Positions 1-64,000 of a stretch of 64,000 bases of DNA are shown here, in pieces. Under the pieces are notes generated by a model that was not told the DNA's origin, did not search any database, and saw nothing but the letters and a program-made list of their open reading frames with translations. The position numbers and the translations under genes are program-made. The DNA is from Acrocarpospora macrocephala (GTDB lineage Bacteria; Actinomycetota; Actinomycetes; Streptosporangiales; Streptosporangiaceae). The stretch lies in assembly GCF_009687865.1 (NCBI RefSeq), contig NZ_BLAE01000034.1, positions 1 through 64,000 on the forward strand. The letters are read 5' to 3'. Numbering within the stretch: position 1 is the first letter of the stretch; every line of letters begins with the position of its first letter.

Positions 1-405
1 GGTCTTGGGTGTGACCCCGGCCGGGACCTCCTCCTCCAGGTCGTAGGCCTCCCACGGGGCCAGAACCGACCCGGCCCAATCGCAGGCGTGCAGATACCAG
101 CAGACCAGACGCACCAGCGCCTCATCCGCCCGCGTAGCGGATCGCTGGGCCCGCACGTACGCGTGGGCACGCAACGGCTCATCGATCTGGTACCGGCCGG
201 GCACCACCCGCGTGACCAGACCCACCCCATCGAACGCCTCCAACAGGCCCAAGACCGGCCCCACCCGCCTGCCATCCAGCGCGGCAGCCGACTCCACCGA
301 GAAATCAGCCCCGGGATGCAACCCCAGCAGCCCGAACAGCCGCGCGGCATCATCAGGCAGCGCTACGAACCCTTCCTCTCGTTCAGAGCGCGTCTGGACG
401 TCCAT
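1..405 (-). CDS. Winged-helix/TPR-type regulator fragment, 3' end outside window
   Basis: This reading frame starts at ATG 405 behind a GGGAG-type ribosome site and stays open to the window edge (135 codons). The start reads MDVQTRSEREEGFVALPDDA and is followed by ARLFGLLGLHPGADFSVE. That stretch resembles the winged-helix segment that follows the NB-ARC ATPase in actinobacterial STAND/TPR regulators. The next part (YQIDEPLRAHAYVRA) resembles the linker before the TPR array. No ATPase domain precedes it here, so it is either a short NB-ARC-less relative or the remains of a larger gene. Function is inferred from resemblance only. Confidence 0.5.
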   Translation of the reverse strand, partial: MDVQTRSEREEGFVALPDDAARLFGLLGLHPGADFSVESAAALDGRRVGPVLGLLEAFDGVGLVTRVVPGRYQIDEPLRAHAYVRAQRSATRADEALVRLVCWYLHACDWAGSVLAPWEAYDLEEEVPAGVTPKT

Positions 406-651
406 TGATCTCCCTACCCCTCGGTGTGACTGATCCGGAGGAAACTGCCAGGAACGTGCATGACAAGGAGAGGCCGCAGCGGCAGCCAGGAAAGGAGCGA
501 AAGGAACACCTTCTCGTGCCGCCGCGCCGGGAATCCTCCGCTTCCACGACCACGAGGGATTGATCGGGAACAAACACCTGCGGCGCGTCGTCGTGCGGGG
601 GGCATGCCACGACACTAAGGATCGGGCAGTCTCAGCCTCAACGATATTTCT

Positions 652-1500
652 CTAGATTTCTTCTTGATCGACAAGAGCTTGTTCGATCAACGCCCGAGCA
701 GCCGCGCCATGCACTGCCAGTGCGAGCAGGCGATCAAAAGCCTTCTCGTACACCGCTACTTCGTGCTGTTGCCTCAGCGTTAACTCGGCCGTGTACGTGG
801 CGACCGTAACCGAGTCGCTGTCGTAGATTGTGAAGGCGTTGTTCCTCGGTACCGTGTACGGCGCTGTCATCGGAACGACGCCGAGGCTGATGCGCTGCGA
901 GCGAGCCATTTGTATGAGATGCCGCAACTGCTCGGCCATGGTCGTCGCGCCACCCACGTTCGTGAACAGGGCACTCTGACCCAGTAGGAAGAGGAAACGC
1001 CGCCGTTTATGGCCGAGTGCTTCCTGAGCGTCCAGGCGGGCCTGGACACCTTCCTCCAAATCGTTAGGGATGCCGTGGAAGTCGATGACCGTTGATAGGA
1101 TTCCACGAGCATACGCGGCCGTTTGGAGCAGGCCCGGAACTACAACTGGCTCCCATGCCCGGATAAGGCTGGCTCTCTCGTACGCTGCGAGGTTGGCCTG
1201 CTGGCGGCGCTTCGTCCCCGTCTGTAGTGATCGACGCCAGTCCATGTATTGAGCGTTAAGAAAGCGCACGGCGGCGATCAGATCCGCAATTTCACTTGGG
1301 ACTCGGCAGGCCAGGCACCAATCGCGGACATCGGCTTCAGTCGGTGCCTGTCTGCCCAGCTCTAGCTTCGACACCTTCGACGAGGGCCATTCGCAAGCAG
1401 CCGCAAGTTCGCGGCCCGTCAGTCCCGCGTCGCGTCTGAGATCGCGCAGGCGGACGCCGAGCGCCTCAACGGCCTGCTGCCCGAGAAGATGCCGACTCAC
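652..1500 (-). CDS. XRE-family regulator with DUF5753 domain
   Basis: About 282 residues. The N-terminal helix-turn-helix (LRDLRRDAGLTGRELAAA, then SSKVSKLELGRQAPTEADV) is of XRE type. The remainder matches the DUF5753 ligand/partner domain, with YERASLIRAWEPVVVPGLLQ as its entry signature. I chose GTG 1500 because it overlaps the stop of the upstream gene (GTGA, 1497-1500), which implies translational coupling; an in-frame ATG at 1563 lies deep inside the neighbour and is less likely. Families of this type work in actinomycete WhiJ/Scr1-like modules in which an XRE protein is controlled by a small partner protein. What it regulates here cannot be read from the sequence. Confidence 0.85.
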   Translation of the reverse strand: MSRHLLGQQAVEALGVRLRDLRRDAGLTGRELAAACEWPSSKVSKLELGRQAPTEADVRDWCLACRVPSEIADLIAAVRFLNAQYMDWRRSLQTGTKRRQQANLAAYERASLIRAWEPVVVPGLLQTAAYARGILSTVIDFHGIPNDLEEGVQARLDAQEALGHKRRRFLFLLGQSALFTNVGGATTMAEQLRHLIQMARSQRISLGVVPMTAPYTVPRNNAFTIYDSDSVTVATYTAELTLRQQHEVAVYEKAFDRLLALAVHGAAARALIEQALVDQEEI

Positions 1501-2024
1501 GAAACGAGCTTGGATGCAAATTCTGCGAGGGGCAGGGCTCGCTTCCAGGCGAGGTCTTGCCATGAGCGGTGCCGGGCGATGATCTCAGGATCTGTGACGA
1601 GTTCGGCGCCGGTGAAGGTGTCGTCGCTGTCTTTGAAATGTAGCCAGACCAGGCGAGAGTCGTCCAGCAGCCATGCATCATACGGCCGCAGCCCGAGACT
1701 CTTGGCCAGGTCTCGGCGCAGGTAGCGAATGTCCTCGCCCGCCTCAACGCTAAGTCGGCCGACCTCGATGCTGTACCGCGTGTAGTCCGACGCCGGCACG
1801 GATACGATGCGGACGCGCTGCCATGCCTTCCCCGCCGCAGTGTCCTGGCTGACCTTCTGCATCCATGACTGATGCCAGGCATAGTCGTCTGACTCGCCAG
1901 CCAGCCACTTCCGGTATGGCTCCGCACCCACGGTGCTGTTGTAACGGTCACGCAGTTCGAACCTGAAGGCGCTGACGGAGAAGCTGGCGAGCAGATCACC
2001 AAGCTCAGCCTCGGTCAGGAGCAT
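1497..2024 (-). CDS. DUF6879 family protein
   Basis: 175 residues. The pattern FRFELRDRY..., GKAWQRVRIVSVPASDYTRY, AGEDIRYLRRDLA and AWLLDDSRLVWLHF is characteristic of DUF6879, a soluble family nearly always found beside DUF5753-type XRE regulators in actinomycetes. It is the middle gene of a minus-strand trio: it starts 3 nt after the 65-residue gene upstream and overlaps the XRE gene downstream by 4 nt. It probably acts as the partner or effector of the XRE regulator; the biochemical role of the family is unknown to me. Confidence 0.8.
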   Translation of the reverse strand: MLLTEAELGDLLASFSVSAFRFELRDRYNSTVGAEPYRKWLAGESDDYAWHQSWMQKVSQDTAAGKAWQRVRIVSVPASDYTRYSIEVGRLSVEAGEDIRYLRRDLAKSLGLRPYDAWLLDDSRLVWLHFKDSDDTFTGAELVTDPEIIARHRSWQDLAWKRALPLAEFASKLVS

Positions 2025-2027
2025 TGA

Positions 2028-2225
2028 TCATCCTCGTGGGAAGAACGACAGGAGGTCCCTCGGGATCTCGACAAGAACTTCATCGGGAGCCAGATTAACC
2101 GCTTCGCCCAAGGCGGTGGGATCAGTCACGATCTTTCCCTGGACGGCGATCGTGCCTCGGTCGGTCTCGTAGACCGCGGGACATGTGCCCTGCTCGCTAT
2201 TACTTCCCAGGAACCGAAGGCGCAT
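2028..2225 (-). CDS. Small protein of DUF6879/XRE module
   Basis: 65 residues, starting MRLRFLGSNSEQGTC and ending LVEIPRDLLSFFPRG. ATG 2225 is preceded by AAGGAG at good spacing; a longer in-frame extension to 2909 would run antisense through another gene and is rejected. Small proteins with this pattern (xxYETDRGTIAVQG, then VTDP) usually head DUF6879/DUF5753 modules in actinomycetes and may be the switch component. It is first in a three-gene coupled operon. Function unknown. Confidence 0.75.
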   Translation of the reverse strand: MRLRFLGSNSEQGTCPAVYETDRGTIAVQGKIVTDPTALGEAVNLAPDEVLVEIPRDLLSFFPRG

Positions 2226-2453
2226 GTTGTGCTCCTTGATCAAGTTTCTTGAAGTTTCGCGATTCGGGCTCATCGTCTGCCGTGAGCGGTGTTGTGTCAA
2301 GGAGGTTCTCTGCGAAGTGCTGGAGCCGACATTTCTGTGGGTTTTGATCATGGCTCGTAAATTTGTGCCGCAGGTCAGGGCCATGGCGAAGGGCTGCTGC
2401 AATAGTTCGAATGGTGGCAAAGAAGCGTCAGGGTGGATGCTTACGATGGCTGC

Positions 2454-2981
2454 ATGACGGACATCCTTGCGCAGATCAGGGCGACGCCCTGGCTCGCTGA
2501 ACTGCTGGCACGTTTCGAATTTGACCTGACCCGCGACGATCCGGTCGAGCAGGTGCACCTGGCCAGTGGTGAAGCGCTGACGCCGATCGCGGGGGACGGT
2601 GCTGGTGGGACCTTTCTGCTGACGCTCTCGGGAGCGGTTGTGTACGCGGGTTCGGAGGGGGAGGGTGGCCTGATCGCGTTTGATTTGCGTGATGCCTTGG
2701 CGTTGGTGGTCGGGTTGCCGAGCTTGCACGACGCGCTTGCGCGGCCCTTGGGCGATGAGTTGCGCGGGTGGCTTGCGAAGATCGATGAGGGTACCCGTCG
2801 GGATGACGCCTTTCGCGGGCCCGACTGGCTGGGTTTGGACGAGGCGCGGGCTCGTCTGCGGGAGGCGCTGGGCCTGCCGTTGGCAGACGGCCTGCTCGCT
2901 GGGCTGCATGCGGCGGCGGCCGATGACGCCTACCGGCCAATCAGCGAGGATGGACCATACGAGCCAATGTTGCGATCTTGA
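2454..2981 (+). CDS. Conserved hypothetical protein
   Basis: About 175 residues from ATG 2454 (MTDILAQIRATPWLAELLAR); an in-frame alternative start lies at 2433, and neither has a strong ribosome site. No signal peptide or membrane segment is visible. The text resembles an uncharacterised actinobacterial family with an N-terminal LAQIRATPW...DPVEQVHLASGE block and a later GLIAFDLRDALALVVGLPS block, reminiscent of SMI1/KNR4-like immunity proteins, although I cannot establish that. It is transcribed away from the DUF6879 operon. Confidence 0.6.
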   Translation: MTDILAQIRATPWLAELLARFEFDLTRDDPVEQVHLASGEALTPIAGDGAGGTFLLTLSGAVVYAGSEGEGGLIAFDLRDALALVVGLPSLHDALARPLGDELRGWLAKIDEGTRRDDAFRGPDWLGLDEARARLREALGLPLADGLLAGLHAAAADDAYRPISEDGPYEPMLRS

Positions 2982-3016
2982 AAGGTCCTTCCAGACGATC
3001 GCCCTCGACCCCGGAG

Positions 3017-3047
3017 TTCGCGACCAACCAGTGGGTGTGGTCGCGAA
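3017..3047. terminator. Hairpin between convergent genes
   Basis: Perfect 10-bp inverted repeat TTCGCGACCA / TGGTCGCGAA with an 11-nt loop, placed between the convergent stops at 2981 and 3078. No T-run follows, as is common in high-GC actinomycetes. Confidence 0.6.
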
Positions 3048-3077
3048 ACTGGCCCGCCCTCCGTCACGGCGGCTTCT

Positions 3078-3461
3078 CTAGTGCGGGCCGATGGTGATGG
3101 ATCCGAACACGTCTCCTGCTTGGATGACGGTTCCCTGGATTCTGGCGTCGCCGCTGATGGTGTTGGCGATGTCGTGACTTTGTCCGATGGTCTCGGCGGT
3201 CTGGGCTGCCCATGTGGTGAGCGCCTCGCCGAAGTCCGCGTCGGTGCGAGCCCATTCGACCAGGAGCCCGGAGATGTCCGGCGCGGTTTCCGAACTAGCG
3301 CTCTCCGGACTGGCGGCCTCCACTGCGGCCAGTTCGCGGGAGTGGTCGCCGTACCTGCGGCGCACGAGCGAGGCGAGCGAGGTCCACGCGTTCTTGCCGA
3401 CCTCGCCCGCGACGCCACCGGCCACCGCGGAGATGAGTGCGGCGATGAGGGTCGGGTCCAT
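3078..3461 (-). CDS. Small conserved protein with N-terminal hydrophobic helix
   Basis: 127 residues from ATG 3461 (MDPTLIAALISAVAGGVAGE), preceded by AGGGGG; a longer in-frame start at 3533 lacks support. The N-terminal glycine/alanine-rich helix (IAALISAVAGGVAGEVG) is followed by a charged helical part. The glycine-rich beta tail (QGTVIQAGDVFGSITIG) resembles the end of small actinobacterial proteins found with STAND/conflict systems. It lies 87 nt downstream of the M50 protease of the RiPP operon on the same strand, so it could be co-transcribed, but nothing links it functionally. Confidence 0.6.
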   Translation of the reverse strand: MDPTLIAALISAVAGGVAGEVGKNAWTSLASLVRRRYGDHSRELAAVEAASPESASSETAPDISGLLVEWARTDADFGEALTTWAAQTAETIGQSHDIANTISGDARIQGTVIQAGDVFGSITIGPH

Positions 3462-3548
3462 GGCGCTGCCCCCTAGGTCCGGCGTCCCTCGGCAATTACC
3501 GCCAGCGGTGCAGGGGTTTGTCAACCGATCCACGGAAATGGTGAGGTG

Positions 3549-4766
3549 CTATGACCGTTTCCTCCTGCGGGCGTACACGATCAAAGTGATGATCAAGGCT
3601 GCCTCGGCGGTAAGGATCGCCGCCGCCGGGACCGGCCCGAGCCAGCCGCTCAACCGGGTGAACCAGAGTGTGAAAATCGTCCCGATCAGGGCTGCGGCGA
3701 AGAGCGCGGAACCTACCCCGTACGCGACGTACGTCCACAGGTCTCGCCGCCTATACCCCTGCACCTCGGCCATATGGCGGCGCAGCAGATGCCCCCAGAA
3801 CTTGTACGTCTCCACGCGCAGGTCGGCCAGTCCCAGCGCGTGGGTGAGCATGTAGTAGCCGTCCAGCCGGAGGAACGGGATGAAGTTCACCAGCGAGGCG
3901 AGGGAGGTGAACAGCACCATCGAGCCGGCGAATGCCTTCATCGTGCTCCCGTCGGCGGTCACCAGCCACAGCCCGGCGAACAGCACCGAGAGGGTGAGGC
4001 TGGCGAACACCCCGGCGAACGCGGTGTAGACCCGGTGCCGGGGGGCCGCGAACAGCATCACGTCATCGGTCCGGCAGTACGGGGCCAGCAGCGGGAACCG
4101 CCACATCACCCCGATCTCCGGCACGCTGCCGCCGTACCGCTTGCAGGTCAGCCCGTGCGCGAACTCGTGCACGCCGTGGATCACCCAGGAGGTGGTGATC
4201 ACCAGCGCGAGGTACAGCGGCGCGCCCCGGTGCAGCCGCATCTGCCCCCAGATCTCGCTCCACTCGCTGATCACCAGCGCCCACACGCCGCAGGTGGCGA
4301 TCAGCACCGGCACCACGAACCTGGGCGAGAACAGCAGCCCGGCCCGGGGCGCGAGCAGCCCGAGCAGGCGATCCGGGTTCACCAGCGGGATGCGCTTCAG
4401 CAGCAGCGTGCTGCGGGACCGCTTGGTCTCCGCCGCCGCGGCCGCCCGCAGCCGCTCCAACTCGGCTAAGTCGGCATCCGCGCTCTCACCGAGCAGCCGG
4501 CGCCGGTGCAGCAGCCCGAAGATCTGCTCCCAGCTCTGCGGGCCGAGCCGCTTGCCGAAGGCCGCGACGTACTCCGCGTTGATGTCGTCGAGGCTGTGCT
4601 CGCCGTCCATCCGGGACAGCACGAAGTGCTCGCGCGGCCCCAGCTTGTAGTACCACCCGGTGGCGTGGTCCTTGACGTGGTAGACGGCGGTGTCCCCGGC
4701 CCGCAGCCCGGGCCCGAATACCACGTCCTCGCGGATCCGGGGCCGGGCCGACAAGTCGATGCTCAC
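3549..4766 (-). CDS. M50-type membrane zinc protease with PqqD-like N-terminal domain (RiPP cluster)
   Basis: 405 residues. Residues about 8-95 look like a PqqD-type winged-helix/RRE fold (VYHVKDHATGWYYKLGPREH, then DDINAEYVAAFGK). The membrane part carries the M50/site-2 protease zinc motif HEFAH at 200-204 and the partner motif NFIPFLRLDGYY, with LDG at 301-303. Several hydrophobic segments (about 150-170, 187-200, 247-272, 280-297 and two near the C-terminus) make it integral. GTG 4766 overlaps the stop of the LanB elimination gene (GTGA), so it is the last coupled gene of the biosynthetic train. No other protease or exporter is present, so leader removal or help with export is the likely role. 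The family is often annotated as putative peptide zinc metalloprotease. Confidence 0.85.
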   Translation of the reverse strand: MSIDLSARPRIREDVVFGPGLRAGDTAVYHVKDHATGWYYKLGPREHFVLSRMDGEHSLDDINAEYVAAFGKRLGPQSWEQIFGLLHRRRLLGESADADLAELERLRAAAAAETKRSRSTLLLKRIPLVNPDRLLGLLAPRAGLLFSPRFVVPVLIATCGVWALVISEWSEIWGQMRLHRGAPLYLALVITTSWVIHGVHEFAHGLTCKRYGGSVPEIGVMWRFPLLAPYCRTDDVMLFAAPRHRVYTAFAGVFASLTLSVLFAGLWLVTADGSTMKAFAGSMVLFTSLASLVNFIPFLRLDGYYMLTHALGLADLRVETYKFWGHLLRRHMAEVQGYRRRDLWTYVAYGVGSALFAAALIGTIFTLWFTRLSGWLGPVPAAAILTAEAALIITLIVYARRRKRS

Positions 4767-5785
4767 GCCGCGCTCCCGCCGGCCTCGAGCGCGTTCAGCG
4801 TCCGGGCGCCCAGGTAGGACAGGTAGACCTCATCCAGGATGCTGGCGCCGAGCCGGTTGTTGGTCATGTGCACGAACGAGCCCAGCAGGGCGCGCAGCGC
4901 CGCGTCGGGGTCCACGACCATACGGTCCGGCCCGCCGCCGAAGGGCAGCCCGTCCGCGGCCAGCTTCCGCACCCGGTCGCGCAGCTCCTGGCAGTGCGTG
5001 ATCCACTCGCGTTCGAACGGGGTAACCCCCATGCCGTCCGGGTCCCGCACGGCGGCGATGATCCGGCTGAGCCGGTCGGCCAGCACCGGCGCCATCCGGC
5101 CGTAACTGCTCTTGTAGCGCCGCTGCCAATCCTCCATCCCATCGACGTACTGGGACTCCCAGCGGCTCCGGTACCGCTCCAGGAAGAGGGCGACCTCGTC
5201 GGGCCGTTCCAGGAACACCAGGCACATGGCCATGGAGAGCTGGAACGACAGCCCCATCAGCACCGACCTGACGTGCACGTTCGCGGTGGCCAGCAGGTGC
5301 AGCACCGTGTCGCTGGACTTCTCGAAGTGCCACTCGGCCAGCTCGATGCCGTCCGGGCCGCCGTACCGGTGGTATTCGGGCTCGTAGTCGATGTAGTGGC
5401 GGGAGTTGTTGGGCCGGTGGGGCATCCCGTCGTTGCCGTAGGTGTCGTCCCAGCCCTCCTCGCCGTACTCCGCGACGTACATCCGCTGGTAGAAGTCGCC
5501 CATGTCCTCGCCGTCGAGTTCGTACAGCGCCGGGCGGCGGGCCAGGAAGGCGTCCACCTCGGGTTCCACCTCGGCGCGTACCGCCTCGGCGGGCACCCCG
5601 GGGGCCGGTCGCAGCCGCAGCCGCACGTGCGGGCCCTCCAGCCAGTACTTGATGAAGAAGTAGCGCTGGATCAGCTGCTTGTCCCGCAGCCGCTGGATGA
5701 GCGGCGCCACGCACTCCACCAGCATCGGGTCGGAGTTGCTGCTGTAGAAGATGTGCAGGGAGATCCACTTCGGGTCGCGGTTCAC
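4763..5785 (-). CDS. Thiopeptide-type LanB elimination-domain protein (SpaB_C family)
   Basis: 340 residues. The start ISLHIFYSSNSDPML, the FFIKYWLEGPHVRLRLRP block and the block YEPEYHRYGGPDGIELAE are hallmarks of the C-terminal half of class I lantibiotic dehydratases (TIGR03891/PF14028). VHMTNNRLG near the C-terminus matches the conserved HMxxNR segment of glutamate elimination. The enzyme should remove glutamate from glutamylated Ser/Thr to give dehydroalanine/dehydrobutyrine. Thiopeptide pyridine synthases (TclM/TbtD type) belong to the same superfamily, but the retained RYGG and HMxxNR motifs favour elimination. GTG 5785 overlaps the stop of the glutamylation gene (GTGA) behind GAGGAGG. 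Confidence 0.88.
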   Translation of the reverse strand: MNRDPKWISLHIFYSSNSDPMLVECVAPLIQRLRDKQLIQRYFFIKYWLEGPHVRLRLRPAPGVPAEAVRAEVEPEVDAFLARRPALYELDGEDMGDFYQRMYVAEYGEEGWDDTYGNDGMPHRPNNSRHYIDYEPEYHRYGGPDGIELAEWHFEKSSDTVLHLLATANVHVRSVLMGLSFQLSMAMCLVFLERPDEVALFLERYRSRWESQYVDGMEDWQRRYKSSYGRMAPVLADRLSRIIAAVRDPDGMGVTPFEREWITHCQELRDRVRKLAADGLPFGGGPDRMVVDPDAALRALLGSFVHMTNNRLGASILDEVYLSYLGARTLNALEAGGSAA

Positions 5786-8559
5786 CGGTTCCTCCTCACC
5801 CCGGCGAGCTCCATGGTGAGCTCGCTGACGTAGCGGGCGGCGCCGTCGCGGGCCACCAGCTGGTTCTCGTCGGGCAACATCTCGGTCATGATCAGGCGCT
5901 GGTCGGCCTGCCGGATCACCGAGTCCAGCAGGGACAGCGAGAAGTGGCTCTCGAAGTCGGTGTAGAGCGGCTTGTAGTCGCCGAACCGCCGCCTGGTCGC
6001 GGGCTGGCCCGCGTCCACATCGGCGTCCGCGGCGTCGCTGGTAGGCATCCCGCCGTACGGGTTGACGAACACCCGGGACGGCACGCCGTTGTCCCGCTGC
6101 CAGCGCCGCCAGGCCAGGAACCACTCGTGGTCGGGCTGGCGGGGCTCGCGCAGCGGCAGGTACGACGGGTGCATCTTCCACATCCGGCGCTGCACTACCA
6201 CGTTGCCGTAGCGGATCCGCGGATATCCGGCGATGGTCCGGTCCGGCACCGGCACCTGGGTGCCGATCCACAGGTCGAGCATCGCCATTCCGGTGTAGGA
6301 CAGGTTCAGCAGCACCTGCTGCACCTCCGGCAGCGCCATCGGCATCAGGAACCCGAGATACACCGGGATGACCTCGACCCCGAGCCGCTTCGAGCGCAGC
6401 ACCAGCCGGTCCTGCTCCCGGTCGTCGACCAGGAACAGGTCCTCCATCGGGATCTGCGCCTCCGGGTCGCGCCGGCTGCGGTCCCCCGGGCAGACCAGCT
6501 CGTACGGCAGCACCGCGGAATGCAGGTTGAGATTGCTCGCGGCGTAGCCGCCCTGCAGCTCGGCGAAGACGGCGCCCTTCGGCTGCAGTTCCAGCAGGGT
6601 ACGCCGCAGGGTGCTGTCCAGCGATCCGTCGGTGAACAGGTGGGTGAACCGGGAGAACAGCAGGGTGAGGCCGCTGTAGACCCGGTTCAGCACGGCCAGC
6701 GGGACCTCGCCGGGGCCCCGGTCGGCCAGTTGCAGGAAGAACGACCAGGGTTCCAGCAGGCTGGGCGTGGCGGGGGTCCGGGCGCCGGCCTCGCGGAGCA
6801 GGCCGGCCGGCAGCTCCAGCTCCTCCGCGCCGGGCGGCAGCGCCGCGTGCAGGTCGCTGACGCCCTCGGCCAGGTACCGCTTGGCGTCGTCGAGCGCGTC
6901 GATCTCCGGCATCCGGAGCGGGTTGCGCTGGCGGCGCAGCCGGTCGCTGCCCGCGGGTCCGCGCCAGCGCATCAGCCCCTTGCTGTAGCTGTCGAAGAAG
7001 TCCCGCTGGAACTCGTGGGCGAAGGTGAGGAAGTCGTCGTGGCGGGCGCCGGTGCCGTACCGGGCGCGGAAGAAGCCCTTGGTGACCAGCCGGCGCGGCA
7101 GCATCATGTTGAACAGCGGGAACACCTGGGCCAGGTCCTCCAGGTCCGGCTGCAGCCGGTCGCGCCAGACGTCCCGGTCGGCGACGGCCTGCCCGCGGTC
7201 CAGGGTGGCGTCCTCGTACACCAGAGTGCGCGGCACCTGCGGCGGTGCCGGCGCGATCCGCTGCTGCGCGTCCTGCAGCCCGTCGCGGATCTCGTCCAGC
7301 GCCGCCCGCCGTCCGGCCAGGCCCCGGCTCGGGTACGACCTGATGGTGGCGGCGACCCCGTCCAGCCGTTCGGCCAGCTCGCTCGCCCACGGCCGGTCCA
7401 GCGCGGCCATGCCGGCCCGGTAGCTGGCGAACGGGTCCGGGTCGTGGATGTCGATCTGCAGGTTGGGCACCACCAGCAGCCCGACCCTGATCAGGTGCCG
7501 CAGGAACCGCTCCACCTCGTCGCGCGGGCGTTCCGGACCGGTGGCGACGCGATCGGCGACCTCGCCGAGCCGGCGCGGCGGGCCGTCGCCGACCAGGTCC
7601 AGCACCTCGGCGAGGAGCTGCCCGCTGGGCAGGTAGAACAGCGACTCGCGCACGGTGTCCATCGCCATCGGCGCGTCCTCGTCGTCGTTCCGCCCGGCCA
7701 GCGCGCGCCGCCGCAGGTAGCGGATCCGCTCGCCGGACACCTCCCAGCCGGCGGTCGCCAGCACCGGCAGGTCCGCGGACATGGCCTGGTCGGCGAGGAG
7801 TAGCGTGGAGAGCTGCGACAGGATGCCGATGTTGAGCCGGACCTTGCTGCGCTGGTTCCCGCCGCCGAGGTCGAGCCGCAGCGCCTGGCCTGCCCCGGGC
7901 TCTATCCGGCCCAGGGTCACCGTGGTCAGGGTGCTGAACGGGCTGGTCTTGGCCGAGGCCCGATACAGGTACTCCAGCAGGGACCGCTCGATCCGGCGGG
8001 CCCGCTTGCCGAGCGGCCCGGGGGTGGCGTTGAGGTAGGTCGGCAGGTAGCGGTCGAGCGAAGGGGAGGAGAGCAGGATGCCGGCCCGCAGGGTCGGGTC
8101 CACCGCCAGCGCGCGGAGCACCTCGCGGCCTTCGGCGACCTCCGCTCCGGCCAGGGCGGCACCGGCCTCCTGCAAGGCGGCGTACCTGTTCCTGGCCGCG
8201 CACCAGGCGTCGATCTCCTGCCGGGTGGGCGGGTCCAGCGTGGCGGCGACCCGGTCCCGGGCCGTGGCGTCGGGGACACGCAGGTTGAACACGTCCCGCC
8301 GGATGTTGACCAGGTCGCGGCGGAGCGCCTGGTTCTCCCGGTGGCGGGCGACGGCGTGCCCGAGCGTGTCGGAGATGCGCTCGGCCCGCAGCCGCAGGTC
8401 CCGCTCGGCGTCCAGGATCTCCTCGGCCCACGCGCAGGCCCGCGGCGACCGGAGCGAGACGGCCGCGTCGAACGGCAGTCCCCCGACGCGGAGCAGGAAG
8501 GCCGGCGGCTGGTGCCAGTCGACGACGGGCTCGGTACGTTTCGACTCGGTGATCGTCAT
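5782..8559 (-). CDS. Split LanB dehydratase, tRNA-Glu-dependent glutamylation subunit
   Basis: 925 residues, ATG 8559, 10 nt after the SagB stop. It begins PAFLLRVGGLPFDAAVSL and has LLEYLYRASAKTSPFSTLTT around residue 200, the conserved core of Lant_dehydr_N (PF04738). The protein ends at the glutamylation domain; the elimination half is the separate, overlapping downstream gene. Such splitting is the rule in thiopeptide and goadsporin clusters (TbtB, GodF) and contrasts with full-length lanthipeptide LanB. It should glutamylate Ser/Thr side chains of the precursor cores using glutamyl-tRNA. No LanC cyclase is present, so lanthionine formation is not expected. Confidence 0.9.
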   Translation of the reverse strand: MTITESKRTEPVVDWHQPPAFLLRVGGLPFDAAVSLRSPRACAWAEEILDAERDLRLRAERISDTLGHAVARHRENQALRRDLVNIRRDVFNLRVPDATARDRVAATLDPPTRQEIDAWCAARNRYAALQEAGAALAGAEVAEGREVLRALAVDPTLRAGILLSSPSLDRYLPTYLNATPGPLGKRARRIERSLLEYLYRASAKTSPFSTLTTVTLGRIEPGAGQALRLDLGGGNQRSKVRLNIGILSQLSTLLLADQAMSADLPVLATAGWEVSGERIRYLRRRALAGRNDDEDAPMAMDTVRESLFYLPSGQLLAEVLDLVGDGPPRRLGEVADRVATGPERPRDEVERFLRHLIRVGLLVVPNLQIDIHDPDPFASYRAGMAALDRPWASELAERLDGVAATIRSYPSRGLAGRRAALDEIRDGLQDAQQRIAPAPPQVPRTLVYEDATLDRGQAVADRDVWRDRLQPDLEDLAQVFPLFNMMLPRRLVTKGFFRARYGTGARHDDFLTFAHEFQRDFFDSYSKGLMRWRGPAGSDRLRRQRNPLRMPEIDALDDAKRYLAEGVSDLHAALPPGAEELELPAGLLREAGARTPATPSLLEPWSFFLQLADRGPGEVPLAVLNRVYSGLTLLFSRFTHLFTDGSLDSTLRRTLLELQPKGAVFAELQGGYAASNLNLHSAVLPYELVCPGDRSRRDPEAQIPMEDLFLVDDREQDRLVLRSKRLGVEVIPVYLGFLMPMALPEVQQVLLNLSYTGMAMLDLWIGTQVPVPDRTIAGYPRIRYGNVVVQRRMWKMHPSYLPLREPRQPDHEWFLAWRRWQRDNGVPSRVFVNPYGGMPTSDAADADVDAGQPATRRRFGDYKPLYTDFESHFSLSLLDSVIRQADQRLIMTEMLPDENQLVARDGAARYVSELTMELAGVRRNR

Positions 8560-8569
8560 GCGTCCGCTC

Positions 8570-10189
8570 CTAGAGCCGGTAATCCAGCTCGGCGGAGGCG
8601 GTACGCCCGCGGCCGAGCAGCAGGAAGAGGAAGGTGCGCTCGTCGGTGCCGTCCAGGTGGAAGACGCCGTTGTAGGTGACGTTGTCGAGCCCGAGCACGG
8701 CGCCGCAGCTCACCCCGGCCGCGGTGGCCGCCAGGTAGCCGGCCTGCGCCAGCCCGCCGACCTCGGCGTTGAGTATCCGGTAGCCGCGCTTGCCGAACGC
8801 CGCCAGCGCGGGATCCAGCCGGGCGGTGATGGCCACCACCGCGCCCACCCGGTCCAGGTTGTAGTTGGTGAGGAAGTAGCTGCCTTGCAGGAAGCTCGGC
8901 ATGTGCTCGCGCACGTCCGGGTCGATCTCGACCGGGTCGAGGGCGTGGCGCTCGGGCAGGTAGACGTATCCGCCCGTGGGCACCCCGGCCACCCGGTGGA
9001 CCATGACGAACAGGCGGGTCAGCGGGCCGGGATCGGCGGCGGGGTGGATGTCGGCGCGGTAGTGCCGGGCCGCGGTGGCCATGCGCAGCACGCCGCCCAG
9101 CTCGGCGGCGGTCAGCGGCGGGGCCGCGGCGAAGCCGCCGAAGGCGGACCGCCGCTTGGCCAGCGCCTCGCCGAGGTCCATCCCCAGCTCCACCGGCGGC
9201 GGCAGCGGGACCTCCTGCGGCCGCGCGGCAGGCGGGGCGGCGGGTGGCGCGGCGGACCTGGCCACCTCGGGATCCGGCCGGGCCTCCCCGGCGTCCACCA
9301 GGGCGGCCAGGTGCACCTTCTCCACCGTGGGGAAGCTGATCACGGTCCGGGACCGCTCGAACGCGGGCTTCGTCACCCTGGGGGCGGCGTCGTTCAGGAC
9401 ACGATCCGGACCGGGGCCGGCCCACGGCAGCGGGACCACGGCGAGCACGCTCTCGCCCAGCGTGTCCAGGCCGAGCAGGTCGTTCAGCGCGCGGTCGGCG
9501 AACCACATGACGCGCCGCAGCGGCATCCGCAGCGCCCGCGCGATCAGCTCCCAGGAGGTCAGCAGGGCGCCCACGTCCTGGGTGACGACGTGGTAGGCGA
9601 AGCTGTTGTACTTGAAGGCGTTCTTCCAGAACTTCACCGAGATCAGCAGGAACTGGTCGGTCTCGCAGGCGCTGGGATGGTGCCCGGTCGCCGCCCGGAC
9701 GCGCTCGGTCAGGTCGCCGACGAGCAGCCGCTCCAGGGCGTGGCTGCCGGTGACGTAGTGGTAGACACCGGGCAGCAGCGGGCCGGTGGCGCCGGACACC
9801 CAGTAGATCTCCAGCGGGTAGAGCCCGCCGCCGGACGCGGTGCCGCGACCCCAGACCGCGTGGTCGTAGCCCACCCGGGCCAGCGTGTCCTGGTTCCAGT
9901 TCGGTTCCAGGCGCCGGCACAGCGTGCTGTACGACATCCGCAGCAGGGTGGCGAGCGAGGTGAACGACCAGGGGCCCTCGGTGTCCGGCAGGGTGGCGGT
10001 CGCGGCGAGCGGCCGCAGCGGCGGGTGATCGTGCGGCAGCGGCATGGTGATCACGTCGCCGTACGTTTTGATCTTCGAGGGTCCGTCGTCCCAGTCCGGC
10101 TGGAAGTTGAAGGGTTCCATCGGCTCGCGGCCACGGCGGAACACGGCTTCGGCGTAGTCGCGGATCAGCGCGATGTCACTGTTGACCAT
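8570..10189 (-). CDS. SagB-type azoline dehydrogenase with two nitroreductase-like domains
   Basis: 539 residues from ATG 10189 (MVNSDIALIRDYAEAVFRRG), behind AAGGGGTGG; an in-frame extension to 10300 overlaps the YcaO gene and is rejected. Two nitroreductase-like halves can be seen. The first (about 60-290) has SYSTLCRRLEPNWNQDT, RGTASGGGLYPLEIYWVS and FLLISVKFWKNAFKYNSF. The second (about 320-530) has LAKRRSAFGGFAAAP, a GVPTGGYVYLPERHALDPVE block and GYLAATAAGVSCGAVLGLDN. FMN-dependent members oxidise azolines to thiazoles/oxazoles in TOMM pathways (SagB, TbtE, GodE). It lies between YcaO and LanB, 25 nt after YcaO, consistent with one operon. Confidence 0.88.
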   Translation of the reverse strand: MVNSDIALIRDYAEAVFRRGREPMEPFNFQPDWDDGPSKIKTYGDVITMPLPHDHPPLRPLAATATLPDTEGPWSFTSLATLLRMSYSTLCRRLEPNWNQDTLARVGYDHAVWGRGTASGGGLYPLEIYWVSGATGPLLPGVYHYVTGSHALERLLVGDLTERVRAATGHHPSACETDQFLLISVKFWKNAFKYNSFAYHVVTQDVGALLTSWELIARALRMPLRRVMWFADRALNDLLGLDTLGESVLAVVPLPWAGPGPDRVLNDAAPRVTKPAFERSRTVISFPTVEKVHLAALVDAGEARPDPEVARSAAPPAAPPAARPQEVPLPPPVELGMDLGEALAKRRSAFGGFAAAPPLTAAELGGVLRMATAARHYRADIHPAADPGPLTRLFVMVHRVAGVPTGGYVYLPERHALDPVEIDPDVREHMPSFLQGSYFLTNYNLDRVGAVVAITARLDPALAAFGKRGYRILNAEVGGLAQAGYLAATAAGVSCGAVLGLDNVTYNGVFHLDGTDERTFLFLLLGRGRTASAELDYRL

Positions 10190-10214
10190 CGGTCCACCCC
10201 TTTGGGGAAACTCT

Positions 10215-12119
10215 TTAGGGAAATGGGTGCGGGCACAGGTGGCGCCCGGTGGCGCCGAGCTGGTCGGGGCCGTTCTGGCCGCGCGCCACGAAGGCGTCAA
10301 GCCGCGGGTGGTGCAGCACGCGCTGGCGGGCCCAGCCGAAGTCGATGGGCACCAGGCCTGGTGTGATCACGCAGGCCGTGCGCAGGCCGAGGGCGGCCTG
10401 TTCGGGGGAGGTCTGCTCGACCACGATGACGTCGCTGCCGATGCCGGCGATCAGGTCCACCAGGTAGCGGACGTCGTCGCTGAGGTTGTCGGTCAGGGGT
10501 CGCTGCCGGGTCCAGTCCGCGTGCAGCTCGTCGAGCGAGCGCATCGGCGCGTCCTTCAGGAAGAAGTCACTCTTGTCGGCCATCTCCGGCAGGCCGTAGA
10601 GCAGGGAGTGGTGGGTGAGCTCGGTCACCTTCCAGTAGTCGGCGGCCATCTCCCGCGCTTCGTCCAGCTTCTGCTCGACCCGCGTGGGGAAGCTCGGCAC
10701 GTACGAGGCGGTCTCGCACACGGCGGCGCGCACCGCGTCCAGCGGGTCGAGGCTGGCGCCCGCGGCCAGGCAGATGGTGCCCAGACCGCCGTCCCTGCGG
10801 ACCGCGACCGCGGTGATCGCGGGCACCGGCAGGTCCACCCGGGTGTCGAACAGCCGCAGGTCGTAGCCCTGCAGCCCGACCCGGTCGATCATCAGCTGGA
10901 CGGTCAGGTTGGCGCAGCTGGCCGGGTCTATCTCGGCCATCCTGGCCTTGCCGAACCAGGACAGCAGGAAGGCGTCGCGTTCGATCAGTTCGAGCAGGCC
11001 GTACAGGATGGCCTCTTCGAGGCAGGCGCCGCTGGCGCATCCGTTGGAGCACTCCTGGACGAACAGCCGCTCGTCCGCGCGCTGGTCGAGGTAGTAGACG
11101 AGCTGCTCGGGGACGAGCACTTCGCGCTTGTCCCGCAGCGAGTAGCCCCAGACCCAGTGCATCGGCAGGTCGGGGGAGAACTGCTCGTAGACGGTATTGC
11201 CCTGGTACATATCGGCGTGGTAGCCGAGGCCGCTCGGGTCGAGCGCGTCGGGCGCGAGGTTGGCGTAGGTGTCGTAGACGGTGACGGCTTTGCCCCGGGC
11301 CATGACTCCCGCGTGCCGTTCCAGGCCTTCGAGTACGGCGTACCGCTCGCTGGCCCCGTAGCTCGACGCGTGGCCGCTCCAGTAGCCTTCGTGCAGCCGC
11401 CACCTGCTACGGATCTTGAAGGCGCCGGTCACGGGGGCGGTGGCCGTGCCGTAGAAGTCCCGGAACGCGATCCCGCCCAGCATTCCGCACACCGGGTTGA
11501 CCAGCGCGTCTATCGGCAGGTCCAGGTCGCTCGCGGACCGCAGCCGGACCGCGGCGGGATCCGGCTTGATCCTCGGGGGCAGCTCGACGGTGGCGGACTC
11601 GGGCAGGTCGGGCGCGGGAGTGCCGCAGGCGGGACACATCGAGTCCGGCAGCAGGGCGGCCCGGGTGATTTCGAGGCTGTCCAGCCGCACCTGGTACACG
11701 TGCGGGGTCCGCTCGCCCGCGGCGACCGAGGCGACCAGGTCACAGATCAGATCGGCCGCGAACGGGGTGAGCTGCGGCAGCGGGCCGGTCACGTACGCCT
11801 CGCCGCCGTCCTCAAGGCCGCCGCGTTCTGGGATCGGGCGCAGCTCCTGCCAGCGCCTTTCCACGCACCGCGGGCAGGGCGAGGCGGCGCCGTCGGTGCC
11901 GCAGAGCGGCCCCACCATCGCCTTGCCGGTGCCTAGCCAGACGGGTATCACCGGGCCGTCGGCTGGTTCGGCCCGCTCACCCGGCCCGAGTGCGTTCCGC
12001 AGTCCCAGGACGCCCAGGTGTACGGCGGGCGCTGACGGAGGTCGGGCGCGCAGCCGATCGGCAAGGCGGGTCAGGCTCGAGTCGAGCGGGGTTGAAGTCT
12101 TTCTCACGACTACGTTCAT
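10215..12119 (-). CDS. YcaO-domain cyclodehydratase (TOMM D protein)
   Basis: 634 residues from ATG 12119. The N-terminal region carries cysteine pairs CPRC (82-85) and CPAC (162-165). The ATP-binding YcaO signatures follow: SYGASERYAVLEGLERHA (253-270) and EEAILYGLLELIERDAF (368-384). The C-terminus ends in PHPFP, the proline-rich tail typical of azoline-forming YcaO enzymes. It should convert Cys, and possibly Ser/Thr, of the cores to azolines with ATP, delivered by the separate F-type protein encoded at 13998-16148. It follows the precursor array directly: only the leaderless core remnant lies between them. Confidence 0.92.
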   Translation of the reverse strand: MNVVVRKTSTPLDSSLTRLADRLRARPPSAPAVHLGVLGLRNALGPGERAEPADGPVIPVWLGTGKAMVGPLCGTDGAASPCPRCVERRWQELRPIPERGGLEDGGEAYVTGPLPQLTPFAADLICDLVASVAAGERTPHVYQVRLDSLEITRAALLPDSMCPACGTPAPDLPESATVELPPRIKPDPAAVRLRSASDLDLPIDALVNPVCGMLGGIAFRDFYGTATAPVTGAFKIRSRWRLHEGYWSGHASSYGASERYAVLEGLERHAGVMARGKAVTVYDTYANLAPDALDPSGLGYHADMYQGNTVYEQFSPDLPMHWVWGYSLRDKREVLVPEQLVYYLDQRADERLFVQECSNGCASGACLEEAILYGLLELIERDAFLLSWFGKARMAEIDPASCANLTVQLMIDRVGLQGYDLRLFDTRVDLPVPAITAVAVRRDGGLGTICLAAGASLDPLDAVRAAVCETASYVPSFPTRVEQKLDEAREMAADYWKVTELTHHSLLYGLPEMADKSDFFLKDAPMRSLDELHADWTRQRPLTDNLSDDVRYLVDLIAGIGSDVIVVEQTSPEQAALGLRTACVITPGLVPIDFGWARQRVLHHPRLDAFVARGQNGPDQLGATGRHLCPHPFP

Positions 12120-12182
12120 CGCTCACGCTTTCTAGCCGGATGCCTGATCTGGTCGTCTCACTGGTGGTCGTTGGGGTTCCGG

Positions 12183-12281
12183 TCAGTTGCAGCTCGTACA
12201 GCTGGTGCTGCTGGTGCTGGTGCTGGTGCTGGTCCAGCAGCTGCCCGACGTGCTGCAGAAGGTGCTGGGCGTGCCGTCTAC
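12183..12281 (-). pseudogene. Orphan RiPP core: ninth core sequence without leader
   Basis: Directly behind precursor 8, but in another frame, the minus strand encodes VDGTPSTFCSTSGSC, then WTSTSTSTSSTSCTSCN and a stop. The VDG start matches the end of the common leader (MPVDG), and the body aligns with the cores of precursors 5 and 7, which also have WTSTSTS. No start codon, ribosome site or leader belongs to this frame; the leader was presumably lost by recombination into precursor 8. A frameshift late in precursor 8 would translate it, but nothing shows that this happens. Confidence 0.6.
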
Positions 12282-12469
12282 GAGCCCGGCCCGCAGCTGG
12301 TGACGATGCTGCAGCTGCTGCTGGTGCTGCACCAGGTCGGAACGCTGCAGCTGAATGACGAATCGACCGGCATCTCGGCGCTGGCGAACGCGGAGTCCAG
12401 GTCCGCGATCTCCGCGATCTCGAACGTCTCGATCTCCAGCGCGGCCAGCTCGATCCTTGGGTTGATCAT
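12278..12469 (-). CDS. RiPP precursor 8 (thiopeptide-type)
   Basis: 63 residues with AGGAGG before ATG 12469. The leader is MINPRIELAALEIETFEI, then AEIADLDSAFASAEMPVD to residue 36. The core (37-63) contains Cys at 41, 47, 53 and 59, exactly every six residues, in the setting CSVPTWCSTSSSCSIVTSC, and ends GPGS. It begins 16 nt after the precursor 7 stop. The leader resembles the TIGR03892 thiazolylpeptide-type precursors. The last codons overlap the out-of-frame orphan core. Confidence 0.9.
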   Translation of the reverse strand: MINPRIELAALEIETFEIAEIADLDSAFASAEMPVDSSFSCSVPTWCSTSSSCSIVTSCGPGS

Positions 12470-12485
12470 GTTTCCCTCCTCTCGA

Positions 12486-12677
12486 TCAGCTGGTGCTGCT
12501 GCAGCTGGTGCTGGTGCTGGTCCAGTGGGTGCAGCCCGTACTGCACATGCAGCTGCAGGGAGCCGCGTCGAATACCGGCACTTCGGCGCTGGCGAACGCG
12601 GAGTCCACGTCCGCGATCTCCGCGATCTCGAAGGTCTCGCTCTCCAGCGCGGCCAGTTCGGCCGACATCTTGATCAT
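12486..12677 (-). CDS. RiPP precursor 7 (thiopeptide-type)
   Basis: 63 residues from ATG 12677 (MIKMSAELAALESETFEI), with GGAGGA 6 nt upstream; a longer in-frame start at 12776 runs into precursor 6 and is rejected. The leader ends SAFASAEVPVFD. The core carries Cys at 41, 43, 45, 49 and 59 (CSCMCSTGCTHWTSTSTSC) and ends SSTS. The first seven residues, MIKMSAE, equal those of precursor 6, pointing to tandem duplication. Confidence 0.9.
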   Translation of the reverse strand: MIKMSAELAALESETFEIAEIADVDSAFASAEVPVFDAAPCSCMCSTGCTHWTSTSTSCSSTS

Positions 12678-12733
12678 CTGTCCTCCTCTCTGTCTTCGCC
12701 GTCGGCTGCCGGCTCGCCGACGAGCCCCGCCCC

Positions 12734-12901
12734 TTACGACGCCAAGCCGGTGCTGAGGGGGGAGGCGCAAAAGCACGTGGTCGCCGTGGCGCCGTCGAAC
12801 GGGAGTTCGGCGCTGGCGAGCATGGAGTCCGTGTCCGCGACCTCCGTGATCTCGAACGTCTCGGTCTCCAGCGCGGCCAGTTCGGCCGACATCTTGATCA
12901 T
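12734..12901 (-). CDS. RiPP precursor 6, short core
   Basis: 55 residues from ATG 12901, with GAGAGGAC upstream. The leader is intact (MIKMSAELAALETETFEI, then TEVADTDSMLASAELPFD). The core is unlike the others: DGATATTCFCASPLSTGLAS, with only two cysteines (43, 45) and a hydrophobic end. It may be a divergent product or a core drifting out of use. The gene is short and easily missed, but leader, ribosome site and spacing (25 nt after precursor 5) support it. Confidence 0.85.
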   Translation of the reverse strand: MIKMSAELAALETETFEITEVADTDSMLASAELPFDGATATTCFCASPLSTGLAS

Positions 12902-12926
12902 TTGGGTGTCCTCTCGACTCCTGGGA

Positions 12927-13109
12927 TTACGAGCAGCTGGTGCTGGTGCTGGTCCAGCAGCTGCACGAGGTGCTGCAGTAGGTGCAGCTGCTGTAGCCGG
13001 GATCGATTGGCATTTCGACGCTGGCCAGCGTGGAGTCCATGTCCGCGATCACTTCGATCTCGAAGGTCTCGGTCTCCAGCGCGGCCAGCTCGGCCTTTGT
13101 CCTGTTCAT
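12927..13109 (-). CDS. RiPP precursor 5 (thiopeptide-type)
   Basis: 60 residues from ATG 13109, which overlaps the stop of precursor 4 (ATGA); the ribosome site is weak, so translation is probably coupled. The leader is MNRTKAELAALETETFEI, then EVIADMDSTLASVEMPID. The core has Cys at 42, 45, 49, 51 and 59 (SSCTYCSTSCSCWTSTSTSC). In-frame sequence further upstream (to 13364) belongs to precursor 4 DNA in another frame. Confidence 0.9.
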   Translation of the reverse strand: MNRTKAELAALETETFEIEVIADMDSTLASVEMPIDPGYSSCTYCSTSCSCWTSTSTSCS

Positions 13110-13291
13110 GAGCAGCTCGTTGTGGCGGCGCACGCGTCGCACATCGTGGAGCACAGGATCGGGACTCCACATGCGGTGGAGCCGTCGACCGGCATTTCGG
13201 CGCTGGCGTACGCGAAGTCCAGGTCCGCGATCTCCTCGATCTCGAACGTCTCGATGTCCAGCGCGGCTAGCTCGTTCTTCTTGGTGATCAT
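13106..13291 (-). CDS. RiPP precursor 4 (thiopeptide-type)
   Basis: 61 residues from ATG 13291 with AAGGAAG upstream. The leader is MITKKNELAALDIETFEI, then EEIADLDFAYASAEMPVD. The core is less serine-rich than its siblings and holds Cys at 41, 47, 51, 54 and 60 (STACGVPILCSTMCDACAAT), ending TSCS. It is the first gene after the long stem-loop at 13326-13365, so its level may be set separately from precursors 2 and 3. Confidence 0.9.
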   Translation of the reverse strand: MITKKNELAALDIETFEIEEIADLDFAYASAEMPVDGSTACGVPILCSTMCDACAATTSCS

Positions 13292-13325
13292 TGCTCACTT
13301 CCTTCCGCTGAGTGGTCTCAGGGGA

Positions 13326-13365
13326 GGTGGACATCCGCCGATGGGAACCTCGGCGGATGTCCACC
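13326..13365. promoter_or_regulatory. 16-bp perfect stem-loop inside the precursor array
   Basis: GGTGGACATCCGCCGA and its exact reverse complement flank an 8-nt loop. It stands between precursors 3 and 4 in the direction of transcription, with no T-run after it. It could be a leaky terminator, an RNA processing/stability site, or a boundary of the duplicated precursors. Confidence 0.6.
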
Positions 13366-13418
13366 GATGGTTAGGCGCAACTCCGGGGATGCGCTGGTCG
13401 TGCCTGTTCCGGAGCTGG

Positions 13419-13649
13419 TCATTCCGCACAGCTGGTAGTGCTGCAACTGCAACTGCAGCAGCTGGACGTGCTGCTGCTGCAGCAGCTTGAGCAGCTGCAG
13501 CTGGAGCTCGTCGCACCCGAGAATTCGCCGCCGTCCCCGATGGGGACTTCCGCGCTGGCGTACGCCGCGGCGAGATCGGCGACCTCCTCGACCTCGAAGG
13601 TTGCCGTCTCCAGAGCGGCGATCTCCTGTCTCATCAGAGCGATACTCAA
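13419..13649 (-). CDS. RiPP precursor 3, probably TTG start
   Basis: 76 residues if translation starts at TTG 13649 (MSIALMRQEIAALETATFEV). GGAGGT lies 8 nt upstream of that codon; the GTG at 13670 would place GGAGGT inside the gene, and ATG 13634 is too far from it. The leader ends YASAEVPIGDGG. The core carries nine cysteines (51, 53, 56, 57, 64, 65, 67, 69, 74), as in SSSCSCSSCCSSS, then TSSCCSCSCSTTSC, ending AE. With precursor 2 it forms the cysteine-dense, classical thiopeptide-looking subgroup. Confidence 0.88.
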   Translation of the reverse strand: MSIALMRQEIAALETATFEVEEVADLAAAYASAEVPIGDGGEFSGATSSSCSCSSCCSSSTSSCCSCSCSTTSCAE

Positions 13650-13684
13650 AGTAGTTTCACCTCCGTTCACTTCTCGGATCGGAC

Positions 13685-13705
13685 CCGGCGGGCGATCTCC
13701 GCCGG
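13685..13705. promoter_or_regulatory. Small inverted repeat between precursors 2 and 3
   Basis: CCGGCGG / CCGCCGG arms around a 7-nt loop in the gap between precursor 2 and the ribosome site of precursor 3. It could be a weak RNA hairpin; function is not evident. Confidence 0.35.
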
Positions 13706-13739
13706 ATGTAATCGGGGGGATCAGCTGGTGTCGCCGCGA

Positions 13740-13964
13740 CTAGTAGCAGCTGCTGGCGCTGCAGCTGCTGCTGCTGCAACTGGTGTCGCTGCAGCTGCAA
13801 CTGCAGCAACTTGAGGTGCTGCAGCTGCAGCAGCTGGATGTGCTGCAGCCGCCGTCCGCCGGTACCTCTGCGACGCTGGCGAACGCGGAGCCCAGGTCCG
13901 CGATCTCCTCGATCTCGAAGGTCCCGAGATCCAGGACCGCGAACTCACGAGCGAGTTCCTGCAT
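13740..13964 (-). CDS. RiPP precursor 2, eleven-cysteine core
   Basis: 74 residues from ATG 13964 with AGAGGAAG upstream, 33 nt after the F-protein stop. The leader is MQELAREFAVLDLGTFEI, then EEIADLGSAFASVAEVPADGG. The core runs from residue 40 with Cys at 40, 45, 46, 48, 53, 54, 56, 58, 63, 68 and 73. CSTSSCCS occurs twice in tandem (40-47 and 48-55), so the core grew by an internal 8-residue duplication. The end is CSASSCY. It is the longest and most cysteine-rich core of the array. Confidence 0.92.
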   Translation of the reverse strand: MQELAREFAVLDLGTFEIEEIADLGSAFASVAEVPADGGCSTSSCCSCSTSSCCSCSCSDTSCSSSSCSASSCY

Positions 13965-13997
13965 GGCTGGCTTCCTCTCCGGGACGTGGGTGGTGTT

Positions 13998-16148
13998 CTA
14001 CCGTCCGGACCCTGGCGTACCGATCAGGACCACCCCGGTGACCAGGGCCTCCGCCGTCAGCAGGTCCGGCGTCATGGTGTCCACCAGCAGCGCTGTCTCG
14101 CCTCGCCGGTTGAGCGCGTCGAGCATGGCCGGTACGGTGGCCTGCTCGTCGGACGGGCGGCTCGTCTCGGCGGCCAGGGGAAGGCCGGCCCGGGGATCGA
14201 AATCGGCGATCAAAGGGGCGCCCAGGTCCGGCGCCGACCCCTCGAAGTGCTGCGCCTGCAGGGTGCCGACCACGTCGCACAGCACGTCGCGGGCGGCCGA
14301 CGCGAAGGACAGCCCGCCGGCGATCGACCATGACGGCGCGGCGTCGCCGTCCTCGTCGGCGACGGCCAGGACGGCGTGCGCCGGGGCCGCGCCGGGCAGC
14401 GCGTACAGCTGCACCGGGCAGCCGAACCGGAGGGCGGACTTGACCAGGAATGCCAGGCTCTCGTCCGCGGCGATGGCGTCCTCGTCCACCGGCACGACGC
14501 CGCCCCTCCCGCGCACTGCGTCCCGCAGGGCGGTGTAGGCGAAAGCCGAGGTCAACCCCTTCGCGATCATCTCGTCGCGGGTGAGTTCCGCCGCGGCGCC
14601 GGCCGGTGTCCGCTCCACGAGCAGCCGCGCGTTCGCGGTCGAGAACGGGTAGGCGGCGGCGGCCGGGACGCCGTACAAGGCCCCCGAGCGCAGGTCGGTG
14701 GCCGGCAGCCAGGGGATCGGCGCGTCGGGGTCCACCGGCAGCCCGGACCAGGTGGCGAGCCGGTCCGCCGGCATTGGCGCCTCGCCGGTGGCGGCGATCT
14801 CCGCCGCGGTTCCCACCACCATGTCCCCGCGCCCGATCGGCGCGGCCAGGTACTCCCTGATGGACTTGCGGAACGCCAGCAGCCGGGCGTCGCGGGCCGT
14901 GTCCAGGTGGAACGCGGTCACCGCACGGGTGTCCGAACCGCCGAGCGGCGCGAACTTCAGCCGGGCGGTCTTGATCGGCATCTGCTCCAGCTCGTCGTCT
15001 GCGTACTCGGTGATCACCCCGACTCGCCGGCCGAACAGCCGCTCCAGGCGGCGGTAGCGCTGGTCGTCGGTGAGTTCTTCCGGGGCGTTGGGCTCGGGCG
15101 GCGGTGTCTGCGCGCACAGCGGGCACGCCGGGTGCGGCAGCAGCCGCTCCCGGTGGACCTCCAGGGTGCGCAGGTCCTGCAGCACGACGGCGGACCGCGT
15201 CTCGAGCAGCAGCGCCCCGGTGAACAGGCGGAACAGCTCGAATCCGGCCGCGTTGCCGATCATGCGGGCGACCGTCAGGTCGAGCCGGTCGGCGGCGCCG
15301 ACGGTGCCGATCGCCATCGACCGCCACCGGTCGGCCGCCGTGGCGGGGTCGCCGACGTCCAGCCGGAGCTGGGCGCAGAGCCAGCAGGGCGAGGTCCGCG
15401 GCCCGACCACCGGGCCGAGCACCACCGTGGTGCCGTGGACCATGAGCGGCAGCAGCTGCGGGCCGGACTCCTGGGCCCGCCGGGTGAGCTCGAACACCTC
15501 CGACAGCACCGGCCGGTCCGCGCAGTACACGATCGCGTCCAGCCCGGCCTCGATCAGCTCGGCGCGCGAGCCGAGCCTGATCGCCGGCGCGGCGCCGTCC
15601 GGGATGCCGAACTCGGCCGCCAGCGCCAGGTAGGGCGCCGGATCGTCGTCCGTCGCCACGTGCAGCGCGGCCAGCCCGTTGCGTACCAGGCTGGTGGCGA
15701 CCGCCAGTAGCGCCTCCCCGGAGCCGGTCACCAGCACCCGCGCGGCGCGGAATTCCGCGAACCGGCTCCGCGGCCGATCCGTGAAGTGATCGATGTACTC
15801 GATCTGGCTGCGGAACCGGTCCGCGACCGGCAGGGGCAGCTCAGCGTCCTCGCCGTCCGCCGCCGCGTCCTTGGCGAAGCCGCGCTCGACCAGCGTGCCG
15901 ATCAGCTCCAGCACGGTCACGCGCTGCTGGTCGGCGAGCCCGTCGCACAGCTCCGTCACCGTGTGCTCGCCGGTGAGCAGCGGGCTGAGCGTGGCGAGCC
16001 AGCGGTACGCGGACTTCCCTTTGACCAGGAAGGCGGTGTCGCCGTTGCGCAGGTACGCTCCCGACCGCGACTCCAGGATCACCGTATCCAGCTTGAGCTT
16101 TGGCCTGACAACGAGCAGCGGAGCCTGGTCCACCGTAACGCTCACCAT
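13998..16148 (-). CDS. TOMM leader-binding F protein (Ocin-ThiF-like)
   Basis: 716 residues from ATG 16148 behind GAGGAGG. Residues about 1-95 look like the winged-helix precursor-recognition element (KLDTVILESRSGAYLRNGDT). An E1/ThiF-like region follows (RAARVLVTGSGEALLAVATS), with zinc cysteine pairs CWLC (255-258) and CPLC (342-345, in HPACPLCAQ). The C-terminal half corresponds to the partner domain of thiopeptide F proteins. It should bind the shared leader and present the cores to the YcaO enzyme. One F protein serving eight near-identical leaders explains why the leaders are conserved while cores vary. It sits between precursor 1 and the other seven. Confidence 0.85.
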   Translation of the reverse strand: MVSVTVDQAPLLVVRPKLKLDTVILESRSGAYLRNGDTAFLVKGKSAYRWLATLSPLLTGEHTVTELCDGLADQQRVTVLELIGTLVERGFAKDAAADGEDAELPLPVADRFRSQIEYIDHFTDRPRSRFAEFRAARVLVTGSGEALLAVATSLVRNGLAALHVATDDDPAPYLALAAEFGIPDGAAPAIRLGSRAELIEAGLDAIVYCADRPVLSEVFELTRRAQESGPQLLPLMVHGTTVVLGPVVGPRTSPCWLCAQLRLDVGDPATAADRWRSMAIGTVGAADRLDLTVARMIGNAAGFELFRLFTGALLLETRSAVVLQDLRTLEVHRERLLPHPACPLCAQTPPPEPNAPEELTDDQRYRRLERLFGRRVGVITEYADDELEQMPIKTARLKFAPLGGSDTRAVTAFHLDTARDARLLAFRKSIREYLAAPIGRGDMVVGTAAEIAATGEAPMPADRLATWSGLPVDPDAPIPWLPATDLRSGALYGVPAAAAYPFSTANARLLVERTPAGAAAELTRDEMIAKGLTSAFAYTALRDAVRGRGGVVPVDEDAIAADESLAFLVKSALRFGCPVQLYALPGAAPAHAVLAVADEDGDAAPSWSIAGGLSFASAARDVLCDVVGTLQAQHFEGSAPDLGAPLIADFDPRAGLPLAAETSRPSDEQATVPAMLDALNRRGETALLVDTMTPDLLTAEALVTGVVLIGTPGSGR

Positions 16149-16260
16149 GTCCTCCTCTGGCTATCGCGAATCCTGGCGGAGCGTATGCCGCGCCCAGAAC
16201 GGCAGACAGAGCACAGCGGATGCTCAGCTCGCTACCCGACCGGTCCCAGTGCTCAGGCCA

Positions 16261-16449
16261 TCAGCCGCTGCAGCAGCTGTTGGTGCTGGCCGAGCTCGTG
16301 CAGGAGTTGGTGCTGGTGCATGACAGGCCGTCCGTGCTGCTGGCGATCGGCATTTCCGCGGAGGCCAGCGCCTCCATCAGGTCCGGGATCTCGTCGATCT
16401 CGAACACTTCGGACTCCAGGGCGGCCAGCTCGTTCCGGATCTTGCTCAT
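16261..16449 (-). CDS. RiPP precursor 1, head of the operon
   Basis: 62 residues from ATG 16449 (MSKIRNELAALESEVFEIDE), with a GTGGGAG site upstream. The leader ends ALASAEMPI. The core (36-62) has 19 Ser/Thr/Cys among 27 residues, with Cys at 44, 50, 59 and 60 (LSCTSTNSCTSSASTNSCC), ending SG. It is apart from the other seven precursors, 112 nt before the F-protein gene, and is first to be transcribed from the divergent promoter region. Serine/threonine outnumber cysteine strongly, so dehydration should dominate azole formation here. Confidence 0.9.
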   Translation of the reverse strand: MSKIRNELAALESEVFEIDEIPDLMEALASAEMPIASSTDGLSCTSTNSCTSSASTNSCCSG

Positions 16450-16636
16450 GATCTCCCACCTCACCGAGGGGTTGGCAGTTCGTGCGGGCACCGTACGAAC
16501 CCGGCGGGCCGGCTGGTAGAGCACGCGGCATACTCAGGCCGCCACCGCCAATACTCAAAGAGGTCCGCTTCTAGGCAATCCCGGCACGGTTCGGCGACGT
16601 ATATCCGGTGTCGAGACGCCCAGGAGAGGGAGTCAC
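16450..16636. promoter_or_regulatory. Divergent control region of the RiPP cluster, ATACTCA repeats
   Basis: This region lies between precursor 1 (minus) and the LuxR-family regulator (plus). ATACTCA occurs at 16530-16536 and again at 16551-16557, same orientation, exactly 21 bp apart (two helical turns), as expected for a pair of activator half-sites. Read on the minus strand the same bases give TTGAGT, 17 nt, GAGTAT, a plausible promoter for the operon. The regulator has AGGAGAGGGAG before its ATG. Both readings are inference. Confidence 0.45.
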
Positions 16637-19237
16637 ATGGGAGACACACGTCCCCTGAACGTCTGGCCGCTGGTCGGCCGTACCGCAGCGTTACGGGGCA
16701 TCACCGAAGCGGCTGCCCAGGAGGACGCGCGCGCGGTGGTGGTCGTGGGGCCGCCGGGAGTGGGTCGTACGCGCCTGGCCAGGGAAGCCGTCACGGCGCT
16801 CGCCGCGGCGGGTCACCGGACGGCGTGGGCGACCGGGACCAGCGCCGCGGGCACCATCACGTTCGGCGCGTTGCTGCACCTGGTGGCCATGGAAGAGGTG
16901 GCGACCGCGGCGTATGTGTTCGGCCGCCTCGTGGAACGCCTCAGCGCACCCGGCGGCCGGCGGCCGGTCCTCGTGGTCGACGACGCCCACCTCCTCGACG
17001 ACGCCTCCGCGGCGCTCGTCCACCACCTGGCCGTGCACACCGCGACATTCGTGCTGCTCACGTTGCGGCCTGGCCGGGCCACCCCCGATGTGGTGACGGC
17101 GTTGTGGAAGGAGCAGGTGGCCCGGCGCGTGGAGCTGGAGCCGCTCGGCGGGAGCGACGTGGACATGCTGCTCGAACGCGCGCTCGGCGGCCAGATGGAC
17201 GCGGTGAGCCGGCGCACGCTGCGCCGGCTGTCCGCCGGGAATCCGCTGGTGCTGCGGGAGGTCGTGCGGGCCGGTCTGGAGAGGTCCGCGTTGCGCCGCG
17301 TCGACGGCGTCTGGCACCTGGCCGCTCCGGTGGAGGTCACGGGCCGGCTCGGCGATGTGATCGAGGAGCAGATGAAGGCCGACGATCCGGTCGTCCGGAA
17401 CGTCCTGGAAGTCCTCGCCTGCGCCGAGCCGCTCGGCCAGCCCGTCCTGGAGGCCATCACCGGGCACGCCGCGGTCGTGCAGGCGGAACGGCAGGGGCTG
17501 GTGGTGGTCGAACCGTCGGGGTTGCGGCACCAGGCACGGCTGGCGATGCCCGCCTACGGTGACGTCATCCGTGCGCGGATGCCACGCGCGCAGGCCCGCG
17601 CGATCTGGCGCCAGCTGGCCGAGTCCCTCGCCACCTCAGCGCATCTGCGTGCGGACGACGCGCTCGACCTTGCCGTGTGGCGGCTCAACGCCGGGCTCGA
17701 TTCGTACGCCCCAGAGCTGCTCGCCGGTGCCGAGCGCGCCGTGGAACGGCTGGAACTCGGCATCGCCGAGCGGCTCGCGAGCGCCTCGCGCGAGAACGGC
17801 GGCGGGGTGGAGGCTGACCTCACCCTGGCCGAGGTGCTGGCGTTGCAGGGGCGCTACGCCGACGCGGCGGCCGTGCTGCCGCCCCGGGAGCGGTGCGACG
17901 GCAAGGCGACCACGGACCGGTGGGCGATGCTGGCGGAGAAGATTGAGTATTGGTCGCAGGAGGATTCGTCGGATCCGGGGTTGCCGGCCGGGGAACGGGC
18001 CGCGGAAGCCGTACGGGCCTGGGCGCTTCTCCTGGAGGGCCGCGTCAAACAAGCCCTCCAGGTCGGTACGGCCCTGCTCGCCCGCCCCGACCCCGAGCTG
18101 GCGGCCCGGGCCACGGTGTGGGCCGCAACCGCCGTCACCCTCGCCGCCGGACTTGTCGGAGACATAACCCTCGCCGAACGCGCCAGCGCCATCGGGCGGG
18201 ACGTCGCCCACGCCCACCGCACCGTGCTGCCCTGGGGACCGGTGCAGGTCGGCGGTGCCCGCTGCCTCGCCCTCATGCTGAGCGGCGACCTCGCCGCCGC
18301 GGCCACGGCCGTGGAAAGCGGCTATCGCGAAGCCGTCGAGACGGAGGCGGCCCCGCTGGTCGGCGCATGGGCGTCCATCCGGGGCATCGTGGCCAAAGCG
18401 CAGGGCCGCGTGCAGCTGGCGCAGGAAGCGCTGCGCGAAGCCGTCGTGCTGCTCGACGGGTATGACGCGTTGCGGTTCCAGCAGCTGTACATGGCGGAGC
18501 TGGCCGGCACGCACGCGCTGGCGGGCGACACCATCCAGGCGGAGACCTGGCTGGACCGCGTGGACGGCATGCCCCCCGCACCCGGCGTGCTCTTCGACTG
18601 GTGGATCGACCGCAACCGTGCCTGGACCGCCGCCGCCATGCTCGACCTGTCCGGCGCCGCCAACCTGGCCATCGAAGCGGCGAAAGCGGCCCGCGCCGGC
18701 GCACCCGCTATCGAGGCTCTGGCACTGTTCGACGCCGTCAGATTCGGCGCCGCCGAGGACGTGTGCGAAAGGCTGAAGGAACTCGCCACGGAAACCCCGA
18801 CACCGACCACAGCGGCGTTCGCCGCCGCCGCGACGGCGTACGCGACGGACAACGCCCGCCAGCTCACCGAGGCCGCCGGCGCACTCCGCGACCTCGGCCA
18901 CCTGCTGCCCGCCGCCGAAGCGGCGGCGACCGCCTACCGGCTCCATGTCCGCGAGGGCCGCCGCACGGCCGCCAAGAACACCCTCGCCCTGGCCCGCGAA
19001 CTACTCGCCGAATGCGGCCGCGCCCGCACCCCCCTGACGGACCTGACCGGCAGCGAGGCGTCCCTCACCCCCCGGGAACTCCAGGTAGCCAAACTGGTCG
19101 CGGCCGGCCTCTCCGGCCGCGCGGTGGCCGACCGCCTCGGCCTCTCCCTGCGCACGGTCAACAACCACCTGGGCCGCATCTACGTCAAACTCGGCGTATC
19201 CGGCCGCCAGGCCCTCGCGGACGTACTGGGCCAGTAG
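16637..19237 (+). CDS. LuxR-family ATPase regulator (LAL type)
   Basis: 866 residues. The N-terminal AAA-type ATPase shows Walker A GPPGVGRTRLAREAV (about 38-52) and Walker B RPVLVVDDAHLL (about 110). A long helical TPR-like middle follows. The C-terminal LuxR helix-turn-helix reads LTPRELQVAKLVAAGLSGRA, then LSLRTVNNHLGRIYVKLGV. ATG 16637 follows AGGAGAGGGAG. Large LuxR ATPases are common pathway activators in actinomycete clusters. Divergent placement at the head of the precursor operon makes it the probable switch, perhaps acting at the ATACTCA repeats. Confidence 0.88.
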   Translation: MGDTRPLNVWPLVGRTAALRGITEAAAQEDARAVVVVGPPGVGRTRLAREAVTALAAAGHRTAWATGTSAAGTITFGALLHLVAMEEVATAAYVFGRLVERLSAPGGRRPVLVVDDAHLLDDASAALVHHLAVHTATFVLLTLRPGRATPDVVTALWKEQVARRVELEPLGGSDVDMLLERALGGQMDAVSRRTLRRLSAGNPLVLREVVRAGLERSALRRVDGVWHLAAPVEVTGRLGDVIEEQMKADDPVVRNVLEVLACAEPLGQPVLEAITGHAAVVQAERQGLVVVEPSGLRHQARLAMPAYGDVIRARMPRAQARAIWRQLAESLATSAHLRADDALDLAVWRLNAGLDSYAPELLAGAERAVERLELGIAERLASASRENGGGVEADLTLAEVLALQGRYADAAAVLPPRERCDGKATTDRWAMLAEKIEYWSQEDSSDPGLPAGERAAEAVRAWALLLEGRVKQALQVGTALLARPDPELAARATVWAATAVTLAAGLVGDITLAERASAIGRDVAHAHRTVLPWGPVQVGGARCLALMLSGDLAAAATAVESGYREAVETEAAPLVGAWASIRGIVAKAQGRVQLAQEALREAVVLLDGYDALRFQQLYMAELAGTHALAGDTIQAETWLDRVDGMPPAPGVLFDWWIDRNRAWTAAAMLDLSGAANLAIEAAKAARAGAPAIEALALFDAVRFGAAEDVCERLKELATETPTPTTAAFAAAATAYATDNARQLTEAAGALRDLGHLLPAAEAAATAYRLHVREGRRTAAKNTLALARELLAECGRARTPLTDLTGSEASLTPRELQVAKLVAAGLSGRAVADRLGLSLRTVNNHLGRIYVKLGVSGRQALADVLGQ

Positions 19238-19238
19238 A

Positions 19239-19255
19239 GCCCGTGCAGTGCGGGC
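19239..19255 (+). terminator. Short hairpin after the LuxR gene
   Basis: GCCCG and CGGGC arms with a 7-nt loop begin 2 nt after the stop codon. The stem is only 5 bp, so it is a weak candidate. Confidence 0.3.
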
Positions 19256-19315
19256 GCCTACGACACTGTTCGCAGACGAGCACCCGAGTCACTGACCCCC
19301 ACTGGAGATATGGGC

Positions 19316-19714
19316 ATGGACCTCGATGAAGCACACCGATTCGCCGACGAGTGGGCAGCGGACTGGAACTCCCACGACCTTGACCGAATAACCCGCCACT
19401 ACGCCCCCCACGTCATCTTCACCTCCCCACTCGCCGCGCGAATCGTCGAGGACAGCAACGGCGTCATACGCGGCCTCGACGCACTACGCACGTACTGGGC
19501 CGAAGGCCTACGCCGCAACCCCCAACTCCATTTCGAAATCCTCGGCGTCTACACCGGCATCGACACCATCGTGATCCACTTCCAACATCAAACCGGCCAA
19601 CTCTCCGCCGAGGTCCTCACCTTCCACAACAACAAGATCATCACCGGCACAGCCACCCACGGCCCCGCCGAAGAGCTGTATGTGAAGGAACAGGAAGAGG
19701 AGGAGCAGCGATGA
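19316..19714 (+). CDS. SnoaL-like (NTF2-fold) protein
   Basis: 132 residues from ATG 19316 (MDLDEAHRFADEWAADWNSH), 8 nt after GGAG; the ATG at 19310 is too close to that site. The pattern WNSHDLDRITRHYAPHVIFT, then GLDALRTYWAEGLRRNPQLH is typical of the SnoaL/DUF4440 alpha+beta barrel. Members are small cyclases, isomerases or stress proteins, and the substrate cannot be told. It overlaps the XRE gene (ATGA at 19711). It follows the RiPP regulator on the same strand but is probably not part of the pathway. Confidence 0.75.
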   Translation: MDLDEAHRFADEWAADWNSHDLDRITRHYAPHVIFTSPLAARIVEDSNGVIRGLDALRTYWAEGLRRNPQLHFEILGVYTGIDTIVIHFQHQTGQLSAEVLTFHNNKIITGTATHGPAEELYVKEQEEEEQR

Positions 19715-20046
19715 CGAACTTTCCCAATTGGAGTGATGTACGCCCCGGCATCGTCGCCGATGTGGGGGGCGAGCAGGCGATCGCCGAGGCCCGCAAGCGC
19801 AACCAGGCCTACATCGACGGGCACCGCCTCGCCGAGCGCCGTACCGCCCTGGAGTTGACCCAGGCTGAGGTGGCCGAGCGGATGGGCGTTACCAAGAGCC
19901 GCGTTTCTCAGATCGAACGGGGAGAGGTGTCCACCGTCGAGGCAATCGCCCGCTACGTCCAGGCTCTCGGCGGGCACCTTCAGATCTCCGCCGTATTCGG
20001 CGACGACCAGTACATCCTGCGCGGCACCGACACCCACGCCGCGTAA
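19711..20046 (+). CDS. XRE-family DNA-binding protein, HigA-like
   Basis: 111 residues. The helix-turn-helix (LTQAEVAERMGVTKSRVSQI, then ERGEVSTVEAIARYVQALGG) occupies about residues 50-90, after a helical stretch (EQAIAEARKRNQAYIDGHRL). The layout fits HigA-type antitoxins, which normally pair with an upstream RelE/HigB toxin. Here the upstream coupled gene is a SnoaL-like protein and no toxin is seen, so it is an orphan antitoxin or a regulator of the coupled gene. Confidence 0.75.
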   Translation: MTNFPNWSDVRPGIVADVGGEQAIAEARKRNQAYIDGHRLAERRTALELTQAEVAERMGVTKSRVSQIERGEVSTVEAIARYVQALGGHLQISAVFGDDQYILRGTDTHAA

Positions 20047-20280
20047 CCCCGTGCTTGCCGGCCACGCCGTCCGCGCTTGATTGGGTCCGTTGATCGCATC
20101 TCCTCAGGCGGAAATCGAGACGGAAGTCAGTCGGCGGCGGGGACCCATTTGCCCGCGTCCAGCCCCACTGGCACCGGACACCATTCCTGAGTTGGCATCG
20201 CGCCTCTACAGTGCCTAGCCCATCCGACCCTTCAGCGACCCAATGGGCTTGCCTTGAGTCCCCGCGTACGCTGTTGCGGT

Positions 20281-20720
20281 TCATGCGCGCGAGGCAGAGC
20301 CGGTTTCGTTGAGAATCTCGGAGTTGCTCCGGCGGTCGCCGAGTTCGTCATAGATCTGTAGTGCTTTTCGGTAGAATTCAAGGGCGCTGGAGTGCTCGCC
20401 CAGGTGTTGTCGCAGGTTACCCGAGTTGGCCAGCCACGTAGCCTGATGTTGTCGGCTCATTTCGCTTTCCAGCGCTGCGGCCTACTCCAGATGTTTTCGG
20501 ACCGAACCATAGCGGCCCAACCGGAGTTCCACCTCCTGCATGTTGTTAAGAGCTATCAAGCGGCCGCGGTCGTCACCGATCTCCTGGCTGACCCGGAGCG
20601 CCCAGCTCGCCCATCGAACTCGAGGTGTCGATGACGATCGCCACCCGCTGGTCGGAGGTGGGCAGCCGGTTGGCGCGGGCGTGGTGGTCGACGTGCGCGT
20701 CGGCGCGTTCGCGTAGGAGT
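20281..20720 (-). pseudogene. Remnants of a vWA protein joined to a TPR protein
   Basis: Read from 20720 down, the minus strand first shows a von Willebrand A start, RVAIVIDTSSSMGE, with the DTSSS metal motif. About 30 nt later and in another frame it shows TPR-like text, SWALRVSQEIGDDRGRLIAL and NNMQEVELRLGRYGS, interrupted by an in-frame TAG. The same frame then continues WLANSGNLRQHLGEHSSALE, FYRKALQIYDELGDRRSNSE and reaches a stop at 20281. This is decayed DNA from two genes, probably of STAND/TPR type. The adjacent 20047-20280 shows nothing I recognise. Confidence 0.65.
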
Positions 20721-20727
20721 CTGGATC

Positions 20728-21558
20728 CTAGTTCGCGGTGGGGACGAGCGTGTTCGAGCGGCGGGCGATGAGCCAGCGGCCGTCGCGTCGCTGGAAAACG
20801 TACAACGCCCTCATCTCCGGAGGGCCGCCCGCGCGGGCCGCTTCCTCGGTTGGCCACGCGTCCTTCGTCGCTGTGGCCACGTCGTCCGCGAGGGGCACGA
20901 TGTCGCCGAGCCGGTAGTACGCGGTGGCCTCATGGAGGAATCCGGCGGCCAGCCCGGCGCGACTCGACTCGACGATCTCGTCGCGGCCGCGGTGCACCTT
21001 TCCGAGGGCGTTCACGACGAGCGCGTCGGAGGCGAAGTGCGCGGTCATGAGCTCGGCGTCGTTGGTGTTGAATCCCTCCTGCACGTCGCGGACGATCGCG
21101 TGCAGGGCCGCGACGTCCTCGGGCCCGAAGGGCCCCTCCTGCGGCACCCCCGTGTTCTGTCCCGCGACCATGGACCAGTCGCCCCCGGCGCCGCGGCGCC
21201 AGAGATAGGTGGGCAGGCCGAGCGATCGCGGTGTGAGGGGCTCGCCCGCGGTGGTCAGGTACTCCTGCCGGACGGCCGTCAGGGCGACGTCGGGGGTGAT
21301 GAACCGGATGTGCTCGACCTCGTACCGCACGCTCATGCCGGCCATCCCCCCGGGGAGCACCGATCGAGTGAACTCGGCGATCACATCGAGACCGACGAGG
21401 CGGCGACCGCCGCCGGTGACCCAGACCGCCTCCGGATCGAAGAGCGCGAGGAAACCTTCGACATCCTCGGCGCGTTGTGTGCGCTCTACCACGGCGACGA
21501 GTTCGACGAGGCGGTCGGCGTCGAGAGACGAGGCCTCCGCGGGTGTGATGGTGTGCAT
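20728..21558 (-). CDS. Tandem SnoaL-like (NTF2-fold) protein, putative SoxR target
   Basis: 276 residues from ATG 21558 (MHTITPAEASSLDADRLVEL). Two NTF2-like repeats can be seen: the first about 20-140 (FLALFDPEAVWVTGGGRRLV, YEVEHIRFITPDVALTAVRQ), the second about 150-276 (FNTNDAELMTAHFASDALVV, MRALYVFQRRDGRWLIARRS). The first half resembles SgcJ/EcaC-type proteins. I prefer ATG 21558, because an in-frame TTG at 21579 and an ATG at 21576 lie inside the SoxR-like dyad. With ATG 21558 the transcript could be leaderless: TTGACG, 19 nt, TTGACT ends 6 nt before the ATG. The gene is divergent from soxR, which suggests redox control. Confidence 0.75.
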   Translation of the reverse strand: MHTITPAEASSLDADRLVELVAVVERTQRAEDVEGFLALFDPEAVWVTGGGRRLVGLDVIAEFTRSVLPGGMAGMSVRYEVEHIRFITPDVALTAVRQEYLTTAGEPLTPRSLGLPTYLWRRGAGGDWSMVAGQNTGVPQEGPFGPEDVAALHAIVRDVQEGFNTNDAELMTAHFASDALVVNALGKVHRGRDEIVESSRAGLAAGFLHEATAYYRLGDIVPLADDVATATKDAWPTEEAARAGGPPEMRALYVFQRRDGRWLIARRSNTLVPTAN

Positions 21559-21575
21559 GGCTAGAGTCAACTTCA

Positions 21576-21589
21576 TCAAGTGGACTTGA
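21576..21589. promoter_or_regulatory. SoxR-type operator
   Basis: TCAAGT-GG-ACTTGA is a perfect dyad and closely matches the SoxR box core (TCAAGTTNACTTGA type). It lies in a 19-bp spacer between TTGACG and TTGACT on the minus strand, the over-long spacing that MerR-family activators correct. It is adjacent to soxR. Confidence 0.65.
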
Positions 21590-21606
21590 CGTCAAGGAGT
21601 GGTGGC

Positions 21607-22071
21607 GTGGACTCGTTGAGCCCGGATGCCGTATGGCTCAAACCCGGCCAGGTCGCCAAGCGGGCGGGTGTGGCCGTGTCGACGTTGCACTACTACGAAA
21701 GCCTCGGGCTCATCCGCAGCCGGCGAACCGCGGGCGGGCGGCGCGAGTACCGGCGCGACACCCTGCGCCTCGTGGCGTTCATCCGCGCCTCGCAGACCCT
21801 GGGCATCTCGCTCGAACGCATCAAGCAGGCGCTGGACGGGCTGCCCAGCGACATCCCGCCGACCAAACGCGACTGGGCCCGGCTCGCGCGCGAGTGGCGC
21901 GAGGACCTCTCGGCGCGCATAGACCGGCTCACCGCGTTGCGCGACAACCTCGCGAACTGCATCGGCTGCGGATGCCTCTCGCTTACGGCGTGCCCATACA
22001 CCAATCCCGCTGATCGGCTCGGCCGGGAAGGGCCGGGCGCCCGGCGCCTGACGACGCCGAACGAGAGGTGA
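21607..22071 (+). CDS. soxR: Redox-sensitive activator SoxR
   Basis: 154 residues from GTG 21607 (AAGGAG 7 nt upstream); an in-frame GTG at 21580 lies inside the operator. The MerR helix-turn-helix (KPGQVAKRAGVAVSTLHYYE) is followed by the dimer helix. The [2Fe-2S] ligands appear as CIGCGCLSLTAC near residue 120, the exact SoxR pattern. SoxR senses redox-cycling compounds through cluster oxidation and activates target promoters; actinomycetes lack SoxS and use it for oxidases, transporters and small enzymes. The dyad at its 5' flank and the divergent SnoaL-like gene give the likely target. Confidence 0.92.
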   Translation: MDSLSPDAVWLKPGQVAKRAGVAVSTLHYYESLGLIRSRRTAGGRREYRRDTLRLVAFIRASQTLGISLERIKQALDGLPSDIPPTKRDWARLAREWREDLSARIDRLTALRDNLANCIGCGCLSLTACPYTNPADRLGREGPGARRLTTPNER

Positions 22072-22077
22072 GGCACG

Positions 22078-22950
22078 TCATGACGACTGGGGCAGCTTGG
22101 TGGAGCCGCGCTTGGCGGCCGGGGCGGACGGTGGTGGCACGACGGGGCCGATGTCACCGTCCGGGGCCTCGTCGAGGTCGACGATGACGGGCGCGTGGTC
22201 GCTCGGGCCGGTGCCCTTGCGCGCCTGCCGGTCCACCCACGCGGCCTTGACCCGATCGGCGACGGGACCGGAGGCCAGGACCAAGTCGATCCGCATGCCG
22301 AGATCCTTGTGGAACATTCCGGCCCGGTAGTCCCAGTAGGTGAACACCCGCCGGTCGGGCCAGCGATCCCGGACGACATCCCGCATGCCGAGCGCCGTCA
22401 ACTCGGCCAGTGCCGCCCGTTCCGGCGGCGTCACGTGCGTCTGCCCGATGTACGCGTCCGGGTCGAAGACGTCCGCGTCGGTGGGCGCGATGTTCAGGTC
22501 CCCACACGCGATCGCGGCCTCCGGACCGGCGGCCAGCACGTCACGCAGCGCGGCCAGCCAAGCCAGTTTGTACGCATAGTGGTCGGAGCCTGGCGTGCGC
22601 CCATTCGGCACATACAGCGAATGCACCCGAATCCCACCGCAGGTCGCGGCCACCGCACGCGCCTCGGGCAGCGGAAACCCCGGCGCTCCCGCCACACCGG
22701 TCACAACGTCATCCAGCCCCACCCTGGACAGGATCGCCACGCCATTCCACTGCACCTCACCGTGGAGCGCCATCGCATACCCACGGTCAGCGAGCTCGCC
22801 GCCGAGCAACTCCGTGAAGGCGGCGTCGGTGAGCTTGGTCTCCTGCAGACAGACGACGTCGGGCTGCCGCTGATCCAGCCACGGCAACAACCGCGGCACC
22901 CGCTGCTTGACGGAGTTCACGTTCCACGTCGCCACCCGCACACAAACCAC
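22078..22950 (-). CDS. xthA: Exodeoxyribonuclease III
   Basis: About 290 residues; GTG 22950 or the GTG three codons later is the start. The EEP-fold signatures are complete: RVATWNVNSVKQRV, the metal glutamate in CLQETKL, YVPNGR, ACGDLNIAP, WDYRAGMFHKDLGMRIDLVL and the terminal SDHAPVIVDL. This is the AP endonuclease/3'-5' exonuclease of base excision repair. The C-terminal tail after the catalytic histidine is proline/serine-rich and extra to the fold. It converges with soxR, leaving only a few bases between the stops. Confidence 0.92.
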   Translation of the reverse strand: MVCVRVATWNVNSVKQRVPRLLPWLDQRQPDVVCLQETKLTDAAFTELLGGELADRGYAMALHGEVQWNGVAILSRVGLDDVVTGVAGAPGFPLPEARAVAATCGGIRVHSLYVPNGRTPGSDHYAYKLAWLAALRDVLAAGPEAAIACGDLNIAPTDADVFDPDAYIGQTHVTPPERAALAELTALGMRDVVRDRWPDRRVFTYWDYRAGMFHKDLGMRIDLVLASGPVADRVKAAWVDRQARKGTGPSDHAPVIVDLDEAPDGDIGPVVPPPSAPAAKRGSTKLPQSS

Positions 22951-23067
22951 CCTAGCGGCCTTGCTGCCCCCGCATTTGCGAACCGACTGCCCCTGGCGGA
23001 TGCGTGATCGACTTCGCGGTGGCGGCTCGCTAGGGTGGGCGCTCCATCTCCCCGCTCGATCCCCTGG

Positions 23068-23904
23068 ATGTCATTCGTGCGTCGCTACCGGTTTGCCGTT
23101 CCCGCCATGGTCGTCACGGGCGGATATGTAGCGACGCTCGTGGTCGCCGCCGTGGTCGCGCTGGCCGGGGGCGACATCGGCTTTCTGTGGCGGTTGGCGC
23201 TCCTCTCCGATGCGGACGAGGGTGCCGCGGCTACGTGGCTGAATGTGCTCATCCTCGTCCTGGCGGGCGGTTTGTGGGCCTGGGCGTTGTGGCAGTGCCT
23301 GCGCGGACCGATAGCGGGAAAGCCGCCCGAGACGGACCGCGGTGTGCGGCTGCTGCGGCTGGCGCTGTACGCGGCGGCGGCGTCCTGGCTTGTGTACGCA
23401 GTCGTACCGGACTGGCCTTGGTGGGCGGTAGTGCTCGATTCGCTCCTGATGCTGGCGGTCGTGGTGCTGTTCCATCCGATGGTGCGGCGCAACGTGGGCC
23501 ACGTCGGGCTCGCCCTCGGCGCCGGTGTCCTGGTCTACGTGAGTACGGCGAGCGCCGAGGTGTTCGACGCGCTCGACTGGCACCAGGCGGAGCAGATCGC
23601 TGAAATCGGTGATCTCGGCGGCCTGGCGGGTCTGATCTGGCAGGTTCTGGTGCTCACGGCGCAGTGGCGGGACGGCCGCTGGCAGCGAACCACCGTCTGG
23701 TACGGCGTCGCGTACCTGGTGGCCCCGCTCGCGTTCGTACCACTCGCCATCCTCGGGGAGATCTCCCGCGAAGCCATCTGGGCCACCGAAGCCCTCTGGG
23801 TGATCTGGTTGGCCCGATCCGGCCACGATCTCGCCTCGCCGCGCGACGAGGACGCGCCCACCGACCTGGCGGATGAGCAGGATCCAGGCGTTCGTCACCT
23901 ATGA
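23068..23904 (+). CDS. Integral membrane protein, unknown function
   Basis: 278 residues from ATG 23068 (MSFVRRYRFAVPAMVVTGGY); an in-frame start at 23035 exists. At least seven hydrophobic segments are apparent, including ATLVVAAVVALAGG, WLNVLILVLAGGLWAWALW, LALYAAAASWLVYAV and VVLDSLLMLAVVVLFH. The C-terminal tail is acidic and cytosolic-looking (SPRDEDAPTDLADEQD). I do not recognise the family. It stands alone between xthA and the secreted nuclease gene. Confidence 0.7.
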   Translation: MSFVRRYRFAVPAMVVTGGYVATLVVAAVVALAGGDIGFLWRLALLSDADEGAAATWLNVLILVLAGGLWAWALWQCLRGPIAGKPPETDRGVRLLRLALYAAAASWLVYAVVPDWPWWAVVLDSLLMLAVVVLFHPMVRRNVGHVGLALGAGVLVYVSTASAEVFDALDWHQAEQIAEIGDLGGLAGLIWQVLVLTAQWRDGRWQRTTVWYGVAYLVAPLAFVPLAILGEISREAIWATEALWVIWLARSGHDLASPRDEDAPTDLADEQDPGVRHL

Positions 23905-24043
23905 CTGGGTTCAGCCCTCAAGGTCACATTTCCCCATATCGCCAGCACCGCCATCGGCATGAAGTGCTGATTTATCCCCAGTTCACCATTTATCAACCAT
24001 TTGGATGTCATATTTCCTAATCAATGGCTTTACCTTCCAAGCC

Positions 24044-26437
24044 ATGCGTCCCATGCCCAGGGCACTCGCGATCTTCGTAACCGCCGGTCTCGCCGTCGGC
24101 TCGATCGCCGCTCTCCCCTCCGCTCCCGCCGCCGCGGCGCCGGGAACAGTAGTAATCAGCCAGGTGTACGGAGGGGGCGGCAACTCCGGCGCCCCCCTCT
24201 CCAACGACTACGTCGAAGTCTTCAACCGCAGCGGCGCCCCCGTCTCGCTGGCCGGCTGGTCGGTGCAGTACACCAGCGCCACCGGAACCGGAAACTTCGG
24301 CTCCAACAAGACCAACCTCACCGGCACCGTCGCCCCTGGCCAGTACCACCTGATCCAGCTCCAGGCGGGCACCACCCCCAGCGGCTCGCTGCCAACACCC
24401 GACGACATCGGCACCATCAACATGAGCGGCACCGCGGGCAAGGTGGCGCTGGTCCACTCCACCGACGGCCTGGCCTGCAACGGCTCCACCGTCGTCTGCA
24501 CCCCGGAGCAGCTCGCGCTCGTCGCCGACCTGGTCGGTTTCGGCACGGCGAACTTCTTCGAAGGCAGTGCCGCCGCGCCCACGCTCAGCAACACCACCGC
24601 CGCGTTCCGCAAGAGCGCCGGCTGCGCCGACACCGACGACAACGCCGCCGACTTCGAGGCCGGAGCCCCCGCCCCGCGCAACAGCGCGACCGCCGCGGCT
24701 CCCTGCGGCGGCGTCGAGCCGTCGCCGTCGCCCAGCCCGAGCGCGAGCCCCACCGTCGAGCCGAGCCCGTCGCCCTCGGCGAGCCCGAGCCCGAGTCCTA
24801 CGCCGCCCGCCACGTGCGACACCCCCATCACCCACCGGATCGCGCAGGTGCAGGGCAGCGGCGACGCCAGCCCGATCGCGGGCCAGGACGTCCGGGTCGA
24901 GGGCATCGTCACCGGCACCTTCCAGGGGACCGGCCGGTTCGGCGGCTTCTACATCCAGGACCCCAAGCCGGACAACAACGTGGCGACTTCCGAGGGCCTG
25001 TTCGTGTTCTCGTCCACGCCCGTGACCGTCGGCAGCCGCGTGCTCGTCTCCGGCAAGGTGATCGAGTTCAACGGCCTCACCGAGATCTCCCCGGCCACCG
25101 TCGTCAACATCTGCGGTTCCGCCACGATCAAGCCCATCGAGCTGGAGCTGCCGCTCAAGGCGGGCACCACCTTCGAGCGGTACGAGAACATGCTCGTCAC
25201 CTTCGACGACAAGATGGCCGCCTCGGAGATCTACAACCTCGGCCGATTCGGTGAGATCACCATCTCGGCGAACGAGCGGCTGTGGCAGCCGACCGACCGC
25301 ACCGGCGTGGACACCGAAAAGGACGCCCGGCGCACGATCCTGCTCGACGACGGTTCCAACGTGCAGAACCCGCCGCTCCTGCCGTACCACAGTGAGGGGT
25401 TGACCACCGTCCGGCTCGGCGACGAGGTGAAGAAGCTGACCGGTGTGATCACCTACGGCTTCAACCTCTACCGGGTGCAGCCGACCCAGCCGGTCGTCTT
25501 CCGGGCGAAGAACCCGCGCCCCGCCGAGCCCGAGCGCGTCGGCGGGAACGTCCGCGTGGCCAGCCTCAACACGCTCAACTGGTTCACCACGCTCGGCTCC
25601 CGGGGCGCGACCACCGCCATCGAGCGCGACCGCCAGCTCGCGAAGCTGGTCGCCAACATCCTCAGCCTCGACCCTGACGTGGCCGGCCTGATGGAGGTCG
25701 AGCGCAACAACGACGTGGCGCTCAACACCCTGGTCGCCGCGCTGAACGCCAAGGCGGGCGCGGGCACGTACAAGGGGATCACCCACCCCAACCCGGGCAC
25801 CGACCTCATCCAGACCGCGCTGATCTACAAGCCCGCCAAGGTCACCCCGGTCGGCGCGGCGCAGTCCTCGGCCGACCCGATCTTCAACCGGCCCCCGCTG
25901 GTCCAGACCTTCCGCAAGGCGGACGGCAAGGGCGACACTTTCACGATCCTGGTCAACCACTTCAAGTCCAAGGGCTGCACCGACGTGGACGGCCCCGCCA
26001 CCGGCCCCGACGCCGACCAGGGCGACGGCCAGAGCTGCTACAACGCCAAGCGCGTCAAGCAGGCCACCGCCCTGCTGGCCCTGATCGACAGCCTCAACCT
26101 GCCGAACGTGCTCGTCGCCGGCGACATCAACGCCTACGGCGAGGAAGACCCCATCCACGCCTTCGAGGACTTCGGGCTGACCAGCCTGAGCAAGAGGTAC
26201 ATCCCGAAGGATGACCGCTACAGCTACGTCTTCGACGGCCTGTCCGGCGAGCTCGACCACCTCCTGGTCGACAAGGACCTGCGCAAGCTGGTGACCGGCG
26301 CCACCATCTGGCACATCAACTCCGATGAGGGCCGGTTCATGGACTACAACACCGAATTCAACCCGCCATACCTGTACGCCCCTGACGCCTACCGCTCCTC
26401 CGACCACGACCCGCTCCTGGTCGGGCTCAAGCTCTAA
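24044..26437 (+). CDS. Secreted ExeM/NucH-type nuclease with lamin-tail domain
   Basis: About 797 residues from ATG 24044 (MRPMPRALAIFVTAGLAVGS), a signal peptide cleaved near PAAAA. Domains in order: a lamin-tail domain (about 35-190; VVISQVYGGGGNSGAPLSND, YVEVFNRSG), a Pro/Ser linker (SPSPSPSASP), an OB-like ExeM region (about 265-490; ITHRIAQVQGSGDASPIAGQ), then an endonuclease/exonuclease/phosphatase domain (about 505-795) with RVASLNTLNWF, DPDVAGLMEVERN, VNHFKSKG, VAGDINAYGEEDP and a final SSDHDPLLVGL. Family members degrade extracellular DNA for nutrient use or matrix turnover. An in-frame ATG at 24005 would add residues before the signal peptide and is less likely. Confidence 0.9.
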   Translation: MRPMPRALAIFVTAGLAVGSIAALPSAPAAAAPGTVVISQVYGGGGNSGAPLSNDYVEVFNRSGAPVSLAGWSVQYTSATGTGNFGSNKTNLTGTVAPGQYHLIQLQAGTTPSGSLPTPDDIGTINMSGTAGKVALVHSTDGLACNGSTVVCTPEQLALVADLVGFGTANFFEGSAAAPTLSNTTAAFRKSAGCADTDDNAADFEAGAPAPRNSATAAAPCGGVEPSPSPSPSASPTVEPSPSPSASPSPSPTPPATCDTPITHRIAQVQGSGDASPIAGQDVRVEGIVTGTFQGTGRFGGFYIQDPKPDNNVATSEGLFVFSSTPVTVGSRVLVSGKVIEFNGLTEISPATVVNICGSATIKPIELELPLKAGTTFERYENMLVTFDDKMAASEIYNLGRFGEITISANERLWQPTDRTGVDTEKDARRTILLDDGSNVQNPPLLPYHSEGLTTVRLGDEVKKLTGVITYGFNLYRVQPTQPVVFRAKNPRPAEPERVGGNVRVASLNTLNWFTTLGSRGATTAIERDRQLAKLVANILSLDPDVAGLMEVERNNDVALNTLVAALNAKAGAGTYKGITHPNPGTDLIQTALIYKPAKVTPVGAAQSSADPIFNRPPLVQTFRKADGKGDTFTILVNHFKSKGCTDVDGPATGPDADQGDGQSCYNAKRVKQATALLALIDSLNLPNVLVAGDINAYGEEDPIHAFEDFGLTSLSKRYIPKDDRYSYVFDGLSGELDHLLVDKDLRKLVTGATIWHINSDEGRFMDYNTEFNPPYLYAPDAYRSSDHDPLLVGLKL

Positions 26438-26465
26438 CGGAGCATTCCTCCCCCTGCGGGACCTG

Positions 26466-26495
26466 CGGGCCGTGACAGCACTCTGTCACGGCCCG
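26466..26495. terminator. Strong terminator after the secreted nuclease
   Basis: CGGGCCGTGACAG and its exact complement flank a 4-nt loop, followed by CTTTGTT. It lies between convergent stops at 26437 and 26505 and can serve both strands. Confidence 0.85.
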
Positions 26496-26504
26496 CTTTG
26501 TTCG

Positions 26505-29225
26505 CTACTGCACTGACTTCTTCTTCCTGAGTCGTTTCCGCGGGGGCGAACCGTTCCCAGTCGTCCGTGTCGGGGTGTCGTCGCCCCCTTGGTCGCCGCC
26601 GTCTCGCGTGCTGGTGGGCCTGACGGGCGCGGGAGTTCTGGGGGCGATCGATCGTGGCGTGGTTTGTGTCGTCCCCAAGCCTGGCAGGCCGGTACGACCG
26701 GTCAGTGATGTCTCCTGTGACCTCACCACCGGAGACGTGAGGCGTGTAGATGTAATGCGCGTGGATGTGCCTACGGGCGAGGTGATTCGCGTAGACGTTC
26801 CGGTGGACGGGGTAATCGCCAGGGACGTCGGTACCGGAGGGGTGGCCAGGGTGGGGCCGCGCGGGGGACCCAGCTCGCCGCGCTCCAGCCGGGCTTCGGC
26901 TTCGGTCAGAGACACGTCGCTGTCCAGATATGCCTGGTACGACTCGTATTCGTCGAGAGCTCGGATCAACTCGTCGTCATCCTCGTCCAAATCCTGCCAG
27001 ACAGGTGACAACGGCGGGTCGGACGGTTCTTCCTGGCTCGACGCGTAACCGGTTGGATCGGCGGAGCGGGTCTTGCCCTGGGCCTCGAGCCCGGAGAAGG
27101 CGATTCCCCCGGCGAGCGCGCCCCGCCCGCCCATCGACTTCAGCGCCTTCCGTCCCGCCAACGGCAGATCGTCGCCCATCATTCTTCGCAGCACGTCCTC
27201 GTCACGGAGCACGGCCGGCGGGGGCCATGGGTAAATCTTCATGTGCGTGGCCAGGGTCCGCTGAAAGACGTCGGGATAGACGTCGTTCAGGACCAGGAAA
27301 CATTTGAGGCAGCAGGCCCTGCCGACGCCCAGCTTGTAGCTCCCCGGAGCTTCGCGGGCGACCGCCAGCGCCTGCATTTCCGCGTGCACTTCCTGTTCGG
27401 TGCCGTTCTTCGCCTTCGGCAGCGATCCGTTGTACGCGACCACCCGGATACGGCCCTCGGTCTGTTCCAGCGTCCGGAGGTACGCGATGGCCTTCCGGAT
27501 CCGGATCTCGGCGCGCGTCCTCGATTCGAGGAGCTGGGGTTTCGACGTCGTCGGCTCGCGCGCGGCGATGGTGTCCAGCAGCGCCCGTACCTCGTCTTCG
27601 GCCTTCTGACCGACCGCCCGGGAGGCGCGCAGCAACGCTTCCAGGTCACGCCCCAGGTCCTGGTCCGGCCGGTTGGCGAAGACGCCGATCTCGCGCCCGC
27701 GGTGCAGCAGCGAGACGCACACCCGGTCCCCTCGGAGTGTGGTGAGCACGTCGGCTACTCGGTCGAGCGCGCGCTCGTCCTTGAGCGTCGGATCGCTGCC
27801 CAACTGCGCCATCCAAGCCGCATGCGACCCGTGCTGCCTCAGCAGCTGACGCTTCAGGGTGTCAAGGAGTGCCGTCATGGTGTCCTTGGCGGCACTCTGC
27901 GCTTTCCCGTACTCGGAGTATCCCAGGCCCTCCATCGATGCCATCTCGACGGAACCCGTATTGTTCGGCAGCCACTGCGCGTCGTGTAACGCCGCGAGTT
28001 TGGCGTCGAAAGCCTCCTGCACGCCGATTCTGCCGGTCCACGACCGTAACCGGCTGAGCATCAGGTCCGTTCCACCGGGCTCCCTGCTCGTCGTCCAATA
28101 AAGTTCAGCCAGTATCTCCGCCCGGCTGGTCGCCGCCACGTTCAGCGTTTTTCCCAGCGCCTTCCACAGGGTTTCGGACTTCTCGAGGTGCTGCGCGACC
28201 GAGAGCGGTGCGCTGGGAACGACTCTGCGGGCCTGCGCCAGCCAGTAACTCGCCACCTTGCCGTCGTCGGAGTAGGGGTTGTTGAGCCCATTCAGCAGGC
28301 GCTCGGTCAGGGTGGAGTTCTCCTCGGTGAACTCCACGAAATCCTGAAAATTCGCAAATGGCCCGTGTTCTTGGAGAGCCCGGTACGGCGGCGTGAAAAC
28401 CGGATCGTCCACGGGCGCGGAGCCGGAATCCCGGTCCTCAGCCGGATCCACATCGAGGAGGTCGGTGGTTGCGAAGCTTGTGGTGATCGTGGTGGTAACG
28501 GGGACGTCGGTCGTGGTGGACGTCCGGGGAACTGGCTCGTCGTCGTCGGACGAGTCATCGATGACGATGACCTGCCTGGCCTTTGGAGCGCGCGTAGGGC
28601 TGTGGATCTTCGTCGTGGTGACAGGCGTGCGGGTGGAAGCCGTCGGGACGGAGAGAGTCCGGGTGGTCGGCTTTGGGACGAGCGAGGGCACCGGGAGCTG
28701 GGTCTCCGGGACGACGTCGACCATCTCTTCGACGTCACGTGCGCCCCGGACGCTCGAAAGCCGCCTTGGCGGTGAATCCGGAACGCTGAACGTGGAGATG
28801 GGCCTGGACCTGGTCTCGCTCCGCGGCGGAGAGTCCGGGACGAAGAAGGGAAACCCCAGCGAAGGCGAGGAAACCGGAGTTCTGCCCGTGGTGGAGGTGC
28901 GGCGCTCGCTCACCACGGGCGGGAGGGAGGTCCTGGTAGACCTCTCCTCCGTCGTGGTGCGGACTGTCGAGGAGCGAACCAACTGCAGCTTGGGCCGAGT
29001 CGGACCTAGCCGCCGCGGCTCTTCAGGAAATTCCTCGATCTGAGCGACAAGAGCAGGATCCTGAGCAAAAACAAGCCCGGACTTCGACTTCGCCTGCCGC
29101 TTACGAGTCCGTGAAGGCTGATTAGATTTCCTCTTGGCCTTCTTCGTCGACTGGGTAGCCTGCTCCGGAAGTACAAATTTCCACGGCGTAGTCACATCTG
29201 CCCCCGTTCGCTCAGCCCGCCACAC
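26505..29225 (-). CDS. Large deaminase-motif protein, polymorphic-toxin-like
   Basis: 906 residues (GTG 29225; GTG 29195 behind GGGGG is an alternative). Residues 1-280 are low-complexity, rich in Thr/Ser/Pro/Arg, with an acidic patch IDDSSDDDEP. A helical region (about 290-600) follows. At about 614 comes EQEVHAEMQALAVA and at about 637 GRACCLKCFLVL, the HAE plus CxxC zinc signature of the cytidine-deaminase-like fold. An acidic, Thr-rich and finally basic tail (RKRLRKKK) closes the protein. HAE/CxxC domains are widespread toxin heads and base editors in bacterial conflict systems. No signal peptide, secretion tag or clear immunity gene is visible, so the target and delivery are unknown. Confidence 0.65.
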   Translation of the reverse strand: MWRAERTGADVTTPWKFVLPEQATQSTKKAKRKSNQPSRTRKRQAKSKSGLVFAQDPALVAQIEEFPEEPRRLGPTRPKLQLVRSSTVRTTTEERSTRTSLPPVVSERRTSTTGRTPVSSPSLGFPFFVPDSPPRSETRSRPISTFSVPDSPPRRLSSVRGARDVEEMVDVVPETQLPVPSLVPKPTTRTLSVPTASTRTPVTTTKIHSPTRAPKARQVIVIDDSSDDDEPVPRTSTTTDVPVTTTITTSFATTDLLDVDPAEDRDSGSAPVDDPVFTPPYRALQEHGPFANFQDFVEFTEENSTLTERLLNGLNNPYSDDGKVASYWLAQARRVVPSAPLSVAQHLEKSETLWKALGKTLNVAATSRAEILAELYWTTSREPGGTDLMLSRLRSWTGRIGVQEAFDAKLAALHDAQWLPNNTGSVEMASMEGLGYSEYGKAQSAAKDTMTALLDTLKRQLLRQHGSHAAWMAQLGSDPTLKDERALDRVADVLTTLRGDRVCVSLLHRGREIGVFANRPDQDLGRDLEALLRASRAVGQKAEDEVRALLDTIAAREPTTSKPQLLESRTRAEIRIRKAIAYLRTLEQTEGRIRVVAYNGSLPKAKNGTEQEVHAEMQALAVAREAPGSYKLGVGRACCLKCFLVLNDVYPDVFQRTLATHMKIYPWPPPAVLRDEDVLRRMMGDDLPLAGRKALKSMGGRGALAGGIAFSGLEAQGKTRSADPTGYASSQEEPSDPPLSPVWQDLDEDDDELIRALDEYESYQAYLDSDVSLTEAEARLERGELGPPRGPTLATPPVPTSLAITPSTGTSTRITSPVGTSTRITSTRLTSPVVRSQETSLTGRTGLPGLGTTQTTPRSIAPRTPAPVRPTSTRDGGDQGGDDTPTRTTGNGSPPRKRLRKKKSVQ

Positions 29226-29692
29226 ATCCTCCCCACCCAGTCACGACCACGGACCTACTGCCATGGTGACAAAAGGGTCCTATGTGAACGCGGCCAGGTA
29301 TATGGCGTACTCACCAGGCCGCAGGGCCCCGCGCGAACCGACGGTCCTGCGAATGTCGTCAACCATGTACGCGGATTCTGGGCGCTGGCCAGCAAGGAGG
29401 GCCGCGCAAGAACGATGTGCGGCTGAACGAGCAGCTAGGCCTCCACGCCAACGACCGCTGCTGTAGGCGCGGGCCAGGCTGCTGCGCCTCGAAGGCGACG
29501 CGGGGGAGCGGCTGCGCACCGCCGAGAGGCCAGTGACGCAGCAGGAGTACATGGACGACCTGATCGCCAAGCCAAGGCGCGCACAACGGCGACCAGCAGG
29601 TGCTGGAGCCATCCACCAAGTTGTGATCGCCGCGAGTCGGGTCGACTGGCGACGGACAGTTACGCTAACCGTAGGCTGACAAGGGGGATGGC
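29226..29692. other. Intergenic stretch with decayed coding traces
   Basis: No intact gene. On the plus strand fragments such as ARLLRLEGDAGERLRTAERP and TQQEYMDDLIAK (about 29465-29575) look like coding sequence but are broken by stops and have no start. I cannot name the source. The last 50 nt hold the promoter and ribosome site (AAGGGGG) of the ATPase gene. Confidence 0.4.
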
Positions 29693-30958
29693 GTGCTGCT
29701 CCGGTTCCGTGCGGCGAACGTTCGATCGCTGCGCGATGAGCAAGAGTTGGCTTTCGTCGTCCCTGAAGACAAGCCGAGTCTCACAGCGCGTGCGGTGAGC
29801 CTGGGGGGAGATCGGTCGACATGGGTCTTCTCGCTGATCGGCATCTTCGGTGCCAACGCGTCTGGTAAGTCGAATGTGCTGGCCGCCCTGACTGATATGC
29901 GAGCGGCGGTTCTCAACTCCTACGCCAGCTGGGCGTCTTTCGACGGTATCCCTCGACAATCCTTCCGCTTGGACCCAAAGGGCGAGGATGACCCGAGCTT
30001 CTTCGAAGTGGACTTCGTGATCGATGAGGTTCGCTGGACTTACGGATTCGAGCTTGGCCCTACGCGTGTCGTGGCGGAATGGATTCACAGCTACCCTCGT
30101 GGTCACCGTCAGGTGTGGATGGATCGCGACACCTCGCGAGCAGAGGTGTATGAGTGGCCGGGCAACCGGGTGAAGGACCGAGCTCAGCTGGTGCGGCGCA
30201 CTCGGCCTAATGCGCTGCTCCTGTCGACAGCGGGCACGGACAACCATCCTCAACTGTCAGCACTTTTTCATTGGTTCCGTCGTAATCTGCTGCTCATCAA
30301 TCCAGAAGATGAGCGGGAGGCTCGCGAGGCGTTCACCACGGCTGCGCTGTCGGGCCAGGAGGCGCAGCGGATCAAGGATCTCCTGAGGGTCGCGGATTTG
30401 GGAATCACCGACGCGAAGGTCACCCGGGAAGGGAAGAATCGACCCGCGCCTGTGTTGTTCCACCAGTCCGCTGCCGGAGAAGTTCCGTTCGAGTGGCGGT
30501 ATGAGTCGCTGGGGACTCGCTCGTGGTATGCGCTACTGGGTCCGTTGCTCTTGGTGCTCGATGAGGGAACCGTACTTCTGGTCGATGAACTGGATGCCAG
30601 CCTGCACCCGCGATTCGCCGCTGAGGTGGTCAGGCTCTTTCAGGATCCGCAGGCCAATCCCAGAGGTGCGCAGCTCATCTTCACCTCGCACGATCCTTCG
30701 GTTCTCACTACTTCGAGTGGGGAGCGTCCGATGGAGCCGGGACAGGTGTGGTTGACGGAGAAGGACAAGGATGGCGCTACTGCGCTGTACCCATTGACGG
30801 CTGCTTCGCCGACAGAGAATGAGGACTTGATGAAGTCCTATCTGGCTGGGGCGTTCGGCGGAGTCCCATTGATCTTGGAGGGTCAGATCGCCCGTCGATT
30901 GATCAGTACAGACGAGCGGCTGAAGGGGGCCCGGCGGAGGAGAGCGGATGGCGCGTAA
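29693..30958 (+). CDS. RloA-like AAA ATPase of an RloAB/AbiL-type defence pair
   Basis: 421 residues from GTG 29693. It begins MLLRFRAANVRSLRDEQELA, the SMC/OLD-like ABC ATPase entry found in RloA and AbiLi. Walker A is GIFGANASGKSNVL (about 49-62), followed by a long insert. The signature/Walker B region is YESLGTRSWYALLG, then GTVLLVDELDASLHPRF (about 290-306), with IFTSHDPSVL after it. It overlaps the downstream RloB-like gene by 11 nt, so the two are coupled. Such pairs abort phage infection or target foreign nucleic acid; the mechanism for this subtype is not settled to my knowledge. Confidence 0.85.
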   Translation: MLLRFRAANVRSLRDEQELAFVVPEDKPSLTARAVSLGGDRSTWVFSLIGIFGANASGKSNVLAALTDMRAAVLNSYASWASFDGIPRQSFRLDPKGEDDPSFFEVDFVIDEVRWTYGFELGPTRVVAEWIHSYPRGHRQVWMDRDTSRAEVYEWPGNRVKDRAQLVRRTRPNALLLSTAGTDNHPQLSALFHWFRRNLLLINPEDEREAREAFTTAALSGQEAQRIKDLLRVADLGITDAKVTREGKNRPAPVLFHQSAAGEVPFEWRYESLGTRSWYALLGPLLLVLDEGTVLLVDELDASLHPRFAAEVVRLFQDPQANPRGAQLIFTSHDPSVLTTSSGERPMEPGQVWLTEKDKDGATALYPLTAASPTENEDLMKSYLAGAFGGVPLILEGQIARRLISTDERLKGARRRRADGA

Positions 30959-31622
30959 GAAGGGCAAGGAAGAGCTGGGCCCTTCGAAGAGGCAGCGTGC
31001 CCGTCGGCGCCGCCTCGTGTATGTCTACTCGGAGGGACAGGTCACCGAGCCGACGTACATTGAGATCGTCCGTGCTCAGGGGGTTAACGCGGACCCGACG
31101 ATCGCGGTGGAGGTCAGGATCGCGAATGCCACCGTGTCGGGATCCTGGCGTAAGCCGATCAAGTTGGTCGAGGCGGCGGCACGCCTCATGCGCGAGCAGA
31201 TTCGGGAGGCGAAGCAGGGCGGGCTGCCGGAGGAATTCTGGCCGCAGGTCTGGTGCCTGTTCGACCGAGACGATCACGAGCAGGTCGACGAAGCCTTCAA
31301 GCTGGCCCGCGAGGCGGATGTCCGTGTCGCGTTCTCGCATCCGTGCTTCGAGGTTTGGCGACTGCTGCACTTCAACTCGGTGTCCGGAACTTTTAGTGGG
31401 GTTTGCGGCCTCGTGACCGATCGGCTGCCCTTCGCCAAGGCCGTCGAGAACGTCAAACTCGTGCTTCCAGAACAGATCCCGGTCGGTAGCTTCGGCGAGG
31501 CGAAGAAGCGCGCCGAGCGGATGAACGCGGCACATGGGGATCATGTCCCCTGGTCGCGGCGAGATCCGTACACCGATGTCCACACTTTCGTTGAGCAGGG
31601 CCTCGGGATTCGTTCCTACTGA
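30948..31622 (+). CDS. RloB-like protein, partner of the AAA ATPase
   Basis: 224 residues. The basic N-terminus (MARKKGKEELGPSKRQRARR) leads into YVYSEGQVTEPTYIEIV, WCLFDRDDHEQVDEAF and VAFSHPCFEVWRLLHF. These three blocks (EGxxTExxY, FDxDxH, SxPCFExWxLxH) define the RloB family (PF13707), whose fold is TOPRIM-like and presumably nucleolytic. It starts inside the RloA-like gene and is translated after it. Together with the ATPase it makes a two-gene defence module resembling AbiL (AbiLi/AbiLii). Confidence 0.88.
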   Translation: MARKKGKEELGPSKRQRARRRRLVYVYSEGQVTEPTYIEIVRAQGVNADPTIAVEVRIANATVSGSWRKPIKLVEAAARLMREQIREAKQGGLPEEFWPQVWCLFDRDDHEQVDEAFKLAREADVRVAFSHPCFEVWRLLHFNSVSGTFSGVCGLVTDRLPFAKAVENVKLVLPEQIPVGSFGEAKKRAERMNAAHGDHVPWSRRDPYTDVHTFVEQGLGIRSY

Positions 31623-31696
31623 ACTGGATCATTAGTGTCCTGGCTAGACGACCGGGCGGCTGCTGCCGCCTACCCGGGTGGGTGTGACCCACTACG

Positions 31697-33298
31697 ATGA
31701 CGCGGGTGCCTGAGAGTCTCCTCCCGAAGGCGTGTCGCTTTCCGGCGTTCGCCGTTGTGCAGGACCTTGCCGTCTGGGTGGGGACCGGACGAGCCGTTAC
31801 CTCCGGCGGTGCGTTGAAACCCGCGCTGGTTCCCGAGGCCGCCAGGGCTCTGCGGGTGCCGTGCCCGGCCAAGGTGCGGCGGCTGAGCGATGTCGCCGTG
31901 GTCCATCAGGCGTGGGTCGGCGCGCTGGCGATGGGGTTCATCGAGATCTCCGGTAGTCGTGCCGTACAGGCGGAGGCGGCGGCCGAGCCGACCGCGCGGC
32001 AATGGTTCGCGGCCGTGGAGCAAGTGCTGGCGGCTCGGGTGACCGATCCGTGCGGGGCTGATCCGCGAATCTGCTGCCAGGTGACGCTGACGATCCTGGC
32101 GGAGAAGGCACCGCTGCCGGGGGAGGCGTTGTCGCAGGCGGTCGCAGAAGAGATGCGGCGCCGTGGCGACTGGGACTGGCGGGCACCGATCCTGGCCGAT
32201 GCGGCCATGGAGCATCCTGTTGACTGGATCGTCGCGATCCTGCGAGATTTCGGCGCGCTCGATTCGCGTATGGGCGTGACGGCACTGGGCGAGTACGCGC
32301 GCGGTGAGTTCGGTCGTCGAGTCCCACCGCCGATTACTTCGGACCTGTCAGCTGCGGCGGTGTTGCGTCTGCTGGCGGACCTGCCCGAGGAGGAGATCTG
32401 GGAGCCTGTCTGGCGCTGGCGGCTGCCCGCCGACCGCGATTCCACGCGTGATCCTCTGCGCGAACTGCTGCAGGCAGCTGCGGATGCAACTGCCGCAGCG
32501 CGGATCAGCGCGATCGAGGTGATCGGAGAACGCGGCGAGTATGCCGTGCCGCTGTGGCGGGAGGTGCGCCTTCACCCCATGCTGGGCGCACATGCCCGGA
32601 GCGCGCTGGCTGACCTGGACCACGGGCCTGACCCGTCGAGGGAGGACGTGCTCTGGGTCGCCGTCGATTGTGCCTTGGCCGCGCTGGACCGCTATGGCGT
32701 CAGCGACGCCTTATATGTCCTGTTGGACGCGATCGGCGATGACATCCGTGAGTCCGTGCGGGACAGCGGTCATCCCGAAGCTGCCAGGTTGCTGGAGGCG
32801 TTGCCGCTCACCCCGCCACCAATCCCGGCCTATCAGATGAAAATCTCGCTGTACGGCGGGCTGTGGCGGCGGGTCATGGTGCCGGAGAATCTCTCACTTG
32901 GCGATCTGCACGAGGTGATCCAGGTCCTGTTCGGTTGGGGTGATGATCACTTGCATGTGTTCGAGACCGTCAGCCGCCGCTACGCCGACCCCTTCCACAG
33001 CTTGGACGAGTGCGGCGACGAGTACGGCTACCGGCTCAACCGAGCCCTTCCCGCGCCTCGGTCGAAGATCTCCTACACCTACGACCTCGGAGACTGTTGG
33101 CGGCACGAGATCATGCTGGAGAAGGTACACAGCGACGGCATCGCTCGCCCGGTATGCGTGGGCGGGCGCGGCGACAACCCGATTGAGGACTACAACCCCG
33201 ACTATCCCGAAGACCCTGTCCCGTTCGACCAGAAGGCCGTCAACGAGAAGCTGGCGGCCCATTTCGCTCAGGTCGAAGGCGCGAGCGACCTCAGCTGA
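31697..33298 (+). CDS. pRiA4b ORF-3-like domain protein
   Basis: 533 residues from ATG 31697. The C-terminal 160 residues match the pRiA4b ORF-3 family (PF07929): YQMKISLYGGLWRRVMVPEN, HEVIQVLFGWGDDHLHVFE, SKISYTYDLGDCWRHEIMLE, ARPVCVGGRGDNPIEDYNPD. The N-terminal 370 residues are helical and unlike anything I recognise, though such long N-terminal parts are common on actinobacterial members. The family is found on plasmids and islands and has no established function. It follows the defence pair by 75 nt on the same strand. Confidence 0.85.
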   Translation: MTRVPESLLPKACRFPAFAVVQDLAVWVGTGRAVTSGGALKPALVPEAARALRVPCPAKVRRLSDVAVVHQAWVGALAMGFIEISGSRAVQAEAAAEPTARQWFAAVEQVLAARVTDPCGADPRICCQVTLTILAEKAPLPGEALSQAVAEEMRRRGDWDWRAPILADAAMEHPVDWIVAILRDFGALDSRMGVTALGEYARGEFGRRVPPPITSDLSAAAVLRLLADLPEEEIWEPVWRWRLPADRDSTRDPLRELLQAAADATAAARISAIEVIGERGEYAVPLWREVRLHPMLGAHARSALADLDHGPDPSREDVLWVAVDCALAALDRYGVSDALYVLLDAIGDDIRESVRDSGHPEAARLLEALPLTPPPIPAYQMKISLYGGLWRRVMVPENLSLGDLHEVIQVLFGWGDDHLHVFETVSRRYADPFHSLDECGDEYGYRLNRALPAPRSKISYTYDLGDCWRHEIMLEKVHSDGIARPVCVGGRGDNPIEDYNPDYPEDPVPFDQKAVNEKLAAHFAQVEGASDLS

Positions 33299-33305
33299 GG
33301 TCGCT
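33284..33305 (+). terminator. Perfect palindrome across the stop codon
   Basis: AGCGACCTCAG is followed immediately by its complement CTGAGGTCGCT, 22 bp in all, with the TGA stop of the pRiA4b ORF-3 gene inside it. It probably folds as a terminator or messenger-end hairpin. Confidence 0.55.
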
Positions 33306-33318
33306 ACACCGACTTCGT

Positions 33319-33441
33319 TCAGCCGCCGTCGATGACCAGGTCTATGCCGGTGATGTAGGAAGCGTCGTCGGACACCAGGAACGCGATGGCCGAGGCGACC
33401 TCGGTGGCCTGGCCGGGGCGGCCGAGGCTGATTCTGCGTTC
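33319..33441 (-). pseudogene. C-terminal tail of a short-chain dehydrogenase
   Basis: Forty codons on the minus strand read RISLGRPGQATEVASA, then IAFLVSDDASYITGIDLVID, GG and a stop. This is the unmistakable C-terminal end of classical SDR enzymes (GRPxExxxAxxFLxSDxASYITGxxxxxDGG). Nothing upstream continues it, so the rest of the gene has been deleted. Confidence 0.8.
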
Positions 33442-33500
33442 CGAGCTACGTAGGGTGGCGGGGCGAACCATGGGGCAATGGCGGATTACCTACTGCATTC

Positions 33501-33944
33501 CTAAGCAGAGGCCGGATTTAGTTCGGTCAAGCCGAAGCCCAGTTGGCTGTACAGCTCTAGCTGATCGTAGTATTCACGGTGCGTGATGATCTTTCCGTCC
33601 TCAATATGAGCAGCGCATGAAGCGCGCACCGTGATGCGGTGACCTGTTCTCTCTATCACATGCCCGTCTGGCAGCAGAAAAGGTCCCGTATGCGTGCCGG
33701 TGTATGTCCATTCCGTAACGGCAGGGATAGCGCATTCGGCCAGCTCAAGCCACGCCGTCGCGTGAAAGTCGGGGAATCCCTTGAAGTATTGCTCATAGTG
33801 CCAGGCGATCTCCTCGTGCCCTTCTGCTATGCCTGACGGTGCGACATAAACAGCGTCTGGGCTGTAGCAGTCGAGCACTCTTTGCAGATCGTGAGCGTTG
33901 ATCGCGTTCTTCAACTGGCGTTTGAGGTCCCAGGCTGTGGACAC
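33501..33944 (-). CDS. SnoaL-like polyketide-cyclase family protein
   Basis: 147 residues (MSTAWDLKRQLKNAINAHDL). The pattern NAINAHDLQRVLDCYSPDAV, WHYEQYFKGFPDFHATAWLE, TGTHTGPFLLPDGHVIERTG and HIEDGKIITHREYYDQLELY fits SnoaL-like ester-cyclase proteins of the NTF2 fold. It is free-standing beside the SDR fragment. Local base composition is lower in GC than the neighbours, which together with the fragment suggests a recently rearranged spot. Confidence 0.78.
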   Translation of the reverse strand: MSTAWDLKRQLKNAINAHDLQRVLDCYSPDAVYVAPSGIAEGHEEIAWHYEQYFKGFPDFHATAWLELAECAIPAVTEWTYTGTHTGPFLLPDGHVIERTGHRITVRASCAAHIEDGKIITHREYYDQLELYSQLGFGLTELNPASA

Positions 33945-34110
33945 GGATACCCCCAGGCCGGATTCAGACTAAATCTCATTCTTACGCTACTCAACGAGGA
34001 GTCAGCCGCTGGTTAGGGCGGCGTTGTGCGCGCACCATGGAACACGCCATGATTTCCCGGTCGGCTCAAGAGCATCTGACCCCGCCCATCCCGTCGACGT
34101 CCCGGAATTC

Positions 34111-35361
34111 CTATGGGGTGCGGATCGGGATCGTGGTGGGGTCGGACAATACGCGCTCGATGACGACGTGGACTCCTCCCCGTGACGCCGCGCCGAAGCC
34201 GAGATCGGAGGCGGCGAATCCGCAGCGGTTGGTGGCCGCGGTCATGCCGAGCCGGTTCAGTTCCGTCTGGGCGACGGGGATGATCCGGTCGGCGAGCTGG
34301 GCGAAGTATCCACCCAGGACGACCACCCGCGGGTTGAAGAGGTTGATCAGCATCGCGGCGCCGCGGCCGAGCCACCGGCCTATCTCGGCGATCGCCGGGT
34401 CGACGCGGGGATCCCCTTCGGCTCGCCGCTGCTCCATCTCAGCCAGCCGTTCCTCCGGATCCCGTACGACCTGGCCAACCCCGTAGGCGTGGTCCGGGGT
34501 GGCCATCCGCACCAGCGCCGCCAGCCCCACCTTGGTCTCCCAGCAGCCGATCCGGCCGCAGCCGCAGCGCTCACCGGCGGGGTCGACCATGATGTGGCCC
34601 GCCTCCCCGGCGAAGCCGTCCGCTCCGTTCAGCAGCCGGCCGCCGGAGATGATGCCGCAGCCGACGCCGACCTCGCCGGTGAGGTAGACCAGGTTCGGCG
34701 TGCCCATGGCGATCCCCGAGCGATATTCGGCCAGCGCCGCGAGGTTGGCGTCGTTGTCGACGGTGATGGGCACGTCCGGGGCGGCGGACCGCAGCCGGTC
34801 GGCCACCGGCACCTGGTGCCAGCCGAGATTCGGGGCGATGACGACGGTGCCGGTGGCGGTGTCGATGAGACCGGGGACGGCCACGGTGATCCCGGCCAGC
34901 GCGACCCCGAGCCGGCCGAGGTCGGCGACGGTCTTCCCGATCACCTGGGCCAGCTTGTCGAGGGAGCGGCCGGGATCGTGTCCCATGGCGTCGAAGCTGA
35001 TCCTCCGGTCGGCGAGCACCCGGCCCGCCAGGTCGGTGGCGAAGGCGGCGATGTAGTCGACGTTGACTTCCACGCCCAGCGCGCCCACCCGGGAGCCGTC
35101 CAGAACGAGCGCGAGGCTTGGGCGCCCGACCGAGCCCGCGCGTTGTGGCCCGATCTCCTTGACCAGCCCGCGCGCCTGCAACTCGCCGACCAGGCTGGTG
35201 ATGGTGGTCTTGTTCAGTCCCGTCTCGATGGCGGCGGCCGATCGGGAGCACGGGCCACTCTCGCTGACATGGCGCAGCACGAGGGAGAGGTTGGAGCGGC
35301 GAATCGTGGCCTGGTCCGCGGGGACTCCCGCCGACCGGCGGTCCGGACCGGTGAGATCCAC
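34111..35361 (-). CDS. ROK-family transcriptional regulator
   Basis: 416 residues from GTG 35361. The N-terminal winged helix (RSNLSLVLRHVSESGPCSRS, NKTTITSLVGELQARGL) precedes a sugar-kinase-fold ROK domain with VDNDANLAALAEYRSG, LTGEVGVGCGIISGG, GEAGHIMVDPAGERCGCGRI and GCWETKVGLAALVRMA. The last block is the ROK zinc motif (H, then CxCGRxGCxE). Members repress or activate sugar-utilisation genes on binding sugars. It is closely similar to the divergent regulator at 35589; the two look like a duplicated pair facing each other across 227 bp. Confidence 0.92.
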   Translation of the reverse strand: MDLTGPDRRSAGVPADQATIRRSNLSLVLRHVSESGPCSRSAAAIETGLNKTTITSLVGELQARGLVKEIGPQRAGSVGRPSLALVLDGSRVGALGVEVNVDYIAAFATDLAGRVLADRRISFDAMGHDPGRSLDKLAQVIGKTVADLGRLGVALAGITVAVPGLIDTATGTVVIAPNLGWHQVPVADRLRSAAPDVPITVDNDANLAALAEYRSGIAMGTPNLVYLTGEVGVGCGIISGGRLLNGADGFAGEAGHIMVDPAGERCGCGRIGCWETKVGLAALVRMATPDHAYGVGQVVRDPEERLAEMEQRRAEGDPRVDPAIAEIGRWLGRGAAMLINLFNPRVVVLGGYFAQLADRIIPVAQTELNRLGMTAATNRCGFAASDLGFGAASRGGVHVVIERVLSDPTTIPIRTP

Positions 35362-35588
35362 GACCGCCCCCTCGATTCGTCTACATGGCTGGCCAAATTA
35401 AAGACGGCCAGGTCCAGTGGGCGCAATCGGCACACGATGTAACGGTTGGGTAACGGGGTGTGCAGGGCGCCGACCTGCACATACTTGACGATGTCAACTC
35501 GTTATCTGTCCCAGTGGTGCAAACCGGACACACGCGTGTTACAAACCTCATTAATTGATCGCCGAGACAAACGAAAGGCGGTGACCGC
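35362..35588. promoter_or_regulatory. Divergent ROK promoter region
   Basis: The spacer between the two ROK genes is AT-richer than its surroundings. It contains CTGGCC-N11-GGCCAG (35388-35410) and TTGAC-GAT-GTCAA (35485-35497), either of which could be an operator. No hexamers stand out clearly. Confidence 0.35.
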
Positions 35589-36848
35589 GTGGAGCACCAC
35601 GTCACCCGCGCGGCCGAAGCCGCCGCGCCGACCAGTTCGCCCATGTTGCGCCAGACGAACCTCTCCCTGGTCCTGCGCCACCTGCGCGACCACGTGTCCC
35701 GGTCCCGGGCCGACATCGCGGAGGCGACCGGCCTGCACCGGGCCACGGTCTCCAACCTGGTGGCCGAGCTCCTCGAACGGCGGCTGGTACGGGAGACCGG
35801 CATCGAGCACGTCGGCGCCATCGGCCGCCCCCGGCGGTCCGTGGCGCTGCACGGCGCGCACGTCGGCGCGCTGGGTTTGGAGATCAACGTGGACTACATC
35901 TCGGTTCACGGCTCCGACCTCAGCGGCCGGGTCCTGGTGGAGCGCCGGGTCGGCTTCGACACGATGGCCAGCGGCCCGGACCGTTCGCTGCGCCGGCTCA
36001 GCCGGGTCGCCCGGGAGGCCGTCGAGGCGATGAAGCGGGCCGGGGCCGTCCCGGCCGGCCTCGGGGTGGCGGTCCCGGGCCTGGTCGACGTGGCGCGCGG
36101 CGTGGTGACGTTCGCCCCGAACCTGGACTGGCACGACCTGCCGCTGGCGGCTCGGCTGTCCACCGCGCTCGGCCTGAGCGTTCCGGTGATGGTCGACAAC
36201 GACGCCAACCTCGCGGCCCTGGCCGAGCACACCGCGGGTGTCGCCGCCGGCACGCCCCATCTCGTCTACCTGACAGGCGAGGTCGGCGTGGGCGGCGGCA
36301 TCATCATCGACGGCAAGCTGCTCCGCGGCGCGGACGGGTTCTCCGGCGAGGTCGGGCACCTGCCGGTCGACCCGGGCGGCGCCCGCTGCGGCTGCGGGCG
36401 GCACGGCTGCTGGGAGACCAAGGTGGGGCTGGCGGCGCTGGTGCGGATGGCCATGCCCGAGCAGCCGTACCAGCCGGTCACCGATCCGGAGGAGCGGGCG
36501 ACGGAGATCGCCAGAGGGTTGGCCGCGGGTGATCGCCGCATGCTGGCGGCGGTCGCGGAGGTGGGACGATGGCTCGGGCTCGGCGGCTCGATCGTGGCCA
36601 ACCTCTTCAACCCGCGGGTGATCGTCGTCGGCGGCTACTTCGCCACGCTGGCCGAATGGCTGCTGCCGCACGCCCAGGCGGAGCTGGAACGGCTGGTGGT
36701 GGCCGGTCCCGCCGCCCAATGCCGGTTCACGGCGTCCAATTTCGGCTTCGGCGCCGCCTCCCGGGGCGCCGCGAGCATGGTGATCAACCGGCTCATCGAC
36801 CACCCGACCACGATCATGGATCCAATACCCCGGCTGGCAGCCTACTGA
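35589..36848 (+). CDS. ROK-family transcriptional regulator, upstream of the ThuA megaprotein
   Basis: 419 residues from GTG 35589 behind AAAGGCGGTG. The winged helix (RQTNLSLVLRHLRDHVSRSR, HRATVSNLVAELLERRL) is followed by the ROK domain: AVPGLVDVARGVVTFAPNLD, VDNDANLAALAEHTAG, GEVGHLPVDPGGARCGCGRH, GCWETKVGLAALVRMA. It ends 129 nt before the secreted ThuA/sugar-dehydrogenase gene on the same strand. Control of that gene by a sugar or polyol signal is the natural guess; the region upstream of that gene has CCTGAC-N9-GTCAGG (36944-36964). Confidence 0.92.
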   Translation: MEHHVTRAAEAAAPTSSPMLRQTNLSLVLRHLRDHVSRSRADIAEATGLHRATVSNLVAELLERRLVRETGIEHVGAIGRPRRSVALHGAHVGALGLEINVDYISVHGSDLSGRVLVERRVGFDTMASGPDRSLRRLSRVAREAVEAMKRAGAVPAGLGVAVPGLVDVARGVVTFAPNLDWHDLPLAARLSTALGLSVPVMVDNDANLAALAEHTAGVAAGTPHLVYLTGEVGVGGGIIIDGKLLRGADGFSGEVGHLPVDPGGARCGCGRHGCWETKVGLAALVRMAMPEQPYQPVTDPEERATEIARGLAAGDRRMLAAVAEVGRWLGLGGSIVANLFNPRVIVVGGYFATLAEWLLPHAQAELERLVVAGPAAQCRFTASNFGFGAASRGAASMVINRLIDHPTTIMDPIPRLAAY

Positions 36849-36977
36849 CAGCCCCCCAGAGCCTGGAGACGGCACCCTCCAGCCACCGCAGTAACCACAA
36901 CACAAAGTAACAAGTGGCAACAAGCGCGGCGGCGCGCGCCTTGCCTGACGTATCCCCAGTCAGGAAAGGGATTCCCC

Positions 36978-39900
36978 ATGTCACCACGTTCTCGAACGTG
37001 GGCCAGGCTCATCAGGGTCCTGCCAGTCAACGAAAATCGAACCTTACGTCGGACGGCAGCGATGGTGGCCATGGCCCTCGTCCTGCCCCTCATGCCCGCC
37101 CTTTCGCTCCTGACGTCGCCGGCGAACGCCGCCGCGGCCGCGGAGCCCGCCTTCAAGGTCCTCGTCTTCTCCAAGACCAGCGGCTTCCGCCATGACTCGA
37201 TTCCCGACGGCATCGCGGCCATCCAGAAGCTCGGCCTGGAGAACAACTTCGCGGTCGACGCGACCGAGGACAGCGCCCAGTTCACCGACGCCAACCTGGC
37301 GCAGTACCAGGCCGTCATCTTCCTCTCCACGACCGGCGACCCGCTGAACACGCAGGCGCAGAAGGACGCCTTCCAGCGCTACATCCAGGGCGGCGGCGGC
37401 TTCGCCGGCATCCACGCGGCCTCGGACAGCGGTTACAGTTGGGAGTGGTACGGCAAGCTCGTCGGCGCGTACTTCAAATCGCACCCGGCGGGAACCCCGC
37501 AGGGGACCATCCGGGTCGAGGACCCCGCGCACCCGTCGACGGCGCACCTGCCGACCTCGTGGACGCGGAACGACGAGTGGTACGACTACCAGGCCAACCC
37601 CCGCGGCACCGTGCACGTGCTGGCGTCGATGGACGAGAAGTCCTACACCGGCGGCACCATGGGCATCGACCACCCGACGATGTGGTGCCAGGACTACGAC
37701 GGCGGACGCTCCTGGTACACCGGTCTCGGCCACACCAAGGAGAGCTTCGTCGAGCCGAACTTCGTGAAGATGCTCCTCGGCGGCATCAAGACCGCCGCGG
37801 GCGCCGAGAAGGCCGACTGCTCGGCCTCGCAGAGCGGCAGCTTCGAGAAGATCACCCTCGACGACAACACGGCGAACCCGATGATGCTGGACATCGCCAA
37901 GGACGGGCGGGTCTTCTACATCGACCGCCTGGGCGACGTCAAGATCGTCAAGACCAGTGGCGCCACCGTGACGGCCGCGCACCTGAACGTGTTCACCGCC
38001 AACGAGAGCGGCCTGCTCGGCGTGGCACTGGACCCCGCTTTCGACACCAACAAGTGGCTGTACCTCTTCTACTCCCCGGCGGGTCAGAACGTCGACCGGC
38101 TGAGCCGGTTCACGGTCACGGGGGACACCCTCGACCTGTCGAGCGAGAAGACGATCCTCAACGTGCCGGTGCAGCGGGCCGAGTGCTGCCACCACGGTGG
38201 CGGCATGCTCATGGACCACAAGACCGGCGACCTGTGGCTGGCCACCGGTGACAACACCAACCCGTTCGCCTCGGACGGCTACGCGCCGATCGACGAGCAG
38301 ACGGGCCGCGCCGCGTGGGACGCGCAGCGCACCTCGGCCAACACCAACGACCTGAGCGGCAAGCTGCTCAGGATCCACCCCGAGTCCGACGGCACCTACA
38401 CCGTCCCGACCGGCAACCTGTTCCCCCCGGGCACGGACAAGACCAAGCCCGAGATCTACGCCATGGGCTTCCGCAACCCGTTCCGGATGGGCCTGGACCC
38501 GAAGACCGGACATCCCATGGTGGCCGACTACGGCCCTGACGCCGGGTCCGCGAGCCCCACCCGCGGTCCGCAGAACACCGTCGAGTGGAACCTGGTCAGC
38601 CAGCCGGGCAACTACGGCTGGCCGTACTGCGTGGGCAACAACACGCCGTACATCGACTACAACTTCGCCACCAAGGTGTCGGGGTCGGCGTTCAACTGCG
38701 CCGCGCCGGTCAACGACTCGCCCAACAACACCGGCCTGACCAACCTGCCGGCGGTGACCCCGGCGACGATCTGGTACAGCGGCGGGACCAACCCGAACGT
38801 CTTCCCCGAGCTGAACGGCGGCGCGCCGATGGCGGGCCCGGTCTACCGCTACGACGCCGACCTGGAGTCGACCGTCAAGTGGCCGGCCTACTGGGACGGC
38901 AAGGCGATCTTCGGTGAGTGGAACACCAACAAGATCTTCTCGTTCCAGCTCAACGAGGCCGGCACCGCGCAGATCAAGATCAACCAGATCCTGAAGTCCA
39001 TGAGCTTCAAGCGGCCCATGGACATCAAGTTCGGTCCCAACGGCGCGCTGTACCTGATCGAGTGGGGGTCCGGCTTCGGCGGCGACAACGCCGACTCCGG
39101 CGTCTACCGCATCGACTACGTCAAGGGCACCCGGCCGCCGGTGGCCCGCGCCTCGGCGGACAAGACCGACGGTCCGACGCCGCTGGCCGTGCAGTTCTCC
39201 AGCGCGGGGTCGAGCGACTCCGAGGGCAAGCCGATCACGTACGCGTGGGACTTCGACGACAACGGCACCGTCGACTCGACCGACCCCAACCCCGCGCACA
39301 CCTACACCCAGGCGGGCAATTACAACGCGGTCCTGACGGTCAGCAACCCGGACGGCCTCACCGGCACGGCGAGCGTCCCGATCGTGGCGGGCAACACCCG
39401 GCCGACGGTGACCATCGACCTGCCGCCGAGCGGCGGGTTCTTCGAGTTCGGCGACCAGGTGAAGTACAAGATCACCGTCTCCGACCCCGAGGACGGCACG
39501 ATCGACTGTGACGAGGTCACCATCCAGGCGTACCTCGGCCACGACAGCCACGGCCACCCCCTCGACCAGCACTCCGGCTGCGAGGGCACCGTCCAGACGC
39601 TCTCCGACAGCGGCCACGGCGGCGACGACAACCTGTATTACATCCTTGAGGCCACCTACACCGACCAGGGCGGTTCCGGCGCGGCCAAGGAGCTCACCGG
39701 GCGAAACGAGGTCATTCTCCAGCCCAAGCACAAGCAGGCCGAGCACTTCTCGGGGACCGGCCGCACGGCGGACGGCGTGGGCACCGACCCCGCGGGCGTT
39801 CAGATCGAGACCACGGGCGACACCCAGGGCGGCAGCCAGAACATCGGCTTCATCCAGGACGGCGACTGGTTCTCGTTCTCCCCGATCAACTTGGGCGGCG

Positions 39901-42755
39901 TCTCCTCGATCCGGTTCCGTACGGCGTCGGCGGGTGCCGGCGGCACGGTGCAGGTCAAGGTGGGCGACCCCACGACCGGGACCGTGATCGGCTCGATCGA
40001 CATCACGCCGACCGGCGCGTGGCAGACGTACAAGGATGTCACGCTCGACCTGACGAACCCGCCCGCGACGACCGGCCCGCTGTTCTTCGTGGTGCGCAAG
40101 CCGGCGAGCGCGGCGGCCAACTCCTCGCTGCTCAACTTCAACTGGGTCGACTTCATCGGCAAGGGCGTCACCGACAACCAGCGCCCGCAGGTGACCGCGG
40201 CGGCCAACCCGACCACGGGCACCGCGCCGCTGAAGGTGGACTTCACCTCGACGGCCACCGACCCCGACAACAACACCCCGCTCACGTACAAGTGGAACTT
40301 CGGCGTCAACGGTTCGCCGCAGCCGACCACAGCGAACGCGAGCTACACCTACGCCGCACCGGGCACCTACCCCGCGTCGGTCACCGTGACCGATGCCAAG
40401 GGCGCCTCGACCACCGCGACCGTCACGGTCCGGGTGAACCCGCCGAGCACCACGTGCTTCTCGGGTCGTTCGGACGACTTCCTGGGCGCCTCGCTCGACC
40501 GTAACCGCTGGTCGGTCGTCCGTGAGGACCAGAACCTGCGGGTGGAGGGCGGCAAGCTCGTCCTGCCGACCTCGCAGACGGAGATCTACGGCAGCGGTCC
40601 CGGCAACGTGAGCAACATCGTCCTGCAGCCGCTGCCGCAGGGCGCCTGGACCGCCACCACCAAGGTGACGATGGTCGCCGACACCCAGTACCAGCAGGCC
40701 GGTCTGGTCGTGTACGGCGACGACAACAACTACGCCAAGATGGTGCTCCAGGGTCGCAGTGCCACGGCCAACCACGCCGCCCGCATCTTCCAGTTCATCC
40801 GGGAAGAGAACGGCACGCCGAACGAGGTGGCGGCGAGCAACACCGGCAACCTCGGTGACGCTTTCCCCGACACCTATTACGTCCGGTTCATGAGCGACGG
40901 CTCCAACCTCACCGCTCACTACTCGGCCGACGGCACCACCTTCACGGCGATGCCGGAGACCAAGGCGCTGGCCGGGATCACCAACCCGCGCATCGGCCTC
41001 ATCTCGTTCGCGAGCACCGGCAACCGCCCGGTCGTCGACGCCGCGTTCGACTGGTTCCACATCACGCCGGACGACACCGCCAGTTCGCCCGAGCCGAGCG
41101 ACGAGTTCAACGGCAGCACGATCGACCCCTGCCGCTGGAACGCGATCGTCCGTGGTGACAACACCCTCGCTCGCGTGACGGGTGGCAACCTCGAGATCGA
41201 CACCTCGTCGGGTGACATCTACGGCGGCGACAACAGCAACCCGAAGAACTTCATCCTGCAGAACGCGCCGAACGGCGACTTCACGCTGGAGACGAAGGTC
41301 GACGGGTCGACGTTCAACCAGCAGTACCACCAGGGTGGTCTGCTCGTTTACGCCGACGACAACAACTACGTGAAGCTGGACCTCGTCCTCGACAACCAGC
41401 CCGGTTCTGCGCTCACGCGTCGGATCGAGCTGCGCAGCGAGGCCGGCGGAACCGTGCTCAACCCGCAGCCGGGCGTCAGCAACCTGACCCAGGGTGTCTG
41501 GTACCTGCGGCTGAAGAAGGAAGGCACCACCTTCCGCGGGTCGTACTCCGCCGACGGCACCACGTGGACGGATCTGGCGGAGGCCGTGACCAACACGGCC
41601 GTCGGCAGCCCCAAGGTCGGTGTGTTCGCCTTCGGCGTGAACGCGACCGAATCGAAGACGGCCAAGTTCGACTACTTCCGCCTCACCCAGGGACAGCCGG
41701 ACACGACCGCGCCGGTGACGACGGCCACCCCGGACCCGGCCCAGCCGGCGAGCGGATGGTTCACCAGCCTGGTCCTGGTCACGCTGGCCGGCGCCGACGA
41801 GGCGCAGGGCAGCGGGGTCGACCGCACCGAGTTCCAGCTCGACGGCGGCGCCTGGACCACGTACCTGGAGCCGGTCGTCATCACCGGCGACGGCCCGCAC
41901 ACGCTGAACTACCGTTCGGTCGACAAGGCGGGCAACGTCGAGGCGGCCAAGTCGCTCGCGCTGAAGGTCGACGCGACGGCGCCCGCCACCACTGCGGACT
42001 TCCTCCCGGTGGGTCAGGGCACCGTCCCGGTGACCCTCGCCGCGACGGACGCCACGTCCGGCGTGGAGAAGATCGAGTACGCCCTCGACAGCGGCGACTG
42101 GACGCCTTACACCGCGGCGGTCAACGTCACCGGTGTCGGCGACCACGAGCTGCGCTACCGCGCGACCGACAAGGCCGGCAACGTCGAGGACACCAAGGCC
42201 GCGACCATCAAGATCGAGGAAGAGGCCGCGCCGACCATCCTGATCTCCGGTGTCGCGGACGGCACGGAGTACGGCGACAGCCAGGACCTCACCATCGCCT
42301 GGGAAGTCGCCGGAACCAACGTCAAGACGGTCACCGGCACCCTGGACGGCCAGTCGTTCACGTCCGGCTCGGTCCAGCCGCTGTACCAGCTGGCTCTGGG
42401 CGCGCACACGCTCACCGTCACCGTCGAAACCCAGTCCGGGACCAAGGTGGAGCAGACGGTCACGTTCTCCACCGCCACCTCGACCGACGACATCTCCGCC
42501 CTGATCGAACGCTTCAAGGCCGCCGGCAAGCTCTCCGCCACCGGCGCCGCGAAGCTCCAGGACAAGATCTCCAAGGTCATGGTGTCCGAGGACAAGGAAA
42601 GGGAAAGGGACAAGAAGAAGATCGTCAAGAAGCTCGAGCGGTTCATCGAAGCCGTCAACGATCCCAAGATCGTCTCGAACGCCGAGGTGAAGGCCACGTT
42701 CCTGCGTGACGCCAACGCCTTGATCGTGGCGAACGGTGGCACGCCCGTTAACTGA
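36978..42755 (+). CDS. Secreted ThuA / sugar-dehydrogenase multidomain protein
   Basis: 1925 residues, ATG 36978 behind GGAAAGGGA. A signal peptide (TAAMVAMALVLPLMPALSLL) is cleaved near ANAAAA. Domains in order: ThuA-like (about 58-275; FKVLVFSKTSGFRHDSIPDG), a PQQ-type glucose/sorbosone dehydrogenase beta-propeller (about 295-715; GLLGVALDPAFDTNKWLYLF, ECCHHGGGMLMDHKTGDLWL, MGFRNPFRMGLDP), PKD (about 720-805), a beta domain, a CBM6-like domain (about 915-1060; GFIQDGDWFSFSPINLGGVS), PKD (about 1065-1155), two DUF1349-like concanavalin folds (about 1160-1370, 1375-1575), two OmpL47/Ig-like repeats (NYRSVDKAGNVEAAK, RYRATDKAGNVEDTK), an Ig-like part and a charged helical C-terminus. It should act on carbohydrate outside the cell; the substrate is unknown. 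Confidence 0.9.
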   Translation: MSPRSRTWARLIRVLPVNENRTLRRTAAMVAMALVLPLMPALSLLTSPANAAAAAEPAFKVLVFSKTSGFRHDSIPDGIAAIQKLGLENNFAVDATEDSAQFTDANLAQYQAVIFLSTTGDPLNTQAQKDAFQRYIQGGGGFAGIHAASDSGYSWEWYGKLVGAYFKSHPAGTPQGTIRVEDPAHPSTAHLPTSWTRNDEWYDYQANPRGTVHVLASMDEKSYTGGTMGIDHPTMWCQDYDGGRSWYTGLGHTKESFVEPNFVKMLLGGIKTAAGAEKADCSASQSGSFEKITLDDNTANPMMLDIAKDGRVFYIDRLGDVKIVKTSGATVTAAHLNVFTANESGLLGVALDPAFDTNKWLYLFYSPAGQNVDRLSRFTVTGDTLDLSSEKTILNVPVQRAECCHHGGGMLMDHKTGDLWLATGDNTNPFASDGYAPIDEQTGRAAWDAQRTSANTNDLSGKLLRIHPESDGTYTVPTGNLFPPGTDKTKPEIYAMGFRNPFRMGLDPKTGHPMVADYGPDAGSASPTRGPQNTVEWNLVSQPGNYGWPYCVGNNTPYIDYNFATKVSGSAFNCAAPVNDSPNNTGLTNLPAVTPATIWYSGGTNPNVFPELNGGAPMAGPVYRYDADLESTVKWPAYWDGKAIFGEWNTNKIFSFQLNEAGTAQIKINQILKSMSFKRPMDIKFGPNGALYLIEWGSGFGGDNADSGVYRIDYVKGTRPPVARASADKTDGPTPLAVQFSSAGSSDSEGKPITYAWDFDDNGTVDSTDPNPAHTYTQAGNYNAVLTVSNPDGLTGTASVPIVAGNTRPTVTIDLPPSGGFFEFGDQVKYKITVSDPEDGTIDCDEVTIQAYLGHDSHGHPLDQHSGCEGTVQTLSDSGHGGDDNLYYILEATYTDQGGSGAAKELTGRNEVILQPKHKQAEHFSGTGRTADGVGTDPAGVQIETTGDTQGGSQNIGFIQDGDWFSFSPINLGGVSSIRFRTASAGAGGTVQVKVGDPTTGTVIGSIDITPTGAWQTYKDVTLDLTNPPATTGPLFFVVRKPASAAANSSLLNFNWVDFIGKGVTDNQRPQVTAAANPTTGTAPLKVDFTSTATDPDNNTPLTYKWNFGVNGSPQPTTANASYTYAAPGTYPASVTVTDAKGASTTATVTVRVNPPSTTCFSGRSDDFLGASLDRNRWSVVREDQNLRVEGGKLVLPTSQTEIYGSGPGNVSNIVLQPLPQGAWTATTKVTMVADTQYQQAGLVVYGDDNNYAKMVLQGRSATANHAARIFQFIREENGTPNEVAASNTGNLGDAFPDTYYVRFMSDGSNLTAHYSADGTTFTAMPETKALAGITNPRIGLISFASTGNRPVVDAAFDWFHITPDDTASSPEPSDEFNGSTIDPCRWNAIVRGDNTLARVTGGNLEIDTSSGDIYGGDNSNPKNFILQNAPNGDFTLETKVDGSTFNQQYHQGGLLVYADDNNYVKLDLVLDNQPGSALTRRIELRSEAGGTVLNPQPGVSNLTQGVWYLRLKKEGTTFRGSYSADGTTWTDLAEAVTNTAVGSPKVGVFAFGVNATESKTAKFDYFRLTQGQPDTTAPVTTATPDPAQPASGWFTSLVLVTLAGADEAQGSGVDRTEFQLDGGAWTTYLEPVVITGDGPHTLNYRSVDKAGNVEAAKSLALKVDATAPATTADFLPVGQGTVPVTLAATDATSGVEKIEYALDSGDWTPYTAAVNVTGVGDHELRYRATDKAGNVEDTKAATIKIEEEAAPTILISGVADGTEYGDSQDLTIAWEVAGTNVKTVTGTLDGQSFTSGSVQPLYQLALGAHTLTVTVETQSGTKVEQTVTFSTATSTDDISALIERFKAAGKLSATGAAKLQDKISKVMVSEDKERERDKKKIVKKLERFIEAVNDPKIVSNAEVKATFLRDANALIVANGGTPVN

Positions 42756-42769
42756 CCGGGCTGTGACCA

Positions 42770-42796
42770 GGGGTGCCGGGTCCTTCCCGGCACCCC
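42770..42796 (+). terminator. Terminator after the ThuA megaprotein
   Basis: GGGGTGCCGGG / CCCGGCACCCC, 11 perfect base pairs with a TCCTT loop, 15 nt after the stop. There is no T-run. Confidence 0.8.
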
Positions 42797-42898
42797 GACG
42801 AGCCCCCGCCCAGGGGGCCCACGTGGGCACCTTGGGCGGGGTTTCCGCGCTTGGATATGGCGGCGCGCCGACGCCGAACCTGAAGGGAATCACGACTC

Positions 42899-43432
42899 GT
42901 GAGACTGAGATATGCCGTGACCGTCGTGCTGGCCGGGCTCGGGCTGCTGCTCGGCGCACCGGCGGCCTCCGCCCAGGACAGACCGATCAAGCTGGAGGTG
43001 GTCGGGGACGGCGGCCACAACGTCAACGTGCTGGTCACCTGGAAGGAGGGCGGCACCCCGGTCACGGAGATCGTCGAGGCGACGCTGGTCGCGACCGCCG
43101 CCGACGGCCGTTCCTTCGGGCCGGTCCCGCTCCGGTCGTCACCCGAGGGCCAGAACCTCTACCACTCCGCCCAGCCGCTGCCGAGCGGTGAGTGGGAGGT
43201 GACCGTGACCACGACCAAGCCCGCCAATGCGCGCAAGACGACGAAAGTGACGGCACAGGACATCGCCGCCGTGCCTGTGGCGGCGACCGCCCCCGCACGG
43301 GACGCGGCGGCGGCTCCCGCATCCGACGGGGACCTGCCGCTCAAGATCGGCGTCATCGTCCTCGCGGCGGTGCTCGCCCTCGCGGTCTGGATCGGCCTCG
43401 CCCGTCGCCAGCGGGCGGACATCCGGCGCTGA
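42899..43432 (+). CDS. Secreted, C-terminally membrane-anchored protein
   Basis: 177 residues from GTG 42899. A signal peptide (AVTVVLAGLGLLLGAPAASA) leads to a beta-sandwich-like region (IKLEVVGDGGHNVNVLVTWK), an Ala/Pro stretch and a terminal helix (IGVIVLAAVLALAVWIGLA) followed by RRQRADIRR, so the protein is held in the membrane facing outward. Family unknown to me. Its position behind the megaprotein suggests a surface role but not a specific link. Confidence 0.75.
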   Translation: MRLRYAVTVVLAGLGLLLGAPAASAQDRPIKLEVVGDGGHNVNVLVTWKEGGTPVTEIVEATLVATAADGRSFGPVPLRSSPEGQNLYHSAQPLPSGEWEVTVTTTKPANARKTTKVTAQDIAAVPVAATAPARDAAAAPASDGDLPLKIGVIVLAAVLALAVWIGLARRQRADIRR

Positions 43433-43444
43433 GATGTCTACCCG

Positions 43445-44326
43445 CTAGCCGCCGGTGAACCAGACTTCTACCGCGATGCCGGTGGAATCGCTCATCGGCT
43501 GGGCCAGGAGTGTGGCGGTGCGGCCATCGGAGAGGGTGACCTCCACCACCGCTCCCTGGCCCTGCGCGACCAGCCGTACGGCGGCGTCCTCCAGGGCGAG
43601 CCGATCGCGGCGGCACAGGTCCCGGGGCGCGGAACGCGCTACGGCGGTTCCGGCTCCGAAACTCTTCGTCCGGAGGAACTCCTCCATCAGGGCATGCTCG
43701 CGTTCGCTGGTCAGTTCGAGCAGCCGCTGCTCGACGGCGGCGGCCGACCGCTGGGCCAGGGCGGTCATTTCCTCGCTCGCCCGGTCGTTCGGGCAGGTGA
43801 CGCTGACGACGCCGGCCACGCGCCCGCTGAGCGGATTCCGGATCGGTGTGGCCACAGCGGTGATCCCGTGGAGTTCCGCCGCGAAGTGCTCGTTGCCCGA
43901 GACCCGGCAGGTCCGCCGTTCCACCAGCGCCGTGCCGAAGGCGGTGGTGCCGATATCGGGCTCGGCGTAGCTGAAGCCGGGTGCGGCGCCGACCGCGTCC
44001 AGTAGCCTGCCATGGGCTGGTTCACCCACGTTGCGCAGGAACATCACGCCCGTGGCATCGCCCAGGAACATGCCCGCCGGGGTGCCCGCGACCGCGGTGC
44101 GCAGCCGCTCGAACACGGGCCGGGCCGCGCGCACCAGCTCGCAGTCGAAATCCAGGTCGTGGAACAGGCGTGGACGGGCGGTCTCGGGAGTGAGTCCCGC
44201 CGCCTGGCACCGCCGCCACGAATTCAAGATCGGAACGCGCACTTCGCCCCCTGCGAGCTTTCCGTCCAGGAACCGCTCAATGATCTTGTCGGCGGGCTGC
44301 CGTCTCGCGTCCAAGACGCCTGCCAT
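43445..44326 (-). CDS. GAF-domain protein, AcoR/DhaR N-terminus-like
   Basis: 293 residues from ATG 44326 (GGGAG upstream; GTG 44341 is an alternative). The start (PADKIIERFLDGKLAGGEVR, ILNSWRRCQAAGLTPETARP) is the sensor start of AcoR/DhaR regulators, followed by a GAF domain (about 60-190; DIGTTAFGTALVERRTCRVS, GNEHFAAELHGITAVATPIR). No AAA+ or Fis helix-turn-helix follows, although a C-terminal region (LCRRDRLALEDAAVRLVAQG) resembles the start of such an output module. It probably works with the kinase next door, which shares the same N-terminal half. Confidence 0.8.
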   Translation of the reverse strand: MAGVLDARRQPADKIIERFLDGKLAGGEVRVPILNSWRRCQAAGLTPETARPRLFHDLDFDCELVRAARPVFERLRTAVAGTPAGMFLGDATGVMFLRNVGEPAHGRLLDAVGAAPGFSYAEPDIGTTAFGTALVERRTCRVSGNEHFAAELHGITAVATPIRNPLSGRVAGVVSVTCPNDRASEEMTALAQRSAAAVEQRLLELTSEREHALMEEFLRTKSFGAGTAVARSAPRDLCRRDRLALEDAAVRLVAQGQGAVVEVTLSDGRTATLLAQPMSDSTGIAVEVWFTGG

Positions 44327-44451
44327 ACGGCTCGCTCCCACGGCTCCCTCCCACTAGGCGCATCTGCCCATAATATGGACAAACAGCATCATTATTCTCA
44401 ATGTCGGGCAAAGAACGACCGATTTTCCGCCTGAACGGCGGGCTGGCCGCT

Positions 44452-46749
44452 TCATGGGTCGGCGAGTGGGAGGCGAAGGATGAAGCGCGCTCCGGTTGGA
44501 GGCGCGTCCTCGACGTGCAGGGTGCCGTGGTGGGCGTGGGCGATGTCGCGGGCGATGGCCAGGCCGAGCCCGGTGCCGCCGCAGTCGCGGCTGCGAGCGG
44601 TGTCCAGCCGGGTGAAGGGCTGGAAGATGTGCTCGCGTTCCGCTGGGGGAACTCCCGGGCCGTCGTCGGTGACGCTGAGTTCGGCCATATCGCCGGCACG
44701 GTGCACCCCTACCACGACGCCGTGGGCGGCGTGCCGTTGCGCGTTGTCGAGCAGGTTGCTCAGCACCCGGTAGATCTGGGTGGGGATGGCGTTGGCCAGC
44801 ACGCCGGGGGTGAGATCGAGTCGAGTCGGGTGGGGGTCGCCGATCCGGCGCGAGGTTTCGGATTCGGCGAGTCCGACCAGGTCGATGTGCTCCAGGGCGG
44901 TGGGCGGGGCGGCTCCGACCCGGGCCAGCAGGAGGAGGTCGGTGATGATGGCCTGCAGCCGGTCCACATCGCCCAGCGCGTGCCGGAGCAGGTCGGCCAG
45001 GTCGGTCTCGCCGGGGTGGAGTTCGGCTTCCTCCAGTTGGGCGCGCAGTCCGGCCAGGGGAGTGCGCAGTTCGTGGGAGGCGTCGGTGGTGAAGCGCCGC
45101 TGACGATCGAGTGACTGCCGCAGCGACGTGGTGGCGCGCTCCAGCTCCGCGGATATCGTGTGCTCGTGGGTGTAGCGGCGGGCGTTGTCGACGCACACCG
45201 CCGCGCGGTTGACCAGTTCCTCGGCCAGGGAAAGGTCGTCTTCCTCGAACACGTCCCTGACCGCGGCGCGATAGAAGCTCACGATCCCGAGGGTGATGCC
45301 GCGGGCTCGCATTGGCACCGCGACCAGGGAGCGGATGCCGTGCTCGCAGATTCTCCGGCAGCGTTCGGGATCCTGTGCCATCCAGCCGAGGTTGGTGGGC
45401 AACACTGGTTCGAGTATCGGCTGCTCGGCGGCTACGCTGCGGGCCTGTGGCGTGTACGGGAGCGGGTGGATGAACGACCCGGCCGGATGCAGACAGGATC
45501 CTTCCGTGATGCCCTTCAAGGCGACCCGGCGCATCCCCGCGTAGATGGTGGTGGGCTCCTCCCCGCGCAGCACGCGGTCGGACAGATCGACGCCGACGTA
45601 GTCGGCGAACCGCGGGACGGCGACCTCGGTCAGTTCCTTCGCGGTCTGGGTCACGTCAAGAGTGGTGCCTATCTGGGAGCCCGCGTCGCACAGCAGGCTG
45701 AGTCGTTCGCGTGCCTGCAGGGCGAGCCGGCCGATACTCGGCTCGCTTACGGCGAGCAGCCACCCGTCGGTCACGGTGGCCGGGGCGGGCGCGGCGGATT
45801 CGGCTCTGGGACCGGGCCGCGAGACCGACGTCATGTGCCGGGATGCGCTGCGGTCCACGATGGCCTCGACCGCGGTGCGGTGCGTCCCGTCCGGATTGCC
45901 GACCGGGCGGCTGAGCAGCATGGCGGTACGGCTCTGCGACAGCGGCACCATCACGACGCCCACCCGCTCGGCCGAGATCAGTTCCGCGGCGTTCTCCAGG
46001 ATGCGAAGCCGGTCGTACGCGGACACGGTGGAAGCGTCGTCTGGCCAGGTGGTGTCCACCAGCGTGACCCCCGCCCCTCGGGCCCGGCGCTTGGCGTCGA
46101 GGAAGGTCAGGAGCGACGCCTGTTCCCGTTCGGAGTGCTGCTCAAGCAGGCGTTGTTCGATGCTTCTGGCCGCGGTCGTGACCAGGGCGAGCATCGCCGG
46201 ATCGGCGTACCGGTCCGGGCAGGTCAGATCGAGGATGCCGTGGATGCGGCCACTGATCGGGTCGCGGATGGGAGCGGCCGCGCCTGCGAGCGTGCGCAGC
46301 GAGTCGGCGAAGTGTTCCGGGCCGCGGATGAGGGCCGGACGTCGCTCGGCCAGTGCGGTGCCGAGAGCGTTGGTGCCGGCGGCATCCTCGGAGAATCCGA
46401 GACCGGGCTGGAACGGCAGCCGGTCCAGCCAGCTGTGGAGTGCCGGTTCCCCGCCCTGGCGCCGCAGGATCCTGGCCCGCTCGTCGGCGAGAGCCACGGT
46501 CACCTTGATGCCGGAGAGCTGGGATTCCAATTGATCGAGCACTGGTGCGGCGGCATGGACGAATTCGCCGTCTAGGTCGATGTCCGGGTGGAACACGATG
46601 GACACGTGGTCGGGCGTGATGCCCATGCGCAGGCAGCGCTGCCATGACGTCAGCACGCGTTCGCGAATGCCACTCTCGACGGGCTCGCCGGCCAGGAAGC
46701 GCTCGCGAGCGGCGATGAGAGCGGCGACGTCAGTTCCGCCGGCCACCAT
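44452..46749 (-). CDS. AcoR-type sensor / GAF histidine kinase
   Basis: 765 residues. The first 300 residues repeat the AcoR-like sensor of the neighbouring GAF protein (VLTSWQRCLRMGITPDHVSI, DAAGTNALGTALAERRPALI). A second GAF domain (about 350-500) follows. The kinase core has the phospho-acceptor in TTDASHELRTPLAGLRAQLE and the ATP-binding blocks NLLDNAQRHAAHGVVVGVH, VTDDGPGVPPAE, GGTGLGLAIARDIAHAHHG. No membrane segment is apparent, so it senses a cytosolic signal. No response regulator is adjacent. It is divergent from the hydantoinase operon, which it may control through an unlinked partner. Confidence 0.88.
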   Translation of the reverse strand: MVAGGTDVAALIAARERFLAGEPVESGIRERVLTSWQRCLRMGITPDHVSIVFHPDIDLDGEFVHAAAPVLDQLESQLSGIKVTVALADERARILRRQGGEPALHSWLDRLPFQPGLGFSEDAAGTNALGTALAERRPALIRGPEHFADSLRTLAGAAAPIRDPISGRIHGILDLTCPDRYADPAMLALVTTAARSIEQRLLEQHSEREQASLLTFLDAKRRARGAGVTLVDTTWPDDASTVSAYDRLRILENAAELISAERVGVVMVPLSQSRTAMLLSRPVGNPDGTHRTAVEAIVDRSASRHMTSVSRPGPRAESAAPAPATVTDGWLLAVSEPSIGRLALQARERLSLLCDAGSQIGTTLDVTQTAKELTEVAVPRFADYVGVDLSDRVLRGEEPTTIYAGMRRVALKGITEGSCLHPAGSFIHPLPYTPQARSVAAEQPILEPVLPTNLGWMAQDPERCRRICEHGIRSLVAVPMRARGITLGIVSFYRAAVRDVFEEDDLSLAEELVNRAAVCVDNARRYTHEHTISAELERATTSLRQSLDRQRRFTTDASHELRTPLAGLRAQLEEAELHPGETDLADLLRHALGDVDRLQAIITDLLLLARVGAAPPTALEHIDLVGLAESETSRRIGDPHPTRLDLTPGVLANAIPTQIYRVLSNLLDNAQRHAAHGVVVGVHRAGDMAELSVTDDGPGVPPAEREHIFQPFTRLDTARSRDCGGTGLGLAIARDIAHAHHGTLHVEDAPPTGARFILRLPLADP

Positions 46750-46840
46750 TGACCATCTCGTCCTTCCCGTGCGTTCTCCGTCACCGCTTATCTCTACTCA
46801 ACCTAGGCACATAGTTCTTCCCGATTTATCCAAATTGATG

Positions 46841-46859
46841 TTGATTTATGGTAAATCAA
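46841..46859. promoter_or_regulatory. AT-rich inverted repeat upstream of the hydantoinase operon
   Basis: TTGATTTA-TGG-TAAATCAA, a perfect 8-bp repeat, lies 111 nt upstream of the HyuA start inside an AT-rich patch (about 46825-46890) that stands out in this GC-rich DNA. It is a good operator or promoter candidate for the divergent kinase and hydantoinase genes. Confidence 0.5.
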
Positions 46860-46970
46860 ACCTATTTCGGGTTATTGTAGACTGTTTGGTGGGGTTTGGT
46901 GGCATTCCTTCGAGCTGCTCCTGGCCGAGCGCCGTACCGGAGCCGATGCAGCGAAGGGAGGCTGACCGTC

Positions 46971-49022
46971 ATGGTTCTGCATGTGGGTATCGACGTCGGG
47001 GGCACGTTCACCGACGCCGTCGCCATCGCGGACGGCCTCGCCGTACACGGCAAGGCCTTCTCGACGCCGGACGTGACGACCGGCATCCTCGCCGCGTTGA
47101 GCATCCTGCGCGAGCGGGTCGGGCTGAGCGAGGCGGAGTTCTATCCGGCGATCGACCGGTTCGTCCTGGGCAACACCATCGTCACCAACGCGGTGAACGA
47201 GCAGAAGTACGCCCGGGTGGGGCTGCTGACCACGCAGGGTTTCCGGGACACGCTGCGGATCGCCCGCTCCGCGCGTACCGATGAGCGCGACTCACACAAG
47301 CTGACCCCGCCGCCCGACATCGTGGACCGGCGTCTCATCGTCGAGGTGCCCGAACGCGTTGACGCGCACGGGACCGTGCTGGTGCCGCTGTCCCGCGACG
47401 CCGTGCGCGGGAGCGTCGAGCAAGCACTGTCGGCCGGGGCCGAGTCGATCGCGGTGTGTCTGCTGTGGTCGTTCCGCAACGACGCGCACGAGCGGGCGAT
47501 CGCCGGCTACCTGCGCGAGCACCACCCGGATGTGCCCTACTCGCTGTCCAGCGCGCTGACGCCGGTGTATCGGGAGTACGAGCGCATGGTGACCACGGCG
47601 CTGGACGCGGCGGTCAAGCCCATCGTCGCGGCCCACTTCCAGCAGCTCGCCGACGCTCTGGCCGCCAAGGGGCTGCGCACCAGGGTGCAGATCATGCAGG
47701 TCCACGGCGGGTTCCTCTCGGTCCAGGAGACCGCGCGGGCGCCGATCTCGATGTTCAACTCGGGTCCGGTGGGCGGGGTGACCGGCGCGCGCCTGCTCGG
47801 CATGCGGCTGGGCCGACGTCGGGTGCTCACCGCTGATATGGGCGGGACGAGCCTGGATGCCGCCGCGATCATCGACGACGAGCTGCGGGTGCTGCCGCGG
47901 GCCGAGATCGGCGGGCTGCCCACCAGCCTCACCGCGGTGGACATCGAGACCATCGGCGCCGGGGGCGGCAGCCTGGGCTGGATCGACGGCCGCGGGGTAC
48001 TGCGCGTCGGCCCGCACAGCGCCGGTTCCGTGCCCGGGCCCGCCTGCTACGGCAAGGGCGGCGAGCGTCCGGCGGTGACCGATGCCGCGCTGGTCATGGG
48101 GCTGATCAACCCCGGCTACTACCTCGGTGGAACGGTCCCGCTGTCGGTGGAGAAGGCACGCGCCGCGATTCGGCGGCACCTGGCCGAGCCGCTCGGGCTG
48201 TCTGAGGACGCCGCCGCGCACGGCATGTACCGGCTGGCGACCTCGCAGATGGCCAACGCGCTGCGCAAGATCACCGTCAACCGCGGGCACGATCCCCGCG
48301 AGTTCACCCTGGTCGGGTTCGGCGGCGCCTGCGGACTGTTCGCCGCCGCGATCGCCGCCGAGACGGGGGCGGGCGAGGTGGTCATCCCCCGCGACGCCGC
48401 TGTGTTCTCCGCCTACGGACTCATGCACGCGGACTCGGTCTTCTCTGTCGTCCAGACCAGCCCGTGGACGATGGACCAGCCGGCCGAGGCGCTCGAAAAG
48501 GAGTTCGCCGCCCTGGAACAGCGCGCGCGGGACTGGTTCGACGCTGCGGGCGTCCCTGCGGACCGCCGCGTGCTCTACCGGGAGGCCGACATGAAGTTCG
48601 TCGGCCAGATCTTCGAGGTGACCACACGCCTGCCCGAGGAGCCATTCCGAGAGGGCGACAAGGAGGCGTTGCGGCGGCGGTTCGTGGCGGACTACGAAGC
48701 CGAGTTCGGCACCGGCACCGCGTGGACCGAGGCCGAAGTGCTGCTGGTCAACTCGCGGGTGCGGGCGGTTGGCCGTACCGAGATCCAGAACGTGACCGAG
48801 ACCTACGGCCAGGAATGGCACACGGCCACCGAGCGGGAGGTCATCGAGCCGCTGTCCGGACACCGCCGCCGCGTCGAGGTGCACCGGGGGTTCGGCGCGC
48901 TCGGCAAGGCCGAGGGTCCCTGCCTGATCGAGGAGCCGGACACCACCGTCTACGTGCCGCCGGACGCGGGGATCGAGATCACCGACGGCGGGCACTTCCT
49001 CATCTACTTGAACCACAGGTGA
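46971..49022 (+). CDS. hyuA: Hydantoinase/oxoprolinase alpha subunit (HyuA family)
   Basis: 683 residues from ATG 46971 (GGGAGG upstream; in-frame sequence back to 46896 lacks a site). ATPase-fold signatures: HVGIDVGGTFTDAVAIADG, then LTADMGGTSLDAAAI and GAGGGSLGWIDGRGVLRVGP. These are typical of the ATP-hydrolysing subunit of 5-oxoprolinase, N-methylhydantoinase and acetone-carboxylase-like enzymes. HyuB follows after 11 nt. The exact substrate (oxoproline, hydantoin or another lactam) cannot be read from sequence. The subunits form one cytosolic complex. Confidence 0.92.
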   Translation: MVLHVGIDVGGTFTDAVAIADGLAVHGKAFSTPDVTTGILAALSILRERVGLSEAEFYPAIDRFVLGNTIVTNAVNEQKYARVGLLTTQGFRDTLRIARSARTDERDSHKLTPPPDIVDRRLIVEVPERVDAHGTVLVPLSRDAVRGSVEQALSAGAESIAVCLLWSFRNDAHERAIAGYLREHHPDVPYSLSSALTPVYREYERMVTTALDAAVKPIVAAHFQQLADALAAKGLRTRVQIMQVHGGFLSVQETARAPISMFNSGPVGGVTGARLLGMRLGRRRVLTADMGGTSLDAAAIIDDELRVLPRAEIGGLPTSLTAVDIETIGAGGGSLGWIDGRGVLRVGPHSAGSVPGPACYGKGGERPAVTDAALVMGLINPGYYLGGTVPLSVEKARAAIRRHLAEPLGLSEDAAAHGMYRLATSQMANALRKITVNRGHDPREFTLVGFGGACGLFAAAIAAETGAGEVVIPRDAAVFSAYGLMHADSVFSVVQTSPWTMDQPAEALEKEFAALEQRARDWFDAAGVPADRRVLYREADMKFVGQIFEVTTRLPEEPFREGDKEALRRRFVADYEAEFGTGTAWTEAEVLLVNSRVRAVGRTEIQNVTETYGQEWHTATEREVIEPLSGHRRRVEVHRGFGALGKAEGPCLIEEPDTTVYVPPDAGIEITDGGHFLIYLNHR

Positions 49023-49033
49023 AGGAGACCGCT

Positions 49034-51175
49034 GTGAGCTCAAGCGACGGCTTCGATCCCGTCACGCTCGAGGTGATCAGGATGCGCCTCGACTCGATCG
49101 TCGAGGAGATGGGCATCGCGATGATCCGGTCCTCCGGGTCGCCCGTCATCACCGAGGCCGGTGATTTCAACACCGCGTTGTTCGATCCCGAGGGACGCAT
49201 CTACGCGTACTCGGACTATGTGCAGTTCCACATCGGGTCGGGCAGCGTGGCCGTCCGCAACCTGGTCGAGGTCATCCGGGGCGAGTCGTTGTATCCGGGC
49301 GACGCGTTCATCTGCAACGACCCGCACACCGCGGGGGCGAGCCACCCGCCCGACACGAACGTGATCTCCCCGATCTTCCACGGCGAGGAGCTGATCGGCT
49401 GGGCGCAGTCGCAGGCGCATCTGCTCGACGTCGGCGGGATGACCCCCGGCGGCTTCGCGCCCGGCGCGTACGACTGCTACAGCGAGGCTTTGCGGCTGCC
49501 GCCCGGGGTGAAGGTTTTCGAGCGGGGTGAGCCGGTCGAGTGGGTCCGGCGGATCCTGCTCAACAACGTCCGCGTTCCCGTGCCGTACTGGAATGACGTG
49601 CGCAGCCTCGTGGCGAGCAACAACACCGGGATCCGACGGCTGCTCGCCACGATCGAGGAGTTCGGGCTCGACCGCTTCCGGGCCTACACGCGGCGCAACT
49701 TCGAGATCGCCGAGCAGGTCGTGCGCGACCGGCTGGCCCGGCTGCCGGACGGGGTGTGGGAGGCGGAGGAGTGGACCGAGCACAACGGACACGATGACGG
49801 CCTCTATCGGGTCCGATGCACGCTGACCAAGCGTGGCGACCGGGCGAGGTTGGACTTCACCGGCTCCAGCCCGCAGACCGGCGGGTTCATCAACTGCAGC
49901 TATGGCGCGCTCGTAGGTAGTGTCGCCACCGCCGTCGTGCCGATCCTGGCGTGGGACGTGCCGTTCAACGAAGGCGTCATGACCGCCTTCGAAGTGGTCG
50001 CCGAGCCGGGAAGCATCGTCAATCCGCGCCCGCCGGCGCCGATCAGCAACGGCCACCTCACCACCGGCGCCCGCGTGAGCAGATTGATCGTCAAGCTGTT
50101 CAACCAGCTGTGCCGGGCCAGTGACGACCCCGTGCTCCAGGGGCGTACGCAAGGTGTCTGGGCTGATTCCTGGACGGGCGGGATCTCGGCCGGAACCCGG
50201 GACGACGGCGAGTATTTCGTCTTGTTCAACATGGACGGCGGCGGCATGGGGGCCGGCGCCCAGCCCGAGGCCGACGGCCTGGACTGCGCCGGGATGATGA
50301 CGCAGATGAACAACATGCTGCCGGACGTGGAGATGAACGAGATGCTCTACCCGGTGCTCTACCTGTGGAAGCGGCTCTCCCCGGCCAGTGGCGGGCACGG
50401 CGCCAACCGGGGCGGCCTCGGTCAGGAGTTCGCCTGGACCCTGCACGGCGCGAGCCAGGTGACCCAGACCGTGTTCGCGCCGAGCGCCCAGGTGCCCGCC
50501 GACGGTTACGGCGGCGGTCTGCCCGGCGGCGGCAGCGGGCACCTCCTGTGCCGGGATACCAACGTCTGGCAGCTCATGTCCGGCGGCGTCGTCCCCACTG
50601 ACGAGACGTTGTCTTCGACCGGTAGGCGACTGCTGGACATCAACCAGCACGATCTCACCGTCCGGCACGGCGACGTCTTCGTCCAGTGGATCGCCGGGGG
50701 AGGCGGCTACGGTGACCCCTTCCTGCGCGACCCGGCTCTGGTCGCCGAGGACGTCAACAACGGCTACGTGACCGCGGCCGTCGCCGAGAGCGTGTATGGC
50801 GTGGTGTTCGACGGCGACCGCGCCGACGCCGCCGCGACCGCCGCACGCAGGGACGCGCTCCGCACCGAACGGCTGGCGGGCACGCCCCCCGCGAAACCGA
50901 TCCTGGACTCGGCGATCGGCTCCGCCGGAGCCTCCGTCCCCCACCTGGGGGCGGACGGCCACTGGTACTGCCCGGCCAGCGGCGCCCTGATCAGCACCGC
51001 CGAGGACTGGCACGACGACGCCCTGATCCGGACCCGTCCCGCCGCCGAACGCCTGGCCGAACTCGGCGTCCGGATCCGGCCCCGCCTCGGAGAGCCCGCC
51101 GTCCTGCTGGACGAGTTCATCAGCCCGGCCTGCGGCACCCTGCTGGAAACCAGGGTACGAGTGGCCACGCCATGA
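49034..51175 (+). CDS. hyuB: Hydantoinase/oxoprolinase beta subunit (HyuB family)
   Basis: 713 residues from GTG 49034 behind GAAGGAG. An in-frame longer reading from 48464 runs through HyuA and is rejected. It shows FDPVTLEVIRMRLDSIVEEM, the family start, then SSGSPVITEAGDFNTALFDP, PGDAFICNDPHTAGASHPPD and GGHGANRGGLGQEF. The C-terminal 60 residues hold DGHWYCPASGALISTAEDWH and a second cysteine (ISPACGTLLE), a likely metal site of acetophenone-carboxylase-like C-termini. It partners the preceding subunit for ATP-driven ring opening or carboxylation. Confidence 0.92.
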   Translation: MSSSDGFDPVTLEVIRMRLDSIVEEMGIAMIRSSGSPVITEAGDFNTALFDPEGRIYAYSDYVQFHIGSGSVAVRNLVEVIRGESLYPGDAFICNDPHTAGASHPPDTNVISPIFHGEELIGWAQSQAHLLDVGGMTPGGFAPGAYDCYSEALRLPPGVKVFERGEPVEWVRRILLNNVRVPVPYWNDVRSLVASNNTGIRRLLATIEEFGLDRFRAYTRRNFEIAEQVVRDRLARLPDGVWEAEEWTEHNGHDDGLYRVRCTLTKRGDRARLDFTGSSPQTGGFINCSYGALVGSVATAVVPILAWDVPFNEGVMTAFEVVAEPGSIVNPRPPAPISNGHLTTGARVSRLIVKLFNQLCRASDDPVLQGRTQGVWADSWTGGISAGTRDDGEYFVLFNMDGGGMGAGAQPEADGLDCAGMMTQMNNMLPDVEMNEMLYPVLYLWKRLSPASGGHGANRGGLGQEFAWTLHGASQVTQTVFAPSAQVPADGYGGGLPGGGSGHLLCRDTNVWQLMSGGVVPTDETLSSTGRRLLDINQHDLTVRHGDVFVQWIAGGGGYGDPFLRDPALVAEDVNNGYVTAAVAESVYGVVFDGDRADAAATAARRDALRTERLAGTPPAKPILDSAIGSAGASVPHLGADGHWYCPASGALISTAEDWHDDALIRTRPAAERLAELGVRIRPRLGEPAVLLDEFISPACGTLLETRVRVATP

Positions 51176-51190
51176 CCGCCTGTCCGCGAA

Positions 51191-51661
51191 CTATTGCCCG
51201 CGCTCGGAATAACCAGGATGAACCTCGGTGTCGAGCCCGAAGTCGGCCGCGAGCTTCGCCAGGATGCCCTGGAGTAAGCGGCGCTCCTCGTCGTCGAGCG
51301 AGGCGAACAGCTCATGCTCGTGGGCTTCCGCGATGCCGCGGAGCGCGCCCATGGTCGTGCGGCCCGCGTCCGTCAGGCGCAACTCGTGGTTGCGGCGGTC
51401 GCTCGGGCTGCGGGTGCGGGCCACCAGTCCACGGCCTTCGAGTGAGTCGATGAGCACCACCACTCTGCTCGGCACGGTGCCCAGCCGACCGGCCAGGTCT
51501 CGCTGACTCATTCCGGGGTTACGCGAGAGCAGGCGCAGCACGCCGGCATCCGACGGAACAAGACCGAGATCGCGGACCCGCTCGGCGAAGCGGGCCGAGG
51601 CGAACGTACCCAGCTGCGTGAGGAGGAAGCCCAGGCGGCGCGGAGTGGATGCGTCAGTCAC
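51191..51661 (-). CDS. MarR-family regulator
   Basis: 156 residues from GTG 51661. The winged helix (VLRLLSRNPGMSQRDLAGRL, GTVPSRVVVLIDSLEGRGLV) and the wing (RTRSPSDRRNHELRLTDAGR) are standard MarR. It is divergent from the membrane protein/SDR operon, with the palindrome at 51685-51711 between them, so it very probably represses both itself and that operon until a small ligand binds. Confidence 0.92.
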   Translation of the reverse strand: MTDASTPRRLGFLLTQLGTFASARFAERVRDLGLVPSDAGVLRLLSRNPGMSQRDLAGRLGTVPSRVVVLIDSLEGRGLVARTRSPSDRRNHELRLTDAGRTTMGALRGIAEAHEHELFASLDDEERRLLQGILAKLAADFGLDTEVHPGYSERGQ

Positions 51662-51684
51662 GTCATCAGCATAAGGGGATTGAC

Positions 51685-51711
51685 AGAATGATTCAGCATA
51701 TGAATCATTCT
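51685..51711. promoter_or_regulatory. MarR operator
   Basis: AGAATGATTCA-GCATA-TGAATCATTCT, perfect 11-bp arms with a 5-nt spacer, lies in the divergent gap. A TTGACA -35 box (51680-51685) overlaps its left edge. An ATCATT -10 (51704-51709, 18-nt spacing) lies inside it, so binding would block the plus-strand promoter. The ATG at 51716 follows so closely that the transcript would be leaderless. Confidence 0.82.
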
Positions 51712-51715
51712 AGCT

Positions 51716-52432
51716 ATGACCGAACTATCCTCCACCGACCTTGTGGCCGCAGGTCCCCGCCGTGCGGGTGGCCCCCATCCCGGTCTGCTGGCTCTCATCA
51801 GCCTGGCCCTGTTCCTGGCCGGGCTGATCGTTGGAGCCGCCATGTCCGGCGGAGCCGCACTAGGGTCCCCGTTCGCCGAAACCAGTGACGTGGTCGCGCG
51901 ATTCGCCGATCACTCGTCCGCCGTCCGGGTCCTCGCGCTCTTCCAGTTCGGATCGGCCGTCCCCCTGGGGATCTACGCCGCGACCGTCTACGCCCGCCAG
52001 CTGCGACTGGGCATCCGGGTTCCCGGCCCCGCGATCGGGCTGTACGGCGGGATCACGGCGAGCCTGCTGCTCCTGATCTCGTCGATGACGACCTGGGTGC
52101 TGAGCCGTCCCGAAGTGAGCGTTGACGGCGCGCTCACCCACGCGCTCGCCTATCTCTCCTTCATCACGGGCGGGGTGGGATACGTCGTCGGACTCGGATT
52201 GCTCGTCGCCGGTCTGGCCGTGCCGGCCCTCATCCTGAAGCTGGTGCCGGCCTGGCTGGCCTGGACCGGACTGGTCATCGCGGCGCTGTCCGAGCTGAGC
52301 TTCGTCTCGATGGTCGTCGAGCCCCTGCAGGTATTGCTGCCCATCGGCCGATTCGGCGGGGCGATCTGGCTGATCATTGTTGGCTTCCTGCTGCCCCAGA
52401 CCCGAGCCGCCGCGAACCGGGAACGCCCGTGA
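51716..52432 (+). CDS. DUF4386-like membrane protein
   Basis: 238 residues from ATG 51716. Six hydrophobic segments are visible, including LLALISLALFLAGLIVGAAM, IGLYGGITASLLLLISSM, VGYVVGLGLLVAGLAVPALI and WLAWTGLVIAALSELSFVS, in the pattern of DUF4386-like proteins. The last codons overlap the SDR start (GTGA). Its control by the neighbouring MarR suggests a role in response to a toxic or signalling small molecule. Confidence 0.78.
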   Translation: MTELSSTDLVAAGPRRAGGPHPGLLALISLALFLAGLIVGAAMSGGAALGSPFAETSDVVARFADHSSAVRVLALFQFGSAVPLGIYAATVYARQLRLGIRVPGPAIGLYGGITASLLLLISSMTTWVLSRPEVSVDGALTHALAYLSFITGGVGYVVGLGLLVAGLAVPALILKLVPAWLAWTGLVIAALSELSFVSMVVEPLQVLLPIGRFGGAIWLIIVGFLLPQTRAAANRERP

Positions 52433-53238
52433 TCGCCCTCGTCACCGGCGGCACCGGCGGGATCGGCCTGGAGATCGCGCGCAACCTCACCCAGACGGGC
52501 GCGAGCGTGATCGTCACCGGCCGGGACGAGGACCGAGGCGCCGCCACCGCGGCCGAACTCGGCGCGAGGTTCGTACGCGTCGACCACCTGACCGTGGCGG
52601 GCAATCTCTCCCTCGCGCACCACCTGACACAGGAGGTGTCCCACCTGGACGTCGTCGTCAACAATGTGGGCGGTGCCGCCTTCACTCGGCGAACCCGCAC
52701 CGCCGAGGGCCACGAGGCCACGCTGTCACTGAACTACCTCGGCCCCATCGCTCTTACTCAGGCGCTGCTTTCGCTCCTGGGCGACCGCGCCCGCATCGTA
52801 CAGATCGTGTCCAGCGCGTACACGATGCACACCGGCGACCCCTTCACCGAGCCGGGCACGTACTCGGCGATCAGCGCATACGCGCGGGCCAAACAACTGA
52901 ACCTCCTCGCGACGCTGAGCCTGGCCCGCGCCCTCGCCGGCAGGGCCAGGATCAACGCCGCGAACCCAGGGATGGCCTGGACACCGGGGGTGCGGGCCAT
53001 GACCCGGGATGACGTGCCCGCGTGGCGGTACCTGTGGCCTCTCATGCGACTGATCCAACGCCGTGGCTCGCCCCGGAAAGCGGCGCGCACCCCCACCACG
53101 CTCGCCGCCGAGGGGATCGGATCAGGCGACTTCTATGAGGGCAACGGGAGGCTCATGCCCATCCCCGACCGGCTACGCGACCCGGAACCGCAGGATCGCG
53201 CCCTGCGTGACGTCGTCGACCTCATCGAGCGACGTTAG
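52429..53238 (+). CDS. Short-chain dehydrogenase/reductase
   Basis: 269 residues from GTG 52429, overlapping the membrane protein gene. The Rossmann entry is VTGGTGGIGLEIARNL, with NNVGGAAF in the middle, the catalytic Ser in VSSAYTM and the catalytic pair in YARAK. The set is intact and resembles retinol-dehydrogenase-like SDRs. It is the second gene of the MarR-controlled operon, so reduction of an inducing aldehyde or ketone is conceivable. Confidence 0.88.
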   Translation: MIALVTGGTGGIGLEIARNLTQTGASVIVTGRDEDRGAATAAELGARFVRVDHLTVAGNLSLAHHLTQEVSHLDVVVNNVGGAAFTRRTRTAEGHEATLSLNYLGPIALTQALLSLLGDRARIVQIVSSAYTMHTGDPFTEPGTYSAISAYARAKQLNLLATLSLARALAGRARINAANPGMAWTPGVRAMTRDDVPAWRYLWPLMRLIQRRGSPRKAARTPTTLAAEGIGSGDFYEGNGRLMPIPDRLRDPEPQDRALRDVVDLIERR

Positions 53239-53252
53239 CCATCCGGGGATCA

Positions 53253-54113
53253 TCACCCCGCACGTTCGCGGGTGAGTTCGGCGTCGAGTTCCACGCCCAG
53301 CAGGACGGCGATGTTGGAGAGCCACAGCCAGATCAGGAACACGATCATTCCGGCCAGCGTCGCGTACGTCTTGCTGTAGCTGGCGAAGTGGACCACGTAG
53401 AAGGCGAACGCCGCCGAAGCGATGATCCAGATGATGACGGCGAGGGCGCTGCCTGGGGTGAGCCACCGGAAACCCGGATGTTCGACGTTGGGTCCCGCCC
53501 AGTAGAGCAGCGCCAGGACCATCATCACGATGAGCACCAGGACCGGCCATTTGGCGATATTCCAGATGGTCACGCCGGTCTGGCCGATGCCCAGCAGCTG
53601 GCCGGCCCGCCGGGCGAGGTTGCCCGTGAGCACCACGCCGACTGCGCTCACGGTCACCGCGATCACCAGGATCGCGGTGGCGGCCACCCGGAGCGCGAGA
53701 GTCTTCCAGATCGGACGGGCTTCCTCGATTCCGTACACCACATTGGCGACCCGCATGAACGCCCCGACGTACCCCGAAGCCGACCAGAGCGCGACGGCGA
53801 TGCTGAAAATCGCGGCGAATCCCGCCGCTGTCTGGTTGCTTCGCAGGGCCTGCAGCACGGGGTTGAGTATCTGCCTGGCACCAGGGACGACCTCGCCGAG
53901 GTCCATCAAGGGCTTGGCCGCGGGCTGGCCGAACAACCCCAGAATCGAGATCACCGCCAGCAGCGCAGGGAAGATCGACAGCACCGCGTAGTACGTCAGG
54001 GCCGCCGCCCAGTCAGCCAGATGATCCCGCTTGAACTCCTTGCCGGTGCGTTTCAGCACCCCCCACCAGGAGCGCGGCGGCCGCTCAGGCGGTTTGTCCG
54101 GCTGTTCGCTCAT
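53253..54113 (-). CDS. YihY/BrkB-family membrane protein
   Basis: 286 residues. The family start is clear: FKRDHLADWAAALTYYAVLS, IFPALLAVISILGLFG. Further helices follow: GFAAIFSIAVALWSASGYVG, RVAATAILVIAVTVSAVGVV, VLVLIVMMVLALLYWAGPN, ALAVIIWIIASAAFAFYVV, then SYSKTYATLAGMIVFLIWLW. YihY proteins are inner-membrane proteins of unclear function (once called RNase BN). It converges with the SDR gene with 14 nt between stops. Confidence 0.92.
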   Translation of the reverse strand: MSEQPDKPPERPPRSWWGVLKRTGKEFKRDHLADWAAALTYYAVLSIFPALLAVISILGLFGQPAAKPLMDLGEVVPGARQILNPVLQALRSNQTAAGFAAIFSIAVALWSASGYVGAFMRVANVVYGIEEARPIWKTLALRVAATAILVIAVTVSAVGVVLTGNLARRAGQLLGIGQTGVTIWNIAKWPVLVLIVMMVLALLYWAGPNVEHPGFRWLTPGSALAVIIWIIASAAFAFYVVHFASYSKTYATLAGMIVFLIWLWLSNIAVLLGVELDAELTRERAG

Positions 54114-54265
54114 GCTTCGAGCCCTACCCGGGGCTCGCAGACCGAAAAGACCAGGTCAGGATCGTGGGGGCAGCGGGGAGCGCCCTCCCCTCCGTGCGGA
54201 GCAGCACCGTGCACGGCACGTTCTGACCCGGGTGCGTGGCCGTGCCGCGGCGGGACAAGAGGTGG

Positions 54266-54300
54266 GCCCCTCTCCCCATGAATAACAGGGGGAGAGGGGC
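54266..54300. terminator. Terminator downstream of the AA10 gene
   Basis: GCCCCTCTCCCC and its exact complement flank an 11-nt loop, 21 nt after the LPMO stop on the minus strand. Confidence 0.75.
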
Positions 54301-54321
54301 TGGGCGGGGATCATCAGGTGA

Positions 54322-55395
54322 TCAGGTGGAGCGGCAGGTCAGTGCAGGTGTGGCGCCGGGTGTGCCAGTGCCGAGGAAGCCGAACGTCGTCGAGGCCCCG
54401 GCGCCCAGCGAGCCGTTGTACGCGGCGTTGCGGGCCGTCACGGCGGATCCGCTGCTGGTCACCGTCGCATTCCACGACGAGGTGACCGTCTGCCCGCCGG
54501 TGAACGTCCAGGTGACCGTCCAGCCGGAGATCGCGGCCGAACCGGCGACGATGCGGACATCGGCCTGGAAGCCGCCGCCCCACGAGGACACGACCTGGTA
54601 TGTGGCCGAGCAGCCCTGGCCAGGGCTGGGGCTGGGGGTGGGCCTGGGGGTCGGGGTCGGCGTGGGAGTCGGCGTGGGTGTTGGGGTGGGCGTGGGTGTT
54701 GGGGTGGGAGTTGGCGTGGGGGTGGGTGAGGGGTTCGAGCCCGTGAAGTTCACGTCGCTGCAGAAGTAGTACGACTGGTCCGAATGGCTGGCCTGCCAGA
54801 TCGTGTACACGATGTGGTGGCCGGAGCGGCCCGGGGCGTTCACCTCCACGGGGGTCACGGCGCCCGTGGGGACGCGGCCCGTCTGGCCGACCAGTTCCAG
54901 GTCGCTCCAGCGCAGGCGTTGCGTCTTGGGGTTGAAGCCCTGCTTGGTCGCGTACACGCGGATGTAGTCCGCGCCGTGCAGGGCCTGGTCGAGGAGGTTC
55001 AGCGTGAAGCGGGCGGGCTTGTCGACCGTCTTCCACGCGCCGGGGACGTCCATCGCCGCGTAGCGGCCGTCCCAGGTGTTGCCGCCGCTGCAGAGCTGGC
55101 CGTCGGGGATGGCCGCCTGGTGGTTGCCGGCCACGCCCTCGCGGTACAGGCCGTTCCAGTTCCACATGGCCTGCGTGTCGGCCTGCCAGGCCTGCCAGCA
55201 CATGGGGTCCAGGGTGGCCATCTGCGGGTTCTGGAAGTCGCTGCCCCAGCGCTGCCAGCAGCCGTAGTTGCGGGTTGGGGGGTCGCTCACCGAGCCGTGA
55301 GCCGACGCGGGTACGACCAGCGCGGTGGTGAGCAGGAGCGTGGCGCCCACGGCCGCGAGCAAACTTCGGAGTAACGAGCGGGGGAGCGTATGCAC
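54322..55395 (-). CDS. Secreted AA10 lytic polysaccharide monooxygenase with CBM2
   Basis: 357 residues from GTG 55395, behind AGGAGG; in-frame sequence upstream to 55587 lacks such a site. A signal peptide (SLLAAVGATLLLTTALVVPA) is cut so that the mature chain starts HGSVSDPPTRNYGC, leaving the N-terminal histidine of the copper brace. The second copper ligand region is GRSGHHIVYTIWQASHSDQS. A long Pro-Thr linker (encoded about 54635-54735) joins a C-terminal CBM2 (CSATYQVVSSWGGGFQADVR, TFTGGQTVTSSWNATVTSSG). The layout equals that of cellulose-active AA10 enzymes. Near-palindromic CCTAACT-GCC-AGTCAGG (55439-55455) upstream may be an operator. Confidence 0.92.
   Translation of the reverse strand: MHTLPRSLLRSLLAAVGATLLLTTALVVPASAHGSVSDPPTRNYGCWQRWGSDFQNPQMATLDPMCWQAWQADTQAMWNWNGLYREGVAGNHQAAIPDGQLCSGGNTWDGRYAAMDVPGAWKTVDKPARFTLNLLDQALHGADYIRVYATKQGFNPKTQRLRWSDLELVGQTGRVPTGAVTPVEVNAPGRSGHHIVYTIWQASHSDQSYYFCSDVNFTGSNPSPTPTPTPTPTPTPTPTPTPTPTPTPTPRPTPSPSPGQGCSATYQVVSSWGGGFQADVRIVAGSAAISGWTVTWTFTGGQTVTSSWNATVTSSGSAVTARNAAYNGSLGAGASTTFGFLGTGTPGATPALTCRST
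54635..54735 (-). repeat. Pro-Thr linker repeat of the LPMO
   Basis: A run of near-identical 6-nt units (read on plus as GGGGTT/GGCGTG variants) encodes alternating Pro and Thr between the catalytic and binding domains. It is a low-complexity linker prone to length change, not a regulatory array. Confidence 0.8.
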
Positions 55396-55638
55396 GGGTT
55401 TCCTCCTAAGGTCAGGGTGCATCCGGGCGCAACAATCTCCTAACTGCCAGTCAGGAACAACGGTGATGTACGGCCGAGGGCGGGCGAACTGGGCATTCGC
55501 CGCAAGGAGGGTGAACGGTTCAATTCCGTCCGTGCTAGTGGAGGCAGCGGGTGCGGTGCGTACCGAATATCCATCCGTGCAGGTCACAGGCCTGACTCAG
55601 GCGGCTCCGTTGCGCGCGGTCCCGGATTAGAAGTGCGG

Positions 55639-56697
55639 TCAGCCGAGGACTCGGGCGAACAGTTCGCGCCTGCTCCGCGTACCCGTCTTGAGGAAGATCG
55701 ACTTGAGGTGGTCCTGCACCGTGTGCTGGGACAGGTGCAGCTGCGCGGCGGCCTGGCGGGTATCGGCTCCGTGCGCGAGCACCTGGAGGAGTTCGCCTTC
55801 ACGGGCGCTGAGCGCGAAGGCTCGGCTGAAGATGTCCAGCCGTTCCGCCGGTGTGGCGTATTCGATGGTGACCGTGACGTCGCCGGAGCGCTCGGCGCCG
55901 CTGTCCCCGATTCGGGCGGCCCGCAGCGTGACCCAGACTCCCTGCGCCAGATGAACGCCGGCAGCCGGCGGATGGTCGTCGACGCCCTCCTCGAGAGCGA
56001 CCAGTTGCGCGGCGACGTTGTAGGCGGCGGCGGGGACAGGGGATCGCTCCGCGGGGGTGGGCAGGAGCCGGCGTAGATAGTCGTGGGTCTGCCGCGTCTG
56101 GGCCCGGATCGTCAGTTCCGGTGAGAGCAGCAGCACCAGCGGGGTGCGCGGTTCGGTGTCCGCGGGACGGGCCGTGAACGTGGCGGCCTGGCAGTGGCGC
56201 AGCGCTTCGGTCACCGGCGGAGCGACCGTGGTGAGGAAGTCGGCGTCCGCGCTGGTGAACGGCGTCGCCGGCGTGGCTCGCCACAGGTCCAGGAAGCCCC
56301 AGCAGCCGAACCGGTCACGGAACACCATGGAGGCGACATCGACGATGCCGGCGGGGCCCAGCATGTCGCGCCACAGCAGGCTCTGCTCGCGCCGCCCGCC
56401 GGTGCCCTCGTACAGCAGCGCCACCGGTGGCTCACCCAGGCGGGTCCACCGGTTGACGGCGGTGACGTACTTGAGCTTGATCAATCGTGGCAGCTCATCG
56501 AGTAGCGGCACGTCGGCCAAGGGATCGCAGCCCACGCAGGTGCGCGGGTCGGTCAGTGCGAAGACGTAGGAGTCGAACTCGATCACGTGGCGCAGCTGGT
56601 CGAGCACCGCCGCGCGCAACTCCCGCGCTTGCGCCGCGCCGCGGCACAACCGCACGATGCGCTCACGGACTCGCTCGTGAGCGATCGACGTGGCCAC
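55639..56697 (-). CDS. LuxR-family regulator with N-terminal sensor domain
   Basis: 352 residues. The first 170 residues look like a GAF-type sensor (LDQLRHVIEFDSYVFALTDP, DVASMVFRDRFGCWGFLDLW). The C-terminal LuxR helix-turn-helix is LSAREGELLQVLAHGADTRQ, AAAQLHLSQHTVQDHLKSIF. It is divergent from the small dimeric barrel protein at 56799, with 101 bp between, which makes that gene a candidate target. Confidence 0.88.
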   Translation of the reverse strand: MATSIAHERVRERIVRLCRGAAQARELRAAVLDQLRHVIEFDSYVFALTDPRTCVGCDPLADVPLLDELPRLIKLKYVTAVNRWTRLGEPPVALLYEGTGGRREQSLLWRDMLGPAGIVDVASMVFRDRFGCWGFLDLWRATPATPFTSADADFLTTVAPPVTEALRHCQAATFTARPADTEPRTPLVLLLSPELTIRAQTRQTHDYLRRLLPTPAERSPVPAAAYNVAAQLVALEEGVDDHPPAAGVHLAQGVWVTLRAARIGDSGAERSGDVTVTIEYATPAERLDIFSRAFALSAREGELLQVLAHGADTRQAAAQLHLSQHTVQDHLKSIFLKTGTRSRRELFARVLG

Positions 56698-56798
56698 GAG
56701 GCGAAGAGTACCCGCGAGGATCCCAGACTTCTGGGATACCCCCGGCCACGAGCGCGGGCCGATCCTTGGTCAGTCAGGTCCGCCGGAAGGAGAACATC

Positions 56799-57086
56799 GT
56801 GGTCACCTTGCACATCGAGCACGCGATCAGCGATTTCAGCACGTGGAAGCAGGCGTTCGATCAGTTCGCCGACATGCGCCGCAGCAGCGGTGTGCTGCGC
56901 CACCGCGTCCATCGCCCATCGGACGACGACCGCTACGTGCTCATCGATCTCGACTTCGACACCAGGGACGAAGCCACGAAATTTCTGGAATTCCTCACCA
57001 CCCGGGTGTGGTCCACGCCCGCCAACGCGCCGGCGCTGGTCGGCACGCCCCACACCAGGCTTCTCCAGCTGGTCGAGCAATCGTGA
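56799..57086 (+). CDS. Small dimeric alpha/beta-barrel-like protein
   Basis: 95 residues from GTG 56799 behind GGAAGGAG; a longer in-frame reading from 56487 overlaps the LuxR gene and is rejected. The pattern HIEHAISDFSTWKQAFDQFA, YVLIDLDFDTRDEATKFLEF resembles ABM/ferredoxin-like cyclase or cyanate-lyase-type small barrels. Its stop is directly followed by the convergent BBE-type oxidase gene. Role unknown. Confidence 0.75.
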   Translation: MVTLHIEHAISDFSTWKQAFDQFADMRRSSGVLRHRVHRPSDDDRYVLIDLDFDTRDEATKFLEFLTTRVWSTPANAPALVGTPHTRLLQLVEQS

Positions 57087-58310
57087 TCAACACGCCGCCC
57101 CCATGGGAATCCGGTGACCGGTGCGGAACAGATCGGCCGGGTCGTAGGCGCGCTTCACCTCGATCAGCCGCCGGAAGTCGTGGCCGGTGTACGCGTCGGC
57201 GGTTCGGCCGGTGTCGGACAGGAAGTTGAGGAAGACGCCCCCGCCGGCGTGCGGCGCCAGCGCCTCGGCGAGGCCGGGAAGCGGGGTGTCGGCGATGACC
57301 GAGAACCGGGTGTCGCGGTGGCTGACCGGACCGCCCGGCCTGGCCAGCGCGCCACCCCAGTGGCGCACCTCCACAGTGGCCTGCCGGCCCGCCTCGACCA
57401 GGGTGGCGAGCACCGCGTCCGGCAGGGCGGGGAACAGGTCGAGGTGGCGGGCGGCGGTGCCGCCCATCGCGGCCTGGCCGAACGGCATCGCGGCCATGGT
57501 GTCACCGGTCGCCGTGGCGAACAGTGGCCGCAGCGCGTCTGGCGCGCCCGTGCACATGGCCTTGATGATCACCCTCTCCGGGGTCAGCACCAGCGCCGTG
57601 CTCACCTCGTCGGGGGAGGTCGCGCACCAGTCGCGGTAGGCCGCCAGGGTCTCGGCCGCCCGCTCGACCGGGAACGTGGCCGTCCCCGCGTACACCTGGG
57701 AAACCGGATACAGGCGGAACTCCAGCGCGGTGACCACCCCGAAGCCGCCGCCACCCCCGCGCAGCGCCCAGAACAGGTCCGCGTGGTGATCCGGATCGGC
57801 GGTGATCAGCTGCCCGTCCGAGGTGACCACGTCGGCCCGAATCACGCTGTCGGCGGCGAAGCCGTACCGGCGGGACAGCCAGCCGAGCCCGCCGCCCAGG
57901 GTGTATCCGATCACGCCGACGTCGGGCGCGGACCCGGCCAGGGGCGCCAGACCGTACGGAGCGGCCGCCGCGATCACCTGGCCCCAGCGCGCGCCCGGCC
58001 CGACCCGGGCGACCCCGCGCTCAGGATCGACGCTGACCGCGTCCATCCGGGAGGTCCGGAGCAGCAGGACGCCGTCGTCGGCGGCCACGTGGGTGCCGTG
58101 GCCGGTGCTCTGCACGGTCAGCGCCAGGCCGAGCTGCCTGGCGGTGCGCACGGCGTCGGCCACATGCGCCGCGCTCCGCGCCTCGGCCACCAGGGCAGGG
58201 CGGGGGTCGAGGCCGGGGTTGAGCGTGCGGCGTGTCTCGTCATAGCCGGGATCGCCCGGGCCGAAATAGACACACCGCTCCATCACACGGAACATTTCAA
58301 TTCTCCCCAT
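57087..58310 (-). CDS. FAD-linked oxidase, berberine-bridge-enzyme type
   Basis: About 407 residues from ATG 58310 (MGRIEMFRVMERCVYFGPGD). The PCMH FAD-binding domain (about 40-200) has LVAEARSAAHVADAVRTARQ, VQSTGHGTHVAADDGVLLL (the GHG histidine can bind FAD covalently) and GYTLGGGLGWLSRRYGFAAD. The BBE C-terminal element reads IEVKRAYDPADLFRTGHRIP. The second cysteine for bicovalent flavin is not obvious, so linkage is probably single. Such enzymes oxidise sugars or natural products; no signal peptide is visible. Confidence 0.88.
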   Translation of the reverse strand: MGRIEMFRVMERCVYFGPGDPGYDETRRTLNPGLDPRPALVAEARSAAHVADAVRTARQLGLALTVQSTGHGTHVAADDGVLLLRTSRMDAVSVDPERGVARVGPGARWGQVIAAAAPYGLAPLAGSAPDVGVIGYTLGGGLGWLSRRYGFAADSVIRADVVTSDGQLITADPDHHADLFWALRGGGGGFGVVTALEFRLYPVSQVYAGTATFPVERAAETLAAYRDWCATSPDEVSTALVLTPERVIIKAMCTGAPDALRPLFATATGDTMAAMPFGQAAMGGTAARHLDLFPALPDAVLATLVEAGRQATVEVRHWGGALARPGGPVSHRDTRFSVIADTPLPGLAEALAPHAGGGVFLNFLSDTGRTADAYTGHDFRRLIEVKRAYDPADLFRTGHRIPMGAAC

Positions 58311-58524
58311 ATCCCAACGACGAACCAGGACCGTCGCTCTCGACACATTTACTCAGGCCGGTCCGACAAAATCGCGACGCCGCAGGTCAGCACCCGCCTG
58401 GACATCGTGGGAATAGGGTTCAACGACCACCGTCGCCGGTCGAATGGGCCCGCGGCGATCCCGAGAGTCGTACCAGGACGCGGGGCAGGTGCGGTGGCTG
58501 GCCGCCCAGGACGACTCCGCCCGG

Positions 58525-59637
58525 TCACCTGAAGGCGGCGAAGAACTCGCGGATGTCGCCGAGCAGCAGGTCGGGGGCCTCCATCGCGGCGAAGTGTCCG
58601 CCGCGGTCGAAGTCAGACCAGCGCACGACGTTGTTGACCTTCTCCTCATCTCGGCGCAGGGCGATGTCCTGGACGGTGAACAGCGCCACGGCCGTCGGCA
58701 CGGGAGACGGCTCCTGCTCACCCCAGGCGTGCCCGTCCTCGTAGTAGAGGGCGGCCGAGGAGCCCGCTGTGCCGGTCAGCCAGTAGATCGTGACGTGGGT
58801 GAGCAGCAGATCGCGATTGATCGCCTCGTGCGGGAGCTCCTTGGCCAGGTCCGTCATGTCCCTGATCTTGTCGATGATCCAGGCGAGCTGGCCGGCGGGT
58901 GAGTCGGTCAGGCCGTAGGCGAGGGTCTGCGGCCGGGTGGACTGGATGGCGATATATCCGCCCGCCTCGTTCATGAACTCGTTCATCCGTCCCACCCTGG
59001 CGCGCTCGCGCTCGGTGAGCGTGGGATCGTCCTCGCCGACGCTGGGGTAGGTCGTGCCGCCGTTGACGTGCACCGCGACGACGTTGTCGGGGGCCTCCAG
59101 GCCCAGCGCGCGAGAGATCCCGCTGCCGAAGTCGCCGCCCTGGGCGCCGTACCTGTCGTAACCGAGCCTGCGCATGAGCTCGGCCCAGGCCGCGGCGACG
59201 CGCCGGGTCGTCCAGCCTGCCTCGCGGGTCGGGCCGGAGAACCCGAAGCCGGGGATGGAGGGGATGACCAGGTGGAAGTCCCGCGACAGCGGCTCGATCA
59301 GGTCGAGGAACTCCACGATCGAGCCGGGCCAGCCGTGGGTGAGGATCAGCGGCAGGGCGTCGGGGCTGTCGGAGCGTACATGGAGGAAGTGGATGTTCTC
59401 GCCGTCGATCTCAGTGGTGAACTGCGGGTAGGCGTTCAGCCTCGCTTCCCAGGCCCGCCAGTCGTAGCCGTCGGCCCAGTAGGCGGCCAGCTCCCGCAGA
59501 TAGCCGACGGGGACGCCACGGCTCCAGCCCTGGCCGCCGATCTCGCTCGGCCAGCGCGTACGGGCGAGCCGGTCGCGCAGGTCATCCAGCTCTGCCTGGG
59601 GAATATCGATGCGAAGGGGGTGAATCTCGTTGTCCAT
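58525..59637 (-). CDS. Epoxide hydrolase (alpha/beta fold, EHN domain)
   Basis: 370 residues. The N-terminal EHN domain ([60 protein letters not shown]) is followed by the hydrolase core with oxyanion motif [18 protein letters not shown], the nucleophile in [14 protein letters not shown] and the histidine in [17 protein letters not shown]. All catalytic elements are present. Microsomal-type members open epoxides or serve in secondary metabolism. Its start is divergent from the WYL regulator, 63 bp away, so it is probably regulated by it. Confidence 0.92.
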
Positions 59638-59700
59638 GCCGGAGACGCTATGAGCCGCCTAGGCCAGGATGAGTCCTAGGTGTACGGCACATTGGATGAC

Positions 59701-60693
59701 ATGGTGGAAACCTCGGCTCGCCTGCTCCGACTGCTGTCGCTGTTGCAGACCCATCGCCAATGGTCGGGCGCCGAACTGGCCGATCGGCTCAGCGTGAGCC
59801 CGCGTACCGTCCGCCGCGACGTCGACCGGCTACGGGAACTCGGTTACACCGTGCACGCAGTCGCGGGGGTGTCGGGGTACCGGCTCGGCGCCGGGTCCGA
59901 CCTGCCGCCGCTGCTGCTGGACGATGAGGAGGCGGTGGCGGTCGCCGTGGGGTTGCGTACTGCCGCGGGCGTGACCGGCATCGAGGACAGCTCGGCGCGA
60001 GCGCTGGCCAAACTGGAGCAAGTGCTGCCGTCCCGGCTGCGCCACCGCGTCCGCGCGCTGCAGTCGATGACCGTTCCCATGACGGCCGGCGGGCCCGCGG
60101 TCGATCCGGACACCCTGATCGCGGTCACGGCGGCCTGCCGCGACCACGAAACCCTGCGGTTCGACTACCGCACCCATGACGGAGGCCAGAGCAGACGCCT
60201 GGTGGAGCCGTACCGCCTCGTGGCCACCGGCCGCCGCTGGTACCTGGTCGCCTACGACACCGAGCGTGCGGACTGGCGCACTTTCCGCCTCGACCGGCTC
60301 ACTCTCCACGTTCCCAACGGCCCGCGCTTCGTCCCGCGCGACCCGCCCGCCACCGACCTGGCCGGATACACCTCCCACGCGATATCGAGCGCGCCCTACC
60401 GATACCAGGGCCGCTTCACCATGCACGCGCCCGCCGCGGTCGTGGCCGAGCGCATCGCCCCGACGACAGGTACGGTCGAGCCCATCGACGCGGGGACGTG
60501 CGTGCTGACATGCGGCTCCAACTCGCTTGACGAGCTGGCCCTCTGGGTGGCACTGACGGGGGTGCCCTTCACCGTTCACGAGCCACCTGAGCTGATCGAG
60601 CACATCCGCGCGCTCACCACCCGACTCGCCGACGCCATCCCTGGTGGGCCGGAGATTCCGGCCCACCAGGGCAGGTCTTACGGGGCCGGGTAA
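59701..60693 (+). CDS. DeoR-type HTH/WYL-domain regulator
   Basis: 330 residues from ATG 59701; an in-frame GTG at 59680 is possible. The winged helix (LLSLLQTHRQWSGAELADRL, SVSPRTVRRDVDRLRELGYT) is followed by the WYL domain (about 140-220; CRDHETLRFDYRTHDGGQSR, RRLVEPYRLVATGRRWYLVA, YDTERADWRTFRLDRL). WYL proteins often sense nucleic-acid-like or other ligands and repress neighbours. The last codons contain a 14-bp hairpin that also serves the convergent gene, and the two genes overlap by 16 nt at their ends. Confidence 0.92.
   Translation: MVETSARLLRLLSLLQTHRQWSGAELADRLSVSPRTVRRDVDRLRELGYTVHAVAGVSGYRLGAGSDLPPLLLDDEEAVAVAVGLRTAAGVTGIEDSSARALAKLEQVLPSRLRHRVRALQSMTVPMTAGGPAVDPDTLIAVTAACRDHETLRFDYRTHDGGQSRRLVEPYRLVATGRRWYLVAYDTERADWRTFRLDRLTLHVPNGPRFVPRDPPATDLAGYTSHAISSAPYRYQGRFTMHAPAAVVAERIAPTTGTVEPIDAGTCVLTCGSNSLDELALWVALTGVPFTVHEPPELIEHIRALTTRLADAIPGGPEIPAHQGRSYGAG
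60639..60671. terminator. Hairpin embedded in the WYL gene end
   Basis: CCCTGGTGGGCCGG and its exact complement flank a 5-nt loop. It starts 6 nt after the beta-helix gene stop on the minus strand, yet lies inside the last codons of the WYL gene (PGGPEIPAHQG). It can terminate the beta-helix transcript. Confidence 0.75.
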
Positions 60694-62558
60694 TCCGTGA
60701 TGTACACCGGCGCACCGATCTTGGTCGTGTCGGCCGCGTCGCCCACGCCGTTGACGACGTGGTCGATGATTCCGGCGCTGAGGTTGACGGTCATGATGTG
60801 GTGCAGCTTGACGCCCGGGGTGTTGGGCACCTCGAAGCCGTTCTCGGTGTGGATCGACGGGTTGTTCTGGTTGAAGACGTAGACCCCACCGCCGTAGAGG
60901 AGGTGCCTCTTCACGCTCCTGCCGACCTTGTAGGCGGCATAGCCCTCGACGTCGCCGTCCATCCAGTCGGCCTGGGTCGGCGGGTCGTACGGCAGCTCGT
61001 TCTGGTAGAGGATCGTCGTGCCGTCCTCGCCGTTCCAGATGGTGTTGTGCCGCTGGAAGTGCTCGACGAACAGGCCGGTCGCGGTCACGTGGTCGCCGTT
61101 GATGATGGCGCCGTTGCGGCCGGTGTTGGTGTTCCACCGCTGGGTGTCGGTGAAGCCTTCGACACCGTGGTCGGCGCGCCACACCCAGGTGTGGTCGATG
61201 AGCACGTGGTCGCTGTTGACCTCGAGCGCGGTGTTGGTCCTGCCGACGTGCGGTCCGCCAATGCGGAAGTACACGTCGGACAGAGTCGTCGGGTTGTCCG
61301 CCGAGCTGTGGCTCCTCTTGTCCTTCTTGCCCACCTTCAGCAGAACCTGCGACTTCTTGAGACCCGCGTCGATGGTCACGCCGGCGACGATCACGCCGGG
61401 GACGTCGTCGACCTCGACCGGGGTCGAGGCGTTGACGGCGGTGAGCGTGGCGTGCCCGATGCCGAGGACGACCGTGTTCGCGCGCTTGATATCGATGCTC
61501 CGCTCGATGTCGTACACGCCGGGCGTGAGCAGCAGGTGCTTGCCGCGCTCGAGCTCTTTGTTGATGACCTTCACCGAATCGCCCGGCTTCGCGATGAAGA
61601 AGTCGCTGATCGGCAGCGTATAACCCGGGGTCATGCCGTTGGCCCACGTGATGCCACGTGTGCCCTGCTGGGCGGCGGGTACGCGGACGTTGTAATCGCC
61701 CTGCGCGTCGACGAACAGGTAGGGCTTCTCGCGGCTGACGGGAGTGGTCTCGAGGGTGGTGTAGGGAGGGCTCGGGAACCCGGCCTCGGACGGTGCGCCG
61801 ACGACGCCCGAGAAGACCTGGTTCCACACCGCGTTCGACCAACCGGCGACCTCGCTGTTGCGGGTCAGCCACTGCTGTTGCGATCCGTTCGTGACGGACG
61901 GCAGCTTGGAGTCGGCGATGAAGCCCCCGCTGGCGTACTGCGGGCCGGCCGTGCAGTAGTCCATGAGCGACAGGTTGCCGCCGCTGATGTTGAGACGGCG
62001 CAGGGACACCGCCTGGGAGACGGCCCAGAAGTTCGCCGACGAGCGGCAGCCGTCCTGGCCGGCCGCGTTGATGTTGATCGACAGGTTGGACAGGGTGCGC
62101 CAGAAGTTGACCAGCGCGAGGCAGTTGCCGGTGCCGCCGTCCGCCAGGCAGCGGTTGTAGACCTCGACCTTGCCGTTGATGACGACGTCGGTGGGCGAGG
62201 CGCCCAGGCCGGCGATCTCGGTGTAGTAGCCGACCTTGATCTGGAGCGGCTGCTCGGCGGTGCCGTACGTGCCGGGCTTGAAGAGGTACGCGTGACGCGT
62301 GGTGCCCATCTCGTTGTCGACCTGAGCGGCGTGTTTCGCGTCGAGAGTCGCCTGGATCGAGCTGACGGGCATGCTCGGATCGAAGACGGTGACGTTCGGC
62401 CCGAAATCAGGAGCGCCATCGGATGCGGCGGTGGCGGGCGTGCCCGCCGTCATGACGGCGGTCGCGAGCACGAGACCGAACGTGAACGCCCGCCCGATCT
62501 GCCGGCGGCGGGGGCTCCGCCTCGTCACACTCCCGTCGCCGGGAGGCTTGGTCGTCAT
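60678..62558 (-). CDS. Secreted beta-helix protein (pectate-lyase/GH55-like fold)
   Basis: 626 residues from ATG 62558 with AAGGA upstream; in-frame codons up to 62630 precede the signal. The twin-arginine-like start (RRSPRRRQIGRAFTFGLVLA) is cleaved near ATAAS. The body has NVTVFDPSMPVSSIQATLDA, LFKPGTYGTAEQPLQIKVGY, YTEIAGLGASPTDVVINGKV and later DHVLIDHTWVWRADHGVEGF, a parallel beta-helix pattern. Homologues are often mislabelled adenylyl cyclase; I see no cyclase motif. A carbohydrate-active role is likely, supported by the CebR-like box upstream, but the substrate is unknown. Confidence 0.82.
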   Translation of the reverse strand: MTTKPPGDGSVTRRSPRRRQIGRAFTFGLVLATAVMTAGTPATAASDGAPDFGPNVTVFDPSMPVSSIQATLDAKHAAQVDNEMGTTRHAYLFKPGTYGTAEQPLQIKVGYYTEIAGLGASPTDVVINGKVEVYNRCLADGGTGNCLALVNFWRTLSNLSININAAGQDGCRSSANFWAVSQAVSLRRLNISGGNLSLMDYCTAGPQYASGGFIADSKLPSVTNGSQQQWLTRNSEVAGWSNAVWNQVFSGVVGAPSEAGFPSPPYTTLETTPVSREKPYLFVDAQGDYNVRVPAAQQGTRGITWANGMTPGYTLPISDFFIAKPGDSVKVINKELERGKHLLLTPGVYDIERSIDIKRANTVVLGIGHATLTAVNASTPVEVDDVPGVIVAGVTIDAGLKKSQVLLKVGKKDKRSHSSADNPTTLSDVYFRIGGPHVGRTNTALEVNSDHVLIDHTWVWRADHGVEGFTDTQRWNTNTGRNGAIINGDHVTATGLFVEHFQRHNTIWNGEDGTTILYQNELPYDPPTQADWMDGDVEGYAAYKVGRSVKRHLLYGGGVYVFNQNNPSIHTENGFEVPNTPGVKLHHIMTVNLSAGIIDHVVNGVGDAADTTKIGAPVYITDYPAP

Positions 62559-62641
62559 ACGGTTCGTCCTTTCCGCTGCGCGTGCAGCGGTCATTTGGGG
62601 GGCTGAGACCCTTCGACGGGCGGCCGACACCGCCGGATCGC

Positions 62642-62653
62642 GAGAGCGCTCTC
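62642..62653. promoter_or_regulatory. LacI/CebR-like operator upstream of the beta-helix gene
   Basis: GAGAGCGCTCTC is a perfect palindrome 84 nt upstream of the ATG and matches the core of CebR-type LacI operators (GGGAGCGCTCCC). This suggests repression lifted by oligosaccharides. Confidence 0.6.
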
Positions 62654-62776
62654 TCGAAGAAGGGCAATACTTGTATCAAGGACTGAAGGAATGGTTGAGA
62701 TGTTTCTATCGCGTGAACTCGTCAGAGCACAAGTACACGAACGGTGGGCGGCAGCTACGGGCTTCCGGCAGCGAGA

Positions 62777-63964
62777 TCACGATGTCCGGAGGGCGTCGGT
62801 GGGGTTGAGGCGCGCGGCCCGGCCGGCCGGGTAGAGGCCGGCCACGGCACCGATGACGAGCGTCGCCGCGAGGCCGCCCCAGACGCCGGTCACCGGTACC
62901 AGGGTCTGCCAGCCGCGCGACGTGGCGACGGCGTAGGTGACCGCGATGCCGAGTACCGCGCCGGCCACCCCGCCGAGTGCGGAGAGCAGCAGCGATTCGC
63001 TCAGGAACTGGGCGGCGATGTGCCGGCGGGCAGCGCCGAGTGCCCGCCGGAGGCCGATCTCGGTACGGCGTTCGAGCACCGAGATGACCATGACGTTGGC
63101 GATCCCGACGCCGCCGACGAGCAGCGCGATCGCGCCGAGGCCGAGGAGCAGCGAGGTGATGGAGTCGGCGACGAGCAGCCGGGATGCGAGCGCGTCGGAG
63201 GGCCGGCTGACATCGACGGTGTTCGGCTCGGCCGGGTTGGCCGCCCGGGCCAGCATGGTGGCGACCAGCGCGGTCCGGTCGGTGTCCGCCCGCACGTACA
63301 GGCGGGTTGGGTGGCCGTCGAAGCCGAAGTGCTCGGCGGCGACCGGCAGCCCGATGAGGGCGGCCCGGTCGACCTCCGGGGCGAGCTCGAGCGGGCGCAG
63401 CACCCCGGCGACGGTGAACCAGTGCCCGCCCAGCCAGACCCGGGTACCGGCGTCGACGCGGTCGATGCCGAGCTGGGACGCGGCGTCGTGGCCGAGCACC
63501 ACGACCGGGTACCGGGTGGTGGCCTCGTTGAGGAAGACGCCGGTGGCCAGCTGCCCGTCGAGCGTGCCGAGGAGGGACGGGTCGGTGGCGCGGACCTCTA
63601 TGCCACCGGTGCGGTAGGCGGGTACCCGGTCGGTCCGGAACACCTGTACCTGGGCCAGATCGGCCGTGGCGGTGACCCGCTGCACGCCGTCGGTCCGGGC
63701 GACACCGGTGGCGGCGTGCTCCGGCAACCGCGCCGCGTCACCGCCGACCCGCTGCCCGTTGGCCACGGTGAGAAGGTTGGTACCCAGCCGGTCGATGCGG
63801 GCCAGCAGGTCGGCCTGGCTTGAGCGGGTGATGCCGAGGACGCCGACGATGGCGGCGATGCCGATCGCGATGCCCAGTATGGACAGTGCGGCTCGCAGCG
63901 GGCGGCTGCGCATGCCGATGGTCGCCAGCGAGAGCAGGTCCGCGGCGCGTACCCGGGAGATCAT
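62777..63964 (-). CDS. MacB/FtsX-type ABC transporter permease
   Basis: 395 residues from ATG 63964, which overlaps the stop of the upstream ATPase gene (ATGA); ATG 63973 is possible. One N-terminal helix (LRAALSILGIAIGIAAIVGV) precedes a periplasmic-type MacB_PCD domain (about 50-240; VVVLGHDAASQLGIDRVDAG). Three C-terminal helices follow (SITSLLLGLGAIALLVGGVG, SALGGVAGAVLGIAVTYAVA, GLAATLVIGAVAGLYPAGRA). VISVLERRTEIGLRRALGA is the coupling helix typical of the family. It exports or extracts substrates with the ATPase. Confidence 0.92.
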   Translation of the reverse strand: MISRVRAADLLSLATIGMRSRPLRAALSILGIAIGIAAIVGVLGITRSSQADLLARIDRLGTNLLTVANGQRVGGDAARLPEHAATGVARTDGVQRVTATADLAQVQVFRTDRVPAYRTGGIEVRATDPSLLGTLDGQLATGVFLNEATTRYPVVVLGHDAASQLGIDRVDAGTRVWLGGHWFTVAGVLRPLELAPEVDRAALIGLPVAAEHFGFDGHPTRLYVRADTDRTALVATMLARAANPAEPNTVDVSRPSDALASRLLVADSITSLLLGLGAIALLVGGVGIANVMVISVLERRTEIGLRRALGAARRHIAAQFLSESLLLSALGGVAGAVLGIAVTYAVATSRGWQTLVPVTGVWGGLAATLVIGAVAGLYPAGRAARLNPTDALRTS

Positions 63965-64000
63965 TCGGTCCATCCGGTGTCGGCGACGATCCGGCCGTCG
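63961..64000 (-). CDS. ABC transporter ATPase, C-terminal end only
   Basis: The last 12 codons read DGRIVADTGWTE and then stop, the usual tail of LolD/MacB-type ATPases. The rest lies beyond the window. It overlaps the permease start by 3-4 nt. Confidence 0.7.
   Translation of the reverse strand, partial: DGRIVADTGWTE

Follow-up and report, generated by a model that had tools for sequence, protein, structure and literature searches.

How could a single set of modifying enzymes serve eight precursor peptides that share one leader and carry eight different cores, and what kind of product would such an array yield? The question is raised by positions 1 to 64,000 of contig NZ_BLAE01000034.1 from Acrocarpospora macrocephala (assembly GCF_009687865.1, a draft of 166 contigs), which we analysed as one stretch of 64,000 nucleotides and refer to as the window. 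As listed in the table, the eight minus-strand precursor genes described in an earlier note are all present as frames without internal stops, and a ribosome site of their own, claimed there for most of them, was seen by eye as a purine-rich stretch upstream of seven of the eight. The exception is p5, which shows no such site and overlaps the stop of the preceding gene p4 via ATGA, an arrangement that suggests translational coupling of the pair; p3 starts either at a TTG with a ribosome site or at an ATG at 13634, where none was seen. The table also holds the leaderless ninth core, the perfect 16-bp hairpin and the M50 protease, which are absent from the earlier note.

Features of the precursor array and its enzyme genes in the window
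Feature	Coordinates	Strand	Basis
M50-type intramembrane protease, possible N-terminal RRE	3549..4766	-	profile searches
LanB-C, probable glutamate elimination protein	4763..5785	-	family models, NisB alignment
LanB-N, glutamylation protein	5782..8559	-	PDB 6ec7 (lantibiotic dehydratase domain protein), 9jhq (goadsporin biosynthetic protein)
SagB-type azoline dehydrogenase	8570..10189	-	family models
D protein: YcaO cyclodehydratase, cyclo_dehyd_2 stretch at 56-214	10215..12119	-	family models
Leaderless ninth core VDGTPSTFCSTSGSCWTSTSTSTSSTSCTSCN, -1 frame relative to p8, after p8	12183..12281	-	DNA match to p5 core
Precursor p8, diversified core	12278..12469	-	open frame, leader match
Precursor p7, diversified core	12486..12677	-	open frame, leader match
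Precursor p6, poorest core: 2 Cys, 21 aa	12734..12901	-	open frame, leader match
Precursor p5, diversified core	12927..13109	-	open frame, leader match
Precursor p4, diversified core	13106..13291	-	open frame, leader match
Perfect 16-bp hairpin between p3 and p4	13326..13365	-	hairpin search
Precursor p3, S/T/C-type core, nearest to family core	13419..13649	-	open frame, leader match, core composition
Precursor p2, S/T/C-type core	13740..13964	-	open frame, leader match, core composition
F protein: PbtF-like N-terminal stretch, then TruD/LynD-like, then YcaO-like stretches	13998..16148	-	family models, PDB matches
Precursor p1, 5' of F	16261..16449	-	open frame, leader match

The leader DNA forms an eight-copy family of a 116-nt repeat, and a model of the eight leaders run against the genome (threshold E <= 0.1; 150 of 195 first-look candidates scored) found exactly these eight places, at E values from 3e-30 to 5e-17. 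The motif ELAALExETFEIxEIAD, by which the shared leader had been described, is loose, although the leader itself is common to all: p1 reads EVFEIDEIPD, p2 DLGTFEIEEIAD and p3 ETATFEVEEVAD. The claimed core range of 2 (p6) to 11 (p2) cysteines is correct, and core lengths, put earlier at 20 to about 38 residues, run from 21 to 40 by the border that we set. None of the eight precursors reached the 25-bit cut-off of TIGR03892, a model of thiazolylpeptide-type bacteriocin precursors (p3 24.9, p6 24.2, p4 22.9, p8 22.0, p2 21.0 and p1 16.2 bits; no match for p5 and p7), and the three precursors of relatives tested also stayed below it.

A single F/D/SagB set, as had been proposed, is supported: at E <= 0.001 F and SagB each have one match in the genome, while for D there is a single full-length match plus a partial one (35% over 260-400). 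D scored 305 bits against TIGR03604 (cut-off 219) and F 62 bits against TIGR03882 (cut-off 37). Residues 17-93 of F resemble the PbtF chain in the PDB (E 8e-16), with likeness to TruD/LynD and YcaO further on, so that the first ~95 residues of F are likely to bind the leader. The M50 protein is likely the leader peptidase; its N-terminus gave a profile match to F of 87%, but in the PDB it found PqqD only at E 0.11, behind annexin at 0.002, and its reading as an RRE is only suggestive. Among ten neighbouring proteins scanned there was no exporter. We put at about two in three the probability that the locus encodes a RiPP pathway to linear azole/dehydro-peptides, in which one enzyme set would serve eight cores through their shared leader. 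The N-terminal RRE of F would bind that leader at the FEIxEIAD region, the YcaO protein D would cyclise Cys, Ser and Thr of the attached core, SagB would oxidise the azolines, LanB-N would glutamylate and LanB-C eliminate to give dehydroalanine and dehydrobutyrine, and the M50 protease would cut off the leader. Because recognition would lie in the leader, one enzyme set could serve all eight cores, with p2 and p3 giving products of the family's S/T/C type and p1 and p4-p8 contributing lineage-specific cores, in which the core module would have changed on its own as the leader module was copied or homogenised. The sequence itself establishes the gene content, the shared leader, the single F, D and SagB, the lack of an over-cut-off pyridine synthase, the sharp leader-core break and the displaced ninth core, while expression, modification of each core, leader cleavage and a biological role are inferred; the outcome may be a combinatorial product family, as the earlier note had suggested.

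That note had called the precursors thiopeptide-type, and here our results disagree. LanB-C aligned with R784, R786, R826 and H961 of NisB, which we take to be the glutamate-elimination residues. Taken one by one, the NisB stretches gave no more than 1-14 bits; the alignment with MibB is in agreement. Of the corresponding residues, R55, R57 and H306 of LanB-C are invariant in ten of ten family members, of which six have Arg and four have Lys at the position of R826. The window holds one LanB-C, and in the whole genome the pyridine synthase model NF045556 matched this protein only, at about 114-115 bits against a cut-off of 325. Thus the genome holds no over-cut-off match for a [4+2] pyridine synthase that could stand beside the elimination protein as in thiopeptide clusters, and the arrangement is that of goadsporin, a split LanB without a pyridine synthase. 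Given the elimination residues and the lack of an over-cut-off synthase in the genome, the products are predicted to be linear, goadsporin-like azole/dehydro-peptides, not thiopeptides. We regard it as very improbable that LanB-C, or a protein elsewhere, forms a pyridine macrocycle after all. The best PDB match of LanB-C with the family profile is indeed the pyridine synthase TbtD (E 1e-13), and TsrE, whose function is not stated but which has the RLR motif, also matches (E 5e-7); however, TbtD is missing the second Arg of RLR and shows no alignment to the YGG or to the HMTNNR stretch, TsrE has no His at the HMTNNR stretch, and the 115 bits with NF045556 fall far under its cut-off. Four other Lant_dehydr_C matches lie elsewhere in the genome, two in large LanB proteins and two in stand-alone proteins; the latter might be counted in favour of a macrocycle, yet they match TIGR03891 and not NF045556. 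Other LanB proteins of the genome could act on the array in trans.

We then compared the locus with relatives, which were gathered by alignment of the D protein, F being too poorly conserved in alignment for use; a scan of genome contigs with the single F protein found none. In the 74 relative loci kept, D proteins are 41-59% identical to that of the window. Nine 20-kb duplicate copies of loci and loci L054-L064 were left out of the census. The order F-precursors-D-SagB-LanBN-LanBC-M50 and its enzyme set are common to many actinobacterial loci, in Micromonospora, Actinomadura sp. DC4, Saccharothrix, Kribbella, Streptomyces and others, and the window shows the same order with precursors between F and D. 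The LuxR gene at 16637-19237 had no match in the 20 relative loci examined. The window cluster is a member of a family that is widespread among actinobacteria and normally has 1-5 precursors per array, against eight here; at least two occur in 37 of the 62 relative loci with a recognised precursor, so that for the nearest family a single precursor is not the usual state, contrary to the earlier expectation. These counts are lower bounds, since the pattern recognised no precursor in 23 of 85 relative loci, some of them truncated, and a looser one added, among the loci listed, one precursor each in L085 and L112. We found no paper containing the family's core strings, and no description of the cluster family in titles or abstract openings, a coverage mostly outside the subscription literature.

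What sets the locus apart is a reversal of conservation. Cores resemble one another more than leaders do in 25 of 28 relative arrays with three or more genes, whereas in the window likeness is 66% among leaders and 38% among cores, and no other of the 29 arrays has a core value as low. At least four residues other than S/T/C/G/A stand among the last 24 in six of the eight window cores but in only 5 of 139 relative cores, 125 of which have at most one; the family's S/T/C composition is kept by p2 and p3 only. By identity to the nearest relative, p3 stands at 0.79 and p2 and p5 both at 0.67, p5 thus being as close to the family as p2. Codon bias was considered as a source of core instability and is weak (Ser as AGC in 54 of 79 cases in window cores, 57 of 149 in the enzymes and 892 of 1545 in relative cores).

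At the leader-core border DNA matches drop from 10-15 to 3-8 per 15 nt in all six p4-p8 pairs examined, out of ten possible. Beyond it, the core pairs p4/p8 and p7/p8 show no more likeness than chance, since 57 and 128 of 200 codon shuffles, respectively, did as well; some other pairs lie above shuffles (p5/p7 2, p5/p6 3 and p4/p6 4 of 200 as good), and in p5/p7 matches rise again to 10-15 of 15 late in the core. After p8, the leaderless ninth core is identical to the p5 core at 47 of 50 nt (score 85, shuffle maximum 37). Programmed -1 frameshifting into it was considered; the frame in question is open only from 12332 on. The abrupt border and this displaced core make leader and core look like separately inherited modules. 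A short-read assembly of repeats could be thought to have made part of the array, or the ninth core's missing leader, in a draft of this kind whose p4-p8 leaders are 79-92% identical in DNA; but duplicated reads do not account for the eight copies, which differ from one another at many positions and, in the pairs compared, have unlike flanks, and we consider such an artefact very improbable.

In a tree of 111 leaders, from which repeated leaders and those with fewer than nine residues ahead of the motif were left out, all eight window leaders form one clade (0.94). Within it p4 pairs with p2 (0.73) and p4-p8 are not one clade, so that a later addition of p4-p8 is not borne out by this tree. 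Over the ten p4-p8 pairs the leaders average a dN of 0.154 and a dS of 0.193 (means by hand), with dN above dS in three of the four pairs involving p6, which suggests weak purifying selection. Part of the array may be decaying, given the hairpin between p3 and p4, p5 without a ribosome site, the short and Cys-poor p6 and the leaderless ninth core. The hairpin is possibly an attenuator or an old array end; among the loci listed, such a hairpin lies between the last precursor and D in 10 of 15 relatives that have one, and a terminator scan returned one site, no more than in shuffles. In its full form, with p2 and p3 as the working substrates and p4-p8, perhaps also p1, under relaxed selection with freely drifting cores, decay would account for the S/T/C composition kept by those two alone, the hairpin after p3 and the weak constraint on the p4-p8 leaders. 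We nevertheless consider it unlikely: all eight frames are open, seven with ribosome sites; in eight of eight cores it is the coding frame that is rich in Ser/Thr/Cys (0.43-0.82, against at most 0.27 in other frames); identity drops at the border with no even fading; and drift alone does not explain a core shared with p5 but lacking its leader.

Returning to one enzyme set that may serve eight cores, we tentatively suggest, as a conjecture more likely wrong than right, natural core-swapping, in which leader-plus-ribosome-site and core modules would recombine at the border with the help of AGC/TGC/ACC repeats, and the ninth core and others displaced like it would be silent donors. A pathway whose core composition is near-fixed elsewhere would then make a changing azole/dehydro-peptide family in this lineage. 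Production of p4-p8 would mean that a single natural set of enzymes takes cores of 21 to 40 residues with 2 to 11 Cys, in a family of otherwise almost purely Ser, Thr, Cys, Gly and Ala cores. Azole formation and dehydration would then be available from enzymes of broad tolerance, for which nature supplies a series of substrates, and the DNA would show how new cores are born, with the leader kept, the core changed and the old core left.

The comparison with known systems draws on portions of the cited papers. Goadsporin, as described there, has azoles made by a cyclodehydratase and a dehydrogenase, dehydroalanine made by a split LanB, and no pyridine (PMC5303826, PMC4603692), as predicted for the window cluster; it has one 19-residue core, GodB as the likely leader remover and the acetyltransferase GodH (PMC5303826, PMC4603692), whereas in the window cluster F is a protein of its own, the cores number eight and the protease is of the M50 type. 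Goadsporin has a fused cyclodehydratase; the window D itself contains a cyclo_dehyd_2 stretch, but F is encoded as a further protein apart from it. The prochlorosins, in which the tolerant enzyme ProcM serves a conserved leader and variable cores on up to 16 consecutive precursors, resemble the array in these respects, but they are lanthipeptides whose enzyme is of the LanM type, their leaders are Nif11 leaders and their genes are also scattered over the genome (PMC10783134). TOMM precursors of the NHLP/Nif11 type likewise join a conserved leader to a hypervariable core, termed natural combinatorial biosynthesis, but their leaders are long and nitrile-hydratase- or Nif11-like (PMC2887384). In the daptides, with several precursors per cluster, the leader is removed by MpaP, in which an RRE is fused to a site-2 protease of the intramembrane kind (PMC10036551); their chemistry is different, and with NF041824, whose cut-off is 300 bits, the window M50 protein reaches 165. 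Dehydrazoles combine azoles and dehydroalanines within one S/T/C-rich core but use a LanM-type dehydratase and a long NHLP-like leader (PMC10676384). Finally, the related F-D-SagB-LanB-M50 clusters carry 1-5 precursors with near-uniform S/T/C/G/A cores, whereas the window array has eight, and its cores are diverse.

The proposal that eight small minus-strand genes (p1-p8) share a common leader was borne out, since all are in frame and a 116-nt DNA repeat, present in eight copies, coincides with their leaders. In all eight cores the coding frame is the Ser/Thr/Cys (S/T/C) frame. A precursor model built from p1-p8 matched exactly these eight in the whole genome (12.1 Mb, 166 contigs; E <= 0.1; 150 of 195 candidates scored). 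Most precursors do have their own ribosome site, as had been claimed: inspection by eye found one before seven, and none before p5. In a tree of 111 leaders p1-p8 formed a single clade (0.94), in which the p4 leader grouped with that of p2 (0.73), while p4-p8 were not recovered as one clade, support there being low. This topology indicates that the leaders were duplicated or homogenised in this lineage, in an order that the tree does not fix.

Features of the cluster and its precursor array
Feature	Position	Strand	Remark
p1	16261-16449	minus	in frame
p2	13740-13964	minus	in frame
p3	13419-13649	minus	in frame
p4	13106-13291	minus	in frame
p5	12927-13109	minus	in frame; ATGA overlap with p4
p6	12734-12901	minus	in frame
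p7	12486-12677	minus	in frame
p8	12278-12469	minus	in frame
Ninth core, leaderless	12183-12281		after p8 stop, -1 frame; VDGTPSTFCSTSGSCWTSTSTSTSSTSCTSCN
Perfect 16-bp hairpin	13326-13365		between p3 and p4
F protein	13998-16148		
D/YcaO	10215-12119		
SagB	8570-10189		
LanB-N	5782-8559		
LanB-C	4763-5785		
M50-type protease	3549-4766		possible N-terminal RRE

Counting the window's own genome, F was matched in 21 of 341 family genomes (E <= 1e-30) and in 15 of 394 class genomes (E <= 1e-40), and the D alignment found 462 relatives in genome_contigs, the best 80 of which led to 74 loci. The gene order F, precursors, D, SagB, LanB-N, LanB-C, M50 is repeated in relative loci. A census of 85 such loci yielded 139 precursors, with none in 23 loci, one in 25, two in 9, three in 19, four in 6 and five in 3, so that the earlier note's statement that such pathways usually carry one precursor does not describe this family. 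Over their last 24 residues the relative cores comprise 67 distinct sequences, and three core types, for example SSSCSCSSCCSCSTSSCCSTSTSTSSCG, are found again across genera. In that stretch 125 of the 139 have at most one residue other than Ser, Thr, Cys, Gly or Ala; at least four such residues occur in 5 of 139 relative cores versus six of the eight window cores. Among relative arrays of at least three precursors, 25 of 28 show a higher identity between cores than between leaders, whereas in the window core identity is 0.38, the lowest among 29 arrays, against a leader identity of 0.66; the contrast in core identity is partly compositional, because S/T/C-only sequence inflates identity. Likeness to the nearest relative core is 0.79 for p3, 0.67 for p2 and p5, and 0.42-0.58 for the remaining window cores. 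Besides the window, the precursor model (E <= 1e-5) found one match in the 341 family genomes, in Actinomadura sp. DC4, with 18 candidates scored per genome and a model that leans on the window-type leader, so that arrays with other leaders could escape it. We conclude that the window carries a genuine member of a widespread family, with eight precursor genes and two unusual traits, its array size and its reversed conservation.

A sister species in the window's genus has a version of the cluster with S/T/C cores, which is not a close orthologue, since its D is 49% identical to the window's. Another genome of the window's family (locus L053, 8309-9397) has a tandem run of four precursors of a different type, their cores being poly-Cys (for example CSCCVACCCCCCG); next to them are distant matches to F and D and two stretches that resemble LanB-C. 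Two D proteins per cluster occur in L038, L041, L043-L046 and many Streptomyces loci, the second often adjoining its own precursors.

Leader and core appear to behave as separate modules. In six pairs drawn from p4-p8, compared as DNA matches per 15 nt, agreement is 10-15 of 15 across the leader, including the bases immediately ahead of the start, and drops to 3-8 in the first core stretch; in the late core p5-p7 returns to 10-15, and p7-p8 and p5-p8 to 12. The p8 leader is 92% identical in DNA to that of p4 and 91% to that of p7, and the corresponding core pairs are no closer than codon-shuffled cores (57 and 128 of 200 shuffles as good). Closer than shuffles were p5-p7 (2 of 200 as good), p5-p6 (3 of 200) and p4-p6 (4 of 200). 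The ninth core is identical to the p5 core at 47 of 50 nt, and no leader was matched upstream of it (2-4 of 15 nt). Leaders shared without cores, together with a core shared without a leader, suggest that sequence was exchanged or replaced where the two meet; for some pairs, rapid core divergence is a possible explanation.

The 129-nt region of the hairpin has z = -5.6. Perfect hairpins of at least 12 bp occur in 15 of 39 relative F-D gaps, and by manual reading 10 of these 15 gaps have one between the last precursor and D, for which reason the window hairpin may mark a former end of the array; the leader tree, however, gives this no support. It may also lower p4-p8 expression. A parallel is seen in relative locus L110 (9204-9665), where a hairpin separates the third precursor from a fourth that nearly copies it. 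The extra window precursors can be read either as productive or as decaying.

That the genome has a single enzyme set for the array was upheld for F and SagB, each with a single match in the genome (E <= 0.001), and for D, with one full match and one partial (260-400 of 634, 35%), but not for LanB, which is not unique. Lant_dehydr_C matched at five places: the window and contigs C51, C100, C122 and C40. For Lant_dehydr_N there were matches in the window and on C51 and C100, and a short one on C35. Those on C51 and C100 appear to belong to complete LanB enzymes; the LanB-C proteins on C122 and C40 stand alone, and both match TIGR03891. A large divergent LuxR-type regulator (16637-19237), AbsR2-like but below cut-off, had no match among 20 fetched relative loci.

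The N-terminal stretch of F matches PbtF chain 8t19 (E 8e-16), which we take to be a leader-binding recognition element (RRE), and is followed by matches to TruD/LynD, then YcaO. Cox et al. (PMC4603692) describe precursor binding by F proteins of such type. The best model for the M50 protease is NF041824 (daptide intramembrane protease; 165 bits, cut-off 300). Profile comparison aligned its first ~100 residues, with gaps, to the F N-terminus (probability 87%, E 4e-6, 20% identity), and a PDB search with its profile reached PqqD only at E 0.11, with an annexin ahead at 0.002. Daptide leaders are described as being taken off by an RRE-dependent intramembrane peptidase (PMC10036551). The M50 protease is taken as the likely leader peptidase of this cluster and is a candidate for that role in the whole cluster family. 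It closes the cluster in most complete relative loci.

The LanB-C family profile lines up with NisB R784-x-R786, R826-YGG and H961, whose Arg and His positions are presumably catalytic, and with the same three stretches in MibB; singly the NisB stretches are weak (1-14 bits), and the overall NisB match has E 7e-4. R55, R57 and H306 are invariant across ten family members, six of which have Arg and four Lys at the R826-equivalent position. Of the PDB matches the best was TbtD, which is without the second Arg of the RLR motif and gave no alignment over the YGG or the HMTNNR stretch; TsrE, also matched, retains RLR, its His being absent. To the pyridine synthase model NF045556 the window LanB-C, its sole match in the genome, scores 114 bits against a cut-off of 325. 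Homologues of the [4+2] enzyme are termed ubiquitous in thiopeptide clusters (PMC4603692). Given these elimination-type residues and the low NF045556 score, we would expect a goadsporin-like linear product, and the label 'thiopeptide-type' is not supported. As GodF activity was, in the account of PMC5303826, observed solely on GodA already bearing azoles, azole formation likely precedes dehydration.

One enzyme set acting on many cores, as proposed for the window, has precedents in the NHLP/Nif11 precursors (PMC2887384) and in the prochlorosins, for which up to 16 consecutive precursors are described (PMC10783134).
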